From the NCBI RefSeq assembly GCF_008033235.1, contig NZ_CP042432.1, positions 620,001 to 684,000 of the forward strand: 64,000 nucleotides of DNA. The letters are read 5' to 3'. The notes under the pieces were generated by a model. The model was not told the DNA's origin. It saw nothing but the letters and a program-made list of their open reading frames with translations, and did not search any database. The translations under genes were made by a program, and so were the position numbers. Origin of the DNA: Anseongella ginsenosidimutans (lineage in GTDB: Bacteria > Bacteroidota > Bacteroidia > Sphingobacteriales > Sphingobacteriaceae). Within the stretch, counting starts at the first letter, position 1; the number at the start of each line of letters is the position of its first letter. Below are positions 1 to 64,000 of this stretch, piece by piece.

Positions 1-355
1 TGGAGTCGATCCGGTGTACCTGCCCGGGGTTGTTTATATAAAATTGGCGCAGCGAATCCAGCTTGGCGATCAGCGGTTCCGATTCATCAGAAATGGCCTT
101 CAGGGAGGTTTTATGTTCCAGCAAAGCCTGCATTCTCTGCGACTGGCTCAACTGGGTAATGTCCAGGAAGAGATCGTTCACCATGCGAAGGCGTTCATCC
201 GGCGACGAAAGTTGTTCCACCCGTTTCATCATTTCCCGGAAAGCAACCCGGCTGAATCCCCAGGCAAGCCCCAGGGCAATACAGCCCACGAGAAAGGCAA
301 TAATTACCTTTCCTTTTACCGAACGAATAAACGTGCTGCTTTCTGGATAAGCCAT
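1..355 (-). CDS. Membrane-anchored sensor protein, N-terminal fragment (probable histidine kinase)
   Basis: The reading frame starts at the ATG at 355 and runs off the left edge without a stop, giving about 118 residues. A short basic N-terminus (about residues 1-15) is followed by one hydrophobic segment (IIAFLVGCIALGLAWGFS, about residues 17-35). After that comes a charged, helical extracytoplasmic region containing RMVNDLFLDITQLSQSQRM. This layout fits the sensor part of a Bacteroidota histidine kinase with a helical periplasmic domain, but no kinase residues lie inside the window, so the assignment is inferred from architecture only. The opposite strand is also open here, but its translation has no membrane or domain logic. 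The gene points away from the prolyl oligopeptidase, with a 128-base gap. Confidence 0.55.
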   Translation of the reverse strand, partial: MAYPESSTFIRSVKGKVIIAFLVGCIALGLAWGFSRVAFREMMKRVEQLSSPDERLRMVNDLFLDITQLSQSQRMQALLEHKTSLKAISDESEPLIAKLDSLRQFYINNPGQVHRIDS

Positions 356-483
356 TGATTACTAAAGCATAAAAACCGCCATTTTGTTTGCGCCGCCGGG
401 CCTTCTCTTATTAACGCAGGAAAGCTTCCCAGCGTATAGTTAATAATTGCAGCCCCTGAAACTGCAGCCGGGGGCACAAGGTG

Positions 484-2642
484 CTACCTGATATCAACAC
501 CGACATTCTGAAAGAAAAAGGCCCACTTATCGGCTTGCTCTTCTATGATTTTGGAGGTTGGCTTGCCTGCGCCATGACCGGCTTTTGTTTCTATCCGGAT
601 CAGGACCGGATCTTCGCCGGAATGGTATTCCTGGAGGCGGGCGGCAAATTTGAAGGAATGGGCCGGCACCACGCGGTCGTCATGTTCGGCGGTGGTTACA
701 AGGGTTGCCGGGTAATCCGTACCGGGGCGCAGGTTGTGATAGGGGAATAGCCGTAGAGGTATTCAAACATTTCTTTCGAATCGCCGGCGGTCCCGTAATC
801 GTAGGCCCAGCCCGCGCCCGCGGTAAATTCATGGTAACGCAGCATATCCAGTACGCCCACGGCGGGGAAAGCCACTTTGAACAATTCCGGGCGCTGGGTC
901 ATACATGCGCCAACCAGCAGGCCGCCATTGGACCCGCCGGCGATGGCCAGGCGTTCGGAAGAAGTATACTTATGCTCGATGAGGTATTCGGCCGCGGCAA
1001 TGAAATCATCGAATACATTCTGTTTATTCATCTTTGTGCCGGCCAGGTGCCAGTCTTCGCCGTATTCTCCTCCTCCCCGGATATTGGGCACCGCGTAAAT
1101 GCCCCCGTTTTCCAGTAAAATAATGTTGGAGACGCTAAACCCAGGGGTAAGGCTAATGTTAAATCCACCGTAGCCATATAGCATAGCCGGGTTGGATCCG
1201 TCTTTTTCAAGGCCCTTTTTATAAGTAATGATCATGGGTATCCGGGTGCCGTCCTTTGAGGTATAGAACACCTGTTCGGATACGTAGGCCTCAGGGTCAA
1301 ACTGCACTTCGGCTTTCCGGTAAACTTCCGATGTTCCGCTGTCCGGGTGGTAACTGAAAATAGTGGGCGGGTAAATATAAGAAGTGAAGGTATAGTAAAG
1401 CGTGTCCTGGCCCTCCTTGCCGCTGAAGCCGCCCGCGCTGCCAAGCCCGGGGAGATCAATGGTCCGTTCCAGCTTTCCGTCCATATCATATTGCTGCACC
1501 AGCGAGGTGGCGTCTTTCAGGTACCGGGCAAATAGCTTTCCTCCGCCGGTACTGACTCCAAGGACGTTTTCCGTCTCGGGGATAAGTACATTCCAGTTAT
1601 CCGGCTGGTGAGCGCCGGCAACGGCGGTTACCAGCTGCTGATTGGGGGCGTCCAGGTTGGTAAGAATATAAAGGAGGCTGTCCTGGTTTGCAACAATCGT
1701 ATGTTCGTTTTCCATGTTCCGGACTACAGGTATAATGTCGCCGCCCGCCTGCTGCAGGTCCCGGATATATAATTCATTACCCGTTGTAGTATTGGCAGCT
1801 GTGATCACCAGGTAGCGCTCATCTTCGGTCAGGTAAGCGCCTATGTACCGGCGCGGCGTTTCATCGCCGCCAAATACCAGCCGGTCGCTGGCCTGCGATG
1901 TGCCCAGGCGATGGTAGTAAAGTTTATGCCTGTCCGTCATTGCCGACAAGCGGCTGCCTTCCGATGGCTTGTCATAGCTGCTGTAATAAAACCCTTCATT
2001 TCCCTGCCAGGCAATCCCGGAAAACTTCACGTTCATCAGGGTGTCTTCTATGATTTCCTTGTTTTCCGCATTCATGACGATCACTTTTCGCCAATCGGAT
2101 CCGCCTTCGGAGACCAGGTAAGCGGCCAGGCTTCCGTCGCGGGTAAAACTGATGCCGGCCAGGGAGGTGGTACCGTCTTTGGAGAATTCATTGGGGTCCA
2201 GGAAGACCTCGGGCTCGCCGCCTTCTTTCTGCCGGTATAGTACATACTGGTTCTGAAGGCCGTCGTTCTTATAGAAATAGGTCCAGTCCCCTTCTTTAAA
2301 CGGCGCGCTGAACTTTTCGTAATTCCATAGCTGCTCCAGCCGTTCCCGGATATTTTCCCGGAAAGGTATTTGCGAAAGGTAATCGAAGGTTACATCATTC
2401 CGGGCTTTCACCCACTCCGCAGTAGCCAGGGAGGTATCATTTTCCAGCCAGCGATACGGATCTTTTACAGTGGTTCCGAAAAACACATCTTCTACAGTGG
2501 TATCTTTCCTGGTTTCAGGATATTCTTTTAGTTTGATCTCCGACACGTTGTGATCCTTTTTTGTTAGCTGGCACGAAAATAGGAAGGCTGCCAGAAAAAA
2601 ACAGCAGAGAATTCCTTTCGTACCCCGGTGATATATATTCAT
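484..2642 (-). pseudogene. Prolyl oligopeptidase (S9A) lipoprotein, frameshifted near its C-terminus
   Basis: This is a post-proline endopeptidase of family S9A, expected to act in the cell envelope. The start at 2642 gives a lipoprotein signal ending in the lipobox FLFSC. An N-terminal beta-propeller is followed by the alpha/beta-hydrolase domain with the nucleophile motif GGSNGGLL. The first frame ends early, just after YGYSP. The rest of the enzyme ([13 protein letters not shown], the acid-bearing EHDDRVVP and the catalytic-His motif KAGHGAGKP) continues in the next frame down to the stop at 484-486. Adding one C to the C4 run at 742-745 restores a continuous protein of about 718 residues, the normal family length. 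Either this is a real frameshift that kills the enzyme or the consensus sequence lacks one base. I favour the latter because three other genes here show the same defect. Confidence 0.88.
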
Positions 2643-2658
2643 ACTTGTTTGGATTAGT

Positions 2659-2666
2659 TATCTTTG
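2659..2666 (+). promoter_or_regulatory. -7 promoter element for the LpxH-like gene
   Basis: TATCTTTG matches the Bacteroidota -7 consensus TAnnTTTG in full. It lies in the 40-base divergent gap between the prolyl oligopeptidase start (2642) and the phosphatase. No good -33 TTG was seen at the usual spacing. A start near 2672 would place the TTG codon at 2682, rather than the TTG at 2664, as translation start. Confidence 0.45.
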
Positions 2667-2681
2667 GTGAAATTACATTTA

Positions 2682-3473
2682 TTGGCTATAAAAAAGAAAA
2701 TATACTTCGCATCTGACTTCCACCTGGGCACTCCTACGCATGAAAAGAGCCGGGAAAGGGAAGACCGGATTGTCCGCTGGCTGGACAGCATCCGGGACGA
2801 TGCAGCGGCAATTTACCTGCTGGGCGACATTTTTGATTTCTGGTTCGAATACAAAACCGTGATCCCTAAAGGATTTATCCGCCTCCAGGGGAAACTCGCG
2901 GAGATCAGCGACAGCGGCACTCCCCTCTTCCTTTTTACGGGTAATCATGATATGTGGATGTTTGATTACTTCAGACAAGAACTGGGGGTGGAAATTTACC
3001 GGGAACCCATCGTCAGGGAATTCAGCGGAAAAAAGTTCTGCATCGGGCATGGGGATGGGCTGGGGCCTGGCGACAGGCGATATAAATTCCTTAAAAAATT
3101 CTTCAACAGCCCCCTGTGCCAATGGCTGTTTGCCCGCCTTCATCCCAACCTGGGTTTTGGGATCGCACAGGGCTGGTCCCGCAGCAGCAGGGCAGCCAAC
3201 GATCAGAAGGAACAGTTCCTGGGTCCGGAAAAAGAATGGCTGGTGATCTACGCCAGGGAAGTCCTTGAAAAAACGCATTTTGATTACTTTATTTTCGGCC
3301 ACCGGCACCTGCCGCTGGATATTCAGCTGGCTCCCGGCATCCGCTACGTCAACCTGGGCGATTGGCTTCATTATAATTCTTACGCGGTATTTGACGGAGA
3401 AGAGCTGAGGCTGGAATACTTTACCGAACGGGAGCCCACACACTTCTCCAGCGCGGTTGACAGGAAGAACTGA
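2682..3473 (+). CDS. lpxH: UDP-2,3-diacylglucosamine diphosphatase-like metallophosphoesterase
   Basis: This is a calcineurin-type phosphoesterase of the LpxH family, which cleaves UDP-2,3-diacylglucosamine to lipid X in lipid A synthesis. The metal-binding blocks are in order: FASDFHLG (DxH), LLGDIFDFW (GDxxD), FTGNHD (GNHD), a His in IGHGDGLGPGD, and FGHRHLP (GHxH). Length is about 263 residues. No ATG is available at the 5' end. In-frame TTG codons occur at 2664 and 2682 and a GTG at 2667. I chose TTG 2682 because the -7 box overlaps the earlier ones and the protein then begins directly before IKKKIYFASDFHLG. The last codons overlap a diverged duplicate of the gene's own tail (3464-3496), so the C-terminus after about 3420 may not be ancestral. 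LpxH identity is good, but related phosphatases cannot be excluded. Confidence 0.85.
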   Translation: MAIKKKIYFASDFHLGTPTHEKSREREDRIVRWLDSIRDDAAAIYLLGDIFDFWFEYKTVIPKGFIRLQGKLAEISDSGTPLFLFTGNHDMWMFDYFRQELGVEIYREPIVREFSGKKFCIGHGDGLGPGDRRYKFLKKFFNSPLCQWLFARLHPNLGFGIAQGWSRSSRAANDQKEQFLGPEKEWLVIYAREVLEKTHFDYFIFGHRHLPLDIQLAPGIRYVNLGDWLHYNSYAVFDGEELRLEYFTEREPTHFSSAVDRKN

Positions 3474-3496
3474 AGCTGGAATATTTTACCGAAACA
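3399..3496 (+). repeat. Diverged tandem duplication of the lpxH 3' end
   Basis: The stretch beginning GAAGAGCTGAGGCTGG at 3399 reappears at 3464 as GAAGAACTGAAGCTGG, followed in both by GAATAYTTTACCGAA. The two copies are offset by 65 bases, not a multiple of three. The native stop (TGA 3471-3473) therefore falls inside the second copy, which is read in another frame. In its own frame the second copy encodes EELKLEYFTET and then reaches a stop, mirroring EELRLEYFTER of the first copy. This looks like a tail duplication that shifted the reading frame, and it leaves the gene with a non-homologous end. Confidence 0.6.
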
Positions 3497-3600
3497 GCCA
3501 GCCAGCCGGGTTGAAAACAGGCAGAGCTGCCAGGTTAGCAGGAGGCGCCGTCATTTGCGGCAAACTTGCATAAAAGATAAAAAAGCCCCACCTTGCAGGT

Positions 3601-5379
3601 ATGCAACAGCATTATTATCAGACCGGTCTTATAGGAAATTGCGCATATCTTGCCCATATTCATAAAAACACTAATGTCTCCTGGATGTGCTGGCCCCGCT
3701 TCGACAGCAGCTTCATTTTCGGGAATATGCTTGACGAGCAGAAAGGGGGCGAATTCTCCCTGCTGCCCTACGGCAAGTATTCTTCGGTGCAGTATTACGA
3801 GGAAAACACCAATGTACTTTGCACGGAGATCACGTGCGAGGAAGGCCGTTACCGGATCACGGACATAGCTCCCCGTTTCCGACAATACGAACGCTATTTC
3901 AGGCCGCTGATGCTGATCAGGAAAATAGAACCCCTGGAAGGGACGCCCCGCGTGCGGGCCATTTGCAAACCGGTGGCCGGATACGGGCAGAAAGAACTAA
4001 AACCAAACCGGGGAAGCAGCCACATCGACTACCACGGAATGGAGGAAACCGTACGGCTTACCACTAATATTCCGATCAATTACATCCTGGAAGAACAGTT
4101 CATCGTGCTGAATGAAACCAAGTACATGGTACTTACCTACGGAAGCCCCCTGGAGGCTCCTCTTGAAAGCACCTCGGAGGATTTCCTGCGAAAGACCGTT
4201 CTTTACTGGCGCCGCTGGGTAAAACACACCACTATTGCTGAATTTCATCAGCAGGAGGTGATCCGCTCTTCCCTGGTATTGAAGATCCACCAGTACGAAG
4301 ATACCGGCGCCATTATCGCTGCGAGTACGACCAGCCTCCCGGAATTTGACCAAAGCGGGAGAACATGGGACTACCGCTATTGCTGGCTCAGGGATACTTT
4401 TTATGTACTCACCGCTTTTAACCATATCGGGCATTTTGAAGAAATGGAAAGGTACTTCCATTACATGGCGGATATTTCCGTGCGTCATGTGGAGCGGTAC
4501 CAACCCCTTTACACGGTAACCGGCGGCGATAAGCTGGACGAAAAATTCCTTGATCTGGAAGGGTACATGGGCAACCAGCCGGTCCGGATCGGGAACCAGG
4601 CCAGCGAGCATATCCAAAATGATATCTACGGCCAGGTCCTTATTTCCCTTTTGCCTTTATATGTGGATAAACGCTTTGCGCTTTCTGAACGGACCAATTC
4701 ATATGATTGGATCAGCAATACGCTTCTTAAAATGGAAAGGATCGTCAACGAAGCGGACGCGGGCCTGTGGGAGTTCCGGAACCTGAGCCAGGTACATTGC
4801 TATACCAACCTCTTTCATTGGGCCGGTGCATCAGCGGCTTATAAGATTGCCTGTTTTATCGGGAAGGAAGATCTTAAGAACCGCGCATTGAAGCTGAAAG
4901 AACAGGCAGCGGCGAATATTGAAAAATGTTATGATCCCGCCCGGAAAGTTTACCAGCAGGCTATCGGGACCCAGCACCTGGATGCCAGCACCCTGCAGCT
5001 GATCATGATGCACTACCTGGACCCCGCTTCCGCCAAAGCCAGGGACCATCTGGCAGCCCTGGAGCAGAGTTTGAAAGCGCCCAACGGCCTGTTTTTCCGG
5101 TACAAGCATATGGACGACTTCGGCAAGCCGGAATCCACCTTCCTGATCAGCGCATTCTGGCATGTGGAAGCGCTGGCCTGTGTAGGCCGGGTTGACGAGG
5201 CCATTAAATCCTTTGAGAACCTGATGAAATACAGCAATCACCTGGGCCTATTCAGCGAGGATGTGCATTATGAAACCGGCAGCCAGTGGGGAAACTTCCC
5301 GCAGGCCTATAGCCACGTGGGCTTAATGAACGCCGCCTATCGCATTGCGCGGAAGCTGGATCAGCCGAATTTCTTTTAG
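3601..5379 (+). CDS. Glycoside hydrolase family 15 protein (glucoamylase/trehalase-like)
   Basis: This 592-residue cytoplasmic protein (no signal peptide) has the GH15 layout. An N-terminal beta-rich domain (TGLIGNCAYLAHI, SWMCWPRFDSSFIFG) is followed by an (alpha/alpha)6 barrel with the signature TWDYRYCWLRD near residue 255. Near the C-terminus is the ETGSQWGNFPQAYSH block, which carries a conserved Glu. GH15 enzymes release glucose from alpha-linked glucosides. The bacterial two-domain type includes glucoamylases, isomaltose-cleaving enzymes and trehalases. It is convergent with the trehalose-6-phosphate synthase/phosphatase fusion, 29 bases away. That context makes a role in trehalose or alpha-glucan turnover reasonable but does not fix the substrate. 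The ATG start agrees with the family N-terminus. Confidence 0.9.
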   Translation: MQQHYYQTGLIGNCAYLAHIHKNTNVSWMCWPRFDSSFIFGNMLDEQKGGEFSLLPYGKYSSVQYYEENTNVLCTEITCEEGRYRITDIAPRFRQYERYFRPLMLIRKIEPLEGTPRVRAICKPVAGYGQKELKPNRGSSHIDYHGMEETVRLTTNIPINYILEEQFIVLNETKYMVLTYGSPLEAPLESTSEDFLRKTVLYWRRWVKHTTIAEFHQQEVIRSSLVLKIHQYEDTGAIIAASTTSLPEFDQSGRTWDYRYCWLRDTFYVLTAFNHIGHFEEMERYFHYMADISVRHVERYQPLYTVTGGDKLDEKFLDLEGYMGNQPVRIGNQASEHIQNDIYGQVLISLLPLYVDKRFALSERTNSYDWISNTLLKMERIVNEADAGLWEFRNLSQVHCYTNLFHWAGASAAYKIACFIGKEDLKNRALKLKEQAAANIEKCYDPARKVYQQAIGTQHLDASTLQLIMMHYLDPASAKARDHLAALEQSLKAPNGLFFRYKHMDDFGKPESTFLISAFWHVEALACVGRVDEAIKSFENLMKYSNHLGLFSEDVHYETGSQWGNFPQAYSHVGLMNAAYRIARKLDQPNFF

Positions 5380-5408
5380 TCCTTCACCGGGAAGGGGAGG
5401 CCCAAACG

Positions 5409-7586
5409 TTATTTACTGCAAAGGCGGAACAGCATCTTACGGGCATCTTTATAGGTAGGCACGGAATACTTTGCCGCAGACATCTTGTTTCCGACCTTCA
5501 CGGATACGGCATCATCCGGCAGGACGCGAAAGGTATATTCATCCGTATAATCATCACCCAGGGCCATAGTAAAATCATAATCGTCCTCTTCCAGCCAGAA
5601 GGCCGCGGCTTTCCCCTTATTGATAAGGTTGCTCTTAACTTCGATCACTTTTTCCCCCTGGAGGATCTGCAATTCCCTGTCTTCGGCAAAAAACTTTAGG
5701 TTATCTTCCAACTCCATCGCCCGCTGTTCGCCCAGGCCGTTCTCTACTTTCCGGTAATGCCAGCTCAGAGAAAAACTCTTTTCTTCGATAAAGGCGCCGG
5801 GGGTGCGGTCAGTATAATTTTCCATAACGGGCATAATTTCTTTTTTCCAGGCATCATTAAGCCCGTGATATCTTCGCCAGGGCTGTTCATACTTTTTGGT
5901 CCAGGCCCCGTGTTCCGCGATCATGTCCAGGGGCAGATGGCTGAACCATTCATCAAGGGTTTCATATTTTCTCCCGCTGATAAGGATCAGCCGGTTTCGT
6001 TCATCTTCCAGCAGTTGACTAAGCAGGTCAAATAGTTCCTTGTCCGGGCGTGCCATCAGGGGATTCACGTCGAAGCCAACCAGGGTGCCGTCATAATCGA
6101 GGAAGATGATCCTCTTTTGGGCGGCCTTGTACTTTTTAATGATAGATTCGACGGTATTTGTACTTAATTGTTTGGTTGCTAAAGATCGCTGCATGCTTTT
6201 AACTTCGTTTAGCCGTTGCATAAATAATTTTACCCAATGGTGTATATTGAACTTTTCAACGGTTTTCCGCATGGCGATCATCCGTTCCTGCTGCTCATTC
6301 CGGGACATTGCCAGGGCCTCCAACAGGGTATTGGATAAACCGGGCACATCATTGGGATTAATAATAAGGGCTTCTGATAACTCCTTCGACGCCCCCGCCA
6401 TTTCACTAAGAATAAGGACGCCTTTTTCGTCAACGCGGCTGGCCACATATTCCTTGCTTACCAGGTTCATGCCGTCCCGTTTAGGGGTGACCAGGCACAC
6501 GTCGGCCATCTGGTACAAAGCCGAAAGCATTTCGACGGGAAAAGAGCGGTAAAAATAAAAAACCGGCTGCCAGCTCAGGGTTTGGTTCCTGGCATTAATA
6601 TCGCTCACTACCCGGTCAATCTCTTCTTTCAGTTCCCTGTACTGCGGAACCTCGTCCCTTGAGGGAACTACGACCATCAGCAGGGAAACTTTTTCCTTGT
6701 ATTCCCTGTGGTTCTTCAGAAAGAGTTCAAATGCCTGGAGCCGCTGAAGAATGCCCTTGCTGTAATCAAGCCGGTCAATGGAAAGAATGATCTTTGCCTC
6801 CCTTGCCGATTGTTTAATCTTCTTTATATTGCTCCTGGTCCTCGGAAGGGAAGATATTTCCACGAATTTTTCATAATCAATGCCCATCGGGAAGGCGTCG
6901 ACGATCACCGGGCGATTATGCACAATAAGATGGTTTGCCGTGGAATTGACCCCCATGATCCTGGTCACAGAACTGATAAAGTGACGGATATCGTCATACG
7001 TGTGAAACCCGATCAGGTCGGCGCCCAGAATTCCTTCCAGCAGGGATTCCCGCCAGGGAATCTGCCGGAATATTTCGTAGGAAGGGAAGGGAATATGCTG
7101 GAAATAACCGACACTGATATCAGGCAGCTTTTCACGCAGCAGGAAAGGAACCAGCATAAGCTGGTAATCATTGATCCAGACAGTATCTCCCTTTTCCGCC
7201 AGCTTCAGGACGCCGTCTGCAAACTTCCGGTTCACTTTCTTATAGGCTTCCCAGTAGCGGTGGTTAAATTTTGCATACGACGGAACATAGTGACATATAG
7301 GCCATAATATCTCATTGGAGAAACCTTCGTAATAATCGTCTATCTCTTCCCTTGTCAGGAAAACGGGGTAGAGGTTAAGGTCTTTCAGATCTGCCTTCAC
7401 CTTTTCCTGGGCCTTCTCCTCCTTCACGATCTTCCCCGGCCAGCCTATCCAAACATTTCCCTCGCCCTTATAGACTGAACTCAGACCGGTTGCCAGTCCG
7501 CCTTCACTAGGTTTATAAACTGTTTCGCCATTCTTGACCTGTATTTTAACAGGAAGGCGGTTAGACACGATTATTGTTTTGCTCAT
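5409..7586 (-). CDS. otsAB: Bifunctional trehalose-6-phosphate synthase/phosphatase
   Basis: This is a fusion of a GT20 trehalose-6-phosphate synthase (about residues 1-470) and a HAD-type trehalose-6-phosphatase (about 490-725). It makes trehalose from UDP-glucose and glucose-6-phosphate in the cytoplasm. Visible synthase motifs are SNRLPV at the N-terminus, EGGLATGL, WIGWPG, NDYQLMLVP and QHIPFPSYEIFR. The phosphatase motifs are FLDYDGTLVGF (DxDGT), LISGRKYETL and GDDYTDEYTF (GDDxTDE). The frame stays open 82 codons further upstream, but that part has no family similarity and crosses the divergent promoter region. The ATG at 7586, directly before SKTIIVSNRLP, is the true start. It is divergent from an AraC regulator (126-base gap) and convergent with the GH15 gene. 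Confidence 0.95.
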   Translation of the reverse strand: MSKTIIVSNRLPVKIQVKNGETVYKPSEGGLATGLSSVYKGEGNVWIGWPGKIVKEEKAQEKVKADLKDLNLYPVFLTREEIDDYYEGFSNEILWPICHYVPSYAKFNHRYWEAYKKVNRKFADGVLKLAEKGDTVWINDYQLMLVPFLLREKLPDISVGYFQHIPFPSYEIFRQIPWRESLLEGILGADLIGFHTYDDIRHFISSVTRIMGVNSTANHLIVHNRPVIVDAFPMGIDYEKFVEISSLPRTRSNIKKIKQSAREAKIILSIDRLDYSKGILQRLQAFELFLKNHREYKEKVSLLMVVVPSRDEVPQYRELKEEIDRVVSDINARNQTLSWQPVFYFYRSFPVEMLSALYQMADVCLVTPKRDGMNLVSKEYVASRVDEKGVLILSEMAGASKELSEALIINPNDVPGLSNTLLEALAMSRNEQQERMIAMRKTVEKFNIHHWVKLFMQRLNEVKSMQRSLATKQLSTNTVESIIKKYKAAQKRIIFLDYDGTLVGFDVNPLMARPDKELFDLLSQLLEDERNRLILISGRKYETLDEWFSHLPLDMIAEHGAWTKKYEQPWRRYHGLNDAWKKEIMPVMENYTDRTPGAFIEEKSFSLSWHYRKVENGLGEQRAMELEDNLKFFAEDRELQILQGEKVIEVKSNLINKGKAAAFWLEEDDYDFTMALGDDYTDEYTFRVLPDDAVSVKVGNKMSAAKYSVPTYKDARKMLFRLCSK

Positions 7587-7712
7587 TTGAAGACCCCCGT
7601 TGCTGAGACACAGCGGTGTGCTTTGTCGCTTCAGGCAGCTGTAGATGTGCAAATATGGTGCCGCTCCAAATTCTTTTTCGTTATATTTATTGGCAGAAAA
7701 CACATTATCTGC

Positions 7713-8588
7713 ATGCAGAATTACCATAAATACCTTTCGATAAGCGAGGCAGATAAGAAATGGGGGCTTTACCTGGTAACAGCCGGCCAGGGGACGATCG
7801 AAAAAGGGACCAGCTATCCCGTCGGCAACCATCCCCGGGAATATCTTTTTAACTGGAACAGGGGAAGGATCCTGAACGGGCTCTATATTGTCTACATCGC
7901 CCGCGGAAAAGGTATTTTTGAATCAGAAAACATGCCGGCGACGGCTATCGGTGAAGGCACCTGCTTTATGCTTTTGCCAAAGGTCTGGCACCGGTACCAG
8001 CCTGATCCGGCGCACGGATGGCAGGAATACTGGATAGGCCTCAGGGGAAGGATTCTCGGAGATTGGATCCGGGAGCAATGTATCCCGGACGACAAGGCAT
8101 TGTACCATACGGGGGTAAACAACCAACTCGAAAGCCTTTTCCTGAGCATCCTGGGATCCGTTAAAAGTAATTCACCCGGCCAGCGGCAGCTCATCACGGG
8201 CATGGCCCTTCAGGTTCTGGGATTGATTCTCGGGATAGACAAAAATGTGGCCCCCCGGACCATTGAGCAGAAGATCGGGTGGGCCAGGACCTTTATTGAC
8301 GAAAACCTGGAGCAGGCCATTTACGGGGAACACCTGGCAAAGGAGCTGGCCATCAGTTATTCTCTTTTCCGTAAGCGCTTTAAAAGTGTTACCGGCTGGT
8401 CCCCTGCGCACTACCAGTTACATAAACGACTGGAAAAAGCCCGGGAACTTCTTTCAACTACGCACCTTCCTATAGAAGAGATTGCCTTACTGATGGGCTT
8501 TGATTCGGTATATTATTTTTCCAGGGCCTTCAAGGCCAAATCGGGCCTTAGCCCTACCGTATTCCGGAAAAAGTATTTCTTTCATTAA
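7713..8588 (+). CDS. AraC-family transcriptional regulator with cupin-like sensor domain
   Basis: This 291-residue regulator has an AraC-type sugar-binding N-terminal domain (about 1-160; markers are YLFNWNRGR, GIFESEN, WHRYQPDPAHGWQEYW). A C-terminal double helix-turn-helix follows (about 190-290; LAKELAISYSLFRKRFK and IEEIALLMGFDSVYYFSRAFK). The start is the ATG at 7713, immediately before QNYHKYLS. An upstream in-frame extension to 7587 has no similarity and lies in the divergent promoter. The protein is a close paralogue of the regulator at 17735-18628, with matching N-termini (NYxKYL...W). The neighbour read in the opposite direction is otsAB. Effector and targets are unknown, but a TATATTTA sequence at 7683-7690 could be its -7 box (7 of 8). 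Confidence 0.9.
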   Translation: MQNYHKYLSISEADKKWGLYLVTAGQGTIEKGTSYPVGNHPREYLFNWNRGRILNGLYIVYIARGKGIFESENMPATAIGEGTCFMLLPKVWHRYQPDPAHGWQEYWIGLRGRILGDWIREQCIPDDKALYHTGVNNQLESLFLSILGSVKSNSPGQRQLITGMALQVLGLILGIDKNVAPRTIEQKIGWARTFIDENLEQAIYGEHLAKELAISYSLFRKRFKSVTGWSPAHYQLHKRLEKARELLSTTHLPIEEIALLMGFDSVYYFSRAFKAKSGLSPTVFRKKYFFH

Positions 8589-8651
8589 GATTTGCCGGCA
8601 TCCCCTGAGCGCGTTGTTAACTGTCCATGCAGGATGAGCAATGCCTCCTGG

Positions 8652-8677
8652 GCCGGCTCCCCCCGGGGAAAGCCGGC
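8652..8677. terminator. Hairpin between convergent genes, possible bidirectional terminator
   Basis: GCCGGCT (8652-8658) pairs with AGCCGGC (8671-8677), with a CCCC/GGGG inner stem available in the loop. It lies in the 99-base space between the AraC gene and the convergent FG-GAP gene. No clear T-tract follows on either strand. Confidence 0.45.
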
Positions 8678-8687
8678 AAAGTATGGC

Positions 8688-9854
8688 TCAGGGCGTGGTG
8701 CCTTCGTTAAAGAACACATACAAACCGTCTTTTCCGGCCACGACAATGTCCTGCCGGCCGGTGCCGCGGAGGTCGGCGGTGTCAAAATACAGTCCGGCGC
8801 CTTTTCCTTCTCCAAGCCGGCCGTAACTGATCACTTGCTTGGAAAAAGATTCGCCATTCCATTTGAAATAATAAAGTCCCAGCAGATCATTGGCTCCGGG
8901 GTCGTTACCATTGTGTGCGCGGTAACGTTTACCGGTTACGAGTTCCCCCTTTCCGTCCCCGTCCAGGTCCAGCCATTGCATCGTATGATACTGTGCGTTA
9001 AACGGATCAATCGAATGTTTTACCCAGGATCTTTTCCCGTTTGCTCCGTTGCTTTGCTCGTACCAGTCAAGGCCGTAACCATGCCCCTGCCCGACAATAA
9101 TATCGGTTTTGCCGTCTTCATTCACGTCAACCAGGAGGATGGGCACGCTTGCACCTCCGAAATCAAATTCATTATGCAGGTTCCACTTCCCTTTCAACGG
9201 ATCTGCCGGCGCTTCAAGCCAGCCGTTGCTGATCACAAAATCTCCCCTTCCGTCCCCGTTTATATCGCCGAAACCAAGCCCGTGCCCCTGGTTATCCGCG
9301 ACTTCAACTATCGTGAATTCACCAGTGGACTTTCCGCCCGCATCCCGCTGCAGCTTATAGAACTTCAGCGGGTGGCCCGGGGTATTCGGAACAATCTCAA
9401 TATGTCCGTCTCCGTCCACGTCCCATCCAATGGTACACTCCACGTTGCCGGTTTCGGCGATAATATGTTGTTTCCATTCCTCTTGCTTACCTGGATTCTC
9501 ATGCCAGCGAATACTGTTGCTGAACCAGCTTCCGGTTACATAGTCCATCCGGCCGTCTCCGTTCACATCCATGGGAATCGTGGAAAAATCATCCCAGTAT
9601 TCTCCGTAGGCTTTTACCGCCCCGATATAGTGTTTGGTGGTAAAGGCAGGGCCTTCATACCAGTAAGCTCCTGACACAATATCAGGTTTCTTATCCCCGT
9701 TCACGTCAAGCACACCGGCGGACTCATAACTTTCAGAGCCGATTTGTATTTTATTGAAACGAACCGGGCCTGCCGGCTTTTCCTGTGCCCCGGCGTCCGG
9801 AACGTACTGCCCGCAGGCAAGCAGGGCAAACAGCAATGGAGAATACTTAGTCAT
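8688..9854 (-). CDS. Secreted FG-GAP/VCBS repeat beta-propeller protein
   Basis: This 388-residue protein has a signal peptide at residues 1-23 (cleavage near DAGAQ). It consists of seven or so FG-GAP/VCBS blades, each carrying a calcium-binding loop of the type DVNGDGxxD (for example DVNGDKKPD, DVNGDGRMD, DINGDGRGD, DVNEDGKTD, DLDGDGKGE). Such propellers are exported and serve in binding or as enzyme scaffolds; no catalytic residue can be named. The gene is 9 bases downstream of the cytochrome c/propeller protein and clearly shares its transcript, so the two probably act on the same periplasmic substrate. The long opposite-strand frame is a shadow, because the DxDGxxD repeat periodicity belongs to this strand. 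Confidence 0.88.
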   Translation of the reverse strand: MTKYSPLLFALLACGQYVPDAGAQEKPAGPVRFNKIQIGSESYESAGVLDVNGDKKPDIVSGAYWYEGPAFTTKHYIGAVKAYGEYWDDFSTIPMDVNGDGRMDYVTGSWFSNSIRWHENPGKQEEWKQHIIAETGNVECTIGWDVDGDGHIEIVPNTPGHPLKFYKLQRDAGGKSTGEFTIVEVADNQGHGLGFGDINGDGRGDFVISNGWLEAPADPLKGKWNLHNEFDFGGASVPILLVDVNEDGKTDIIVGQGHGYGLDWYEQSNGANGKRSWVKHSIDPFNAQYHTMQWLDLDGDGKGELVTGKRYRAHNGNDPGANDLLGLYYFKWNGESFSKQVISYGRLGEGKGAGLYFDTADLRGTGRQDIVVAGKDGLYVFFNEGTTP

Positions 9855-9863
9855 TTATGAAGT

Positions 9864-12800
9864 TTATTTCTGTTTAAGCAGGTAAGATAGCAATTTATTA
9901 AAATCATCCTGAGAAAGCACTTCGCCAAAGTTCCCTGGCATCAGTGTAAATTCAGAAGCCTCCTGTTCGGCAATATCGGCCTTCGCTACCGAGAACTCCT
10001 TCCCGGTGACATCGGCAAAAACAATCGTTTCACCTTCTTCCCTTCTGAAAAGGCCGGTTAACGTCTTGCCGTCCCTGGTTTTTATGATATAATTCCTGAA
10101 CGACTCGGAAACATTCCGGTTAGGATCCAGGATCTTTTCGGCCAGGGCATTGGCGCCCCAGTTCCCGATGCCTGTGAGCTGAGGCCCAATCATTCCACCA
10201 TCCCCGTTTATCTGGTGGCAGGCGGAGCAATTCTGAACAAAAACTTCCCTTCCGGTTTTCACCATATCCTCATTCCTGGGAGTTTGGTTGAAGTTGGCCA
10301 TCCGTTCCCATAATAAGGCTTGCTTTTCTTCGCTCACCGGCGGAATATTTGCGGTAAGTGAATCGTATTCCTTTTGAAGCGCAGGGCTTAGCCCGGAGAG
10401 CTGTTGTTTTACCTGCGGGTCAAGCAGGGTGCGGGGAAATATTTCGCCCTTTTTCACTTTTTCGAAAACGAGTACGACGCCCCCGGGGGAGTTTACGAGA
10501 GATTTAACTATTTCAACCTGGAGCGCCGCGGGCGCATTATTGACAGCATTCAATATTTCCCTGGTAGTTCCGCCAGGAAACTCTCCCAGTACAATGGCCA
10601 TCTGTTTCCTCAATTCCAGGTCAGCGGAATCACTTTTAAGGATGGCCCCTGCCAGGCTGGCGTTTTCTTCCGGATCAAGCTGCATAAGCGATCTTGCGGC
10701 GCTCACTCTGACGCTTCTATCAGCTGTTTCCTGCTGCAGGGCCTTTTCCAACCGGTCTTCCAGGGAAGCCATCTTTGCTTTTCCCACAAATTCAACGGCG
10801 AAACGCTGTTGGGAAATGTCCTGGCTGGAGGCCTCCGGGCCGGAACCTGCTTCAGCGGCAGGAAAATACTTATTCAATATATTCCTCGTTAATTCTCCTC
10901 CCCATGCCATAAGCTGAGCGTGCGTATCCGTCCCCCGCTGCGACATGCCCCGCTGAATGGCTGTGAAAGACATGAAAGAAGTATTCAGATCTTTACCATA
11001 GGCCCGTTGTGACGAAACGGTTAGCTCAGCGAGCTTTTCCTCCGGGATAAACCTGGCCGCATGCTCCAGTAAGCGTGATAATTGTTCATTGGGAACCGTA
11101 TGCTCCTTCATGAAAGCAAATACGAAAGTTCCCGCCTGGGGAAGATTCACACCTGTCATCACGTCGGCGAGGGTTGAGGCCTGTAAATCATCCCATTGCC
11201 GGGCAATTACTTCCTTCGTCAGCGTTTCTTCTCTTAGAAGATTACGCAGGCACAAACGGGTAGTATATAAAAGATGCGTGTCATGATCAGGAATATGCTT
11301 CCTGAAAGCAAGTAATTGTTCCACCGAGGCTATTTGCGGGTAATTCGCCAGTACTTCCACCGCGGCCCGCTGCACATGAGGATCCCCGTCTTCCAGGGCA
11401 GCAATCACCAATCTGTAATACTCCGGAGCCGGTACGACCATTTCCGCAAGGATCCGCATGATGTGTATCCTGATCAGGGGGTCTTCATGAGCAGCGGCCT
11501 TTTGAACCGCCTGGCTTTCCAGGGCATCCAGGCGGTACAGCGCCCATAAGGCATGAACGTACTTTTGCGCATCCAACTCCTGTCCGGCGAGCATTTTTTT
11601 AAGCGGTTCAATAGCTTCCCTGCCTATCCGCTGAACCAGTTCGTTTGCTACCTTGAGCCGGACCTTTAAATTGCTATGCCCAAAACCTTCCAGCAACTCT
11701 TTGACGCCGGCCCTGGTCCAATCTTCTACTTCTTCGCTGTTGCCTTTATAGGTAATGCGCCAGATCCTTCCACGGATCCTGTCTCTGGCAGGGTGATCCA
11801 GGGGTACTTCATAATGCCCGATAATCCGGTTGTAAAAATCAGCAATATACAAGGCGCCGTCCGGACCCAGCTCCACATCTACGGGACGGAACCAGGGATC
11901 CTCGCTCATGACCAGGTCCTGTTCTGCCTTTGCGACCGGTGTGGAACCGTTAAATTCGAAAGAATATCGATGCACGCGGCAGGTAACCACATCCCCGATA
12001 AAGAGATTCTTCCGAAATTCCTCAGGAAAAGCCGTAGTAGAATAATAGGCCATGCCGGCAAGCGCGGTAGACTCTTCCCCGTGGGGTTTCGTGTCGGGCG
12101 CAAAGCCAATACCTTCTTCCCTCTTGCCAAAATGAGGGTAATCTCCGCCCCTGATCAATTGGTAAATAGGGGATGAATGACAGTCCACCGAATACAAGTA
12201 ACCAAGTTCATCAAAAGCCAGCCCGAAAGGGTTAACCCTCCCGTAAGTAGTTTGCTCCGCCCGGCTTCCGTCAGGACGGAACCTGAATGTATTCCCCGAT
12301 TGCATAGTAATAGAATCACCGTCCGAGCCCGCGACAGTAGAGTTATTGGTAAAACCATGATCCGCGTGTATCCAGCCGTCAAATCCCCAGGTAAAATTAT
12401 TTACCATTCCATGTGTATCCTTATGCTCGAAGGGACCAAGTACGACAGCAGACCTGTCCGCGTTGCCGTCGCCGTTGCTGTCCCTGAACCGGTAAACATT
12501 CGGGATACTATAAGCGATAGCCCCGTCCCCGTGAGGCAGGATTCCTATGGGAATATTCATGGTATCGCTGAAATGGGTGAACCTATCCGCCCGGCCGTCG
12601 CCATCCGTGTCTTCCAGGATCGTAATACGGTCTTTCCCCCGGCCTTCTGCGGGAAAGGGGTATTCAAAAGACTGCGTTACCCACATTCTTCCCTTCGCAT
12701 CAAAGGAAATATTCATCGGCTTTCCGATATCGGGTTCGGAAGCATATAATTCTATTTCAAATCCCGGCGGCAGCTTAAACCCAAGCCGCTCCTCCTCCGG

Positions 12801-12947
12801 AGTCCTTGGGTCCGTTGAGCGAACATGTTCGCTGAATTTCTCCCCGATGAACCGGCCCGCATCTTCTGTTTTCTCTTTATTAAGGCAGCCTGAAAGCAAA
12901 ATGACAAAAGACAAACAGCCTATTGTCTGAAAGGTTCTTGAATTCAT
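9864..12947 (-). CDS. PVC-type beta-propeller dehydrogenase-like lipoprotein with HEAT repeats and cytochrome c domain
   Basis: This 1027-residue envelope protein begins with a lipoprotein signal (lipobox LLSGC). Residues about 50-410 form an NHL/sorbosone-dehydrogenase-like propeller (PPGFEIELYASEPDIGKPMN, TILEDTDGDGRADR, WFRPVDVELGPDGALYIADFYNRIIGHYE). Residues about 420-850 are HEAT-like helical repeats. The C-terminus is a c-type cytochrome with CSACH near residue 907 and an axial-Met candidate in FTLMPGNFG. This is the membrane-bound dehydrogenase arrangement first noted in Planctomycetes and common in Bacteroidota. The family is presumed to oxidise sugars or similar alcohols and pass electrons to the attached haem; the substrate is not known. 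It heads a two-gene operon with the FG-GAP protein. Three relatives occur in this window (38806, 44636, 48679). Confidence 0.9.
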   Translation of the reverse strand: MNSRTFQTIGCLSFVILLSGCLNKEKTEDAGRFIGEKFSEHVRSTDPRTPEEERLGFKLPPGFEIELYASEPDIGKPMNISFDAKGRMWVTQSFEYPFPAEGRGKDRITILEDTDGDGRADRFTHFSDTMNIPIGILPHGDGAIAYSIPNVYRFRDSNGDGNADRSAVVLGPFEHKDTHGMVNNFTWGFDGWIHADHGFTNNSTVAGSDGDSITMQSGNTFRFRPDGSRAEQTTYGRVNPFGLAFDELGYLYSVDCHSSPIYQLIRGGDYPHFGKREEGIGFAPDTKPHGEESTALAGMAYYSTTAFPEEFRKNLFIGDVVTCRVHRYSFEFNGSTPVAKAEQDLVMSEDPWFRPVDVELGPDGALYIADFYNRIIGHYEVPLDHPARDRIRGRIWRITYKGNSEEVEDWTRAGVKELLEGFGHSNLKVRLKVANELVQRIGREAIEPLKKMLAGQELDAQKYVHALWALYRLDALESQAVQKAAAHEDPLIRIHIMRILAEMVVPAPEYYRLVIAALEDGDPHVQRAAVEVLANYPQIASVEQLLAFRKHIPDHDTHLLYTTRLCLRNLLREETLTKEVIARQWDDLQASTLADVMTGVNLPQAGTFVFAFMKEHTVPNEQLSRLLEHAARFIPEEKLAELTVSSQRAYGKDLNTSFMSFTAIQRGMSQRGTDTHAQLMAWGGELTRNILNKYFPAAEAGSGPEASSQDISQQRFAVEFVGKAKMASLEDRLEKALQQETADRSVRVSAARSLMQLDPEENASLAGAILKSDSADLELRKQMAIVLGEFPGGTTREILNAVNNAPAALQVEIVKSLVNSPGGVVLVFEKVKKGEIFPRTLLDPQVKQQLSGLSPALQKEYDSLTANIPPVSEEKQALLWERMANFNQTPRNEDMVKTGREVFVQNCSACHQINGDGGMIGPQLTGIGNWGANALAEKILDPNRNVSESFRNYIIKTRDGKTLTGLFRREEGETIVFADVTGKEFSVAKADIAEQEASEFTLMPGNFGEVLSQDDFNKLLSYLLKQK

Positions 12948-13062
12948 TGGATCAGGTTATCCCCGGTACTTTATTCCGTCCCGCGGAGCAAATATTCTCT
13001 TTTAAGACGGCCATGTCTTTGCAGTAATAAGCATAAAATGATACTATTTTGTCTTTAGTGCT

Positions 13063-15225
13063 TTAATCCTCCGCCATATCAGCAGTTTGCAGTTGCCACA
13101 TACGATAATAGCTGCCTCTTTGCTGAAGAAGCTCCCGGTGAACACCTGTTTCTTTGATCTCACCGTTATCCAAAACAATGATCCTGTCCGCTCCGCAGAC
13201 CGTACTCAACCGGTGCGCGATCATGATAATTGTCTTTCCTTCTTTGCGAAGAGAAAATATGGCATCCCGGATATATTTTTCAGACGCAGTATCGAGGGAA
13301 GAAGTTGCTTCGTCCAGGATGAGTACATCAGGCTCCCTGTACACCGCCCTTGCAATCGCAAGAAGCTGGCATTGACCGCCGGAAAGGGTCGCGCCGTTTT
13401 CGCCGATTTCCGTATGCAAACCCTGCGGGAGCTTTTCTATAAACTCCATCATTCCCAGTCTGCCGCAGATTGAAAGTACTTTTTGCAGATCCGGTTCAAA
13501 TTCCCCAAGCGCGATGTTTTCTATCACCGTCCCCGAAAATAGATGGATCTGCTGAGGCACTACCCCTATCAGGCGCCTCAGGCTTTCCACATCAAAATAA
13601 TGGATATCCACATCGCCAATGGTAATATTTCCAGACTCAAGGGGATAAACGCGCTGCAGCAAAGACGACAGCGTACTCTTTCCAGAACCGCTTTCCCCAA
13701 CAAGAGCCGTTATCTTTGCCCTGGGAATACAAAGGTTCAGGCCGTTGAATAAGCTCGCCCGCGCGCCGTACCTGAATTTGATATTATTGAAGCAAATGGG
13801 ACCCGCCATTCCCCTGGTCAGTTCCATTTTCTGGCCTTTTTCTTCCTGGTCCAGATCCATGATCTCGAACAGTCTTCCGGCGGCGATCAATGCGTCCTGT
13901 ATGGTGCGGTTCATCCCGATCAGGCTGATAACCGGCCCCGTAAAGTACCCGAAAAGCGCATAGAAAGAAAGCAATTCTCCCGGTGTAATCCAGGTTTGCA
14001 ATACAAAACCCGCCCCTGTCCAAAGCAATACGATCGTAAACAGGGAAGAAACAAATCCCGAAGAATTACCTGCCCACAGGGAGTTCAGCGAGGAAACGTA
14101 AGCCGTACGCAGTAAGCGGATAAATCGGCCCTCCATTTTGGTATTCGCAAAGTCCTGCAGTCCGAAACGCCTGATCGTCCCGGCGGCACGAAGGGATTCT
14201 ACCAATTGGCTTTCCAGCTCCGCACTCCGCTCCATAAGCTGGCGCTGCGTTTTTCTATTCGCCCTGTTTGACGCATGATAGATTAAAGCATAAAGCGGCA
14301 CCGCGACAAGCATGACCAGCGCCAGCTTCCAGTAATAGGTAAACATCAGGCCAAAGGAGAACAGGAGAATAAAAATATTGACCGCGCAGGTCACCAGCGC
14401 CTCATTGATAAAGAGGCGGATCCGGAAAGCGTCGTTTATCCGGGAAATTATCTCACCGGAGCTGATAGTATCAAAAAATCGCTGCGGAAGCCTGAATAAA
14501 TGCCTGTAATAGCCCAGAACCAGCCTTGCATCTATTTGCTGCCCGCTTTTAAGCGTCATCACCGTCTTAATGTGGTTGATGAATACCTGTAAAAGCAGCA
14601 AGGTGATCATGATCACTCCCATCAGGTTCAGCAGATTCCTATTACCCGACGGCAGTACATGATCCACGATCTTCTGGACAAAAACAGAAGTGGAAAGCCC
14701 GAGCAGCGTATAAACCAATGCTCCGAACAGCACCTGCAACAGTACCGGCCGGTGCGGCCTTAATAAGTGCCAAAAGCGCCCTAGTACAGGAACCTTTTCA
14801 TTTCCGGCTTTAAATTTTTCCGCAGGCAGCAGCAGTACCAGCACTCCCGTCCACATTTCTTTGAACTTTTCCGCTGATATCTTGTGAATGCCACCGTCGG
14901 CAGGGTCCATAATCCTGAGATGCTGCGCGGACACCTTCACTACGACAACAAAATGATGCAAGGTTCCTTTCACGACTACGTGGGCAATAGCGGGAAGTGG
15001 AATTTTGTCCAGGCTTTCAAAGGGCCCTTTCACTCCTCTGGCAGAGAAACCCAGCCGTTCAGCCGCTTGAATTAATCCCAGCACATTCGTGCCCTTTGAG
15101 TCCGTAGATGCATACTGGCGGATACGTGCCAGGGGCAGGTTCAATTTATAACTGGCCGCAACGGAAGCAAGACAGGCAGCGGCGCAATCCGTAATATCGT
15201 GCTGCTTAACCTTTATTTTGCGCAT
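13063..15225 (-). CDS. Peptidase C39-containing ABC transporter (double-glycine peptide exporter)
   Basis: This membrane protein cleaves double-glycine leaders and exports the released peptide. Domains in order are: a C39 peptidase (about 1-130), with Gln and Cys in KQHDITDCAAACLA, His in HHFVVVVK and Asp in MDPADGG; a six-helix membrane domain (about 155-440); and an ABC ATPase with Walker A GESGSGKS, signature LSGGQ, Walker B VLILDEATSS and the switch His in IAHRLS. The usual DCGAAC is DCAAAC here, a conservative Gly-to-Ala change; all catalytic residues are present. I start at the ATG at 15225 (RKIKVKQHDITDC), six codons inside a longer possible start at 15243. Either start overlaps the end of the HlyD gene, implying coupled translation. 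Its likely cargo is encoded by the two GG-leader peptides upstream in the same operon. Confidence 0.95.
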   Translation of the reverse strand: MRKIKVKQHDITDCAAACLASVAASYKLNLPLARIRQYASTDSKGTNVLGLIQAAERLGFSARGVKGPFESLDKIPLPAIAHVVVKGTLHHFVVVVKVSAQHLRIMDPADGGIHKISAEKFKEMWTGVLVLLLPAEKFKAGNEKVPVLGRFWHLLRPHRPVLLQVLFGALVYTLLGLSTSVFVQKIVDHVLPSGNRNLLNLMGVIMITLLLLQVFINHIKTVMTLKSGQQIDARLVLGYYRHLFRLPQRFFDTISSGEIISRINDAFRIRLFINEALVTCAVNIFILLFSFGLMFTYYWKLALVMLVAVPLYALIYHASNRANRKTQRQLMERSAELESQLVESLRAAGTIRRFGLQDFANTKMEGRFIRLLRTAYVSSLNSLWAGNSSGFVSSLFTIVLLWTGAGFVLQTWITPGELLSFYALFGYFTGPVISLIGMNRTIQDALIAAGRLFEIMDLDQEEKGQKMELTRGMAGPICFNNIKFRYGARASLFNGLNLCIPRAKITALVGESGSGKSTLSSLLQRVYPLESGNITIGDVDIHYFDVESLRRLIGVVPQQIHLFSGTVIENIALGEFEPDLQKVLSICGRLGMMEFIEKLPQGLHTEIGENGATLSGGQCQLLAIARAVYREPDVLILDEATSSLDTASEKYIRDAIFSLRKEGKTIIMIAHRLSTVCGADRIIVLDNGEIKETGVHRELLQQRGSYYRMWQLQTADMAED

Positions 15226-16384
15226 ATGGATCCAACCAGTCATCTACGTTATCGTGTAATAATTGAAAAAGAGTTCTTTCTGTCACAAGGAATCTTGCCT
15301 GAAGCGTCATTCCTCTTTTCAGTTTGCCCGGGTAGCCGTTCGACAGCATCAATGCAGTTTTTTTCAATTTGCATTTTACTTCGAAAAAGGGACGGCGATC
15401 CTGTGTCAGCAAAACATCTTCAGAAATGTCTGACACAGTTCCTGTAATCATTCCCCATTGCTGATAGTTAAATGCGTCAACCTGTAACCGGACCGGCATT
15501 CCCTCCTCTAAAAGGCCGATATCCGCGGGAGGGATCAATATTCTGGCAAGCAGCCCCGAATCAGGAGAAAGCTGCGCCACCTGTTCCCCCTGGCTGAAGA
15601 AGCTACCCTCCTGAACACCTTGTAACTGCTGCACAATACCGCCCGCCGGCGCCCTTATCGTATAATACTCCTTTTCTTTATTGAGTTTATTTTCCCTTAA
15701 AACTAATTCCCTCATTTCGCTGTTCAGTTCGTTCAACGCAGCCTGCCACCGGCCGCCCTGCTCTTCATAAACCAGCTGCAGCCCGCTACGGGCTGCCTCC
15801 AAAGCATAGCGGTATTTGTCAAATTCAGCCGCGGCGAGGACCTGGCTTTTAAACAGGTATTCGTTACGTTTGAAAACAGCGGCCGCATTTTGCAACTGAT
15901 TGGCTGCGCGGCGCACCTCCTGCTTTAAAAGTCCGAATTGTTGTATGTACAGTGGGGAAGCGAGCGATACCGGGAGTTCAAGGCTCTTTTCACGGCAAAT
16001 AGTTAGTAATTGCCGGAGATCACCCTCCTGCCGGATAAGCTTTCTTTTCCTTTCCCGCAGGTAGGAAAACTCCTCTTCCAGAATAGCTGATTCCATCGTA
16101 AAAAGCACCTGCCCCTTTTTAACGGGTTGGTTTTCCTTTGCGAATACAACCGCCACTCTACCTGAAACAGGAGTCTTTATCCAGCTTCTTTCATCGGCTG
16201 CGGTAAGCATTCCGCTCCCTTTTACAATGACGTCCGCTTTTACAACAAACATGGCGGCAAAAACAAGGGCGATGAACAAGAGTACGGCGAGGTAAACGAA
16301 CTGTGACCGGGCACCCATTCGGCCGAAATAATGCTCATAGGTAAGCTCAACCAGCTCAACAGGTAAGATAGTTTTGTTTTTCAT
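15206..16384 (-). CDS. HlyD-family secretion adaptor
   Basis: This 392-residue periplasmic adaptor has one N-terminal membrane helix (FVYLAVLLFIALVFAAMFVV, about residues 29-48). Next come a biotinyl-lipoyl half motif (VKTPVSGRVAVVFAKENQPVKKGQVL-like region, about 85-115), a long coiled coil (about 115-250) and the second lipoyl half (IRAPAGGIVQQLQGV). The C-terminal part is a beta-barrel. It would link the C39 ABC exporter to an outer-membrane channel. No TolC homologue lies in the window, so one from elsewhere must serve. It overlaps the exporter gene by about 20 bases and follows the small ORFs on the same strand. Confidence 0.92.
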   Translation of the reverse strand: MKNKTILPVELVELTYEHYFGRMGARSQFVYLAVLLFIALVFAAMFVVKADVIVKGSGMLTAADERSWIKTPVSGRVAVVFAKENQPVKKGQVLFTMESAILEEEFSYLRERKRKLIRQEGDLRQLLTICREKSLELPVSLASPLYIQQFGLLKQEVRRAANQLQNAAAVFKRNEYLFKSQVLAAAEFDKYRYALEAARSGLQLVYEEQGGRWQAALNELNSEMRELVLRENKLNKEKEYYTIRAPAGGIVQQLQGVQEGSFFSQGEQVAQLSPDSGLLARILIPPADIGLLEEGMPVRLQVDAFNYQQWGMITGTVSDISEDVLLTQDRRPFFEVKCKLKKTALMLSNGYPGKLKRGMTLQARFLVTERTLFQLLHDNVDDWLDPYAQNKG

Positions 16385-16481
16385 AAGTAGATATTTGAAA
16401 AAGAGAGGGCAGGAAGTTCCCTGCCCGCCCTCCCAGGTTTAGTGATTAGCTAAATTTTCCGATCCGCTTGTCCGCGTCCCC

Positions 16482-16703
16482 TTAGGGAAAATGGTACATG
16501 AAACTTCCTACTAAACGACCCAGATGATAGATCGCCAACAAGATCAACGGAATGAAACATGCCCCGAACAGAAGCAGATTTTCAGATTTCTTCTTGCTAA
16601 TCATCTTGTTATTATATTTAGAGAATTCCATACACATTACCTTCTGGCTTCTTCCCGATACCCTGCCATGAGGCCCAAATGAAAGGTTCCCAAGGCGGGG
16701 CAT
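16482..16703 (-). CDS. Small single-pass membrane protein in the peptide-export operon
   Basis: I do not recognise this 73-residue protein. Its C-terminal half is a strong membrane helix (LLLFGACFIPLILLAIYHLGRLVGSFM), preceded by a basic stretch (KMISKKKSE), so the N-terminus should be cytoplasmic. The start at 16703 lies three bases after the stop of the 34-codon ORF, which suggests coupling. In-frame ATGs at 16637 and 16631 would give 51 or 49 residues, and the first 22 residues are not obviously conserved, so the start is uncertain. Position between GG-leader peptides and the exporter genes suggests an immunity or accessory protein; that is inference only. Confidence 0.55.
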   Translation of the reverse strand: MPRLGNLSFGPHGRVSGRSQKVMCMEFSKYNNKMISKKKSENLLLFGACFIPLILLAIYHLGRLVGSFMYHFP

Positions 16704-16706
16704 GCA

Positions 16707-16811
16707 TCAATACCAGATAAAATCCCAGTTCTTAAAAATGACATAGAACGTCAGAAAAGAGATCAGTATAATTACTAAAAAACGCCATTCATTTTTTTCA
16801 ATGATCTTCAT
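16707..16811 (-). CDS. 34-residue hydrophobic peptide
   Basis: This short ORF starts at the ATG at 16811 and stops with TGA at 16707-16709. It encodes a basic/acidic head (MKIIEKNEWR), one hydrophobic helix (FLVIILISFLTFYVIF) and the tail KNWDFIWY. It sits in line with the GG-leader peptide genes (17 bases after the previous stop) and the next membrane protein. The tail NWD resembles DWD in the mature part of the 17040-17225 peptide, at the same place after a hydrophobic run. It lacks a double-glycine leader. It could be a small immunity or orphan membrane peptide. Expression is unproven. Confidence 0.5.
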   Translation of the reverse strand: MKIIEKNEWRFLVIILISFLTFYVIFKNWDFIWY

Positions 16812-16827
16812 TTTGGGTTTATCATGA

Positions 16828-17016
16828 TTAACAATTACATGACCAGCTTGTACTGGCAGCGTCGGTCAATGCTGAAGGTACACCGTAAACAGCGGCAATT
16901 CCTATAAACCTGAATACCCGTCCGACATCATACGCGAACCCCCTTCCACCGGCTATATCCATCGCTTCCGCTTCTTCGATAAGTTCCAATCCTTCACAGT
17001 TGATTAAACTTTCCAT
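16828..17016 (-). CDS. Double-glycine-leader peptide (bacteriocin-like precursor) 1
   Basis: This 62-residue precursor has an acidic leader (MESLINCEGLELIEEAEAMD) ending in IAGG at residue 24, followed by a 38-residue mature part. That part is mostly hydrophobic, with Gly/Ala-rich patches (GIAAVYGVPSAL) and the cysteine-bearing end SWSCNC. The leader pattern E-x-M-x-I-x-G-G is what C39 peptidases recognise, and a C39 exporter is encoded in the same operon. The two closely spaced terminal cysteines could form a disulphide or be modified; no modifying enzyme is nearby. Function as bacteriocin or signalling peptide is inferred from leader and context. Confidence 0.75.
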   Translation of the reverse strand: MESLINCEGLELIEEAEAMDIAGGRGFAYDVGRVFRFIGIAAVYGVPSALTDAASTSWSCNC

Positions 17017-17039
17017 AAGGCCTGTCTTATTAAATTCAT

Positions 17040-17225
17040 TTAACCTTCACAACGTCCCGACAGTCCTGCTTTGAAATTATCCCAATCAGAAATAATTTCT
17101 GTAATTGCTGAAATGCACACTCCAGCAGCGACTGCTGTCCAAAATACCAGTCCTCCATTTACTGCCCGCAGCTCATCCTCGCTGAGGCTGACCAGTACGG
17201 TGTTCTCAATACTTGTGTTTTTCAT
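17040..17225 (-). CDS. Double-glycine-leader peptide (class II bacteriocin-like precursor) 2
   Basis: This 61-residue precursor has a textbook class II leader, LSEDELRAVNGG, ending at residue 25. The 36-residue mature peptide is LVFWTAVAAGVC... with a hydrophobic helix, then SDWDNFKAGLSGRCEG. Two cysteines, near the start and end of the mature part, could form one disulphide. The leader fits the LSxxELxxIxGG consensus used by C39 exporters. The gene is first in the minus-strand operon, starting 199 bases from the divergent XRE gene. Peptides 1 and 2 may be a two-component (class IIb) pair or independent products. Confidence 0.8.
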   Translation of the reverse strand: MKNTSIENTVLVSLSEDELRAVNGGLVFWTAVAAGVCISAITEIISDWDNFKAGLSGRCEG

Positions 17226-17349
17226 AGTTGTTTGTTATTTAAAATTGCGCCTACTCTGTTAAAGGTTTTCGGCTCTCCCTGTTTTGTCAACCGGTAAACT
17301 TTGTTGAATAAAGGTAAGGCATTTATAAAGTATCCGCAAGAACTTTCTT

Positions 17350-17401
17350 AAACCCTGAGGTTTTAAAATATAGCTTTGAGCTATATCTGAAAGTTCCGAT
17401 A
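17350..17401. promoter_or_regulatory. Three adjacent inverted repeats in the divergent promoter of the peptide-export locus
   Basis: Three palindromes lie end to end. AAACC-CTGA-GGTTT is at 17350-17363. ATATAGCT-TTG-AGCTATAT is at 17368-17386 (perfect eight-base arms). TATCTGAA-AG-TTCCGATA is at 17384-17401 (one mismatch). They lie between the peptide operon (starts 17225, minus) and the XRE gene (17425, plus). The middle one contains a full -7 box. XRE regulators bind such short palindromes as dimers, so autoregulation and control of the operon are likely. Confidence 0.6.
17371..17378 (+). promoter_or_regulatory. -7 promoter element of the XRE regulator gene
   Basis: TAGCTTTG matches TAnnTTTG and lies inside the central palindrome, 46 bases before the ATG at 17425. 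A repressor bound to the palindrome would block this promoter. No convincing -33 TTG is present at the usual distance. Confidence 0.5.
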
Positions 17402-17424
17402 TTGCATTATCAAATTTCATCACC

Positions 17425-17652
17425 ATGAAAAACGAAGATTATAACTCAAGCAGGGCCATAATGCGCCGTATTCGTCTAACGAGAGAAGAGAGGCGTTACT
17501 CGCAGGAATTCATGGCAGGCAAAATGGGCATTTCCCAGGAAGCGTACAGCAGGCTGGAACTGAATGAAACAACACCTTCTGTCGACCGGCTGTTACTGAT
17601 GGCGAGGATCCTTGATATCCCGGCCGAAGAATTGCTGTTTACCAGCTCCTGA
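17425..17652 (+). CDS. XRE-family helix-turn-helix regulator
   Basis: This 75-residue protein is a single HTH_3/Cro-type domain: IRRIRLTREERRYSQEFMA-like helix 1, the recognition helix KMGISQEAYSRLE, and the typical ETTPSVDRLLLMARILDI. There is no sensor domain. It is divergent from the GG-peptide operon across a gap full of inverted repeats and is the natural candidate to control it. Eighty-two bases further on begins an AraC regulator on the same strand, possibly co-transcribed. Confidence 0.88.
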   Translation: MKNEDYNSSRAIMRRIRLTREERRYSQEFMAGKMGISQEAYSRLELNETTPSVDRLLLMARILDIPAEELLFTSS

Positions 17653-17734
17653 GCGGGAATAGCCACACACTTGTGTTTTCAAGACAGCAGCGAACCCTCA
17701 CATAATTTGCCTATTTTAGGGGGGTCAGAGAGCC

Positions 17735-18628
17735 ATGATCAATTATTATAAATATCTTCCGGTAAACCGGGATGCTGTAAAATGGGGATTATGTGTCACG
17801 GCTGCGGGCTGCGGGCGAATTGATCTCTCGGACACTTATCCCCACGCGGGCCATCCCGCCCATCATTATTTTGACTGGAAAAATGGCCGTGTCCTGCAGG
17901 AATACCAGTTGATTTACATTCCTCGCGGAGGCGGAGTCTTCGAATCGGAAAGCTGTCCTATGACAAATATTAAGGAAGGAGCTATTATCTTCCTTTTTCC
18001 TAACGAATGGCATCGCTATAAACCGGATGCCGGCACCGGTTGGGATGAATACTGGGTAGGCTTCACCGGCGGCATCATGGATAACCTCGTAAAAAACCGT
18101 TTCCATGAACCAACGGCCCCCTGCCTGCAGATCGGGATCAATGAGCAGGTGGTAAGTATTTTTGACGAGATCATAGAGAAAACAAAGCAGGAAAAATCCG
18201 GCTACCAGCCGCTAATCTCCGGCGCGGTGGTTCACCTGCTCGGGTTGATCCATTCCATTTCAAGAGAGCATCATTTCGAAGATGAGCAAACGATCGTGGA
18301 AAATATGGTCAATAAAGCCCGTATACTTTTCAGAGCGAACGTGGAACAGCAAATTTCTCCCGAAAAAATAGCCAGCGAACTGGGACTGAGTTATTCCTGG
18401 TTCAGAAAAACGTTCAAGGCGTACACCGGCATTGCGCCCGGGCAGTACCTTATTCAGCTGAAGATCGAAAAAGCGAAGATGCTGCTCTCCGACCCGTCTA
18501 AATCTGTGAAGGAAATCGCTTATAACCTCAACTTTGATTCCAGTTTTTACTTTTCAAAGTTATTCAAGGAAAAGACCGGCCTGCCGCCGGAAAAGTACAG
18601 GAAAAAGATATTCCCGCACCTCAAATAA
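17735..18628 (+). CDS. AraC-family transcriptional regulator, paralogue of the one at 7713
   Basis: This 297-residue protein has an AraC-type cupin sensor domain (about 1-165; HHYFDWKNGR, GVFESES, WHRYKPDAGTGWDEYWVGF). A two-HTH DNA-binding domain follows (about 195-297; IASELGLSYSWFRKTFK, VKEIAYNLNFDSSFYFSKLFK). It aligns along its whole length with the regulator at 7713-8588. A strong hairpin terminator follows at 18651. The effector is unknown. This subfamily probably senses a sugar or sugar derivative, which suits the many carbohydrate genes here, but direct targets are not shown. The direct-repeat motif found at four places in this window is a candidate site for one of the pair. Confidence 0.9.
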   Translation: MINYYKYLPVNRDAVKWGLCVTAAGCGRIDLSDTYPHAGHPAHHYFDWKNGRVLQEYQLIYIPRGGGVFESESCPMTNIKEGAIIFLFPNEWHRYKPDAGTGWDEYWVGFTGGIMDNLVKNRFHEPTAPCLQIGINEQVVSIFDEIIEKTKQEKSGYQPLISGAVVHLLGLIHSISREHHFEDEQTIVENMVNKARILFRANVEQQISPEKIASELGLSYSWFRKTFKAYTGIAPGQYLIQLKIEKAKMLLSDPSKSVKEIAYNLNFDSSFYFSKLFKEKTGLPPEKYRKKIFPHLK

Positions 18629-18650
18629 AACCCGCTGGAAAGGCCTTAAA

Positions 18651-18687
18651 ACAAACAAGGCTGTTCGGGAGAACAGCCTTTGTTTGT
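18651..18687 (+). terminator. Strong intrinsic hairpin terminator after the AraC gene
   Basis: ACAAACAAGGCTGTTC (18651-18666) pairs with GAACAGCCTTTGTTTGT (18671-18687) around a GGGA loop, with a single bulged T. The stem is long and ends in a T-rich 3' arm, right after the AraC stop at 18628. Confidence 0.8.
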
Positions 18688-18689
18688 AT

Positions 18690-18847
18690 GTAACCAAAAC
18701 CTAACTTATGAGAAAAAAGTTTGCAAGAAGTCTTTTAAACTATTTGTCGTTCATTTCAACAAATATACTGTGTAGAGAAACGACAACTATCCTGTGGTAT
18801 CCTGCCTACAGAAAATATTTTAAAATTTTTAAATAGGGCAGCACAAG
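18690..18847. other. Gene-free, structured intergenic stretch between convergent genes
   Basis: No coding frame is credible here. TTGTCGTT (18744-18751) pairs with AACGACAA (18779-18786). A second pair, TATTTGT (18741-18747) and ACAAATA (18759-18765), competes for the same bases. Directly after lies one copy of the TRTCCTG direct repeat (18788-18805), and then an AT-rich run to the lactonase stop. It could be an RNA element or a remnant promoter region whose gene was lost. Confidence 0.4.
18788..18805. repeat. Direct-repeat motif TRTCCTG-N3-TRTCCTGC, copy 1
   Basis: TATCCTG-TGG-TATCCTGC: two TATCCTG units ten bases apart, matching the spacing of the copies at 41554, 47739 and 58654. This copy is between convergent genes, so no obvious target gene is adjacent. 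Confidence 0.5.
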
Positions 18848-19771
18848 TTATTTCTCCCCGAAGAATTCGGCGGGAACGCCGCGCACACCGGGCTTCACGG
18901 CAAACAGCCCTCCGCTGAGCGGGTAATCCCGCAGCTGTTCCTCGCTAAGGCCGTCGCGGGCCGTTGTAATATACAAAATGTCCAGGTTTTCACCTCCGAA
19001 TGCACAGGAGGTAGTATGCGGCCCCGGCACGCTTATCTTTTGCAGCAGTTCCCCTGTCAGCGGATCCCACCTGGCGACACAACTCCCGCCCCAGTGGGCG
19101 ATCCATAATTTTCCGTCTTCATCAATAGTCATTCCGTCAGGAGCGCCCATTCCGGGAGGAACTTTTACGGCCACCCGCGGATGGCTGATATTCCCCGTAG
19201 CATTATCGTAGCCGAAGGCCATTACAGTCATGGTTGGCGTATCCACATAATACATTGTTTTTTTATCGGCCGACCATACGATGCCGTTCGAGCAGGTAAC
19301 GCTGTCAAGCAGCAAGTGAATCCGGCCATCGGGGTCTACCCGGTAAAGGGCCGCCTCTTCGTGCCCGGCCATCGTGCCCACCCAAAAGCGACCGGCGGGA
19401 TCGCATTTACCATCGTTATACCTGATAGCGGAGTCTTTTTCCGCATTTACCAGGAAATCCATTTCGCCAGTGCTGGTATTCATCTTGTATATACCATCCT
19501 GCAATGCCACCAGGGCTTCTCCCGTACGGACCGGGACTACTGTCCCTATCTTTCCCGGAGTCGGCAGCCGGCGGTCTTCGCCCGTTGAAGGATCATAGAT
19601 ATGAAGCTGCTTCCCTTCGATATCTACCCAATATAGTTTTTGTTCGACCGGGTGCCATAATGCCCCTTCGCCCAATGTTGCTTTTGCATCCAGTACCAGC
19701 TGCACGTCCTGCGCCCCGGCTGCACCGGAAAAAAAAGTGAGAATGATCATTAATTTTAATCTGAGTTTCAT
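18848..19771 (-). CDS. Exported SMP-30/gluconolactonase-type sugar lactonase
   Basis: This six-bladed propeller of the SMP-30/LRE family hydrolyses aldonolactones using one divalent metal. The metal-ligand regions are visible: GEGALWHPVEQKLYWVDI (Glu), RYNDGKCDPAGRFWVGTM (Asn/Asp), SNGIVWSADKKTMYYVDT and GAPDGMTIDEDGKLWIAHW. I start at the ATG at 19771, which gives a clean signal peptide (KLRLKLMIILTFFSGAAGAQ); the frame extends 17 codons further upstream but with no signal logic. The product is about 307 residues and periplasmic. It is divergent from a Nudix-type sugar regulator (87-base gap), a pairing that suggests regulation by an aldose or its lactone. Confidence 0.88.
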   Translation of the reverse strand: MKLRLKLMIILTFFSGAAGAQDVQLVLDAKATLGEGALWHPVEQKLYWVDIEGKQLHIYDPSTGEDRRLPTPGKIGTVVPVRTGEALVALQDGIYKMNTSTGEMDFLVNAEKDSAIRYNDGKCDPAGRFWVGTMAGHEEAALYRVDPDGRIHLLLDSVTCSNGIVWSADKKTMYYVDTPTMTVMAFGYDNATGNISHPRVAVKVPPGMGAPDGMTIDEDGKLWIAHWGGSCVARWDPLTGELLQKISVPGPHTTSCAFGGENLDILYITTARDGLSEEQLRDYPLSGGLFAVKPGVRGVPAEFFGEK

Positions 19772-19858
19772 GCCTGATTGCCAATCTGAAAGGGAAATAT
19801 AATCATTATAGGGTTTGTTCAAAAACTTTATATTCGTGTTTATTAATTCAGTTGTATC

Positions 19859-20605
19859 ATGCTAAGGTATTCCGGACAACAAAGGCTGCTGCTGGCAGCA
19901 GACTGCATTATTTTTGGATTTGACGGCAGGGACATTAAATTGCTGCTTATACAACGCGGGTTCAAACCGGCCCTGGGCAAATGGAGCCTTATGGGAGGTT
20001 TTGTAAGGAAAGAAGAAAGCGCGGATGAAGCGGCTAACAGGATCCTGCGGCAATTGACCGGGCTGGAAGGAGTTTACCTGGAACAGCTTCATACATTCAG
20101 CGTGCCGGACCGGGACCCGGTTGAAAGAACGGTAAGCGTAACCTATTTCGCGCTTATCGACATTAATAAATACCAGCAGCAGCTAAGTGACGAGTATCAT
20201 GCCGAATGGTTTCACCTTAACGATATCCCCGAACTGATATTTGATCACCGGCAAATGGTGGATGTGGCGCGCAAAAGGGTTCAGTACAAAGCCACGCTTC
20301 ATCCTCTCTTATTTGAACTGCTGCCGGAAAAATTTACCATCCCCCAGCTGATGCACCTTTATGAGGGGATTTATGATACTACCTTTGATAAGCGGAATTT
20401 CAGCCGCAAGCTGTTATCCACCGGTTTACTCATTAAACAAAACGAAAAGGACAAGAGCGGCTCCAGGAAAGGTGCTTTTTATTACGTACTGGACCGGCAG
20501 CGATACGCCCGCAGCCAGCAGTCTTTCCTCCATTTTATACCCAATCCCGACCACTTGCTTCGTAACGGCCAGGCCTCTTCTCTTGTAAAAGAGCGTAAGT
20601 CCTGA
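19859..20605 (+). CDS. NrtR/AraR-type transcriptional regulator with degenerate Nudix domain
   Basis: This 248-residue protein has an N-terminal Nudix fold (about 10-150) and a C-terminal winged helix (about 160-235; FTIPQLMHLYEGIYDTTFDKRNFSRKL). The Nudix box reads GGFVRKEESADEAANRILRQLTG. The first Gly/Glu are present, but the REUxEE core is RILRQL, so the metal-binding Glu pair is gone and hydrolase activity is not expected. Nudix-derived regulators of this kind control arabinose and other sugar genes in Bacteroides (AraR, NrtR family). It is divergent from the lactonase at 18848 and convergent with the GH9 gene. The probable ligand is a sugar derivative. Confidence 0.85.
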   Translation: MLRYSGQQRLLLAADCIIFGFDGRDIKLLLIQRGFKPALGKWSLMGGFVRKEESADEAANRILRQLTGLEGVYLEQLHTFSVPDRDPVERTVSVTYFALIDINKYQQQLSDEYHAEWFHLNDIPELIFDHRQMVDVARKRVQYKATLHPLLFELLPEKFTIPQLMHLYEGIYDTTFDKRNFSRKLLSTGLLIKQNEKDKSGSRKGAFYYVLDRQRYARSQQSFLHFIPNPDHLLRNGQASSLVKERKS

Positions 20606-20620
20606 AGAAAGCACCCGGCT

Positions 20621-22501
20621 TCAGAAGGATTTGCCTTCCTCCAGGGGAAGTATAGCCTCCAGGGCGGAAACCAGGTAAACGAAAGGCGCATTCCAGTTAA
20701 TGGCTATTTCGTTGGAAGCATAGGAACAGTCACTATCAATATATGCCTGGCCGGGGAGGGTTGAAGGATAATCACAACCATCCTGCATTCCCGCATTCGG
20801 CCCTCCTGCCAGCAGTCCCGGAACGGGCTCTGGTACACCATCCGCGACAGAAGGACGATGATGAGGATGCATGGGCGTTTTATCTCCGAATCCTGTGAGA
20901 AAGGAGTAGCCGGTAGCATTCCTGCCCAGCAAATAATCCAGGTTAGCAAGTGCGTACTCCAGGTATTTCTTGTCAGGGTCTGCGCGATATGCCTGGATCA
21001 GTAAAATGCCCTGGTTAGCTGCCACAGCGTTACTCCCCCAGGCAAAATCGTCTGCTGAACATCCCATTACGGTACCATAAGGCTGGGCGGCCGCCTGGGC
21101 AATCCATTTGCCGGCCAGCCGCGTCAGGCGATTCTTTAATTTCGTAATATCCTTCTTTACCACCGGCGATAACTTTTTTTCCCAGCGCAGCAGTGAGTAG
21201 TACCCTAGGAGGCGTACCTGACTCCAGCTGGGAAGCGGCAGCTCGTCATCCGGAAACATCTCTATAATGGTATAATACTTTTCCTCCCCCGTGCTAATGA
21301 ACAGTTCAGCCGCGGCCCAGATAAATTCATCTTCCGGATAACGGTCGCCATATGCTCCGGTATGCACGTCAGGATCATACTTCCGGTTCATTTCTTCCTG
21401 GTTATAAATGCTGTCCGGGTTTTCCAGCGCCCATTCCCAGGCCTTTACAGCGGCATTAAGGCAGGAGTCAGAAAGACCGGGCAACTCTTGCTCCATATCG
21501 CTGAATATGCGGGCCGCCTGGGCCATCACCGCCGAGAAATCAAGGGATGCTGCCGTGCTTTTCTGTACCACGTATCTTTTGGAAACAGCGGTTTCGGGCA
21601 TGACCATACCTTCAAAATCCGCTGCAGTCAGCTTATGATATACCCCGCCATCGTGGGGATCCTGCATACTCAGCATCCAGCGAAGATTCCATAGAACTTC
21701 ATCGAGCAGGTCGGGAATGCTATTTGCGCTTTCGGGAATATCAAGATTTTGTTTTATGAAATATTCCGGAAAATCTTCATAAAGAGAGAGCAAGGTACCC
21801 ACGGTAATTCCGGAGTTAACCATGTATTTATTATAATCTCCTGCATCATACCAACCCCCCGGCGCGGAGATTACCAAACCTTCCGGGCGCTGCGAAGACG
21901 CTGAGGCCCCATGTATCAGTACGGCAGTATCGGGATGCCCGCCCGCCCGGGCCCACTTGCCGGCGTGTTCAGGAAGGAGCGTAGTAGCCGTCCGCTGAAA
22001 ATAAAAACCTTTCAGCGAAGCTTTTGCAATCTCCCGGTGAACTTCTCCCCGGATCTCAAAAGGATAAGATTTTCCCAGACCCGGAATGCACAGCACAAAG
22101 ATTCCCTCTTTTTTTAGTGAAGAAAAATCGGCAATACGGGTGCTTCCCGCCGAATTGGCCGAACTGCGTGAGGTATCTAGCAAACCCGTATAAACCGTGT
22201 CCCGGAGGTCTGGCCCGGTGATATAAAACCTGTCCGCTTCGCCGGCGCTGATTGTACTGCCAGCCCTGGTTGTCTGGCCAGCCCTGGTTGTCTGGCCAGC
22301 CCTGGTTGCACCAACGGCCCGGCCGGGCGCTTCCGCTTCCACTACAACCGCTATTTTAGCCGCCTGCGGGTAAAAACCCGTTTGGTTAAGACGTATTTCC
22401 CCGGCCAGCCGCTGAGCCGACACCGGGAATGCGGTAAGCCCTGAAAGAAAAGCGATCAGGATTGAACAGTTATACCATCCTGCCGTTTCATACCGGTTCA
22501 T
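20621..22501 (-). CDS. Secreted glycoside hydrolase family 9 endoglucanase
   Basis: This 626-residue enzyme has a signal peptide (cleavage near FPVSAQ). An N-terminal Ig-like CelD_N domain (about 33-160) precedes an (alpha/alpha)6 GH9 catalytic domain (about 175-620). The catalytic aspartates are in APGGWYDAGDYNKY and the general-acid Glu is in DCSYASNEIAINWNAP. The substrate-cleft motif HHRPS is also present. GH9 enzymes cut beta-1,4-glucan (cellulose, mixed-linkage glucan, xyloglucan). It is last in the SusC/SusD operon and defines the target as a beta-glucan. A six-residue tandem repeat (TRAGQT) lies inside the Ig-like domain. Confidence 0.93.
   Translation of the reverse strand: MNRYETAGWYNCSILIAFLSGLTAFPVSAQRLAGEIRLNQTGFYPQAAKIAVVVEAEAPGRAVGATRAGQTTRAGQTTRAGSTISAGEADRFYITGPDLRDTVYTGLLDTSRSSANSAGSTRIADFSSLKKEGIFVLCIPGLGKSYPFEIRGEVHREIAKASLKGFYFQRTATTLLPEHAGKWARAGGHPDTAVLIHGASASSQRPEGLVISAPGGWYDAGDYNKYMVNSGITVGTLLSLYEDFPEYFIKQNLDIPESANSIPDLLDEVLWNLRWMLSMQDPHDGGVYHKLTAADFEGMVMPETAVSKRYVVQKSTAASLDFSAVMAQAARIFSDMEQELPGLSDSCLNAAVKAWEWALENPDSIYNQEEMNRKYDPDVHTGAYGDRYPEDEFIWAAAELFISTGEEKYYTIIEMFPDDELPLPSWSQVRLLGYYSLLRWEKKLSPVVKKDITKLKNRLTRLAGKWIAQAAAQPYGTVMGCSADDFAWGSNAVAANQGILLIQAYRADPDKKYLEYALANLDYLLGRNATGYSFLTGFGDKTPMHPHHRPSVADGVPEPVPGLLAGGPNAGMQDGCDYPSTLPGQAYIDSDCSYASNEIAINWNAPFVYLVSALEAILPLEEGKSF
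22260..22307 (-). repeat. 18-base tandem repeat inside the GH9 gene
   Basis: Two full copies of CCAGCCCTGGTTGTCTGG (22260-22277, 22278-22295) and 12 bases of a third. The period keeps the frame, and the coding strand reads T-R-A-G-Q-T repeated, within the Ig-like N-terminal domain. It probably forms a flexible loop and can change copy number by slippage. Confidence 0.85.
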
Positions 22502-22524
22502 TTTGTAATATAGTTATTTATGGA

Positions 22525-23772
22525 TTAATCGGCCTCCGCATTGACGACCCTTATATTGTCGACGGCAAATACCACAGGAACCGGAGCCGGCGTCGGGTTA
22601 ACAAGGACTACTCTTAAATGATGCTGCCCATCCGCATTTCCCTTCAGCAGATCATCATAAGTTGACATCCGGGAATTAGCATTGGTCAAAGTATTCAGGG
22701 GAACTGAAACGGTATACCATTTTCCGTCCGTACTTCGTACAAAATCCGTTAAGGAAACGTTTGCCGATAACTCTGTATTGTTTTCGTTCTGGTACATTAC
22801 CTGCAATTCAATTCCCGCCAGGGAAGCAGCGGCAGAAACCGCCACCTCCATGCGGATATCAAAATCAGCGATCGGAACTCCCGGATCATACTTTTCCGGA
22901 GGAACTGTGGGATATATCTGCTCCCCTCCCCAATTTACCAGGTTAATGACTTTTTCATTAGCCCAGCCCCAGTCGGGCGGAAGTGTCATATTTATGAGGC
23001 CGAAGCTTCCGTCAATTGGCTGGATCCCCGGTGCGGTACTGGTGATATTGGCATTTGGAATACCCCAGCCCCAGTTATCCGGCCATACCAAGGCACCATC
23101 GGTATCAAAATCCGCCACCATCCCGTCCCCGTCGTAAAACCGGGTTGCCCGGTTTGCCTGTGAATTCCCGCTTTTCGTACTGACAATGAGGTCCCCGCCT
23201 CCGGAGGGGTCAAAACCGGGAGGAATGGTAACCGTAAGCGTGGCCCCGCCGGAGCCGCTGGCAAAGTCCCCGGTAAGATATACATCACCCGGGAACAATA
23301 CCGAGTCCACGAAATAAAAATATTTGCCATACAAGGTGATGGGTTCTCCTGCTCCTGCGTATTGATTACTGATCTGTTCCACGACAGGAGCGGGCGGCAA
23401 TACCTGGAACTGGTAAACCGCTTCCCCGAAAGGATTGACCACTTTGATCACATTCGGCACATCAGGATCTGTCGCTACGGTAGGAACGCTATCCGATACA
23501 CTGACTATCAAATGATTATTGGTAGCGTAGGCGGCATTAACCCCCACCCGGTAATTGTTGATGAAAACCGCTTCCACGCTTCCGAGATTGTTGCCCACGA
23601 TCACCAGGGTGCTTCCGAGCGTGGCGCTGCTCAGGGAACTGTCGGCGGTGGCCGGATCGCTCAGCCTGACCCGTTCGATAAAGGGCACGCCCTGACTGAT
23701 CGGTTCTTCTTCCTTTTCACAGGAAACCAGTATAAACAAGGCGGTAATGAATGTTAAAATATATCTTTTCAT
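22525..23772 (-). CDS. Surface glycan-binding lipoprotein with IPT/TIG domains
   Basis: This 415-residue lipoprotein (lipobox LVSC) has two IPT/TIG-type beta-sandwiches (about 35-125 and 130-220; markers are GSTLVIVGNNLGSVEAVFIN and GEPITLYGKYF). A C-terminal carbohydrate-binding-like sandwich follows (about 230-415), rich in Trp (WPDNWGWGIPN, PPDWGWANEKV), as expected for glycan stacking. It occupies the SusE/SusF-like slot directly after SusD and before the GH9 enzyme. It resembles the non-catalytic surface glycan-binding proteins of Bacteroidota beta-glucan loci. The exact ligand is unknown. Confidence 0.85.
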   Translation of the reverse strand: MKRYILTFITALFILVSCEKEEEPISQGVPFIERVRLSDPATADSSLSSATLGSTLVIVGNNLGSVEAVFINNYRVGVNAAYATNNHLIVSVSDSVPTVATDPDVPNVIKVVNPFGEAVYQFQVLPPAPVVEQISNQYAGAGEPITLYGKYFYFVDSVLFPGDVYLTGDFASGSGGATLTVTIPPGFDPSGGGDLIVSTKSGNSQANRATRFYDGDGMVADFDTDGALVWPDNWGWGIPNANITSTAPGIQPIDGSFGLINMTLPPDWGWANEKVINLVNWGGEQIYPTVPPEKYDPGVPIADFDIRMEVAVSAAASLAGIELQVMYQNENNTELSANVSLTDFVRSTDGKWYTVSVPLNTLTNANSRMSTYDDLLKGNADGQHHLRVVLVNPTPAPVPVVFAVDNIRVVNAEAD

Positions 23773-23810
23773 GATATTCCTGTCTTGTTGAATTTATTAG
23801 TACCTGATTC

Positions 23811-25462
23811 TTACTCCCCGAAATCATAAGGCACCGGCGGCTTTCGCAGATTCGGCGCCCTTGACAGTTCTGTGGCCGGAAGCGGAAGGTAAAAATTACC
23901 GGCATTCACTACATAGGTCCTGGGCTGCGCCGAACCTTCGTCTATTTCAATCTCCCAGGAATTGGGATCCGGGATCTGATCGGGGTAGATCCGGAAAAAC
24001 CCGCGGTCCTGCCCGCTTAAAATAGTATAGGCCTTCTGGGGATCATAATAGTGCAGCCGGGTGAACTCATACCAGGCTTGCCCTTCCATGGCAAATTCAA
24101 GCAACCGCTCGTTAAAAATATCTTCCCAGGTGACGGAGGTTTTGGGATCCAGGCCGGCCCTGGTCCGAACCGCGTTATAGTATTGTAAGGCCTCTCCATC
24201 GGAAGTAGAAGCGTTATTGCCTAAGACCGCTTCCGCATAGATAAGGTAAACATCGGCCAGGCGCAGCATATAGGTATTGATCTCGGTACGCTGCTGCTGC
24301 ACCTTGCCGTCGTTATCCTCCGGCCGTCCAACCACATACTTCTTTACCCAGACCCGGGAATTATAACGCCGGCTTTCCTCATCGGTGCTGTTCACCGGCA
24401 CCCGCAGTTCCTGGGGCTCTCCCCCGGAGGGCACCTGGGTGATATAAGAATAATGAGAAGCCGGCAGCATAAAGGTAGCCTTCCTTCGTTTATCCGCTTC
24501 TTCGTATTTTTCCAATATATAAAGGGAAGCGCCGATATCTCCTCCCCAGCCATCTCCGAAACCAGTTATTTCGGAGCCATAGGCCAGGTAAGCCTGCACG
24601 CTGTTATTCGTCCCCCAGCCGCCGTTATAGACCCATTGCAGAGCGAACAGGCTTTCGGGATTGTTATTGTTCTCCATCAGGAAGAGGTCGCGGTATTCCG
24701 GCAGGAGGCTGGCCCCGCTGTTATCGATCACATGCTTTGCATACCAGGCGGCGCTGTCCAGGTCCGCCTGGTTCCGGCTGCCGCTCTGCCCCACGCCGGA
24801 TCGGGCCAGGAACATTTTAGCCAGCATGCCTTCAGCCGCCCATTTCGTTAAACGCCCCTCCTGCGGCGCCGTCTCCGGCATATGCTGAACGGCAAAACGC
24901 AGGTCCCGCATAATAAATTCCCAGACGCTTGGTATGGTATTCCTGGCAATGCTGGTATCCTGCAGCAAGGTTGAGTTATCTTCGATAACCGGCACAGGGC
25001 CCCAGTTCTGCACCAGGTAGGAATAGGCAAGGCCTCTCATAAAACGCGCCTCGGCAATAGCATACTGTTTTATGTTTGCCGGCACATTTTCGCCGGCGAA
25101 CTGTTCTATATTCTTTATCAGCGTATTGGATTGCCCTACTATATTATAAAAGGACCTCCAGGACGCTCCGTTCTCGGCGGTCAGTCCGGTAGTGTTCATC
25201 TGGATATTTTCCAGCTGATAGGAGCCGGAAGTAAGAATACCCCCCTGGCATCGCCTATTCCATGGGAAGCCTTGTCGTTATAATCAAACCATACGAGGTT
25301 GTACAAGGGCGCCGTGCCTGCCAGCACTTGTTCAGCTGTTTGGTAAAAATTGGCATCCACGATCTGGGACTGTGGCGGACGGTCCAGAAATTCTGAAGAA
25401 CAGCCTGTAAGAATACCGGCTGCGAGGCCGGCAAGGTAATATATATGATTAGCTTTTCTCAT
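23811..25462 (-). pseudogene. susD: SusD/RagB-family starch-binding-like lipoprotein, frameshifted
   Basis: This outer-membrane lipoprotein forms the lid of the SusC transporter. The start at 25462 gives a lipoprotein signal (GILTGC) followed by SSEFLDRPPQS, the standard SusD opening. After GIGDARG the frame is lost. The true sequence (GILTSGSYQLENIQMNTTGL...) continues in the adjacent frame to the stop at 23811. Adding one C to the run of six C's at 25240-25245 repairs it into a protein of about 550 residues with TPR-like helices and the C-terminal SusD domain. A six-base homopolymer is prone to sequencing error but also to slipped-strand variation. It lies between SusC and the glycan-binding protein. 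Confidence 0.9.
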
Positions 25463-25483
25463 CTTGTTGTCGTTTAGAGAGGA

Positions 25484-28400
25484 TTAAAAATCGAGTCCAA
25501 CGCTGAAAGTGTAGATGGGGGTCGAAGGATAACGGCCGTAATCGAGTCCGGTTGGCTGCGTATCCGCAGCCACATCCCTGCCCACAAAAGACCCTATTTC
25601 AGGATCATACCCCTTGTACCGGGTAAAAGTGGCCAGGTTCTGTACGCCCACTGAAAGCCGGGCGGCCTGTATTACAGGCTGCCGCCCTAAAAAAGACTCA
25701 GGCAAATTATAGCCTAGCTGAATATTCTTGATCCTTATATACGATCCGTCTTCCACGAACTTATCGGTAAACCTGGCTCCGTTGCCATTAACATCCGAAC
25801 CCGACACCCTGGGTACCGAAGTTTCCGGGTTCAGCAGGCGGGGAGCCCCGTTGTCGCCTGTGCCAATCCTGGCGTAAGCAAAGGTTTCTTCCAGGAGATT
25901 CCTGCCAAGATTGATATTGTTCGGATTGGTGTTTACAAAACGCAGGTAATTGAAAACATCATTGCCATAGGTTCCGGTAAGGAGGATGCTCAGGTCGAAG
26001 CCTTTATAACTGAATGAATTGCTGAACCCAAATGAGAAGTCCGGCCAGGGGTTTCCAATAAAGGTTTGATCCCGCTCATCAATTACGCCGTCATCGTTCA
26101 GATCCTTGTACCGGATATCCCCTACCCATACCGAGTTCGGGTTTGCAGCCAGCTCCGCACCAGTATTATCGGTAGGCAGGGCGCTTGCTTCGATCTCCTC
26201 CAATGATTGAAACAAGCCGTCATAGACATAGCCATAGAACAGCCAGGGCGCCTTCCCTATATCCGAACGCTGTGTCCAGTTATTAAGGTACCAGGCGGAA
26301 CGCTGCAGGAAAGCTGTTTCCGAATACAGTTTAGTTAGTTTGGGCCTGAATCCAGATATATTGAAATTACTGTTCCACTGAAAACCCTTCCGGTCTATAT
26401 TAATGGTGTTCAGGGTAAACCCGTATCCCCTGTTTTCCAGGGAGCCCACATTGACGATAGGAGGAGCAATAGAACCCTGTCCCGCGGTGCCCATATAATC
26501 GGGAAGAGGATTAGGCATCAACAGGTTATCCGTCTTCTTGATATAAAAATCTCCTTCCAGCTGCACACGGTTTTCCAGGATACTGAGGTTAAATCCAATA
26601 TTATAGGTTTGGGTTTCCTCCCATTTCAACTCCTGGTTCCCGTAGCGCCCGGCAAGAAAGCCGGCTCCCCAGGGAGTAGCCACGGAATTCAGAGGAGAAA
26701 ACACTCCCTCGCTTCCCTGGTTGCCGGTGAGCCCGGTTTCAAGACGTAATTTCAATTCCTCGATATACGTGACATCCTGCATAAATGATTCCTGAGAAAT
26801 CCTCCAGGCAGCCGACACAGAAGGGAAAACGCCCCATCGGTTTTCCGGCCCGAAATTCGATGAACCGTCAGCCCGGATGGCTGCCTGGAGAATATACCTG
26901 CCATCATAACTGTAATTCAGCCGGCCCAGATAAGATTCCATGGCCCAATCGCCCCGGCCACCGCCATTTATGGCTCCGTCCGGGCTGCCGATATTCAGGT
27001 CGGGGATCTCATTGGTAACAAAGCCCGTTCTTGATCCGGATAAGTTTTCCCAGCTGGATTCCTGGGATTCATGACTTGCCATTATACCAATTTCATGTTT
27101 CCCGATACTTGTGTTGTACTGCGCCAGCTGGTTCAGGTTCCAGTAAATATTGGTTCCTCTGTTCACTGCCAGGCTTGCTACCTCATTTGGCCGGTCACCG
27201 AGCTGGTAGGTAGGTATGAAATAGCTGGAATTGCTATACCGCACTTCACCGTTCAGGGAAGTACGGAAGGTTAAGCCTTTGAGAATACTAATATCCGCGC
27301 TGATGCCTCCCATTGCGCCTCTCCGGTTAAGATCATTCCGGATGAAGCTGGCAACTGCAACCGGATTGAGCGGAGTAAACTGTTCGCTGCTGCCGTTCGC
27401 GGCATCGGGCCCTCCCCAGCTCCCGTCAGGATTTCTGACCGGCACATTGGGCGCAATATTAATCGCATTGTTGATGACATTTTCCTGGGAGGTCCCAAGT
27501 TGATCATCCGTTTGATTCAGGGAAAGGTTAGCGCTTAATTTCAGCCAGTCGCGGGTTTGATTGTCCACGTTCAGCCTCAGCGAATACCGTTTAAAAGAGG
27601 AGCCGATAGCTACGCCTTCCTGGTCGAAATATTCTCCTGAAAGGTAAAAGGTAGTGCGTTCGCTTCCTCCGCTCAGGCTGAGCTGGTGTTTTTGCAGGGG
27701 AGATGTTTTAAAAAGAGCGTCCTGCCAGTTTGTGCCTTCGCCGAGTACAGAAGGATCCAGAAAAGCCCCGGGGGAATCCCCTCCTGCTATGGCATGGTAT
27801 TCATTCACCATTTGCGCGTATTGCCGCAGGCTCATTACCGACAGCATTTCCGGCTCATCCTGCACACTATACAGGAAATTATAATTGATCTTCATCTGTC
27901 CGGCCTCTCCTCTTTTGGTGGTGATCAGCACGACGCCATTCGTGCCCCGCGAGCCATAAATGGCGGTTGCGGAAGGCCCCTGAAGGACCTCCATGGACGC
28001 GATATCGGTTGGGTTCAGCCCGGCCAGGGGTTCATGGAACTGGTGGCGCCGTAAGCAACCGTCCCCGGAGCGATCTGCACGCCATCTATTACATACAGGG
28101 GTTCATTACTGCCGTTAATAGAATTGATGCCCCTTATGTTGACCGATATACCGCCTCCGGGCTGTCCGCTGTTCTGGGTCACATAAACTCCGGCAGCACG
28201 GCCCTGCAAGGCCTGGCCAATGGTCGTGTTTAAGGTTTTGCCGATATCTTCAGCGGTAACAGAAACCTGGGCTCCGCTGATATCGGCCCTTTTCATCTGC
28301 CCGTAACCCACTACCACCACTTCATCCAGGTTCGCGACATCTTCAGTAAGGGAAACATCGATAGTGCGCTGGCTGCCGACTATCACTTCCTGTGACTCAT

Positions 28401-28647
28401 ATCCAAGAAATGAGAATACAAGCACATCGTTGGGGGCGGCTGAAATAGTATAATTCCCTTCAAGGTCTGTCGAAATTCCGTTAATGGTTCCCTTTAAAAG
28501 CACACTTACTCCCGGCATGGGGCTTCCGTCAGCGGCGGCGGTTACTTTTCCGCTGACTGCATGTTCGCCGGGACCGCCGTCCTGGGGAAAAACCTTACCC
28601 TGGGACATTACCACAATAGCCAGCAGTATGGCCATGAACTTCCTCAT
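25484..28647 (-). pseudogene. susC: SusC/RagA-family TonB-dependent transporter, frameshifted
   Basis: This outer-membrane glycan importer partners the SusD downstream. It has a signal peptide, then a CarboxypepD-reg-like domain (about 28-110; SGKVTAAADGSPMPGVSVLLKG), TonB-box-like DEVVVVGYG, a plug domain (about 125-250) and a 22-strand barrel to the C-terminal aromatic residue (VGLDF). There is no STN domain. The frame breaks after TSSMNP. Adding one C to the C4 run (+ strand G run 28027-28030) joins it to LAGLNPTDIASMEVLQGPSA and gives about 1050 residues. It is divergent from the hybrid two-component regulator at 28857, the usual arrangement for an HTCS-controlled locus. Confidence 0.92.
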
Positions 28648-28856
28648 AATTATTTGGTTTAGATCCTACGTATAAGTTCAGGTTTCCGAAACCCTGCCTG
28701 TCAGCTCGCAGCGGAAAATTAGCTGCACGCGGCGACAGGCGGCCCCGCAGAAGTAAAATTAAGAAGGCGCACAGGAAGCCAGGGTATCGAAATGTTTCCG
28801 TTTACCGTATAAAATGTTAAAACACTGGTATTTTTTGGTTATTTTTCGGTTACCAT

Positions 28857-31800
28857 ATGCGATACGTATACATACTGATATTCTTTCTCAGCTTCTCCTG
28901 CCTGCGGGCGGTATCGCAGGAGATCCAGTATCAGTTTGCGCACCTTGACATAAGCAACGGATTATCCCATAATCAGGTCAATTGCATTTTAAAGGATAAA
29001 AAAGGCTTTATGTGGTTCGGGACGATGTCGGGGCTCAACCGGTACGACGGTTATACTATCCGGACATTTAAGCACGACCTTCGCGACTCCTCATCCATCA
29101 GCGATAATTACATAAGCAATTTGTTTGAAGGCCCTTTGGGGGATATTTGGGTAGAAACCCTCGACGGTATCAATATTTACCATCCCGAAACCGGGTCATT
29201 TACGCGGGATATCGGGCCAGCATTAAAAAAATTATCCCTCCCGGATGCGCATATTACAGATATGATGGAAGACAGCCGGGGAAACTACTGGTTCGCATAT
29301 TCCACTTCAGGCCTGTACCGGTATTCTCCGGCAAGCGGCGCCACCACCTCGTTGCATCCCGGGAAAGGGGATAAAAGCAGTTTAAGCTCTTCCAGCATTG
29401 CCGCGATCGAGGAAGACAACGAAGGTAATTTTTGGATATTTCACGCAGACGGGATGCTGGAGTTGCTTGACGGGAAAAGCTTCGGCGTCATCTACCGGAA
29501 TAACAGCCTGGCTGGTGTAGCCGGAGAGCATACCGGAGAAATTTCAGGCCCTGACTTGTTCATTGATGCTGAAAACGATCTCTGGATCTATTTCCGCAGT
29601 ACCGCCGGAGGGATCTATTATTTTAATACCACGCAAAAGGTACTCAGCCATTTCAGCAGGTCCTCCGGCCGGGCAAGGCTGAATAATGACATTATCACCG
29701 GAATAGTTCAGGACAGCAGGGGGCTGATCTGGATCGGCACCGACCACGGTGGCATTAACCTGATAGATAAACGCACATTCTCCGTCAGGCAAATTCTTTA
29801 TAACGAAGACGATAAAAAAAGCCTCAGCCAAAACAGTATTTACAGCTTATACAAGGACGACGAGGGGATCATCTGGGCGGGTACGTATAAAAAGGGCGTC
29901 AACTATTACCATGAAAGCATTGTCAAATTCCCGCATTACCAGCACCAGCGATCGAACCCGGAAAGCTTACCCTTTAACGATATAAATGCTTTCGTGGAAG
30001 ATGAAAAGGGCAACCTGTGGATCGGGACCAACGGCGGAGGCCTTCTCTATTTCGACCGCGAGAAGAATAGCTTCCGGCAATTCCTGCATGACCCTTCCGA
30101 TCCTGGCAGTTTAAGCAATGATGTAATAGTATGCCTTTGCCTGGACCACCAGGGAAAACTTTGGATAGGCACCTATTACGGCGGGTTGAATTGTTATGAC
30201 GGAGACAAGTTCATCCACTACAAGCACGATCCTGAAAGGCCGGAAAGCCTTTCCGACAACCGCGTTTGGGAGATCATCGAAGATTCCCGCCATAATTTAT
30301 GGATTGGCACCCTCAACGGAGGGCTTAATCTGTTTGACCGGGAAAGCAATATATTTTCTCATTATAAAAGTGAAGACCCCAACTCGGTTACTTCCAACTA
30401 CATTGCAGACCTTACAGAAGATGCGGAAGGAAATCTTTGGGTGGGCACTTCGCATGGAATCAACGTACTGGACCAGGCCTCCGGCAAATTCAGCCGCTAC
30501 CTGCACCAGGCCGGCGAGCCGGGCAGCCTCAGTAACAATAACGTCGTCACCATCATGGAAGACAGCCGGGGCCTGGTTTGGGCCGGAACACGCGAAGGGC
30601 TGAACTTGATGGATAAACAGCGTAACAGCTTCCGGGTTTTCAGGAAAGAAGACGGCTTGTCGGATAATACCGTGCTGGGCATCCTCGAAGCAGAAAACGG
30701 AGATCTGTGGATAAGCACCACCAACGGGATCTCACGGCTCACAATCAGCAGAAAGGCCGGAACCGACAGCCTGAACTTCAGGTTTAAAAATTTTGACGAA
30801 GCCGACGGGTTGCAGGGGAAAGCATTCAATGAGAATGCCGAACTCAAAACCGGGAAAGGGGAACTGGTTTTTGGAGGGGCAAATGGTTTTAACATCATAG
30901 ATCCCGCTAACATTCACTTTAATAAAAGCACGTTTCCCGTTGTTTTAACGGAACTTCAGCTATTTAACAGGGAGGTTAAAGCAGGAGACACGATCAATGG
31001 CAGGGTCCTCCTTTCCAGGAGCATTACAGAAACAAAATCCGTTACGTTCAAGCATACTGAAGACGTCATTTCCCTTGAATTTGCCGCCCTCAGCTTCTTT
31101 CACCCGCAAAAGACGCGCTACGCCTATATTCTTGAAGGATTTAACGATCACTGGCTGACAACCGACGCCCGCCAGCGCAAAATAACTTATACCAACCTGG
31201 ATCCGGGCGAATACCGGTTCCGGATAAAAGCCGCTAACAATGAAGGAGCCTGGAGCGAAGATGAACTGCTGCTGCTGATCAGGGTCTTGCCACCCTTCTG
31301 GGAAACTCCCCTTGCATTCCTGATCTATGCGTTGCTGATCATTGCTACATTGCTGCTCGCCAGACGGTTTATCCTGGAACGGGAACGCATAAAATTCCGC
31401 CTGGCACAGGAACGTACCGAGGCACAGCGGATGCACGAGCTGGATATGATGAAGATCCGCTTCCTGACCAATGTCAGCCACGAGTTCAGAACCCCTATTA
31501 GCCTCATACTTTCGCCGGTTGAGAAACTGGTAAGGCATGCCGACAGCCCTGCTGATAAAAATCACCTGCTGATGATCCAGCGCAATGCCAGAAGGCTCCT
31601 GAACCTTGTAAATCAATTGCTCGATTTCCGGAAAATAGAGGTTCAGGAACTGCGGCTGAACCTGGCCGAAAACAATGTGGTACAGTTTGTCAGGGAAATC
31701 ACCGCATCGTTTTCGGATGTTTCGGAGAATAAGAACGTAACCCTTAGCTTTTGCCCGGAAATACAGGACCTGCATATGGCGTTTGACGCCGATAAGCTGG

Positions 31801-33014
31801 AGAAAATCTTATTTAACCTACTGTCCAACGCCTTTAAATTCACTCCCTGCGGCGGAAGTATCCAGGTTAAGCTGGGGCTGCAACCCGCAGCAGGTTCCGG
31901 GGAACAACAGCTTAAGATACAGGTAATTGACAATGGCATCGGCATTCCGGCAGACAAGCAGGAAAAAGTGTTCGAACGATTCTTCCAGAGCGAACTTCCC
32001 GCATCCATATTAAACCAGGGCAGCGGCATAGGGCTCTCCATCGCCAGGGAGTTCGCGCAGCTTCATAAGGGAACCATTCACCTTCGCAGTCACCCCGGAA
32101 AAGGAAGCTGTTTTACCGTACTGCTTCCCCTGGAGAAGAGCGGCTCTCAGGGGATGGTTCGGGCCAGGAACCGGCCGGCTAACGGCCTTTGGGTATCCGG
32201 CAGAAGGCGCAGGCATGAAATAAACCTAATCAGCGCTCATGGAAGAAAGAAAAGCCAGGTACTCCTGGTGGAAGATAACGAGGATTTCCGGTTTTATTTA
32301 AAAGACGGGCTGGAGGAAAACTTTATCATACTGGAAGCAGGCAATGGCACCGAAGGCTGGGAAATGGCTGCCAAACATATCCCCGATATCGTTGTAAGCG
32401 ATATCATGATGCCCGGATTGAACGGTATGGAACTATGCCGGAAAATCAAGTCGGACCGGCGTACTTCTCATGTCCCGGTCATTCTTCTGACGGCGCTTGC
32501 GGAAGAAGAACAGGAACTGGAAGGGCTGGAGACAGGGGCAGATGATTATGTAACCAAGCCTTTCAGCTTTGATGTGCTGCTTTTGCGCATCAAAAACCTG
32601 GTTGCCCAGCGAGAGCTGGTGAGGAAATCATTTCAGAAACACATGGAGATCAAACCCAGCGAAGTGAGCATTACGCCCCTTGATGAAAGCTTGATCCAAA
32701 AAGCCATCGCGCTGGTGGAAGAAAACATTGCCAACGCCGATTTTTCAGTAGAAGACCTCAGCGGAAAATTGAATATGAGCCGGGTTGCGCTTTACAAAAA
32801 ACTGCTTTCCCTGACCGGAAAGAGCCCCATAGAGTTCATCAGGGTGATCCGTCTGAAAAGGGCGGCGCAACTCCTGGGAAAAAGCCAGCTCACGGTATCG
32901 GAAATAGCCTACCAGGTAGGCTTTAACAATCCGAAGTATTTTACCCAATATTTTAAAAAGGAATTCAACATCCCGCCTTCCAGGTACCAGGCAGAAAAGC
33001 TGAAAGAGGGGTAG
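28857..33014 (+). CDS. Hybrid two-component system regulator (one-piece sensor kinase/response regulator/AraC)
   Basis: This 1385-residue inner-membrane protein senses an oligosaccharide in the periplasm and activates the adjacent transport locus. A signal sequence precedes about 14 two-component-propeller repeats (LWIGTxxGGL type, about 30-690), a Y_Y_Y domain (about 715-780) and a membrane helix (about 800-825). Then come HisKA with the phosphorylated His875 in NVSHEFRTP and an HATPase domain (GSGIGLSIAREF). A receiver follows with Asp1182 in VVSDIMMPG, and an AraC HTH ends the protein (LSGKLNMSRVALYKKL, VSEIAYQVGFNNPKYFTQYF). All key residues are intact. A 209-base intergenic region separates it from divergent susC. 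This is the Bacteroides HTCS design, and control of the GH9 locus is the obvious inference. Confidence 0.95.
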   Translation: MRYVYILIFFLSFSCLRAVSQEIQYQFAHLDISNGLSHNQVNCILKDKKGFMWFGTMSGLNRYDGYTIRTFKHDLRDSSSISDNYISNLFEGPLGDIWVETLDGINIYHPETGSFTRDIGPALKKLSLPDAHITDMMEDSRGNYWFAYSTSGLYRYSPASGATTSLHPGKGDKSSLSSSSIAAIEEDNEGNFWIFHADGMLELLDGKSFGVIYRNNSLAGVAGEHTGEISGPDLFIDAENDLWIYFRSTAGGIYYFNTTQKVLSHFSRSSGRARLNNDIITGIVQDSRGLIWIGTDHGGINLIDKRTFSVRQILYNEDDKKSLSQNSIYSLYKDDEGIIWAGTYKKGVNYYHESIVKFPHYQHQRSNPESLPFNDINAFVEDEKGNLWIGTNGGGLLYFDREKNSFRQFLHDPSDPGSLSNDVIVCLCLDHQGKLWIGTYYGGLNCYDGDKFIHYKHDPERPESLSDNRVWEIIEDSRHNLWIGTLNGGLNLFDRESNIFSHYKSEDPNSVTSNYIADLTEDAEGNLWVGTSHGINVLDQASGKFSRYLHQAGEPGSLSNNNVVTIMEDSRGLVWAGTREGLNLMDKQRNSFRVFRKEDGLSDNTVLGILEAENGDLWISTTNGISRLTISRKAGTDSLNFRFKNFDEADGLQGKAFNENAELKTGKGELVFGGANGFNIIDPANIHFNKSTFPVVLTELQLFNREVKAGDTINGRVLLSRSITETKSVTFKHTEDVISLEFAALSFFHPQKTRYAYILEGFNDHWLTTDARQRKITYTNLDPGEYRFRIKAANNEGAWSEDELLLLIRVLPPFWETPLAFLIYALLIIATLLLARRFILERERIKFRLAQERTEAQRMHELDMMKIRFLTNVSHEFRTPISLILSPVEKLVRHADSPADKNHLLMIQRNARRLLNLVNQLLDFRKIEVQELRLNLAENNVVQFVREITASFSDVSENKNVTLSFCPEIQDLHMAFDADKLEKILFNLLSNAFKFTPCGGSIQVKLGLQPAAGSGEQQLKIQVIDNGIGIPADKQEKVFERFFQSELPASILNQGSGIGLSIAREFAQLHKGTIHLRSHPGKGSCFTVLLPLEKSGSQGMVRARNRPANGLWVSGRRRRHEINLISAHGRKKSQVLLVEDNEDFRFYLKDGLEENFIILEAGNGTEGWEMAAKHIPDIVVSDIMMPGLNGMELCRKIKSDRRTSHVPVILLTALAEEEQELEGLETGADDYVTKPFSFDVLLLRIKNLVAQRELVRKSFQKHMEIKPSEVSITPLDESLIQKAIALVEENIANADFSVEDLSGKLNMSRVALYKKLLSLTGKSPIEFIRVIRLKRAAQLLGKSQLTVSEIAYQVGFNNPKYFTQYFKKEFNIPPSRYQAEKLKEG

Positions 33015-33042
33015 CCGGCCTTTCCACATCAGCCGGCCGGCT
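33013..33042. terminator. Hairpin between convergent HTCS and rhaM genes
   Basis: AGCCGGCC (33013-33020) pairs perfectly with GGCCGGCT (33035-33042) over a 14-base loop. It begins on the HTCS stop codon and lies between converging genes. There is no T-tract, so efficiency is uncertain. Confidence 0.5.
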
Positions 33043-33054
33043 CCCCGCGTTCCC

Positions 33055-33369
33055 TCAATCCATATGGAAAACCTTTTCAAGCGGAATGGAAACCGGCGAA
33101 TTATCCGGGTTAGTTACGGAAATATCCGCCATGTAAGCCCACCATTTCTGCACCACTTCATGAGCGCCTAGCGCCTGGGATGAACTGTTTCCGGCCAGCA
33201 TCTGGACGGCGAAAAGCGTATCGCTGGCCTCATCCAGGAAAATTGTATAATCACTGATGCCGTTTTCTTTCAGCAAAGCTCTTATTTCAGGCCAGAGCGC
33301 TTCATGGCGCCGCTTGTATTCTTCCCTGCAACCGGGTTTCAACTGCATTTTAAATGCAATTTTCTCCAT
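33055..33369 (-). CDS. rhaM: L-rhamnose mutarotase
   Basis: This 104-residue protein belongs to the RhaM (YiiL) family, which interconverts alpha- and beta-L-rhamnose. Family marks are FKMQLKPGCREEYKRRHEALWPEI (with the active-site His), ISDYTIFLDE, LFAVQ and QKWWAYMADI with the conserved tryptophan pair. The length is exactly typical. It ends the long minus-strand catabolic island, 10 bases after the DUF1080 gene. It implies that rhamnose, or a rhamnosylated compound, is part of the substrate. A rhamnose-type kinase and isomerase lie at the right end of the window, about 29 kb away. Confidence 0.92.
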   Translation of the reverse strand: MEKIAFKMQLKPGCREEYKRRHEALWPEIRALLKENGISDYTIFLDEASDTLFAVQMLAGNSSSQALGAHEVVQKWWAYMADISVTNPDNSPVSIPLEKVFHMD

Positions 33370-33379
33370 ACCGGGCGGC

Positions 33380-34180
33380 TTACAATTCCTTTAGCCGGAT
33401 ATTGCGGTACTCCACTTTCATGGGCGGGCCCACATGTACCTGGACCCCGAGATATCCGCTGGCTTTTCCGTTTACGGTATCGTTATCCGTCACATCGCTC
33501 ATGAGTACGCCGTTCACATAATGCTGCAGATGATTTCCACTGGCCACGATCCGGATCTCATTCCAGTCGCCCAGTTTTACATGCTCCTTCAGGGAATCAC
33601 TCGTTCCCAGTTCTTCGGTGACCTCTGCCGGCGTCCAGGCATTGCCTTTCACATGTTCACGTACCTCTCCTTCGGTAGCGGGGATGGTTACTTTCTGCCC
33701 TCGGTAAGCCAGTGTAGTACGGCCGCGTTCTTCGTAATTCTGGCCGGTATAGCGCGCTGCACCGTCAATATCAGCCTGGTATCCCCTCAGCGCATTGGGT
33801 ATATCTCCGAGTAGCTCGCTGCGATAGTTGATCCCGCTGTTTCCGCCTTCCGATATCCGGAATTCCGCTTTAAGTTCAAAATCACCGGGAGTGCCTCCCT
33901 GCCAGATAATAAAAGAATTGTTTTCAAGGCTGTTTCCCGGCTTGATCTCTCCCACAAGATTCCCGTTTTCCACGCGCCACAAGCTGGTATCGCCTTTCCA
34001 GCCTTCGAGGCTTTCGCCGTCAAAGAGCTGGACAAAACCTTCGTCTTCCCCCGCCGGGGCCAGGGAAGCAGTATCCTGCGCCTGTTCTGCACTATTTTTC
34101 GGAGAAGGGTTACAAGCGGTCATAAAAATCAGGCAGCCCGTGGCAAGCATGCTAATGGCTGGTTTAAAGTTCCGGATCAT
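33380..34180 (-). CDS. DUF1080 lipoprotein, probable 3-keto-glycoside hydrolase
   Basis: This 266-residue lipoprotein (lipobox MTAC) carries a concanavalin-like DUF1080 fold. Markers are FVQLFDGESLEGWKG, LVGEI, FELKAEFRISEGGNSGINYRSE, GYQADID, GDWNEIRIVASGNHLQHYVNGVLMSDV and GYLGVQVHVGPPMKVEYRNIRLKEL. DUF1080 members have been shown to hydrolyse 3-keto-glycosides, the products of C3-oxidising dehydrogenases. The next genes upstream in the same operon are a Gfo/Idh/MocA oxidoreductase and TIM-barrel enzymes, the partners expected for that pathway. The protein should be periplasmic or outer-membrane attached. Activity is inferred from family and context. Confidence 0.88.
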   Translation of the reverse strand: MIRNFKPAISMLATGCLIFMTACNPSPKNSAEQAQDTASLAPAGEDEGFVQLFDGESLEGWKGDTSLWRVENGNLVGEIKPGNSLENNSFIIWQGGTPGDFELKAEFRISEGGNSGINYRSELLGDIPNALRGYQADIDGAARYTGQNYEERGRTTLAYRGQKVTIPATEGEVREHVKGNAWTPAEVTEELGTSDSLKEHVKLGDWNEIRIVASGNHLQHYVNGVLMSDVTDNDTVNGKASGYLGVQVHVGPPMKVEYRNIRLKEL

Positions 34181-34240
34181 AGTATATTTCTTAAATTTAA
34201 TGGTAAAGGGCGCCCCCGGAAAAGCCGGAGTAGCTCCGTT

Positions 34241-35401
34241 TTAAATGTTACCGCTTACGCCGGTGTCTTTCCAGCTTCCGGAAGCAGCCGATTCCAGCAC
34301 CGCTTCGCATACTTTTTGCGTTTGCAGCGCGTCCCGGAATGTAGGCGCGCAAGGCTCCCCGGTTTCCAGGCTTTTGAGAAAATCAGCCACCTGGTGAATA
34401 AAAGAATGCTCGTAGCCGATGCCCAGGCCCGGCACCCACCATTTATCCATGTAAGGCTGATCACCGTCAGTCACGTGAATGGACCGCCAGCCTCTTACAT
34501 TTGATTCATCCGCGTGGTCAAAATATTCCAGGCGGTTCAGGTCATGCAGGTCCCAGCGGATAGAAGCATGCTCTCCGTTGATCTCGAAGGTGTATAAGGC
34601 TTTATGCCCCCGTGCGTAACGGGTAGATTCAAAAAGCCCGAGGGAACCGTTCCCGAAATGGCAATGGAAAATACAGGCGTCGTCAATTGCGACTTTCTGC
34701 ATCTGCCCGCTGAGCTGGTGCATCCGCTCCTTAATGAACGTTTCCGTGACGGCGGACACATCCTTAATGGCTCCGTTCAGCCACATTGCCGTGTCAATAC
34801 AGTGAGCGAGCAGGTCGCCGGTAACGCCGGAGCCGGCCGCGTTCGCGTCCAGGCGCCAAAGCGATTCCCCGCCCTGGGGCAGGTCAGCGCTGATGGTCCA
34901 GTCCTGCAGGAAATTAGCCCGGTAATGAAAGATGCGGCCCAGCTTTCCTGAATCAATGACCTGTTTCGCCAGGGTCACCGCCGGCAGGCGGCGGTAATTA
35001 TACCAAATGGTGTTTTTTACGCCGGCCTTTTCAACAGCTTCCACCATCGCCACGGACTCGTCCATGGTGCGGGCCAGCGGCTTCTCGCAAAGTACCATCT
35101 TCCCGGCTTCCGCCGCGGCGATAGCAATTTCAGCATGCATATTATTTGGAGTACAGATATCAACCGCATCTATATCTTCCCGGGCCACCAGCGCCTTCCA
35201 ATCCGTTTCTGTAGACTCATACCCCCACTGACTGGCAAAGGCAGCGACCTTTTCCGGGTTACGGGAGCATACTGCTTTTAAAACGGGCCGGTACTGCAGA
35301 TCCGGGAAGAAGTTGCTTGCCCGGTTATAGCCGTTGGAGTGGGTCCTTCCCATGAAACCGCAGCCAACCAATCCTATCCTTATTTCTTTCTTATTTTCCA
35401 T
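34241..35401 (-). CDS. Gfo/Idh/MocA-family NAD(P)-dependent sugar oxidoreductase
   Basis: This 386-residue cytoplasmic enzyme has a Rossmann domain ([16 protein letters not shown] at residues 9-24), the catalytic-Lys motif CEKPLA near residue 105, and a C-terminal substrate domain with [14 protein letters not shown] carrying the Asp/His pair. The family oxidises sugar hydroxyls, often at C3, or acts on inositols. It has no signal peptide, unlike the Tat-type relative at 58673. It sits 60 bases upstream of the DUF1080 gene and 13 bases downstream of a TIM-barrel enzyme. A role in making or reducing a 3-keto sugar is inferred. Confidence 0.92.
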
Positions 35402-35413
35402 ATTTATTTTGAT

Positions 35414-36445
35414 TTAAGCATTCCAGCCGTGTAATTTCCTCACTTCAATCAGGGCCGCGAGGATATCATTCCAGGTTTTTTGCTGAGTCATGATCTCATT
35501 CGGGAACATGCAGCCATCCCAGCAGATATGTTTCACCGCCTTGGTGAGTTCCCCTTTTTCATCACGGAGCCAGAAACCCGCATCGTGGGCAATATCCAGC
35601 TTCCCGTTAGGGTCTGTCGCCAGACAATGCCTTCCTGTCTTATCATGGGAACCGGAACCAAAAACCGTCCCGTCATTCTGGGCGACGTGAAAGTCAATTG
35701 TCCAGGGCCGGAGAGCGGCGGTCAATTTTTTCAAACCTTCGGTAAGAGCCTCGCGGTCTTCCCACTTGAAATCCTCGGGGAGAATGCGGTCCTGCGGCGC
35801 GTTGTAGCCCAGCAGGTACAAAAAGGTATGAGACATATCCGCCTGGAACCCGATATTAGGACGGTCTACCGCTTCCAGGGTTTCCAGCATAGCACGCCAG
35901 CTGTGCATGCCTCCCCAGCAGATCTCGCCTTCGGCAGCCAGCTTTTCGCCGTAATCAGCCGCGACATCGCAGGCTTCGCGGAACGTCTGGGCGATCAGCC
36001 TGGTATTTCCCGCAGGGTCGGCCGACCAGCTTTCCGGACTGCTGGCGGAATCGATCCTGATCACTCCGTAGCTGCGAACCCCTTCTTTTTCAAGCTGCTT
36101 GGCGAACTCACAGGTTTTGCGGATCACTTCCACGAAGCCTGCCCGTTCTTCCTTGCTGCCCATAGCGGGAGTACCCCATACCGGCGCCACCAGCGAACCG
36201 ATGTTCAGGCCGTAGGCGCCCACCTTTCCGGCAAGTTTACGGGCCTCTTCCGCTCCGCCGTCAAGATGCACATGCGGATCCAGCAGGCCCACGTCCACGC
36301 CGTCAAATTTTACGCCGTCCACTTCGGCCGCAGCCGTGAACTCCAACATTTTGTCAAAGGGAATAACCGGTTCCGAATCCGGCCCTTTCCCGACAATGCC
36401 AGGCCAGGTAGCATTATGAAGCCTGGGATAATTATTATTGCTCAT
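35414..36445 (-). CDS. TIM-barrel sugar isomerase/epimerase family protein
   Basis: This 343-residue protein of the xylose-isomerase-like TIM-barrel superfamily (AP-endonuclease 2 fold) has metal-site stretches [31 protein letters not shown] (Glu), [17 protein letters not shown] (Asp/His), [26 protein letters not shown] (His/Asp) and [11 protein letters not shown]. No signal peptide is present, so it is cytoplasmic. Members isomerise or epimerise keto-sugars; this one belongs to a set that travels with Gfo/Idh/MocA enzymes and a cupin isomerase. The precise substrate is not known. Confidence 0.85.
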
Positions 36446-36496
36446 AATCTTGTTTTTTTCAAATTTAACAATCTAAATGATTCCGGTAGGAGGCCC

Positions 36497-36510
36497 GCGG
36501 CGGCCGCCGC
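36497..36510. repeat. Perfect 14-base GC palindrome in an operon gap
   Basis: GCGGCGGCCGCCGC is its own reverse complement. It lies in the 92-base spacer between two genes of the minus-strand operon, in a locally very GC-rich patch (36488-36540). It could form a short stem that modulates read-through or mRNA processing. No T-tract follows on the transcribed strand. Confidence 0.4.
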
Positions 36511-36537
36511 CCCCGCAGGCTGCTCCCGGCGCCCCGC

Positions 36538-37743
36538 CTACAGGACCAGGTCGGGATTCCCCGGGCCGAAATGTTTCAGCATTACAATAGGATCGCTTGC
36601 CGAAGCATTCACGATACGCACGCCTTCCCGGGCAGCTTTTTCGCTGACAAAGAATTCGTCATTTGTGAGCTGTCCGTAACGGATCAGGGAAGGTGTTTCC
36701 ACATTCCACACGCCCATCTTTCCGTGGCCCTGCATCATGATCATGCCGTAAGCCGCGCTGTCTTTGATCACGACTTCCGCGCCGGGCAGTACAGTCAGTT
36801 CCTTAGCGCTGAAGGCGTCCGACTTATAGCAGATCCATTTTTCAACGTAACCGGCGGCTTCCATTTCTGCAAGGGAGCGTACGGGCAAAGGTTCCATGAA
36901 CCGGTTCTGCATCATATTCGGATCCACGTTCAATTCCCAGTCAAGTACATCCAGCAGGTGGTCTACATCCCCTATCTTTTCCTTGGGCGTGCAGTTCCAA
37001 AGCAGTTCCTCGGGAATGATAGCTTCGTTCACCAGGGACTGGTACATTGCAAACACGTCCGAAGCCTTCTGCGGCTCATACGTACAGAGGCTTCCGGGCG
37101 CATGAAGGAGGCCCGGGGGAACATCCCAGCCCGTACCCGGCTCCAGCCGGAAGGCCGAAGAATAATTCGTGATCTTATTGTCGCCCTTGGTAAAATTAGC
37201 CAGGCATTCCCGGATTTTTTCCCTTGGGGTTCCGGGCGCAATCCCTATAAACGTATAGGGGAAATCTCCGCCGTGATTATTTACCTGCGGCGGGAAATAA
37301 TATGCTTCCGGTTTGCCGAGCTGTCCTGTCAGGGCAGCCATTTCATCATTATGGTGTACATGATGAGGAAGGGGCCCCATGTTGTCGAAGAATTTGGAAT
37401 ACATGGGCCAGCTTTTATGCTCATCCCAGATACGGTCTCCGATCAGGTTTCCCCGGAGTTCATCCACCGCGTCCTTCAGCAAAAACTGCTCTTCCCTATT
37501 TCCATCCTTAAACACAATAAAACTAAGCCCTTCAAACTCACCGGTCAGAGGGCCGTTCTTAGCCGGGGTAGTAGACGAAAACCAGCGTTCGTCAATACCG
37601 CCGCGCACGCCGCCCAGCACATAGTAATCGTCCGGGTGCAGCTTAATTCTTCTTCCCGGCACGCAAAATGATCGTGGAACCCAGGTGGGGGCAAGACGTA
37701 CGATCCCTTCCCCCTGCTCCAATGCTTTCTCTGCTAAACTCAT
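36538..37743 (-). CDS. Cupin-fold mannose-6-phosphate-isomerase-like protein
   Basis: This 401-residue cytoplasmic protein has two cupin modules. The first carries a metal-binding HHVHHNDE motif (about residue 125) followed by GKPEAYYFPPQVNNHGGDFPYTFIG, where further ligands (Glu and His) are expected. A helical insert follows (PREKIRECLANFTKGDN), then GWDVPPGLLHAPGSLCTYEPQ, as in class I phosphomannose isomerases. The second cupin ends the protein. It is presumably a zinc-dependent aldose-ketose isomerase. It sits five bases from the DUF4432 gene in one operon, so it may process the sugar released by the oxidoreductase/DUF1080 steps. The activity is an inference from the fold. Confidence 0.75.
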   Translation of the reverse strand: MSLAEKALEQGEGIVRLAPTWVPRSFCVPGRRIKLHPDDYYVLGGVRGGIDERWFSSTTPAKNGPLTGEFEGLSFIVFKDGNREEQFLLKDAVDELRGNLIGDRIWDEHKSWPMYSKFFDNMGPLPHHVHHNDEMAALTGQLGKPEAYYFPPQVNNHGGDFPYTFIGIAPGTPREKIRECLANFTKGDNKITNYSSAFRLEPGTGWDVPPGLLHAPGSLCTYEPQKASDVFAMYQSLVNEAIIPEELLWNCTPKEKIGDVDHLLDVLDWELNVDPNMMQNRFMEPLPVRSLAEMEAAGYVEKWICYKSDAFSAKELTVLPGAEVVIKDSAAYGMIMMQGHGKMGVWNVETPSLIRYGQLTNDEFFVSEKAAREGVRIVNASASDPIVMLKHFGPGNPDLVL

Positions 37744-37747
37744 TAAT

Positions 37748-38803
37748 TCAGATTTTATAATTCAAAAACTCATTGATTTCTTTGTCATTGTCCATCAGCG
37801 CAATTTCCAGGTCGTATTCCCGGCGTTCTCCCGGTTCCAGGAGGATCAGTTCCTGCCTTTCCCTGGCCGCGGCCTGGCCGATGGCCGGGTTGGTGGCCGG
37901 TTCCAGGCCCGTCACGTATTCTCCCTTTCCCCAGTGCTGCCAGTTTACCAGCCAGGGCAGCTGTTTTTTGTAGAAACGAAGGGCAAGGGCGATCCCTATC
38001 CTGGGATTATACAGCCCGCAGGTACATCGGCCTGAAGCATCGGCGCTGATATCGATAAAAGCCGCTTCTTCCCCCGGGCCGTTATGTTCATCCAGCGGGG
38101 GCGGGCATTTCTTAAAATTATTTCCTTCCCTGAAGATGCGGTTGGCAGCACCCTGTTCCCGCGGCTGCCAGCTTCCCTGCCAGATAATGTCCGTCCCCTC
38201 ATCCGCGAGCGGCCAGCCAAAATTACAATGGTACAGCAGCATATGGGGCGCCGGCGTATTTCCGCGGTTACTGACTTCGTCGCGGATCCGGATAAGGGGC
38301 TTGCCCAGGGTTCCCGAAATGGTCCTCCTGAGTTCAAGACTCGGGCCGAAGGGCTTTGTTTCCCTCATGATCCCCGTAATGCTCATCTCCGCTCTGCCTG
38401 CGGCAGGGTCCGGTTGTATGACCGATACTATTTCCGCCGGCGTATTGCTTATATGGCCATGAAGCCCGCGTTCGCCCTGCCCGTCGCTTTCCGGCCCGCC
38501 CACATGGCTGAGCCCGCAGGTGGTCAGCAAACCGCCGCCGAAAGTCCGCAGCCAGTTCAGGCCGGTATCGGAAAAAGGGGCGGGAGGCGTAATGCCGCCA
38601 TGACTCAGCCAGGCCAGGCCATGACGGTTGTAGAATGCCTCGGCAATATCCATCGCCCGGTCAATGACCACTTTGTACCGCAATCCCGTTCCGGTATTGA
38701 TCCAGGCAATGCGGGTCCCCTTTCCCGGGCCATTATCCAGTACAGCCGTTTCAATTCCGCCAAGCTGCAACGGATTGGATATTTTATCCAGCCAGTCCTG
38801 CAT
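37748..38803 (-). CDS. DUF4432 aldose-1-epimerase-like protein
   Basis: This 351-residue protein has the galactose-mutarotase fold of the DUF4432 group: VVIDRAMDIAEAFYNRHGLAWLSHGGI, GGLLTTCGLSHVGGP, GLHGHISNTPAE, LLYHCNFGWPLADEGTDI and GLEPATNP. The catalytic-type His (GLHGHISN, LYHCNFG) and Glu (GLEPATN) are visible. It should interconvert sugar anomers or act on a related keto-sugar. No signal peptide is present. It is tightly packed between the cytochrome c protein (3-base gap) and the cupin. Confidence 0.85.
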   Translation of the reverse strand: MQDWLDKISNPLQLGGIETAVLDNGPGKGTRIAWINTGTGLRYKVVIDRAMDIAEAFYNRHGLAWLSHGGITPPAPFSDTGLNWLRTFGGGLLTTCGLSHVGGPESDGQGERGLHGHISNTPAEIVSVIQPDPAAGRAEMSITGIMRETKPFGPSLELRRTISGTLGKPLIRIRDEVSNRGNTPAPHMLLYHCNFGWPLADEGTDIIWQGSWQPREQGAANRIFREGNNFKKCPPPLDEHNGPGEEAAFIDISADASGRCTCGLYNPRIGIALALRFYKKQLPWLVNWQHWGKGEYVTGLEPATNPAIGQAAARERQELILLEPGERREYDLEIALMDNDKEINEFLNYKI

Positions 38804-38805
38804 TC

Positions 38806-41490
38806 TTACTGCGCGTTTGCCACCGGCTCTCCCTTGAACACCGCGTTATCCTTGTTCCCGCCGGCAATCAGGTAAGCCATGAGATCCTTCAGCTCTTCTT
38901 CGTTCAAGGCATTGATCAACCCGGGCAGCATGACCGAAACCGTAGAAGGTTTGGTAGAAACCACGTCAGATTTAGGTACCTCCGTAATCGCATCCGGAAC
39001 AAATGGATTTTGCGATACCGAATAGGATTCATCCGTTTCATTCATCACCCGTCCTACAATGGATTTCCCGTTTTCCAGCTGAAGTACGGTAGCTCCGTAT
39101 TGGTCAGAGATCACTTTGCTGGGCTCTATGATCGCTTCCAGGATGTCCTTCGGCGCGAACCGGGTGCCAAGCTGCGTCAGGTCGGGCCCGGTAGCGGCGC
39201 CTTCTCCCTGCATGGTATGGCAGCGATTACAGCTGCTGGCCAGGTACATTCTCCGGCCGCGCTCGAAATCCCTGCCGCTGAGCCCGCCTTCCACCAGGGG
39301 AGCTGCTTCTTCCACCGTCCATCTTCTGCCTGGGCCTTCAGGGCCCTGGACGTCGGCAAGGTCAGTACCGGAGTTGGACAGAAGAGAATCCCCGGAGATG
39401 CTGCTGAAATACTCCTTCTTGTCTGCAGGGACGTTAGCCAGGGCCATTTGCCGTGCTTTGTCAATAAAGCCGACATAGCTTCTGCCTCCCTGGTAGCCGA
39501 AGGCTTCTTCGAACCATTTGAAATATTGTTCCCGCAGTTCGGGGGTCCAGCCGCTCTTTACCTTACTTAATATGGTCGCATAGTAAATCTGTCCGCCCGG
39601 AGGCATTTTTTCAAGCATTCCTGCCAGATCCAGGCCATATTGGGGGTTCCGCATGATCTTGTCAGAAATGCCCGTCATTGCTTCACTATCCTTATTGTCT
39701 TCTTCTTTTTCCAGCAGCGCAAGGGTTTTCTGAATTACATCGGGAGCTTCCATGAAGGCAAGCAGTTTGCTGAGTTCCTTATTGACAGCCGTCGAAGAGG
39801 CCGGGTATAATGGATTAAGTGCAGCCACCGCCTGCGATTTCAGGCTTCCGCCGGGCTGGCCCATGCGGTAAAGGATGACTTCATAAGTGCGCAGCGTATG
39901 CAGCAGCTGATCTTCATTCAGCTTTGACACATCGGTCTTCAGCAACGCGGCAAATAACTGGTCTTTTACGGAGGCATCCGATTGCCGGGCAAGTGCAAGC
40001 AGGGCGGTTGCCTGTATCTCCGGGTCTGTCTCTGCAAGGGCCTTGCTTTTCCATCCGTTCAGCGGCTGGTGTTCCACCGCGATCCGGGCGGCATAGCGGA
40101 CAAAGCGGTCGGGATGTTTGAGGTATTGCCAGGCAAAATCGACGGCTTCCTGCCCTGCTTCTTTATGGTAAGCTTCCAGCTCCCTCCTCAGTTTATTTTC
40201 TTCGGTAAGTTCAGGCGCTTTGATCTCTCCGTCCACATCGTCGTTCCCGGTATAATACACCCGGTAAAGATCTGACTGTAAGCCCCGGCCGCCTGTAAGG
40301 AAATAGAGCGCGCCGTCCGGCCCAACCATTCCATCCGTTAAGGGAAGGGGAATGCCTGAAAGAAATTCTTCCTTGGTAGCCTTGTAAGAGGCGCCTTCCG
40401 GCTCCAGGAAAATATTATATACGATCCCGAAACTCCAGTCAAACGCGAATAATGCGTTGCGGTATTTTTCCGGGAATTTTGCATTTCTTGCATGAAGAAG
40501 GTTGGTAGGCGAACCAGGCCCGATATTCAGTACCGGGGGAAGGTTATCCGGCAAAGAAGGACTGAGCTTGCCGTTCCCGGTGCGCCATCCGAACTCGGAG
40601 CCGCTGGTCACGTGACAAATACGGGTAGGCCGGTACCAGGGAAGGCCGAAATCCCACTCCATATCCGAATCATAGGTAAAGAGGTCGCCGTTGGCGTTAA
40701 ATGCAATATCAAAGGGATTGCGATAGCCCGCGCTTACCAGCTGCCAGTTTTCTCCCATGGAATCTATATGTGCGATCCAGCCGCCGGGAACGGTCCTGTC
40801 ATTGGCATGCCCGCGGGGGTCTTTTATCTGGGGGAAAAGATTATCAATCTGCCATACTTTGGGCAGCAGGTAATCATCCATTTCCGGAAGATCCGTATGG
40901 TTTCCTGCAACTACGTAAAGCGACACGCTGTCGGGAGCCATGACCACGCTATGCGGCCCGTGTTCGCCTTCCCCGTTGAGCGCCTTAATAAGGGTGATCT
41001 TGTCAAAGCTGTCGTCTCCGTCGTTATCCTGCACCCGGTACAGCCCGCTTCCGCGAGGCGCGTTCTCATCGGCGCGGTGGTTCACCATTACATACAGGCT
41101 GTTAAAAGCCCAGAGCAAGCCATGCGCATAGCCGATCTCTACCTTTGCGTTAAGGCTGTCCCGGAGTTCGGGCATTTCCAGCTTTTCTACTTTCGTTTTG
41201 ACGGTGGAATCCGACCCGATCGGGGGCAGCTCCAGCCGGTAAAGGGCTCCTCGCTGATCCGAAGCGATCATTCTCCCTTTATTGTCAAAGGTCATGGATA
41301 CCCAGGAGCCGTTCCCGCCATCTGAAGGGCTGTAAATATGATCGGCCGTAAAGCCATCCTGAAGCTCCAGTTTTTCCAGGCGGGGATCCTGCGGCCCCTC
41401 CGGCTTATCCTGGTTATTGCAACTCGTCGCTGCAAGTGCTAAAACCAGCATGAGAAGACTTATTCCCCTCTTAAAAAGGTTTAGATTCAT
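38806..41490 (-). CDS. PVC-type beta-propeller dehydrogenase-like lipoprotein with cytochrome c domain
   Basis: This 894-residue lipoprotein (lipobox ATSC) has an N-terminal propeller (about 35-410; GNGSWVSMTFDNKGRMIASDQRGALYRL, GGWIAHIDSMGENWQLVSAGYRNPFDIAFNANGDLFTYDSDMEWDFGLPW, DGMVGPDGALYFLTGG). Helical HEAT-like repeats (about 420-700) and a c-type cytochrome follow, with CNRCH near residue 753 and a Met candidate in VSVMLPGLI. It is a divergent relative of the protein at 9864; the propeller motifs agree only in outline. Electrons from the oxidised substrate should go to the attached haem. It is the first gene of the downstream half of the island, and a direct-repeat motif lies 64 bases before its start. 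Confidence 0.9.
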   Translation of the reverse strand: MNLNLFKRGISLLMLVLALAATSCNNQDKPEGPQDPRLEKLELQDGFTADHIYSPSDGGNGSWVSMTFDNKGRMIASDQRGALYRLELPPIGSDSTVKTKVEKLEMPELRDSLNAKVEIGYAHGLLWAFNSLYVMVNHRADENAPRGSGLYRVQDNDGDDSFDKITLIKALNGEGEHGPHSVVMAPDSVSLYVVAGNHTDLPEMDDYLLPKVWQIDNLFPQIKDPRGHANDRTVPGGWIAHIDSMGENWQLVSAGYRNPFDIAFNANGDLFTYDSDMEWDFGLPWYRPTRICHVTSGSEFGWRTGNGKLSPSLPDNLPPVLNIGPGSPTNLLHARNAKFPEKYRNALFAFDWSFGIVYNIFLEPEGASYKATKEEFLSGIPLPLTDGMVGPDGALYFLTGGRGLQSDLYRVYYTGNDDVDGEIKAPELTEENKLRRELEAYHKEAGQEAVDFAWQYLKHPDRFVRYAARIAVEHQPLNGWKSKALAETDPEIQATALLALARQSDASVKDQLFAALLKTDVSKLNEDQLLHTLRTYEVILYRMGQPGGSLKSQAVAALNPLYPASSTAVNKELSKLLAFMEAPDVIQKTLALLEKEEDNKDSEAMTGISDKIMRNPQYGLDLAGMLEKMPPGGQIYYATILSKVKSGWTPELREQYFKWFEEAFGYQGGRSYVGFIDKARQMALANVPADKKEYFSSISGDSLLSNSGTDLADVQGPEGPGRRWTVEEAAPLVEGGLSGRDFERGRRMYLASSCNRCHTMQGEGAATGPDLTQLGTRFAPKDILEAIIEPSKVISDQYGATVLQLENGKSIVGRVMNETDESYSVSQNPFVPDAITEVPKSDVVSTKPSTVSVMLPGLINALNEEELKDLMAYLIAGGNKDNAVFKGEPVANAQ

Positions 41491-41553
41491 GTTGCTATAT
41501 TTTATTCTTTTCCTTGGTTAGGCCATAAACATAAAACTTGATCTTTTCTTATC

Positions 41554-41571
41554 TATCCTGCTCTGTCCTGC
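41554..41571. repeat. Direct-repeat motif TRTCCTG-N3-TRTCCTGC, copy 2
   Basis: TATCCTGCTCTGTCCTGC lies in the divergent gap between the cytochrome c gene (start 41490) and the GntR gene (41695). It is identical over 18 bases to the copy at 47739. The ten-base period fits contacts on one face of the helix by a two-HTH protein such as an AraC family member. Confidence 0.55.
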
Positions 41572-41694
41572 AGGCGGGCTTGTCCGTTTGAGGCAAAGAT
41601 CCCCGGGTGAATCAATTCATATTCACACGAAATTTAGTAATTTCACCGAATTATTTGGCCTGTGTGTTGTAAGCAGGAAGCTTTTTGTTGCGTT

Positions 41695-42714
41695 ATGGAA
41701 GTACAATTCGATATTGAGTTTAAGGAAAACACGCCTAAATATCTTCAGATCATAGATTCCGTTATTCATGCCATCAGCAAAGGCAAGCTTAAACGGGGCG
41801 ACAAGATCCCTTCCATTAACCAATTCAGCGAAGAATACCTGCTTTCAAGGGACACGGTTGAAAAAGCTTACCGGCAGCTGATCAAAGACGGCATCCTGAC
41901 AGCCGTGCGCGGAAAAGGTTATTATATCAACCGGGTGGACGTAGAAGCGGCTATCCGGGTCCTGCTGCTGTTCAACAAGATCAGTAATTACAAAAAGCAA
42001 ATCTATAACGGCTTCACCGAGGTACTGGGCAGGAAGGCTTTTGTAGACCTGCATATCCACCATTGTAACTCAGGCCTTTTCAAAAGCCTTATCCAGAACA
42101 GCCTGGGAGAATATCATTATTACGTGATCATGCCTCACTTCTATGCAGGCCTGGATGAAGCCATGGACGGAATTGCCATGATCCCCGCGGATAAGCTCAT
42201 TATTTTGGACAAGGACATCCCGCTTCCGCAGCACCCGGTAGCCTGCGTTTACCAGGATTTTGAGAAAGATATTCTATATGCGCTGAATGAGGCGATTGAC
42301 CTGATAAAAAAATATCGCAAGCTTATCCTCGTTTTTCCCGCAATGGTTCCTTATCCGAAGGAGATCATCAAAGGATTCCGCCTGTTCAGCATGCAGCATA
42401 ACATTGAACATGAGATCATCCAGGAAATTGAAGAAGATACTGTCATTGCCCCTGATGAGGCTTACGTGGTAATTGAAGAAACCGACCTGGTGAACCTTAT
42501 TAAAAACTGCAAGGAAAGGGGCCTCCGGGTAGGAGAAGACCTGGGCATTATTTCCTACAACGACACTCCGCTAAAGGAGATCCTGCTTAACGGCATCACC
42601 GCCATCACGACCGACCATGAACTCATGGGTGAAACCGCCGCCCGCCTCATCCTGGAAAACCGCCGGGAAAAGATCAAAAACCCCTTCTCACTTATCAGGA
42701 GAAAATCGCTTTAA
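41695..42714 (+). CDS. GntR-family regulator with periplasmic-binding-protein-like effector domain
   Basis: This 339-residue protein has a GntR winged helix (about 1-75; NTPKYLQIIDSVIHAISKGKLKRGDKIPS, LSRDTVEKAYRQLIKDGILTAVRGKGYYI). The effector domain is LacI/PBP-like (about 80-335; LLLFNKISNYKKQIYNGF, GIISYNDTPLKEILLNGITAITTDHELMG). The start is the ATG at 41695, before EVQFDIEF; 11 upstream codons are open but unlikely. This fusion type is common in Bacteroidota sugar loci (FucR-like). It is the only plus-strand gene in the island, divergent from 41490 and convergent with 42723, and is probably the local sugar-responsive repressor. Confidence 0.88.
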   Translation: MEVQFDIEFKENTPKYLQIIDSVIHAISKGKLKRGDKIPSINQFSEEYLLSRDTVEKAYRQLIKDGILTAVRGKGYYINRVDVEAAIRVLLLFNKISNYKKQIYNGFTEVLGRKAFVDLHIHHCNSGLFKSLIQNSLGEYHYYVIMPHFYAGLDEAMDGIAMIPADKLIILDKDIPLPQHPVACVYQDFEKDILYALNEAIDLIKKYRKLILVFPAMVPYPKEIIKGFRLFSMQHNIEHEIIQEIEEDTVIAPDEAYVVIEETDLVNLIKNCKERGLRVGEDLGIISYNDTPLKEILLNGITAITTDHELMGETAARLILENRREKIKNPFSLIRRKSL

Positions 42715-42722
42715 CCCCGGCT

Positions 42723-43580
42723 TTACCCGGCAAGCCCGTGTTTTTTACTCATTTCCCGGATAAATTCCAAGCCTTTCTCTGCCATTTCCCAGGGCTCGGA
42801 AAATTCCCGCCACACCCCGATGGAATTGGCAAAATCCGGATCATTGCGTGTAAAACCTTCAATTGTAAGCCAGCCGCTGTAATTTATCTTTGCAAGGGTG
42901 GCAAAGGTTTCGTCCCAGGGTACGTGGCCGCTGCCGGGCGTGCCCCTGTCGTTTTCGCTGATGTGGAAATGGCCAAGTACCGGGGCAATAGCGGTGATGG
43001 CGCCAGCCAGGCTTTTTTCTTCAATATTTGCGTGATGAGTATCAAACATCGCCTGCACATTCGGATGCGCTGTCTTGTTCACCAGGTAAGATAACTGCTG
43101 CATGGTATTGCACAAGTAGCATTCAAAGCGGTTGACTGCTTCCGGCGTCAGCAGGATCCCGGCCTGGGCAGCGTAATCCCCGGCGCTGCGAAGCACTTCG
43201 GCGCTCCATTCGTATTCCTGTTCGGTAGGCGCCTGCCTGGAAAACACTGTAAAAGCAGAATGAAAGGGGCCGCAGATCACCTTTGATCCCAGGTCATGCG
43301 CGCGGTCAATCGTCCATTTGATCTTATCAAGCGCCTTTTCTCTGACAGCGGGAGATACGTCAACCGGGTTTTCTTCCGGCCCGAGTACAAAAACTGATGT
43401 TGTTTCCAATCCCAGGCCGGCCGCATAGTCCCCGAGCCGTTTATAAGCAGGCTCATCCGGCGCGCCGACCAGGAATTCCACACCGTCATATCCCATCTCG
43501 CGAAGCCTGTCCAGTATGGGTTTCAGTTCATCGGAAACCACCGCGGACCAGGCCAGTACATTAAATCCTATCTTGTTCAT
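42723..43580 (-). CDS. TIM-barrel ketose 3-epimerase-like protein
   Basis: This 285-residue enzyme of the D-tagatose/D-psicose 3-epimerase group epimerises ketoses at C3. The four metal ligands fit: Glu in LLTPEAVNRFECY, Asp in AMFDTHHANIEE, His in GHFHISENDRGTPGSGHVPW and Glu in WLTIEGFTRND. No signal peptide is present. Its start overlaps the stop of the ThuA gene by one base (TAATG), showing coupled translation. C3-specific chemistry again fits a pathway through 3-keto or ketose intermediates. Substrate specificity cannot be read from sequence. Confidence 0.88.
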   Translation of the reverse strand: MNKIGFNVLAWSAVVSDELKPILDRLREMGYDGVEFLVGAPDEPAYKRLGDYAAGLGLETTSVFVLGPEENPVDVSPAVREKALDKIKWTIDRAHDLGSKVICGPFHSAFTVFSRQAPTEQEYEWSAEVLRSAGDYAAQAGILLTPEAVNRFECYLCNTMQQLSYLVNKTAHPNVQAMFDTHHANIEEKSLAGAITAIAPVLGHFHISENDRGTPGSGHVPWDETFATLAKINYSGWLTIEGFTRNDPDFANSIGVWREFSEPWEMAEKGLEFIREMSKKHGLAG

Positions 43581-44629
43581 TAATTTTTCTTCTTTACAAC
43601 CTCACCCGGCATGATCAGGGAATCCCATCCCGCCAGGTCAGCCGGTTTTACCCCTGCTTTATAGCCGTCAAAATTAAAGGTAGTCGGCTCATAAGGCCCT
43701 ACGAAATCAACGTTATTTTTCGGCTTTATCGCCTTTTCCATACCCATTGCCCAAAAGCAGGCATTGATTACCATGCGGCGGAAGCCTTCATTCAGCAAGT
43801 CTTCGGAAGCGCCGTGCGTGGTGGCGAATGCCCGCCCTCCGGCACCCGACTCCAGCTTATAATTCCGGACCCAGGCCACGGGAAGCTCTTCTTTTGTTTC
43901 ATCAGCAGGGGAATCCGGCTTCATACCGTTCAGTACCTGTCCCCGGGCCAGCACCGTTGCGCCCATTTTTTCCGGGTAGGCGGTATATCCGCCGCTTTGC
44001 ACGAACATATCTGAAACTCCCCGCAGGATGGGATGTTTTTCCTGGTCTTTTTCCACCAGCAGCCGGGAAGCCTGCTCATGATTGGTGCCATAATGGCTCA
44101 CCCAGGTCTCACCCAGCACCAGTTTGCCGAAGCCGTTCTTCCAGGACTTCTTATCCCCGTCATAATTATAGCTGTAATGCGCCCATTCAGGGTTGTCCAG
44201 GTTGTTGAAAGCGTGGGTTGCGGTCCTGAAACCTACGACCGGCCCGCCCCTTTCCAGGTAATCGTTCACATGCTGCATTTCTTCATCGGCAAGATTCAGG
44301 AACCGGGTAAAGATCACCATGAGGTCGGCGTCTTTCAATACTTCCAGCCCGCGGAGGTTAGAACTTCCGGGCAGGATATTCCCTTGTTCGTCAAGGCCAA
44401 AAAGCACGCTGCATTCGAAGCCGTACCTTTTGGCAAGAATGCGTGCAAGGGCCGGCAGGCTTTCCTCCGACCGGTATTCATGATCGGAAGCAATGAACAC
44501 AATATGCTTTCCGCGGCCGGGGCCGCCGGCGCCTTTGTAATCCAGCCGGTAATCCGCGATTTCCTGGCCTGATACGGCCTGCGTGAGGAGCAGTCCGCAA
44601 AGAAATAGTCCGCTTAGCAGTTTATTCAT
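43580..44629 (-). CDS. Exported ThuA-like domain protein
   Basis: This 349-residue protein has a signal peptide (LLSGLFLCGLLLTQAVSGQ) and a ThuA/glutamine-amidotransferase-like fold (about 40-300; HIVFIASDHEYRSEESLPALARIL, DADLMVIFTRFLNL, GGPVVGFRTATHAF). ThuA in rhizobia works with the oxidoreductase ThuB in uptake and breakdown of trehalose-type disaccharides via a 3-keto product. Here a signal peptide places it in the periplasm, unlike rhizobial ThuA. It lies between the cupredoxin protein and the epimerase in one transcript, so it may cleave or process an oxidised glycoside. Function is inferred. Confidence 0.85.
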   Translation of the reverse strand: MNKLLSGLFLCGLLLTQAVSGQEIADYRLDYKGAGGPGRGKHIVFIASDHEYRSEESLPALARILAKRYGFECSVLFGLDEQGNILPGSSNLRGLEVLKDADLMVIFTRFLNLADEEMQHVNDYLERGGPVVGFRTATHAFNNLDNPEWAHYSYNYDGDKKSWKNGFGKLVLGETWVSHYGTNHEQASRLLVEKDQEKHPILRGVSDMFVQSGGYTAYPEKMGATVLARGQVLNGMKPDSPADETKEELPVAWVRNYKLESGAGGRAFATTHGASEDLLNEGFRRMVINACFWAMGMEKAIKPKNNVDFVGPYEPTTFNFDGYKAGVKPADLAGWDSLIMPGEVVKKKN

Positions 44630-44635
44630 ATTGAA

Positions 44636-47635
44636 TTAGTTTATGACTTTAATGATCCCGCGCATCATGGTCCCGTGGCCGGGGAACGTGCAGAGGAATG
44701 GATAATCTCCCGGTTTGGAGGGCGCCTTAAATTCCAGCGTCTGCTCCTCGTTATTATTCACGAGGCGGGTAGCATGAAGCACCTTGCTGCTTTGGGGCAC
44801 AAATTGTTTTTCAAAGCCTTTGCCTCCCATGTCTATCGCAAGCTGCGCCACCTCATCGGCGGCGCCGGGGCTTACAACAACCAGGTTATGCGGCATGAAA
44901 TCCGGGTTTTTCAGCGTCAGCTTTACCGGCTGCCCGGCTTTTACGATCACTTCTTTTGTATCAAAAAGCATTCTTTCCGGGATGGTGGCAATGCTAAGCA
45001 CCGCCTGGCTTTCGCCTGAGAGATCCACCGTCTTTGCGCCGACAGCGGTATCCCCTGCGGCATGCGCATGTGCCGCGCCTTCTGCAGGAGATGTTCGTTC
45101 AGTGGTATCCGCGCCGGCTGCCAGGCCGGCCTGGGAATGGGCGGCCATTTCCTTTTCCTGGTATTTCCGGAACCATTCCACGCGTTGGGCAGCGATCCGG
45201 GCATGTTCTACCGGGGAGCCCAGCAGCTTTCCGAGCAATTCCGGGTTCGTTTTATTTTGCCGCTGATGCAGCCAAAGCACTTCCAGCATGGCGTGCGCGC
45301 CTGCCTCATCCGAAGCGTCAAACTGTTTCACCCATTCCTTCGCTTTACTGATCACCTCTTCCCGGTCGCGGCCGCTTAGTTCAATCTGCACCTGGTGGCG
45401 CACTTCATTCACCGGGTGCTGCAGCAGGTCAAGCAGCTTTTCCACCGGTTCTCCCGCAATAGCCACCGGTTCGGAAAGCGGCCGGCCCGTGGCAGTAATA
45501 CGATAAATGCGCCCGTGTTCGTGATCCCGCTTGGGGTCCCGGATATTATGCTGCATATGTCCAATGAGCGGGTTTTGCCAGTCGCTGATATACAGCGCCC
45601 CGTCTGCGCCGATCACTCCCGAAGTCGGGCGGAAATTAGGATCATCCGAATAGATCAGATCGCCGATTTCCTTGCCCTGTACCACCCCGTTATCGTATGT
45701 CAGCTGGTAGCGTTTGATCCCCAGGAAGCCGATCACGTTATATATCAAAAAGTTATTCTCATACTCCGGCGGGAAATGCGTGCTGGAAAGCACCTGGTTC
45801 CCCGGTACCGGACGCACGGTCTGCTGAAACAGCTGCCGCGTCTTAAAATCATCAGGCCCTGCCGATCCGTGGGTTTCCGGATCCAGGTATACCTGGGAAG
45901 CCCTTCCGGAAGTCCCGTCGGTGATGAACTGGTAACCCCATTTATCAAAACTGATACCATGCGCGTTAGGACTGTTTTCCACCACGAAGTCAAACTGGTA
46001 GGTGCGCGGGTTAAAGCGGTAAAGACCCGGCTTACGGGCCTCGTAATTCTTGCGCCAGGGCGTTTCCACGTTGCTGAGCATAAATACCCCCCGCTGATAG
46101 TAGATAAACCCGTCCGGTCCGTAAAATAAGTTATTCGCCGAGTGATGCGTGTCCGCGGCATCGATTCCGCCCAGCAGCACAATCCGCTCATCGGCCTTGT
46201 CATCGCCATCCGTATCTTTAAGGAACAGGATATTCGGCGCGGAAACCACGATCACGCCATTATTCCAGAATTCAAAGCCGGTGGGATTATGCACCCTGGC
46301 AAAAGTGGTGGACTTGTCGGCAACCCCGTCCCGGTCGGAATCCGCCAGGATCACCAGGCGGTCTTTCATTTCTTTCAGCGGCTCCCGCTTGGGATAGGTT
46401 TCCCAGGAGGCCACCCAGATACGCCCTTTTGTATCTCTTTTCACCGTTACCGGGTTCGCGATTTCCGGGAACTGCTCCTCGGAAGCGAAAAGGTTGATTT
46501 CCAGTCCCGGGGCCAAATGCATTTTATCAATGGCCGCTTCCCCGCTGAGGTAAACGACTTCGCCCTTAAAGTTGGAAACAACCTTCACCGGCTCGGGAAC
46601 ATTGCTGTCATCTATCGTTGTATCCACCGCCCAGGACTCCCAGACGCCCCAGAAAGGCTCTTCTTCATCACTGACCACCTGCACCCCCTTTTCTCCGCGG
46701 GCCACCGCCCATATACGTTTGTCACGGTTTGCGGTCATTGAATCCAGCATGACCAGCTCCCGCTGCAGGGTTTCAAAATTGCCGTGCAATTCGCTTCTTC
46801 CGCCCCAGACATCATTCCCGTCGGTTGCCCGGTAACGATTGAACCAGCGCCCGTTCTTGTTCAGCACCGCCTTTCTCAGTTTATCGAACTGCGCCTGGCG
46901 AATGCCGGGTTCGGCGCCCGCAAGCTCCACGGTTATTAACCTGGCCACCTCTTGGTTGCCTTTTTCGTTCAAATGTATTCCGTTAAGGGTCAGGGGAGCT
47001 TTGGATTCTTCATATAATCTTTTAGTGCCTTCAAAAAGGTTCACAAAAACCACCTGTTTCTCGGCGGCGGCCGCGGCCATCGCCTCTGTATACGCTTCCA
47101 GGCGGCGGTTGTTCTCTTCGCCCGAAGGAAGATCGGGGCTTTCGAGGTTCTCGTGGGCAATGGGCGAAAAAAGAACGATCCGCGGAACATTTACACCATC
47201 GTATTTTTTCAGACGGGTGGAATCTATCCATTCCCTTACCTGCTGCCCGAATTTCTCCGGTGTATCGTCAAAAGATTCGTTATAACCAAAGAACGCGAAT
47301 ATGACATTCGCCTTTACCCGGGACAAATGCTCATCCGCGTCCCCGTAGTTCTCATGCGCCCGCGGCCGGTGAGCCGCCTGATCGCCCGTGAACCCGAGGT
47401 TACGGAATACCAGCTCCTTTTCGGGGTAGGAAGCTTGCAAATAGGTTTCCAGGAAACCATGGTATTGCATACGTTCGGCAAGCGCATTGCCAATGAGCGC
47501 CACCCGGTCATGTTCCGCAAAATCAAATTTTCCCGAAGGTGCGCAGCCGGCCAGGGAAACGGCCAGCAATAAAAAAAACCGCGACAACAGGCGCCGGATG
47601 GAAATAGGTTGGTTAGTTTGCATTATGTGCGTCAT
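44636..47635 (-). CDS. Giant lipoprotein: SGNH-like + beta-propeller dehydrogenase-like + HEAT + cupredoxin
   Basis: This 999-residue envelope protein has a lipobox (SLAGC). Residues about 38-240 are an SGNH-hydrolase-like domain (VALIGNALAERMQYHG, FFGYNESF, NGIHLNEKGNQ). Residues about 350-730 are a propeller of the PVC dehydrogenase type (APGLEINLFASEEQFPEIANPVTVKRDTKGRIWVASWETYPKR, NFRPTSGVIGADGALYISDWQNPLIGHMQ), followed by HEAT-like helices. The C-terminus (about 880-999) is a blue-copper domain with ligands His in MPHNLVV, Cys/His in LCTFPGHG and Met in GTMMRG. No CxxCH is present, so the copper domain replaces the cytochrome of its relatives. The block I Ser of the SGNH domain is Ala (GNAL), so esterase activity is unlikely. 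It shares architecture with 48679. Confidence 0.9.
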   Translation of the reverse strand: MTHIMQTNQPISIRRLLSRFFLLLAVSLAGCAPSGKFDFAEHDRVALIGNALAERMQYHGFLETYLQASYPEKELVFRNLGFTGDQAAHRPRAHENYGDADEHLSRVKANVIFAFFGYNESFDDTPEKFGQQVREWIDSTRLKKYDGVNVPRIVLFSPIAHENLESPDLPSGEENNRRLEAYTEAMAAAAAEKQVVFVNLFEGTKRLYEESKAPLTLNGIHLNEKGNQEVARLITVELAGAEPGIRQAQFDKLRKAVLNKNGRWFNRYRATDGNDVWGGRSELHGNFETLQRELVMLDSMTANRDKRIWAVARGEKGVQVVSDEEEPFWGVWESWAVDTTIDDSNVPEPVKVVSNFKGEVVYLSGEAAIDKMHLAPGLEINLFASEEQFPEIANPVTVKRDTKGRIWVASWETYPKREPLKEMKDRLVILADSDRDGVADKSTTFARVHNPTGFEFWNNGVIVVSAPNILFLKDTDGDDKADERIVLLGGIDAADTHHSANNLFYGPDGFIYYQRGVFMLSNVETPWRKNYEARKPGLYRFNPRTYQFDFVVENSPNAHGISFDKWGYQFITDGTSGRASQVYLDPETHGSAGPDDFKTRQLFQQTVRPVPGNQVLSSTHFPPEYENNFLIYNVIGFLGIKRYQLTYDNGVVQGKEIGDLIYSDDPNFRPTSGVIGADGALYISDWQNPLIGHMQHNIRDPKRDHEHGRIYRITATGRPLSEPVAIAGEPVEKLLDLLQHPVNEVRHQVQIELSGRDREEVISKAKEWVKQFDASDEAGAHAMLEVLWLHQRQNKTNPELLGKLLGSPVEHARIAAQRVEWFRKYQEKEMAAHSQAGLAAGADTTERTSPAEGAAHAHAAGDTAVGAKTVDLSGESQAVLSIATIPERMLFDTKEVIVKAGQPVKLTLKNPDFMPHNLVVVSPGAADEVAQLAIDMGGKGFEKQFVPQSSKVLHATRLVNNNEEQTLEFKAPSKPGDYPFLCTFPGHGTMMRGIIKVIN

Positions 47636-47737
47636 TTAAAACCGGGAGGGAAGTTAGTCAATCTCCTTCAATTTCGCGATGATTATTGAAAGGCCGCTTC
47701 CTGTCGCAGCCTAAAGTATGACATAATACTTTTTATA

Positions 47738-48679
47738 CTATCCTGCTCTGTCCTGCTCCTCCTGCCACGTTCTGAGCCAGTAGAGGCACCTTCCGAACCA
47801 TTCTTCAAAGTCCGGAGCAGTAAGAAAGCCGTGTTCGCCCCTTCCGTATAAATGGATTGCCGCCGGAACATGATGATTTCGCAAAGCCCGGTAAAAATAC
47901 AGGCTATTCTCCGGGGGAACCACCACGTCCTCCGCAGAATGCACCAGGAAAGCTGGCGGAGTTTTTTCCGTGACGCCGAGTTCGGCTGAATAAAATCTGA
48001 TCTGTTCCCCGGATGGAGAAGGGCCCAGCAGGTTATCCCGTGAGCCCTTGTGGCCGATGCTGTCCGTAAAACTGATCACCGGGTTGATCAGCAGCATAAA
48101 ATCGGGCCGCAGGCTAACGCTGCCGGCATTTTCAATCAGGGGCTTGTCAAAATGGGTTCCCGCCGTCGCAGCAAGATGCCCGCCTGCCGAAAAGCCCATG
48201 ATCCCGATCTTCGCCGGATCAATGCCCCATTCAGCCGCATGCTCACGCACTACCCTGATAGCTTGCTGCGCGTCCCGGAGCGGCCCGCTGGCTTTGTCCT
48301 CCATGATCCGGTCATGGGGCAGCCGGTATTTTAAAACAACAGCGGCAATCCCGGCCTTATTAAATTCCCTGGCCACGAAACGTCCTTCCCGTTCAATGAG
48401 CAGCGCATGATAGCCGCCGCCGGGGCAGATGATCACAGCCATGCGGCCGGCGCCAGGCCCCTCCTGCGGCAAAGAAGCCCCCTTTTCAGGCAGGAACAGC
48501 GTAAGCGTGGGCCGGGACACCTGCGTAAGGACGGTATCCACCAGTTCATTGGGGGCGCTTATCTCCCTGTCCGGGCCCGGTTTCGCTCCGGGAATATCCC
48601 CTTCATAAAGAGGGATGGTTTGCTGGCTTTTTCCAGGCGTTGCGGTGATGAGAAAAAGAATTGCCAGGAACAGCCGCAT
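47738..48679 (-). CDS. Secreted alpha/beta-hydrolase, esterase (BD-FAE/acetyl-xylan-esterase-like)
   Basis: This 313-residue protein has a signal peptide (LFLAILFLITATPGKSQ). The alpha/beta-hydrolase fold shows the oxyanion-type CPGGGYHAL, nucleophile Ser in GFSAGGHLAA, acid Asp in HSAEDVVVP and catalytic His in GRGEHGFLT. Family members remove acetyl or feruloyl groups from plant glycans and glycosides. The start ATG overlaps the stop of the upstream giant cupredoxin protein (TAATG). The stop lies within the direct-repeat copy at 47739. It would strip ester decorations before the oxidative enzymes act. Confidence 0.88.
   Translation of the reverse strand: MRLFLAILFLITATPGKSQQTIPLYEGDIPGAKPGPDREISAPNELVDTVLTQVSRPTLTLFLPEKGASLPQEGPGAGRMAVIICPGGGYHALLIEREGRFVAREFNKAGIAAVVLKYRLPHDRIMEDKASGPLRDAQQAIRVVREHAAEWGIDPAKIGIMGFSAGGHLAATAGTHFDKPLIENAGSVSLRPDFMLLINPVISFTDSIGHKGSRDNLLGPSPSGEQIRFYSAELGVTEKTPPAFLVHSAEDVVVPPENSLYFYRALRNHHVPAAIHLYGRGEHGFLTAPDFEEWFGRCLYWLRTWQEEQDRAG
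47739..47756. repeat. Direct-repeat motif TRTCCTG-N3-TRTCCTGC, copy 3
   Basis: TATCCTGCTCTGTCCTGC, identical to the copy at 41554. It overlaps the last codons of the esterase gene and lies 104 bases before the start of the cupredoxin protein gene (47635). It is preceded by an AT-rich stretch (47717-47738). Confidence 0.55.
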
Positions 48680-51600
48680 TATTTCACCACTTTAATAATT
48701 CCCTTCATCATTCTCCAATGACCGGGGAAGGAACAAATGAACGGGTAGTCACCGGGTTGGGCAGGAGCCGTAAAATTCAGCTGGAAGACCTGGCTTGCGC
48801 CTACCAGGGGAGTGGAAAACAACACCTCCGGCAGGTCCGGTACGAAATGCTTTTCATAACCGTCTTCCCCGCTGGCCATATTATCAGCAGCCATACCTAC
48901 TTTTTCCCAGGAGCCGGGTTTCACGATTACCACGTTATGCGGCATCTGGTCGCGGTTGTCAAAAACCAGGGAAACGGTTTTTCCGGCAGGAACCACGAGC
49001 GTATCTTTATCAAAAAGCATTTTGCCCGGCAATGCCGCAAGCTGGATAACCACCTCGCCCATTTCCTGCGCAGGAGCCGCAGGAGCTGCCGGCGCCGGCT
49101 CTTCCGTGGCCGTGCTGAACAGATCCGCGTTATTCTTCCTGAAATTGTCAAAAGCGGCTACTCCTGCCAGGGCCTTGAAATCTTCTTCAGACAGCGGAGC
49201 CACGCCATATTTAGCATAAGCAGGGTCATCCATGATAAATCCGGGCACCTGCAATTCTTTTTCGGATGAAAGCGGCCGGAACAGGTAGTTTGCCTTTTCC
49301 GGGCTGTCCGCCAGGAAATCCTTGTCGTTTTTGAACATTTCCATCCAAACCGGCTTCAGGTGTTTAAACGATTCGATAAGGGCGTAACCCGTATAATCGT
49401 CCACCGGCAGTTCAGTAGCGGCGAGCAGCGCCTTTACGGACGCTTCGCTTTCAAAATGGCTCAGGGCAGTAATGGCTTCCAGCCGGACCCTTGGAGAAGG
49501 GTCGCGCGAAAGCGCAATAAGTTTTTCTTCGGCATCGCTTATTCCAGGCGCCCAATAGTACAATACATGGGTGGCAGCAGCCCTCACATGGGCATCTTTG
49601 GCTTCCAGCAGCTTTCCCAGCAGGGCTTCCTCAGGCCGGTTGAACTGCTGGTAAACCCATAGGCCTTCCAGCTGATAATGCTCATATTCGGGATCGCCGG
49701 CATCCAGGCCGGCAAGCCATTTTTCAAGGGCGGGAAATACCTCTTCTTCCGGTAAAGCTCCCAGGCGTACTCTTGCCCGGTATCTTTCCCGGTCTTCGTA
49801 AGTCTTCAGCCGGTCCAGGAGTTCCGAGGTACCCAGCTGCGTCAGATCCGTTACTTCCAGTGCAGGTTTGCCCTTATAGGAAATTCTCCATATCCTGCCC
49901 CGGGTATGGTCCCTTAGCGGATCGCGGAAACCTTGTTCTCCGTGCTGGATAATGGGGTCGTACCAATCAACTACGTACAGCGCGCCGTCCGGGCCGAATT
50001 TAAGGTCCACCGGCCTGAAATCAGGATCTTTGGACTGCAGGAGCGGCTCCGTCTCATCGGCCATGATCCCGCTGCCTTCTTCCCGGGGGACATGCTGACG
50101 CACGCCCTGGAACCCGATAAAGGTATTAAACAGTACATTTCCCTGCACGTTTTCGGGGAAAGCGCGGCTGGAAATGATCTCCACCCCGCAGGTCTTGGGT
50201 TTTACTTTAGCGGTCAGAAAATCCTTCATGCCCATGTGTTTCTTAGGATAATCGATGGCCACCGTAAGCGGAGGAGCGAAATAATTCATTCCCGTAGACA
50301 CATCCGCAATAATATGAGTACCATCTCGGGTAAACACATTTCCCCAGGGATTCGCGTAAGGATAGGAAATATAGGGCTCCAGCTTCATTGTCCGTGGCTC
50401 GTACCGCCAGGTAGTACCGTATGCTCCTCTTTGCGGCCCGTAAGGGGTTTCTACCTGGGAATGCAGGAAGGTGCCCATGTGCATATACAGCGCGCCGTCG
50501 GGGCCCCAGGTATAGGCGCTCAGGGTATGATGGGAGTCCTCTGTGCCGAAGCCGCTGAGCAGCGTCTTCCTGGAATCGGCGCGGTCATCGCCGTCCGTAT
50601 CTTTAAGAAAAACGAAATCGGGAGCCTGGGTCACGTAAACGCCTCCCTGCCCCAGCTCGAAGCCCAGCGGCAGGTACAAGCTGTCGGCAAAAACCGTATG
50701 CTTGTCCGCTTTACCGTCACGGTCGGTATCTTCCAGGATCACCAGCTGGTCATCCGGCGGGCTTCCCGGGTAGTAATGCGGGTAGGAAGGCATCGTGGCT
50801 ACCCACATGCGGCCCTTTGGATCAAAGGTGATGGCCACCGGGTTCGCCACGGGAAAATCCAGCTCCGAAGCGAAAAGTTCGATCTCATAGCCCTCGGGCA
50901 GCACAAAGAGGGATTTTGCCTTTTCGAGTTCTTCGCGGGCAGCCTCCGGGCTCGCCCCGCTGTTTTGGGCCAGCGGCCGCGGTTCGTATTGCCTGCTGAA
51001 AGCGATGATCTCGCGGATCTTCTCCATGTCGGGTGTCGCATCTGAAGCGCTGCCCGCCCAGATAACGCTGTCGAGCCGGGCCACGATCTTATCTATTTTC
51101 AAAGCTTCTTCCGGGAGCGTCTGCCCCCCTGCCCATTCTCTTCTGCGGCCATAAATATATTCTCCGTTCTGGGCCTTGAAGCGGTAAAAGTAGTGCTGGT
51201 TCTTTTTCGCAACGGCCTGCCGGAGCAGCAGGGAGTGTTTGTCACCGTCCCAGGAAGCAGCGGGCAGGCCCAGCGAGCGGGCCATGACCTCGCTCACCTG
51301 AAGGTACCCTTTGTCATTGAGATGGATCCCGTTGGTGGTCAGCGAGTCGGCGCCGGCCGCTAATTTCGCGGTAGGCCCGTACAGGTCAATAAAAGGAATA
51401 TCCAGCTTTCCGGCCACGTCCTCCATCCCTTCCGCATATAGCTCCAGGTTTTTATTATGCGCAGAGCCATCCGGTAAAAAACCGCCCAGCTCCTCATGCG
51501 CGATGGGAGAAACGAGGATCACTTGAGGGGCGGCCTTGCCATTGTATTGCTGCTGCTGTAAATGGGAAAGAAAACTTTCAAGGTCGCGCTTGAAATTGTC

Positions 51601-51960
51601 AAGACTGTCCGGCCCTTTAAAGGCCTCATTCAGGCCGAAGCAGGCAAAAATTATCCCGGCTTCCTGCTGTTGCAGGTGTTCGTCGAGCGTCCCGAAATTC
51701 AGCGGGCGGGGCCGCAGGTTCACTTCATCGGCGCTCCAGGCAAGGTTCCTTACCCGCAGGCGGCGATCGGGGAAGCTTTTATACAGCAGCGTTTCAAAAT
51801 AATTATGTTCCTGGAGCCGCTCGGCAAAGGAATTTCCGATGAAAACAATACTGCTGTTCGGTTCCGGATCAAGCTGATAGACCGTTTCTTTCTTTCCGCA
51901 GGAAAAGAAAAGCGCAGCTGCCAGCAGGAGAACGCTTTTTTTTAATGGAGATTTGTTCAT
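48679..51960 (-). CDS. Giant lipoprotein: SGNH hydrolase + beta-propeller dehydrogenase-like + HEAT + cupredoxin
   Basis: This 1093-residue envelope protein has a lipobox (LFFSC). Residues about 35-235 form an SGNH domain with block I GNSFAER (Ser present), CFGLNEAF and NGIHLNDKG. The propeller (about 360-720) has LPEGYEIELFASELDFPVANPVAITFDPKGRMWVATMPSYPHYYPG, VILEDTDRDGKADKHT and DFRPVDLKFGPDGALYVVDWYDPIIQHGEQG. HEAT-like helices follow. The C-terminal cupredoxin (about 980-1093) has ligands His in MPHNVVI, Cys/His in ICSFPGHW and Met in WRMMKG. It is the paralogue of 44636, with the SGNH Ser retained. It follows the SusD gene by 40 bases, so imported or captured glycosides may be its substrate. 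Confidence 0.9.
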   Translation of the reverse strand: MNKSPLKKSVLLLAAALFFSCGKKETVYQLDPEPNSSIVFIGNSFAERLQEHNYFETLLYKSFPDRRLRVRNLAWSADEVNLRPRPLNFGTLDEHLQQQEAGIIFACFGLNEAFKGPDSLDNFKRDLESFLSHLQQQQYNGKAAPQVILVSPIAHEELGGFLPDGSAHNKNLELYAEGMEDVAGKLDIPFIDLYGPTAKLAAGADSLTTNGIHLNDKGYLQVSEVMARSLGLPAASWDGDKHSLLLRQAVAKKNQHYFYRFKAQNGEYIYGRRREWAGGQTLPEEALKIDKIVARLDSVIWAGSASDATPDMEKIREIIAFSRQYEPRPLAQNSGASPEAAREELEKAKSLFVLPEGYEIELFASELDFPVANPVAITFDPKGRMWVATMPSYPHYYPGSPPDDQLVILEDTDRDGKADKHTVFADSLYLPLGFELGQGGVYVTQAPDFVFLKDTDGDDRADSRKTLLSGFGTEDSHHTLSAYTWGPDGALYMHMGTFLHSQVETPYGPQRGAYGTTWRYEPRTMKLEPYISYPYANPWGNVFTRDGTHIIADVSTGMNYFAPPLTVAIDYPKKHMGMKDFLTAKVKPKTCGVEIISSRAFPENVQGNVLFNTFIGFQGVRQHVPREEGSGIMADETEPLLQSKDPDFRPVDLKFGPDGALYVVDWYDPIIQHGEQGFRDPLRDHTRGRIWRISYKGKPALEVTDLTQLGTSELLDRLKTYEDRERYRARVRLGALPEEEVFPALEKWLAGLDAGDPEYEHYQLEGLWVYQQFNRPEEALLGKLLEAKDAHVRAAATHVLYYWAPGISDAEEKLIALSRDPSPRVRLEAITALSHFESEASVKALLAATELPVDDYTGYALIESFKHLKPVWMEMFKNDKDFLADSPEKANYLFRPLSSEKELQVPGFIMDDPAYAKYGVAPLSEEDFKALAGVAAFDNFRKNNADLFSTATEEPAPAAPAAPAQEMGEVVIQLAALPGKMLFDKDTLVVPAGKTVSLVFDNRDQMPHNVVIVKPGSWEKVGMAADNMASGEDGYEKHFVPDLPEVLFSTPLVGASQVFQLNFTAPAQPGDYPFICSFPGHWRMMKGIIKVVK

Positions 51961-52000
51961 TTTAGTTTACAAGTATAAAATATGGCCTGGCAATATGCAC

Positions 52001-53623
52001 TTACCAGCCGAGATTTTGCTCCAGGTTGGGATTCTTTTCAATTTCCCGTTGGGGAATGGGCATAAAGTACATTTTTTCCTGGAATACATAAGGGCCCTGA
52101 GTAGCAGGTTTGGCTTCGTAAGTATAGGAACCATCGTCATGCCTGGTAATGTACATGGCGTGAAAAGTCTTCCCATGCAGTTTTTCAACCGCCGTTTTCC
52201 ATCTTCTGAGATCCCAGTACCGCTTTTGCTCAAATGCCAGCTCAATGTACCGTTCGTGTCTTATCGTTTCCCTCATTTCGGCCTTGCTCAGGCCTTCCGG
52301 AAGTTCAAATGGGTTAAGGCCGGCTCTTTCGCGAATGCGCTCTACCGCATCGTAAACGCTCTGGTCGGGAGCGGCCAGCGCTTCGTTCCGCGCTTCGGCG
52401 TAGTTGAGCAATACTTCTGCATAACGAAGCTCTATCCAGTTCTGGTCGCTGCCCGCATTGCCGTAGTAATCTTTATTGCTTTCATCGGTACCTTTTCGCA
52501 TCAGGTAACCGGTGATAGTGGCGTAAGGAAGGTTGATCCCGTCGATGGGAGCGCCCACGTACATATAAACCGGCAAGCCCTGGAAGCCGAAAGTGGACCC
52601 GTTGACAATCAGCGTAGCATCGAAACGCGGGTCCCTGTTCGCGTAAGGATTGGCGGGGTCGTATCCCGAACCGGGCTCATCAATGGCTTTCCCGTTCTTC
52701 ATCTCGAAAGCGTCCACAAATTCCTGCAGGGGGCTGCGCGCTACGGCGGACTGTTTGGACCTCGAATCGGGCATGGCCCAGGAATCCCATCCATGCTCGC
52801 GATAGGGTTTCAGGAACTGTACGCTGAAGATCTCTTCTTCATTGTTCTTATCCAGCATGATGTTCCGGAAACTGGGATGCAGGTCGTATACTTCCGCGTC
52901 CATCACTTCTTTATTAATGGCCGCCGCTTTTTCCCAGCGGGTCACATCGCCCTCCGGATTATAAAGCGGGCTGGCCCAGAACAGGTACACCCTGCCCAGG
53001 AAGGCTTTCGCAGAATACTTGTTGGCCTTCCCCACGTCTACGGCGATATCCCCGTAGGTTTCAGGCAGCAGCCCGGCGGCTTCTTCCAGTTCGCGCACAA
53101 TGAAGGCAAAACTTTCGTCAGTGGACTGCCGCTTTACAAAGAGATCGTCGGAAAGATCCTGCGGTTCGGTGATCACCGGCACGCCTCCGTATCTTTTCAC
53201 CATCTTAAAATAATGCATGGCCCGGAGGAATTTCACCTGGCCTTTCAGCACGGCCTTTTCTTCTTCTTCCACCGGCGCATCCTCGATCTTTTCCAGGAAC
53301 ATGTTGGCCTTCCGGATGGCCGCATATGCCCAGTATTCCATGGGATTGTTATCTGCGAACCACTGTCCCTGCACCACGTTCAGGGGGCCGCCGCCCCAGT
53401 AGCAGCGCGACTCATCGGTAATATTATCGTATAACCCGAAATCGAAGGAAGGCACATCCGCGTACATATTATTGACGAATAATTGCATCAGGGCCGGGTC
53501 TTCGAACACGTCCTCTTCGGGAATGGCATTGGTAGCCTGCCGGTCAAGGAAATCATCCTGACAGGAAACTGTGAAACACAGGCCGGCAAGCAGTAGTATA
53601 AAATTTTTCAGCTTTTTCATCAT
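52001..53623 (-). CDS. susD: SusD/RagB-family lipoprotein of the sigma/anti-sigma-controlled locus
   Basis: This 540-residue outer-membrane lipoprotein (lipobox TVSC, then QDDFLDRQATNAI) has the SusD TPR-like helices and C-terminal domain: KGQVKFLRAMHYFKMVKRYGGVPVI, GKANKYSAKAFLGRVYLFWASPLYNP, LRYAEVLLNYAEARNEA, IRHERYIELAFEQKRYWDLRRW and the C-terminal PIPQREIEKNPNLEQNLGW. It captures the substrate for the SusC encoded 14 bases upstream. It is intact, unlike the first SusD of this window. Confidence 0.95.
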   Translation of the reverse strand: MMKKLKNFILLLAGLCFTVSCQDDFLDRQATNAIPEEDVFEDPALMQLFVNNMYADVPSFDFGLYDNITDESRCYWGGGPLNVVQGQWFADNNPMEYWAYAAIRKANMFLEKIEDAPVEEEEKAVLKGQVKFLRAMHYFKMVKRYGGVPVITEPQDLSDDLFVKRQSTDESFAFIVRELEEAAGLLPETYGDIAVDVGKANKYSAKAFLGRVYLFWASPLYNPEGDVTRWEKAAAINKEVMDAEVYDLHPSFRNIMLDKNNEEEIFSVQFLKPYREHGWDSWAMPDSRSKQSAVARSPLQEFVDAFEMKNGKAIDEPGSGYDPANPYANRDPRFDATLIVNGSTFGFQGLPVYMYVGAPIDGINLPYATITGYLMRKGTDESNKDYYGNAGSDQNWIELRYAEVLLNYAEARNEALAAPDQSVYDAVERIRERAGLNPFELPEGLSKAEMRETIRHERYIELAFEQKRYWDLRRWKTAVEKLHGKTFHAMYITRHDDGSYTYEAKPATQGPYVFQEKMYFMPIPQREIEKNPNLEQNLGW

Positions 53624-53637
53624 AAAGGTATTAAAGG

Positions 53638-56600
53638 TCAGAAAGTCAGGTTAAGGCCCAGGTTCATGGTCCGCTGCTGCGGGTAGTAGGAGCCGCCGGG
53701 GTTCTCTACTTCCGGGTCAAACATCTTTAGCTTATCGAGGGTAAGGAGGTTCGTACCGGAAAGGTAGATCCGCAGGCGCTCTACACCGATCCCCTTTACG
53801 ACCTTATCCGAAAAAGTATAACCCAGGTCCACGGACTTCAGCCGGATATAACTGGCATCCCTGAGGTACAGGCTGGAAGTTAAGGAGTTGGTAGGATGAG
53901 GGCCTTCCCAGGGCCGCGGATAAAGTGCGTCGCGGTTATCGGGTGTCCAGTAGTCCAGCAGATCCGTGAATGTATTCCTGGACCCGCCCAAAAAGAAGTT
54001 CCTGGCCATACCGTCCAGCAGGCGGTTCACCTTGGTCGCGCCCTGGAACAGCACGGCAAAGTCAAATCTTTTTACCGAACCTCCGAACGACAGGCCGCCG
54101 ATTACCTTAGGCGTACTGTTGTCCATGGAAATGATGGTGATATCGTTGGCATCTACTTTCTGATCGCCGTTGATATCCGCATATTTCACATCTCCGGGCT
54201 GCTGCCCTCCGTTGAACTGGGGATAATAAGAAGCAATATCCTCTTCCGACTGGAAGAAACCAATGGCCTGGTACCCGGTAATGAACCCCAGGGGGCGCCC
54301 GGTTTGCAGCAGGTAATCAGGGATATTGGCCGGCTCATCCAGGGTAATGACCTTGCTTTTGGAAAAACTGCCGTTCAGCGTGACGTAAAAATTCAGCGCT
54401 CCCACCTGGTTCCGGTGGGTAAAGGACATTTCAATACCCTTGTTATCCACTTCTGCATAATTTTCCGCCGGCAGCTGGGCGCCCAGGGTGGCCGGAATGG
54501 AGCGGATGCGTTCCAGCAGGATATCGGAAGTGCGTTTATAAAACACGTCCACGATAAATTCCAGCTTGCTTTTCCAGAGGGAACCTTCCAGTCCCACGTC
54601 CGCAATGGTGGCAGTTTCCCAGGTAACGTTCGGGTTGGGAAGTATCCCCGGCGCGATGCTGGACAGCCCCTCGCTGCCGGACACAATGGTCCCTGAGGGG
54701 TTAAAAGCCTGCAGGTACTGGAAGGTGGGCACTCTGCCGCTGGCATCGTAAACATTCCGGTCATTCCCCACTTCCCCGTAGGATGCCCTCAGCTTGAGGT
54801 TGTCGATAAAGGCCAGGCCGTCATTATCCCGGATAAAGGATTCCTCCCCCAGGCGCCACCCGGCGGAAACGGCCGGGAAGAACCCGTATTTCTTGTTTTC
54901 GGGAAATGCCACTGAACCGTCCCTGCGGAACGACGCTTCAAACATATAACGCTGCTTATAGGTATAATTCACCCGGGCCACGGTACTCCGCCGGCCATCG
55001 TTAAAGGAACCTCCGTTGGCGTCTTTCTGGGCTTCTCCTCCGTAAAAGAACTCATCCAGGCCCTCGGCGGGAAAATTCGTCCGGAAGCCGAAGAAATTAT
55101 TGGACTTGGCATCAAACTGTTCGAACAGGAGGAGCCCGCTGACGTCATGGTCGCCGAAGCTGCGCTGGTAATTCAGCGAAGCGTTCAGGGTAGTCGTATT
55201 ATATTCGTCAAAGCCCTGGCGGAGCGATGTTTTCCCGTTCCATCCGCCGTAAGGATAGATCTCCAGGGTGTTTCCTTCGGCATCCTGCCTGTTCATCAGG
55301 ATAGGTACGTTATAATGCTTGTTATTGCTGTATTCCTTACCGAAAGACGCTCTTCCGGATACAGACAGGCCCTCCACAAAAGGAAGCTTTTGCTTCAGGG
55401 AAAGCGTGGCCTGCAGAATATTCACCTTGGTATTATTGTACCCGGTCTTGATCTCCTCCACGGGATGCTGTTCGTGCGTATAGAAGATGGTGCCGTCAGG
55501 ATTGTAAGCCAGGTCCATCGGGTAGGCGGCCACGATATCGTCGAAAATGGCTTCCGCCGAATAGGCGCTGGCCCGGTGATCGCGGGTGCTGGCATCAAAA
55601 TCGGCCGAAATGGTCAGGTTGTCATTGATATTCGCATCTACGTTAGAGCGGATCGAATACCGTTTGAAGTTGATCCGGTCATACATGCCGTCCTGGTCAA
55701 GGTAGCCCAGGGAAAGGTAATATTTGATCGCCTCGGTGCCCCCGTTGACGCTGATATTCTGCTGGGTCTGGAAAGACTGGTCTTTCAGCGTAAGGCCGTA
55801 CCAGTCGGTTTCCGGGATAACTCCCGTCCTGATATCCTCCAGCTCCTGCGGCGAATACTGGGCGGGTTTACCGGCGTTCAGTACCGCCTGGTTCTTAGTA
55901 AGGGCATATTCATAAGCGCTCAGCACGTCGGGGTACCGGGTGGGCGACTGCATCCCTACGAAGCCGTTGTAATTGAAAGTCGGTTTCCCTTCGCTGCCCC
56001 GCTTGGTGGTGATCAGGATAACGCCGTTGGCAGCCCTGGAGCCGTACACAGCCGTGGCCGAAGCGTCCTTCAGGATAGAAACGCTTTCTATTTCATTAGG
56101 ATCAATGAACTGGAAGTCCCGGACGATCCCGTCCACGACGATCAGCGCACTGTTATCGCCGAACGTGCTGGCGCCCCGGATGGAAATACTGGAGCCGGAA
56201 CCCGGCTTCCCGTTCCCGTTCACAGCGATAAGGCCCGGCAGCCGTCCTACCAGGGCGTTACTGATATTGGTCACAGGCGCCTTGCTGATCTCTTTGGCAT
56301 CAATAGAGGATACCGAACTGGTAAGCGTGATCTTTTTCTGTGTACCGTATCCTACCACAACTACTTCATTCAGCGCCTGGAGGTCACTGGCCAAAACAAT
56401 GTCCACCTGCTGGCCGCTGCTGACCGGTACTTCTTTGCTCACGTAACCCAGAAAGGAAACGACCAGTACTGCCTGTTCTTCTTCCAGAGCGATCTCAAAC
56501 TTTCCATCCATGTCCGTCACCGTTCCTCTCTGCGACCCCTTCACAATGATGGAAACGCCGGGCAGCGGCTCGTTCTCCAGGCTGTCGCTGACCGTTCCGC

Positions 56601-57009
56601 TGACAAGCGCCTGCGCCTTTTGTTCCTTCGCCGGCAGTTCAGGCGCCGGCTGCGGCGCGCTGCCCGGCAAAGAAACAGCCTTTTGCGCCGGCAAAATAGC
56701 ATAGACTTGAGCCGAAACCTGCTCAAAGCGCAAGTCCAGGGGCGTTAAAATGCGGGCCAGCTGCTGTTCCAGTTCCAGGGACCGGTCTACCTTCAGGCGG
56801 GTTTTCTTGTCTTTCAGCGTAGCAGCGTCGTAGGAAAAGAATACTTCGTAACCATTCTCCAGTTCTTTGAGTACCTCTTTCAGTTCACGTGAATCTGCAT
56901 AGCGGTTCAAACGCTTACTTTGCAGCTGCCATTGCGCTTCCGAAATTCCGGGAAGCGCCAGGATAAAAAACAAAAAAGCCAAAACCGAGCTTCGTTCTCT
57001 TACGCTCAT
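53638..57009 (-). CDS. susC: SusC-family TonB-dependent transporter with STN signalling domain
   Basis: This 1123-residue outer-membrane importer has a signal peptide (ending ISEAQ). The STN (secretin/TonB N-terminal) domain (about 30-110; LKEVLKELENGYEVFFSYDAATLKDKKT) would contact the FecR anti-sigma factor. Next come a CarboxypepD-reg-like domain (about 135-215; SGTVSDSLENEPLPGVSIIVKG), NEVVVVGYGTQKK, a plug and a barrel ending in LGLNLTF. The STN domain and the upstream fecR and ECF sigma genes show trans-envelope signalling: substrate binding releases the sigma factor, which raises expression. This contrasts with the first SusC, which has no STN and is under an HTCS. Confidence 0.95.
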   Translation of the reverse strand: MSVRERSSVLAFLFFILALPGISEAQWQLQSKRLNRYADSRELKEVLKELENGYEVFFSYDAATLKDKKTRLKVDRSLELEQQLARILTPLDLRFEQVSAQVYAILPAQKAVSLPGSAPQPAPELPAKEQKAQALVSGTVSDSLENEPLPGVSIIVKGSQRGTVTDMDGKFEIALEEEQAVLVVSFLGYVSKEVPVSSGQQVDIVLASDLQALNEVVVVGYGTQKKITLTSSVSSIDAKEISKAPVTNISNALVGRLPGLIAVNGNGKPGSGSSISIRGASTFGDNSALIVVDGIVRDFQFIDPNEIESVSILKDASATAVYGSRAANGVILITTKRGSEGKPTFNYNGFVGMQSPTRYPDVLSAYEYALTKNQAVLNAGKPAQYSPQELEDIRTGVIPETDWYGLTLKDQSFQTQQNISVNGGTEAIKYYLSLGYLDQDGMYDRINFKRYSIRSNVDANINDNLTISADFDASTRDHRASAYSAEAIFDDIVAAYPMDLAYNPDGTIFYTHEQHPVEEIKTGYNNTKVNILQATLSLKQKLPFVEGLSVSGRASFGKEYSNNKHYNVPILMNRQDAEGNTLEIYPYGGWNGKTSLRQGFDEYNTTTLNASLNYQRSFGDHDVSGLLLFEQFDAKSNNFFGFRTNFPAEGLDEFFYGGEAQKDANGGSFNDGRRSTVARVNYTYKQRYMFEASFRRDGSVAFPENKKYGFFPAVSAGWRLGEESFIRDNDGLAFIDNLKLRASYGEVGNDRNVYDASGRVPTFQYLQAFNPSGTIVSGSEGLSSIAPGILPNPNVTWETATIADVGLEGSLWKSKLEFIVDVFYKRTSDILLERIRSIPATLGAQLPAENYAEVDNKGIEMSFTHRNQVGALNFYVTLNGSFSKSKVITLDEPANIPDYLLQTGRPLGFITGYQAIGFFQSEEDIASYYPQFNGGQQPGDVKYADINGDQKVDANDITIISMDNSTPKVIGGLSFGGSVKRFDFAVLFQGATKVNRLLDGMARNFFLGGSRNTFTDLLDYWTPDNRDALYPRPWEGPHPTNSLTSSLYLRDASYIRLKSVDLGYTFSDKVVKGIGVERLRIYLSGTNLLTLDKLKMFDPEVENPGGSYYPQQRTMNLGLNLTF

Positions 57010-57038
57010 TTTCTTATTATTTAGGTTAATTTATACGA

Positions 57039-57931
57039 TTATCGGCCTTGATTACCAGGGGGCACCGGTTTCCTGCGCAATTGCAGGCCACCTCCGTTTT
57101 CAGCCACTTCCAGGTTATACGTAGTCATCAAAGCTTTTAACAGGACTTCTGCATCGTTGGCGGGAAAAGTGCCGTTAAACAACCTGTTTCCCAGCAGCGT
57201 ATCGGGGAGGGAAACCGCCAGCCCGAAATTATCTTGTATAAGCCGGCATATCTCTTTCACCGGCGTATTCTCAAATACCAGCCTTCCGCTGGTCCAGGAA
57301 GAATACCGGGAGGCGTCCACCTTCCTCTTTTCCAGCCTGGCGCCCTGTCCTTGCCTGGTGACCATTTCCCCGGGGCCATACTGACTGCTTCCCGGTCCTT
57401 GTATTCCAGCCGCACGCTTCCGGAATTAAGCACTACCCGCTGAATCCCCCTTCGGTCGTAGACATTGAACTCAGTACCGAGTACCTGTACTTCCATGCCT
57501 TCCGGGGTATTCACAATAAACCGTTGGTTGTTTCCGGTATGTACTACCGAGAAAAAGGCTTCCCCGCTCAGTTCCACGCTTCTGGGCTCCTGCGGCTGCC
57601 AATTGTTGTCAAAGCTGAGGGAAGAATTGGAATTCAATACCACCCGCGAACTATCGGGAAGGGTGATATGTTTCTGCTCACCGTAGCCAGTGCTATACAG
57701 TATGCGGGAAGAAGGTTCGTGGATAAGCCATATTGATACTGCCAGGAGCAATGCCAGGCTGGCCGCAATGCCCGCGGATCTTTTCCAGCCGGTTTTCCAG
57801 CTGGTTTTCCAGCCCGGACGAATAGCGCGTACCGGCTGTTCCCCTGCGGCTTGCTTCTTTTCAATAGCTGCCTGCAGCCGCCGCCACTGGTCCTGCACGT
57901 CTTTGTCGTTCAGATCGTCCTCAAATTTCAT
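57039..57931 (-). pseudogene. fecR: FecR-family anti-sigma factor, frameshifted
   Basis: This inner-membrane anti-sigma factor partners the ECF sigma at 58025. The N-terminal cytoplasmic part (FEDDLNDKDVQDQWRRL) is followed by one membrane helix (GIAASLALLLAVSIWLIH, about residues 53-70). The FecR domain then follows (YGEQKHITLPDSSRVVLNSNSSLSF, VELSGEAFFSV, VQVLGTEFNVYD). After SMAPG the frame is lost. The continuation (EMVTRQGQGARLEKRKVD... with the DUF4974 domain, VFENTPVKEICRLIQDNFG) is in the next frame to 57039. One G:C pair added in 57368-57375 (CCCCGGGG) repairs it to about 297 residues. A three-fold WKT/WK repeat precedes the membrane helix. If truly broken, the sigma factor would be uncontrolled. 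Confidence 0.9.
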
Positions 57932-58024
57932 AATAAGTTCAGCGGAGATTGCTAACCCGCGATATATGTAAAGAGGAAGTCTTTCGTGTTTTGTAGTGTC
58001 GGTTTATTAAAAAAATGAAAAAGA

Positions 58025-58621
58025 TCAGGAAGACCATCCGGGCATACCCTGGGCAGGGTAAGTAATGGAAGCGGCCTGCACGTCCCGCTGCAGCTCTTTG
58101 CGCAGCGTTTTAATGCCTTTGGAGATCAGGTCCCGCACGGTCTGGTATTGTACTTCCATTACAAGGGTGATCTGGGGATAACTCAATTCCTGGCAATACC
58201 TGAGATAGATCGCTTCCCGCCGCCGGGGAGGGAGTTTGTCAAATGCTTCCCTGAACCGGCTGCTAAAAATAAGCCGGCTCTCCTCTTCCATAAAGCGGTC
58301 TTCCGCCGATGGCTGAGCGGCAGCTTCTGTTTCCGGAATGATAACCGCTTCCGTTTGTTTCCCGCGTTTGCGGGTATGGATGATCCTTCTTCTGAAAGCA
58401 ACCAGCAGGTAGTATTTGATGTTATTCACCGCAGCAAGGCGGTCCCGCCGCTCCCAAAGGTCCAGGAACAATTCATGCAGGCAGTCCATGATTACTTCCT
58501 TGTCGGCAAAAATAGTAAAGCCGTAATTATACAGCGGACGGTAATACCGGTGATAAAGTTCTCCGAAGGCTTTCATATCGCCCTCCCTGAAAGCGTCCCA
58601 CAACTGGCCACCAGTATCCAT
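58025..58621 (-). CDS. ECF RNA polymerase sigma-70 factor
   Basis: This 198-residue sigma factor of the Bacteroidota ECF group is paired with FecR. Region 2 has LWDAFREGDMKAFGELYHRYYRPLYNYGF and ADKEVIMDCLHELFLDLWERRDRL, and region 4 has KLPPRRREAIYLRYCQELSYPQITLVMEVQYQTVRDLISKGIKTLRKEL. It should direct transcription of the SusC/SusD operon when FecR is inactivated through the STN domain. The gene is upstream of fecR on the same strand (93-base gap). A copy of the TRTCCTG direct repeat lies 33 bases before its start. Confidence 0.95.
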   Translation of the reverse strand: MDTGGQLWDAFREGDMKAFGELYHRYYRPLYNYGFTIFADKEVIMDCLHELFLDLWERRDRLAAVNNIKYYLLVAFRRRIIHTRKRGKQTEAVIIPETEAAAQPSAEDRFMEEESRLIFSSRFREAFDKLPPRRREAIYLRYCQELSYPQITLVMEVQYQTVRDLISKGIKTLRKELQRDVQAASITYPAQGMPGWSS

Positions 58622-58653
58622 GCACCTAAGGTGGCAAATATTTCGGCGGCAGG

Positions 58654-58671
58654 TATCCTGCCCTGTCCTGC
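58654..58671. repeat. Direct-repeat motif TRTCCTG-N3-TRTCCTGC, copy 4
   Basis: TATCCTGCCCTGTCCTGC, one base different from copies 2 and 3. It sits in the 51-base gap between the Tat-type oxidoreductase stop (58673) and the sigma factor start (58621), close enough to act in the sigma gene's promoter. Confidence 0.55.
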
Positions 58672-58672
58672 C

Positions 58673-59950
58673 TTAAATACCTATATGATAGGGCTTGCGG
58701 TATTTTTTCCCAAGCAGCTTATTGGCTTTACTGTCCTTGAAGCGCTCCTTAACCGGGTCCCATTCCAGGGAAATTCCCAGTTGGTAAGCAATATTCGCCA
58801 GGTGGCAAACGGTCGCGGAGCGATGGCCTGTTTCTACATCGCAGACGGGAAGTTCCCGGCTTTTAATACAGTTCAGCCAGTCAAGATAATGGTTATCGCT
58901 CTTGTAAAGTCTTTTTTCGCCGGATTTTATTACCTGGGATGCAATGGAAGCCGGGTTGGTTTCCAGGAATTCACGGCTCACCTGCAGCTGTCCTTCGGTA
59001 CCGTTGAACTCGACGGCGAATCCGCGCCCAAAGTCCTCGTGGGTCATGATTACCCCATTTTCATAGCGAAACTGCATTCCGCGCTTTGCTTCCCTGTCCG
59101 GCGGAGGGATCAGTTCCACCGGCCCGGAATTATCCATTCCCAGTGCCCATTGCGCAATATCGAACATATGCGCGCCCCAATCGGAAAGGATTCCGCCCCC
59201 GTATTCCCCGTATAAACGCCAGTTGGGAAAGCCGTCAAAAGACAAGGGCGGGGCCATGACAGAATTGAAAGGACGCTGGGGAGCGGGGCCCAGCCAGGCG
59301 TTCCAATCCAGTCCCCTGGGACTGGCTTCCGCCGGCAGGTCGCAGGAAACGGCCGGGTCGCCAACGTTCACCTTGACCGTTTTTACCTCGCCGATATAAC
59401 CGTTCTGCACCAACTCGCAGGCATGCCGGAAGCTTTCCCGGGAACGCTGCATACTGCCGGTTTGCAGGATACGCTGGTGTTTCCGGGCGGCGCTGACCAT
59501 GGCCCTGCCTTCTTCCACGGTGTGGGATAAAGGTTTTTCGCAATACACGTCTTTGCCAGCCTCCATCGCCTCAATAGCCGGGATAGCATGCCAGTGGTCG
59601 GGGGTTGCAATGATCACTGCGTCTATTTTTTCCAGCAGCTCCCGGTAATTATCGAATCCCAGGGTAGCATTGTAGGAGGACTTGCCGAGTTTTTCGGCAT
59701 AGCGGCCGTTGACCTCTTTTACGAAGCGGTCCAGTTTGCCTTTATACACATCGCAGGCGGCTACTACCCGGCAACCGTCCAGCTTGATAAACTGGCCGGT
59801 AAGGCCGTGGCTTTGTTTGCCGGTACCGATTACCCCCAGGGTCACCTGGTCGCTGGGAGCGGTAAATCCTTTTCCCAGCACCTGCCGGGGAACAATGGTA
59901 AAAAGTGTTGCCGAAGCAAAGGAAGATTGCAGGAATTTTCTTCTTTTCAT
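58673..59950 (-). CDS. Exported Gfo/Idh/MocA-family oxidoreductase (Tat-type signal)
   Basis: This 425-residue protein begins MKRRKFLQSS, a twin-arginine-like signal, followed by a hydrophobic stretch and a cleavage region near VLGKG. The Rossmann domain has LGVIGTGKQSHGL, the catalytic-Lys motif CEKPLSHT lies near residue 140, and the substrate domain has GGGILSDWGAHMFDIAQWALG with Asp/His. Export through Tat suggests folding with bound NAD(P) in the cytoplasm before secretion, typical of the periplasmic glycoside 3-dehydrogenase-like members. It is just upstream of the sigma factor. Together with DUF1080 and ThuA it would complete a C3-oxidation route. Confidence 0.92.
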   Translation of the reverse strand: MKRRKFLQSSFASATLFTIVPRQVLGKGFTAPSDQVTLGVIGTGKQSHGLTGQFIKLDGCRVVAACDVYKGKLDRFVKEVNGRYAEKLGKSSYNATLGFDNYRELLEKIDAVIIATPDHWHAIPAIEAMEAGKDVYCEKPLSHTVEEGRAMVSAARKHQRILQTGSMQRSRESFRHACELVQNGYIGEVKTVKVNVGDPAVSCDLPAEASPRGLDWNAWLGPAPQRPFNSVMAPPLSFDGFPNWRLYGEYGGGILSDWGAHMFDIAQWALGMDNSGPVELIPPPDREAKRGMQFRYENGVIMTHEDFGRGFAVEFNGTEGQLQVSREFLETNPASIASQVIKSGEKRLYKSDNHYLDWLNCIKSRELPVCDVETGHRSATVCHLANIAYQLGISLEWDPVKERFKDSKANKLLGKKYRKPYHIGI

Positions 59951-60038
59951 CGTATTGGTTGTTTGGGCTCCTTAAATATAAGAGGAATTCCTTATCACCG
60001 GAAAAATTTGTACTTGCGAAATTAAAAATTTAATATTT

Positions 60039-60055
60039 ACTTTGCATTACAAAGT
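60039..60055. promoter_or_regulatory. Operator-like palindrome ACTTTG-N5-CAAAGT, copy 1
   Basis: ACTTTG-CATTA-CAAAGT lies seven bases before the ATG at 60062 and overlaps a -7-like TTACTTTG. The same arms and spacing recur at 60998. It is a likely binding site for the winged-helix protein encoded at 60679. Confidence 0.65.
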
Positions 60056-60061
60056 TCTTTT

Positions 60062-60682
60062 ATGAAAGAAGAAGATGTTTATTCTGAATTGAGCGCCATC
60101 CGGAACCTGATGGAACGATCGGCAAAGTTCATTTCCCTGAGCGGATTGTCGGGGATCCTGGCGGGTACTTACGCCCTGGCGGGCGGATGGCTTGCTTACC
60201 GGTTAGTCTACAGGGAAAGCGGCGGGATACAGGTAAGAGAATACTACCTCAGCGATCCGCTGCTCTGGAAGCAGCTGGCGCTGATTGCCGCAGGCGTACT
60301 GGCCCTCTCCCTGGCAACCGGCGTCTGGCTTTCTGTCAGGAAAGCAAGGAAACAGCAGGAAGATTGCTGGAATGCAGGAAGCAAACGCCTGCTGGCGAGC
60401 CTGACGGTGCCTTTACTTTCCGGCGGCCTGTTTATTTTGATCATGTTGTTAAGGGGCCAATACGGGATCATTGTCCCCGCCTGCCTGCTGTTCTACGGGC
60501 TGGCGCTGGTATCCGGCAGCCAGTATACGTTCTCAGACGTAAAATGGCTTGGTTTCTGCGAGATCTTCCTGGGCCTGCTGGCTGCGCTGGTGCCCGGTTA
60601 CGGGTTGATCTTTTGGATAACAGGATTCGGCCTGCTGCACATTATCTATGGAATTGTCATGCATTTTAAATACGACAGGTGA
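60062..60682 (+). CDS. Multi-pass membrane protein of unknown function
   Basis: This 206-residue protein starts with a short charged helix (KEEDVYSELSAIRNLMERSAKF). About six hydrophobic segments follow (near residues 23-45, 72-93, 110-130, 135-150, 158-178 and 180-200). I see no recognised domain. It overlaps the winged-helix gene by four bases (GTGA), so the two are translated together, and it starts next to an operator-like palindrome. In related genomes such proteins accompany a small winged-helix regulator and CreD. A membrane partner that senses envelope state is possible but not shown. Confidence 0.8.
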   Translation: MKEEDVYSELSAIRNLMERSAKFISLSGLSGILAGTYALAGGWLAYRLVYRESGGIQVREYYLSDPLLWKQLALIAAGVLALSLATGVWLSVRKARKQQEDCWNAGSKRLLASLTVPLLSGGLFILIMLLRGQYGIIVPACLLFYGLALVSGSQYTFSDVKWLGFCEIFLGLLAALVPGYGLIFWITGFGLLHIIYGIVMHFKYDR

Positions 60683-60981
60683 AAGCATTCCTGGAACACT
60701 TCGATAAGGCATTTGAGAATCGCGTACGTCTCCAGATAATGAGCGTACTGGTTGCAAATGAAAGTTACGACTTCAATTCACTGAAAGAATTACTGAAGGT
60801 AACCGACGGCAATCTTGCGTCCCATTTAAAAACCCTGGAAAAAGAAACCTATATCGAAGTGAACAAGAAATTTGTGGGACGGAAGCCCAATACACGGTAT
60901 ACGGCTTCAAAAAAAGGGAGAGAAGCTTTCAGGAAACACCTGGAAGCATTGGAACTACTAATAGAGCAACAGAAGAGATAA
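60679..60981 (+). CDS. Winged-helix transcriptional regulator
   Basis: This 100-residue DNA-binding protein of the ArsR/MarR-like HTH_34 type contains NRVRLQIMSVLVANESYDFNSLKELLKVTDGNLASHLKTLEKETYIEV and then the wing GRKPNTRYTASKKGREAF. It has no effector domain. The start is a GTG at 60679 overlapping the previous stop. The two identical-arm palindromes at 60039 and 60998 flank its operon and precede creD, so it probably represses both promoters. Confidence 0.9.
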   Translation: MKAFLEHFDKAFENRVRLQIMSVLVANESYDFNSLKELLKVTDGNLASHLKTLEKETYIEVNKKFVGRKPNTRYTASKKGREAFRKHLEALELLIEQQKR

Positions 60982-60997
60982 ATTTTTTTACCCAAAT

Positions 60998-61014
60998 ACT
61001 TTGTATTTCAAAGT
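60998..61014. promoter_or_regulatory. Operator-like palindrome ACTTTG-N5-CAAAGT, copy 2
   Basis: TACTTTGTATTTCAAAGTA (60997-61015) is a perfect palindrome with seven-base arms. It lies between the winged-helix stop (60981) and creD (61032) and has the same arms and spacing as 60039-60055. Confidence 0.7.
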
Positions 61015-61031
61015 ACTTTAAATCAAAAAAC

Positions 61032-62384
61032 ATGGATACGCCACAACAAACAGAAAACATCCCCGCCGTAAAAAAACTTGCGGATTCGGTGGTACTCAAA
61101 GCAGTCCTCATCGGCGGCCTCACGCTGCTGCTGCTTATTCCGACAGTCTGGATACAATCGCTGATACAGGAGAGGCAGCAGCGACAGGACGAGGTCATTG
61201 CTGAAATTTCAGACAAATGGGCGGGACAGCAGCTGCTGGAAGGGCCTGTACTGCTGCTGCCCTATAAGTCAATGGTCGGCCGCAGAGACACATCGGGAGC
61301 CATCACGTACAAGGAAGTAATAAGTACGATCCATATTCTTCCGGAAACGCTGGAAATTACCGGCAGCGCGGCAACGGAAACCCTGCACAGGGGCATCTAT
61401 GACGCCGTGGTGTATGATGCAGACATCAAAGTAAGCGGCAGGTTCAGCCCGCTTGACCTGAAAAAGCCGGGCATCGACCCGGCCGGGATCCTATGGAACG
61501 AAGCAAAAGTAGTGATTGGGCTAAGCGACCTGAAAGGCCTGAAGAACAACCCCGTCATCCGGCTTGGCAGTGAGACGTACGGCGTGGAACCGGACTTCAC
61601 TTCCCTGAAATTATTCAGTCATAACCTGGTCATCCTCCCGGACCTGGGAACCGTCCGGAATACGGGGCTCGATTTTAGTTTCGATCTTGACCTGAAAGGA
61701 TCGCGGCAGCTCAGCTTTCTTCCGCTGGGAAAAACCACCACCGTAAAACTGGAAAGCCAGTGGAATAACCCCAGTTTTACAGGCCGTTACCTGCCGGAAG
61801 AACGCCAGGTAGGTCAGGACGGGTTCACCGCGGCCTGGACGATGCCTTACTTTAACAGGCCCTATCCGCAGCAATGGACCGGGGAAAACACGGCGCTGCA
61901 GGCCGAAGAAAAAGCGGCCTCTTTCGGCGTGGAATTTCTTTTACCGGTAGATCAGTACCAGAAGACGATGCGTTCCGCAAAATATGCCGTGCTGATCATC
62001 CTGCTGACCTTTGCCGCCTTGTTCTTTTCCGAGTTTCTCGGGAAGAGGAAAGTGCATCCTTTCCAGTACCTGCTTATCGGCGCGGCAATGATTATCTATT
62101 ATATTTTATTGTTGTCCTTCAGCGAACAGCTTGATTTTAATACGGCCTACCTGATCGCTTCGGCTGCTACGGTGATCCTTATCGGTGCCTTCCTTGCCGC
62201 CATTCTGAATAAACGATCGGCCGCGGCCCTTGCGGCAATATTAAGTACTTTCTATGTCTTTATTTTCGTACTTATCCAATTGCAGGACCTGGCCTTGCTT
62301 CTCGGAAGCGTGGGTTTGTTCCTGATCGTTGCTGTCATGATGTATTTTTCCGCGAAGATGGACTGGAGCAGGCAACTGTCTTAG
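61032..62384 (+). CDS. creD: CreD-family inner-membrane protein
   Basis: This 450-residue protein of the CreD (Cet) family has an N-terminal membrane helix (VLKAVLIGGLTLLLLIPTVWI, about 22-42) and a large periplasmic beta-rich domain (about 45-310; GPVLLLPY, LPETLEITGSAATETLHRGIYDAVVYDADIKVSG, FLPLGKTTTVKLESQWNNPSFTGRYLPEER, GVEFLLPVDQYQKTMRSAKYAVLI). Five C-terminal helices follow (about 318-442). CreD is linked to envelope integrity and beta-lactam response in Proteobacteria, where it is under CreBC. Here a local winged-helix regulator and the palindrome 17 bases upstream appear to replace that control. Confidence 0.93.
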   Translation: MDTPQQTENIPAVKKLADSVVLKAVLIGGLTLLLLIPTVWIQSLIQERQQRQDEVIAEISDKWAGQQLLEGPVLLLPYKSMVGRRDTSGAITYKEVISTIHILPETLEITGSAATETLHRGIYDAVVYDADIKVSGRFSPLDLKKPGIDPAGILWNEAKVVIGLSDLKGLKNNPVIRLGSETYGVEPDFTSLKLFSHNLVILPDLGTVRNTGLDFSFDLDLKGSRQLSFLPLGKTTTVKLESQWNNPSFTGRYLPEERQVGQDGFTAAWTMPYFNRPYPQQWTGENTALQAEEKAASFGVEFLLPVDQYQKTMRSAKYAVLIILLTFAALFFSEFLGKRKVHPFQYLLIGAAMIIYYILLLSFSEQLDFNTAYLIASAATVILIGAFLAAILNKRSAAALAAILSTFYVFIFVLIQLQDLALLLGSVGLFLIVAVMMYFSAKMDWSRQLS

Positions 62385-62405
62385 TGATCGCAACACTGGT
62401 TTTGC

Positions 62406-62422
62406 GGCCGGTTAACCCGGCC
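62406..62422. terminator. Hairpin between convergent creD and kinase genes
   Basis: GGCCGG (62406-62411) pairs with CCGGCC (62417-62422) over TTAAC, in the 46-base space between converging stops. On the minus strand the flanking bases read into AAAAC, so a bidirectional weak terminator is plausible. Confidence 0.5.
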
Positions 62423-62430
62423 GGGAAGGA

Positions 62431-63714
62431 TCAGAACAGCCCGAGGTGCATAGCAGCGCCCAGGGCTGTCCCTTCATGAAAGCCCAGCGACTCAATGGAC
62501 AATCCCGGGAATTCCTTTTTCAGCATGGCAATGAACAGGGGGTTTTTACTGAAGCCGCCATCCAGGTAAAGGATATCATGTTGTCCTTCGCTGCCGGCTG
62601 CAAGACGGATGGCCCGGGATTGCTTTTTCACCAGGGCCCGCATCAGACTGGCGTAAGCATGGCGGAATTCTTTGAAATAGCTCATATCCCATTTCTCAAA
62701 ATCCTCGCCAAGGCCGTTCAGATCTGCGTTGCGCCATTTTTCAACTTCTTCCCGGTCCCAGCCGATGATCTTGATAGCGGCGGGGTGAAATACGCTTTCC
62801 AGCCGTTTCAGCATTTCATCGTGATAATGCCCGAGGAAGAAGCGCGATGCCCGCACCGTTTCTCCTCCGGGGCTCATAAAGTTGAGGCAATCCGAAAGCA
62901 GCAGTTCGGGATTCAGCGGCTCCCGGGCAAAAGGGTTCAGCGTAATTCCCCAGGTACCCGTGGAAAGTAGCATAAAAGAAGTGCCAGCCTGTTTCCGGTA
63001 AGGGATCAGGGCGGAAGAACTGTCATGCAGGCCTGTCCCCAGGGGAATATACCCGCCCCTGAAGGGAATGGCCCCGTTAAAAGGATCGGTGACCAGCGGG
63101 GGAAAAAGCACGTCCAGGCCTTCATTCTTCACCCAGCGGTGATAGTCGCCTGCATTGAAATCCCACAAGCCGGTATGGCAGCCCACGCTTGTATATTCCG
63201 AACAATAACGGCCTCCGAGAAGCCGGGAAAAGTACTGCGGCAGGTGAAGGCTATAACGGACCTTGCTGAAAAGCTCCTTCCGGGCATATTTCAGCCAGTA
63301 TAGCTGCAGGCCGGAATTCAGCATACCCAGCGGAGGAGAGGCCGTTTCCGTGCAAAACTGTACCTCTTCCCCGTAATCTTCGCGAAACTTCCGGAGAAGA
63401 TCTTCCGGGAAAGGCTTTAGATAGTTGTAAAGCGCCCCCACCGTGTTACCTTCCCCGTCCAGATGGACAAGGCTGGCGCCGTAGGTGGTAAAATTAAGGG
63501 CTTTAATATCAAAATGCCGGTCATCTTCCAGCTGTTTCCAGGTGGAAAGTACCCAGGCGCTTACCTCCTCCAGGTTTTCACTGGGATACCCATCTTCATC
63601 CGTTATTTCATCAAACTGCCGGGCAAGGGAATGGATAACGTTATATTGCTCGTCAAAAAGCAATAATTTTTTATTCGTTTTACCTATATCAAATACTGCA
63701 ATACAAGGAATCAT
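62431..63714 (-). CDS. FGGY-family sugar kinase (rhamnulokinase-like)
   Basis: This 427-residue kinase has the FGGY/actin-like fold. The N-terminal phosphate loop is AVFDIGKTNKKLLLFD, followed by LNFTTYGASLVHLDGEG, the substrate-side GCHTGLWDF and LGTGLHDSSSALIPY, and the C-terminal phosphate/adenosine motifs STGTWGITLNPF and LYLDGGFSKNPLF. It phosphorylates a ketose such as L-rhamnulose or L-fuculose. The next gene upstream (63742) is a rhamnose-isomerase-like protein, and rhaM lies in the same window, so L-rhamnulose is the best guess. Confidence 0.85.
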   Translation of the reverse strand: MIPCIAVFDIGKTNKKLLLFDEQYNVIHSLARQFDEITDEDGYPSENLEEVSAWVLSTWKQLEDDRHFDIKALNFTTYGASLVHLDGEGNTVGALYNYLKPFPEDLLRKFREDYGEEVQFCTETASPPLGMLNSGLQLYWLKYARKELFSKVRYSLHLPQYFSRLLGGRYCSEYTSVGCHTGLWDFNAGDYHRWVKNEGLDVLFPPLVTDPFNGAIPFRGGYIPLGTGLHDSSSALIPYRKQAGTSFMLLSTGTWGITLNPFAREPLNPELLLSDCLNFMSPGGETVRASRFFLGHYHDEMLKRLESVFHPAAIKIIGWDREEVEKWRNADLNGLGEDFEKWDMSYFKEFRHAYASLMRALVKKQSRAIRLAAGSEGQHDILYLDGGFSKNPLFIAMLKKEFPGLSIESLGFHEGTALGAAMHLGLF

Positions 63715-63741
63715 AGTGATTTTAGCTACCGCAGAGCGAAT

Positions 63742-64000
63742 CTACAAACCTGTGGCTTGTGAGGAAGCGCCCCTTTCTTCAATCAGCCTTTCGCGAACCT
63801 TTAACTCCCTGAAAAGCCCCAGGGGATCCAGCGCGGCCCCCGACCGCAGCATGGCTTCCTTTACCAGCGGCCGTACATCGGTACGGAAAGCCTGCTGAAG
63901 GATCTGCTGCGCCCTGCCGGCATCATTGGCCAGCTGCGCGTTGTCCAGAGATTCCCTGTTGATCAGCATCGCCTGTGCATAAGCAAGCAGGATAGCTTCT
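63742..64000 (-). CDS. L-rhamnose isomerase-like protein (RhaI type), C-terminal fragment
   Basis: Only the last 85 or so residues are in the window; the frame is open to the right edge. The visible part (EAILLAYAQAMLINRE, AQQILQQAFRTDVRPLVKEAM, GAALDPLGLFRELKVRERLIEER) matches the C-terminus of the Pseudomonas stutzeri-type L-rhamnose isomerase. That end is recognised by the YRTDVRPL and DPxxxxR elements. It would convert L-rhamnose to L-rhamnulose for the kinase 27 bases downstream. The metal site is outside the window, so the call rests on the tail and context. Confidence 0.65.
   Translation of the reverse strand, partial: EAILLAYAQAMLINRESLDNAQLANDAGRAQQILQQAFRTDVRPLVKEAMLRSGAALDPLGLFRELKVRERLIEERGASSQATGL

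Follow-up and report, generated by a model that had tools for sequence, protein, structure and literature searches.

Structure and conservation of the gene cluster

The window analyzed here is a 64,000-nucleotide stretch of the Anseongella ginsenosidimutans genome. It contains a cassette of six minus-strand ORFs that follow one another head to tail from 17225 to 13063, as confirmed by a sequence check. The earlier note on this DNA had listed two precursors, two tiny membrane ORFs, an HlyD protein and a C39 exporter, and all six genes were found where it had placed them. The cassette and its upstream region contain the following features:

17425..17652, plus strand: XRE-type regulator (HTH_3), divergent from the cassette
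17368..17386, no strand: perfect palindrome between the XRE gene and P1, candidate operator
17040..17225, minus strand: P1, alpha-like precursor with a GG leader of 25 aa and a core of 36 aa
16828..17016, minus strand: P2, beta-like precursor with a GG leader of 24 aa and a core of 38 aa
16707..16811, minus strand: P3, leaderless single-TM protein of 34 aa, candidate immunity protein
16482..16637, minus strand: P4, 40-51 aa with a single TM, start codon at 16637 or 16604 (uncertain), candidate cross-immunity protein
15206..16384, minus strand: HlyD-family periplasmic adaptor (PF13437, E 2.8e-19)
13063..15243, minus strand: C39-peptidase ABC exporter, predicted to cleave leaders (PF03412, E 6.7e-34; ABC_membrane; ABC_tran)

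The exporter scored 515.9 bits against TIGR01193, for which the cut-off is 523.85. P3 and P4 are co-encoded with the HlyD and exporter genes and lie directly upstream of them. No modification enzyme was seen next to the locus, in agreement with the earlier reading; the neighbors examined are DUF7133/cytochrome c, FG-GAP, AraC, SMP-30 and NUDIX genes. Searches of the small ORFs against the defense and phage families of PADLOC and PHROGs returned no match, and no relatives of the exporter were found in the viral contigs searched.

The gene order is more than a chance arrangement. In a MAG of the same genus (L076, which is G001), the cassette occupies the same place, with P1, P2, P3, HlyD and exporter in an identical order and with identical neighboring genes, and the XRE regulator is divergent there as well. 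P4 is absent from that cassette, and the palindrome (ATATAGCT-TTG-AGCTATAT) was not found in L076 within 3 mismatches. The best-conserved part of the cassette between the two genomes is the P1 core, in which 29 of 36 residues are identical (dN 0.105, dS 2.34), compared with 11 of 25 in the P1 leader. Purifying selection acts on the P1 core. The exporter is less conserved than this core, a pattern that is atypical of an arms race and counts against a bacteriocin reading. More distant two-peptide homologues were detected in other Bacteroidota families (L013/L189, L091, L064 and L120/L187), and the pairing of P1 with P2 is kept in L076, L013, L091, L064 and L120.

Precursor peptides and their class

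The P1 leader of 25 aa ends in NGG and is followed by the core LVFWTAVAAGVCISAITEIISDWDNFKAGLSGRCEG, which contains 2 Cys and has a predicted mass of 3801.3 Da (3799.3 Da with a disulfide). The P2 leader of 24 aa ends in AGG; its core, RGFAYDVGRVFRFIGIAAVYGVPSALTDAASTSWSCNC, ends in CNC and has a predicted mass of 4029.5 Da (4027.5 Da with a disulfide). These mature parts, 36 and 38 aa long, have the lengths first proposed for them. The two genes are separated by 23 nt. The P1 family carries the motif (I/S)DW(D/E)xFKAG and the P2 family FAYDVGxxxG, P2 relatives carrying YDVGxxxG. By inspection, GxxxG-type motifs in the window cores are limited to small-xxx-small variants (AVAAG in P1; AAVYG and GVPSA in P2). 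Two cysteines per peptide had also been noted; this is true of the P1 core, but is no trait of its family, and the cysteines or a disulfide were rejected as a defining feature, several P1 relatives being entirely without Cys.

The cores had been said to match no recognized class. This must be amended, since P1 reaches 17.3 bits with the class IIb leader model for lactobin A/cerein 7B (TIGR03949), a score below the curated cut-off of 21.5, and the same model matches 5 of 9 relatives (best E 6e-6). Searches of the cores against solved structures gave no convincing relative. Two different, unmodified GG-leader peptides are encoded side by side, together with a dedicated C39 ABC exporter, an accessory protein and two membrane ORFs, P3 and P4, as immunity candidates. 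Adjacent GG precursors, a C39 exporter with an accessory protein, membrane immunity candidates and a lack of modification enzymes are likewise features of the class IIb systems carnobacteriocin XY, lactococcin G and plantaricin EF/JK. The window differs from them in its Gram-negative Bacteroidota host, its HlyD adaptor, the lack of a sequence match between its cores and any solved bacteriocin, and the core net charges of -2 and +1, which are far from strongly cationic. Distant two-peptide cassettes recur in other Bacteroidota families; therefore, to judge from sequence, the locus probably encodes an unmodified two-peptide bacteriocin of a class IIb-like type. The earlier description, "unmodified class II-like antimicrobials or signals", is thus strengthened in its class II-like part by the GG leaders, the C39 exporter, the lack of a modification enzyme and the conserved two-peptide relatives, while signaling gained no specific support.

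Bacteroidetocins are also Bacteroidota peptides with a GG leader and a C39-type exporter, and the window peptides, with at least 2 Cys, resemble them in this respect too (PMC6671954). Those peptides are single, have leaders of 15-16 aa and are accompanied by a 5-TM protein and, in most cases, a thiol oxidoreductase; the producers tested show no self-immunity (PMC6671954). Membership in this group was rejected: the window leaders are 25 and 24 aa long, and the neighboring genes are DUF7133/cytochrome c and XRE/AraC, not a 5-TM protein or thiol oxidoreductase.

Small membrane proteins and their tails

P3 and P4 each contain one hydrophobic segment and are no longer than about 55 aa. The P3 tail, IFKNWDFIWY, belongs to a family that resembles the stretch IISDWDNF of the P1 core; when the P3 and P1 families were compared with hhalign (P 0.005), FYVIFKNWDFI was aligned with ITEIISDWDNF. 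The window P3 by itself was not significantly similar to the cores of its own locus (p 0.12/0.26), and mimicry of P1 by P3 thus appears at the family level only.

The P4 tail, LAIYHLGRLVGSFMYHFP, resembles the cores of bacteriocins from Pontibacter and other Sphingobacteriaceae. Its segment LAIYHLGRLVGSFMYH matches the Pontibacter core LAIYEAGKATGEFIYH with P about 2e-5; among 310 cores, L103 was best (score 53; Gumbel P 2e-5), followed by L198 and L196. The possibility that P4 mimics its own P2 was rejected, since similarity to the cores of its own locus was not significant (p 0.18/0.56) and the core class of L103, L196 and L198 fits far better.

A similar small protein is known from a class IIb locus. 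CbnZ, the immunity protein of carnobacteriocin XY, has 42 aa and one TMD in N-in/C-out orientation and gives 250-fold protection; how single-TM immunity proteins work against two-peptide bacteriocins has been described as a mystery (PMC6957408). P3 and P4 share with CbnZ a length of about 40 aa, one TM helix, a cationic N-terminus and a short C-terminal tail, and the CbnZ tail FIGRSIGSLF resembles HLGRLVGSFM of P4 (P 0.005). CbnZ is Gram-positive and its immunity and topology were measured, whereas those of P3 and P4 are predicted from sequence. Extension of tail mimicry to Gram-positive bacteria was rejected, as the CbnZ tail is weakly similar to its own CbnX (P 0.012) and AbpIM, a known small Gram-positive immunity protein, shows nothing obvious. 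The CbnX and Abp118 query sequences agreed with annotated records. Rce1/Abi proteases are also known class IIb immunity proteins (PMC8538875). Genes similar to the Abi/Rce1 (CPBP) proteases of the plantaricin and sakacin 23K loci adjoin many sister cassettes; the window cassette has none, and P3 and P4 are not proteases.

Tail-core mimicry across loci

Across loci of this kind, leaderless single-TM proteins often end like a mature peptide core, usually one of the same locus. This was first noticed by eye in a discovery set, which suggested the hypothesis; there, 9 of 43 tails lay at the permutation floor of 0.003 and controls were near uniform. With the code unchanged, 46 fresh loci served as a validation sample. 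In these, 7 of 35 tails had p<0.01 where 0.35 were expected (binomial 5e-8), with the caveat that some pairs are weak and the related cassettes L196, L198 and L103 are not independent; controls gave 0 of 20. Under a stricter shuffle test, p<0.01 was still reached by 4 of the 35 validation tails (P 4e-4). Clear tail/core pairs are LGKSFGEFLYYVTH / AGKATGEFIYYVTH in L196, GYLDGRADK / GYADGRRDK in L105 and NWNDFISGISGGI / DWDGFKAGISGGI in L091. The mimic group shows an N-in/C-out charge bias (Fisher P 0.003), and the majority of tiny TM ORFs have no detectable mimicry.

In genome G197, the top match of a P1 profile built from precursors only was a tiny TM ORF (E 6.9e-4). One locus of this genome, L186, contains five orphan mimic ORFs, and L194 in G409 contains several, with no precursor called and no exporter found. 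Such arrays of mimic ORFs without precursors point to a role in immunity. The tiny membrane ORFs, left without function in the earlier note, are probably the immunity genes. No report of such mimicry was found in the literature searched, which is weak evidence of novelty because the search covered open-licence papers only.

Proposed mechanism and alternatives

The reading that we favor, and consider reasonably likely from the sequence evidence, is that the locus makes and exports a two-peptide bacteriocin and that P3 and P4 are immunity proteins of a kind whose tails often copy a core. Judging from the domains, the C39 peptidase would remove the leaders of P1 and P2 by cleavage after GG, and both cores would leave the cell through the ABC exporter, assisted by HlyD and an outer-membrane partner. 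The cores may act jointly on the envelope of related Bacteroidota. P3 and P4 would each span the membrane by one TM helix, their charge placing the C-terminal tail in the periplasm. The tail would often copy the conserved end of the mature peptide, as the statistics for this kind of locus indicate. The anchored copy may co-assemble with the incoming peptide and block it, or occupy its partner or receptor. P3 would guard against the P1/P2 pair of its own locus, and P4 mainly against another bacteriocin class of related genera.

GG peptides can act as pheromones, and P1 and P2 might be exported signals to which a receptor and the XRE regulator respond, with the tiny TM proteins serving sensing or export. 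The divergent regulator is conserved in the genus and has a candidate palindromic operator, and the P1 core is highly conserved. XRE proteins, however, are cytoplasmic, the adjacent genes include no importer or histidine kinase, a different small HTH gene is present in several sister cassettes, and the Rce1/Abi proteases and orphan mimic arrays fit immunity better; we consider signaling unlikely.

Somewhat less likely again is that the tiny TM proteins assist export or are themselves exported as a third component, and that their tails resemble the cores because both bind the same membrane partner or the exporter. The position of the tiny ORFs immediately upstream of HlyD and exporter would suit this role, as would the shared GxxxG-type helix-packing motifs. 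Against it, the mimic ORFs of L194 occur without a called precursor in a genome (G409) that has no related exporter, the tiny proteins have no GG leader, and P4 is absent from the otherwise intact L076 cassette. That the similarity is incidental and serves no function, arising from widespread small-xxx-small helix motifs or from the debris of recent duplication, is improbable: GxxxG and aromatic motifs are frequent in small membrane proteins and a minority of tails score, but fresh loci reproduced the own-locus specificity while the controls stayed flat, the GY.DGR.DK and NW(N/D).F..GISGGI matches exceed GxxxG, and the best whole-genome match of the P1 profile in G197 is a mimic.

The immunity reading can be put more generally as self-mimicry: leaderless, membrane-anchored copies of a bacteriocin's C-terminal motif would neutralize two-peptide bacteriocins of Bacteroidota, and genome arrays of such copies would counter those of other strains, a proposal that we hold to be evenly balanced. 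If the tails do represent anchored copies of the bacteriocin, the mechanism is directly testable, since exchanging tails should exchange immunity. Sequence would then suffice to predict which bacteriocin an orphan immunity gene acts against, which would provide an annotation rule for tiny membrane ORFs and a prediction of strain resistance across Bacteroidota.

The bacteriocin-like locus and its conservation

All six ORFs of the compact export locus claimed at 13063-17225 in the earlier note are present, on the minus strand from 17225 to 13063: two small double-glycine (GG) precursors (P1, P2), two tiny leaderless single-TM ORFs (P3, P4), an adaptor of the HlyD family and a C39 ABC exporter.

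Features of the locus
17040-17225, minus, P1 precursor: leader MKNTSIENTVLVSLSEDELRAVNGG, core (mature peptide) LVFWTAVAAGVCISAITEIISDWDNFKAGLSGRCEG
16828-17016, minus, P2 precursor: leader MESLINCEGLELIEEAEAMDIAGG, core RGFAYDVGRVFRFIGIAAVYGVPSALTDAASTSWSCNC
16707-16811, minus, P3 tiny membrane ORF: MKIIEKNEWRFLVIILISFLTFYVIFKNWDFIWY
About 16637 or 16604 to 16482, minus, P4 tiny membrane ORF: C-terminal end MISKKKSENLLLFGACFIPLILLAIYHLGRLVGSFMYHFP
Start 17425, XRE gene, divergent from P1
Between the XRE gene and P1, perfect 19-bp palindrome

The window comes from a complete 4.32-Mb chromosome, and the closest sequence relatives are Anseongella-like Sphingobacteriaceae. The only other C39-type exporter in this genome (796850-798988) shows 32% identity, and no GG precursor was seen in the 5-kb stretch examined near it. 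In a same-genus MAG (L076), P1, P2, P3, HlyD and the exporter keep the window's order, with the divergent XRE gene and the downstream DUF7133 gene; P4 is absent from this otherwise matching cassette. The cassette is a conserved unit. Between the two genomes, identity is 29/36 in the P1 core (dN 0.105, dS 2.34), 11/25 in the P1 leader, 22/38 in the P2 core, 8/24 in the P2 leader, 53% in HlyD and 63% in the exporter; thus, the P1 core is the best-conserved part of the locus, and it is under purifying selection.

The window encodes three large DUF7133 proteins (44636-47635, 48679-51960, 9864-12947). In two of them the DUF7133 part is joined to a GDSL lipase and to a plastocyanin-like domain; the remaining one, a cytochrome c fusion, adjoins the bacteriocin locus. 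An 836-aa ORF (25484-27994) has no Pfam match at E 1e-5.

Relatives of the exporter and peptides

Exporters 58-66% identical to that of the window occur in many Bacteroidota, and close relatives are rare (at E 1e-150, in 11/395 genomes of the class). The P1/P2 cassette has two-peptide relatives: true pairs were found in another Sphingobacteriaceae genus (L013/L189), a Flavobacteriaceae MAG (L091), a Cyclobacteriaceae MAG (L064) and genome G333 (L120/L187). The family motifs are (I/S)DW(D/E)xFKAG for P1 and FAYDVGxxxG for P2. The two cysteines previously noted in each mature peptide are not a family feature, being unconserved among relatives. P1 scores under the cut-off of the NCBIfam lactobin A/cerein 7B model, but five of nine aligned P1 relatives match it (best E 6e-6); the earlier remark that no class was recognised needs qualifying.

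Most Pedobacter, Mucilaginibacter and Dyadobacter loci hold an unrelated Gly/Ser-rich GG peptide. This large family, often in tandem (pattern MKLQELNxxEMxEINGG...), lies upstream of nearly the same exporter and has no resemblance to a pore-forming bacteriocin (L040, L042-L045, L048, L051, L054, L056-L058, L061, L063, L065, L069, L073-L075, L077, L082-L086, L088, L100). In a Mucilaginibacter MAG (L070:4941-6679), the same kind of transporter adjoins five GG peptides in tandem that are rich in the beta-repeat-like motif RNNTAxGNxGxVxQNSGDI, and eleven GG-precursor-like ORFs were called around a single exporter in genome G386 (L190). On pMP118 of Ligilactobacillus salivarius UCC118, a GG precursor (L252:75-248) has the core motif FGYDIGCTIANT, like the L187 P2 core FAYDIGCTLRYIG, hinting at possible Gram-positive relatives of P2.

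Tails of some tiny membrane proteins resemble mature peptides

On reading the cassettes, leaderless single-TM ORFs next to precursors were seen to end in a tail like a mature peptide. In L091 the tail is LKNWNDFISGISGGI, against the end of its own P1, ITDWDGFKAGISGGI; in L105 it is GYLDGRADK, with GYADGRRDK in the neighbouring core; in L103, FGKSMGEALYYFTN adjoins a core ending in AGKATGEFIYHITR. Because the mimicry idea came from the first loci, these were treated as a discovery set. Here a permutation test against other loci's cores placed 9/43 unselected tails at its floor (0.003), and 64 control TM tails gave a near-uniform distribution. For validation, new regions around exporters were taken from separate genome searches, with duplicates removed and the same code (46 loci). 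Against other loci, seven of 35 tails reached p<0.01 (binomial 5e-8), with 0/20 among controls; with shuffled own cores as the null, the count was 4/35 (P 4e-4). Among the new cases, L196 is the clearest (tail RLGKSFGEFLYYVTH, adjoining core EAGKATGEFIYYVTH). The seven include weak cases and amount to fewer effective events, since L196, L198 and L103 are related to one another. As a set, the tails statistically resemble the cores of their own locus.

As an unbiased test, whole genomes were searched with a profile of P1 precursors only; the top match in genome G197 was a leaderless tiny TM protein ending in IIFSDWENFKAGLTGNPPVF (E 6.9e-4). The mimic-family profile A6, two members of which are clear mimics, matches the P1 profile at E 3e-6; with these two left out, the three-member P3 family can still be aligned in that register (FYVIFKNWDFI with ITEIISDWDNF; P 0.005), but with only 7% probability. 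Window P3 alone has no significant match to P1 (p 0.12 and 0.26), and the P3 case rests on the family, in which the L187 homologue resembles the P1 of its locus (p 0.010 and 0.003).

A probable immunity role

Both two-peptide bacteriocins and immunity proteins of the tiny TM kind have been described before, and class II precursors of Bacteroidota have been predicted on a large scale (PMC12648078). Among the open-licence papers searched, none was found to describe immunity tails that copy a bacteriocin. Many sister cassettes have as neighbours Rce1/Abi proteases, an accepted kind of class IIb immunity protein (PMC8538875); no Rce1/CPBP membrane protease is present at the window's locus.

Rce1/CPBP proteases beside Bacteroidota two-peptide cassettes
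L120:1991-2605
L064:6308-6775
L123:753-1220
L129:695-1195
L116:10995-11450
L131:2610-3092
L178:1963-2442
L059:4958-5860

CbnZ, the 42-residue, single-TM, N-in/C-out immunity protein of carnobacteriocin XY, gives 250-fold protection by an unknown mechanism (PMC6957408). A probable CbnZ ORF was picked from a Carnobacterium plasmid by length, adjacency to CbnX (one peptide of that system) and residue L41. Its tail resembles that of window P4 (P 0.005), and its similarity to CbnX is weak (P 0.012); these few, small tests are only suggestive.

Orphan mimic ORFs are clustered, five in L186 (11604-12977) and several in L194 (7816-15290), and the tails of these tiny single-TM ORFs resemble bacteriocin cores of other genomes (in L186, FINDAQNHPEDVISGFNS against MINDAQNNPDDFWAGYNA). 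No precursor was called near the L194 cluster, and the genome search found no related exporter in its genome, G409. Charge bias suggests that the tiny TM proteins are N-in/C-out. These clusters, the Rce1/Abi neighbours, the charge bias and the CbnZ precedent argue for a probable immunity role, in which the anchored mimic tail would co-assemble with the peptide or occupy its receptor. Cleavage, export, antimicrobial action and the need for both peptides are likewise inferred.

Window P4 has no significant match to P2 (p 0.18 and 0.56). Against all 310 cores, its top match is to a Pontibacter bacteriocin (LAIYHLGRLVGSFMYH / LAIYEAGKATGEFIYH, 9/16 identical), a score reached by 0/1500 shuffles (Gumbel fit 2e-5), and the next two are cores of the same class from genomes of the window's own family. 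At the sequence level, the P4 tail matches a foreign bacteriocin-like core. On this basis, P4 is best read as a putative cross-immunity protein against a bacteriocin made by relatives.
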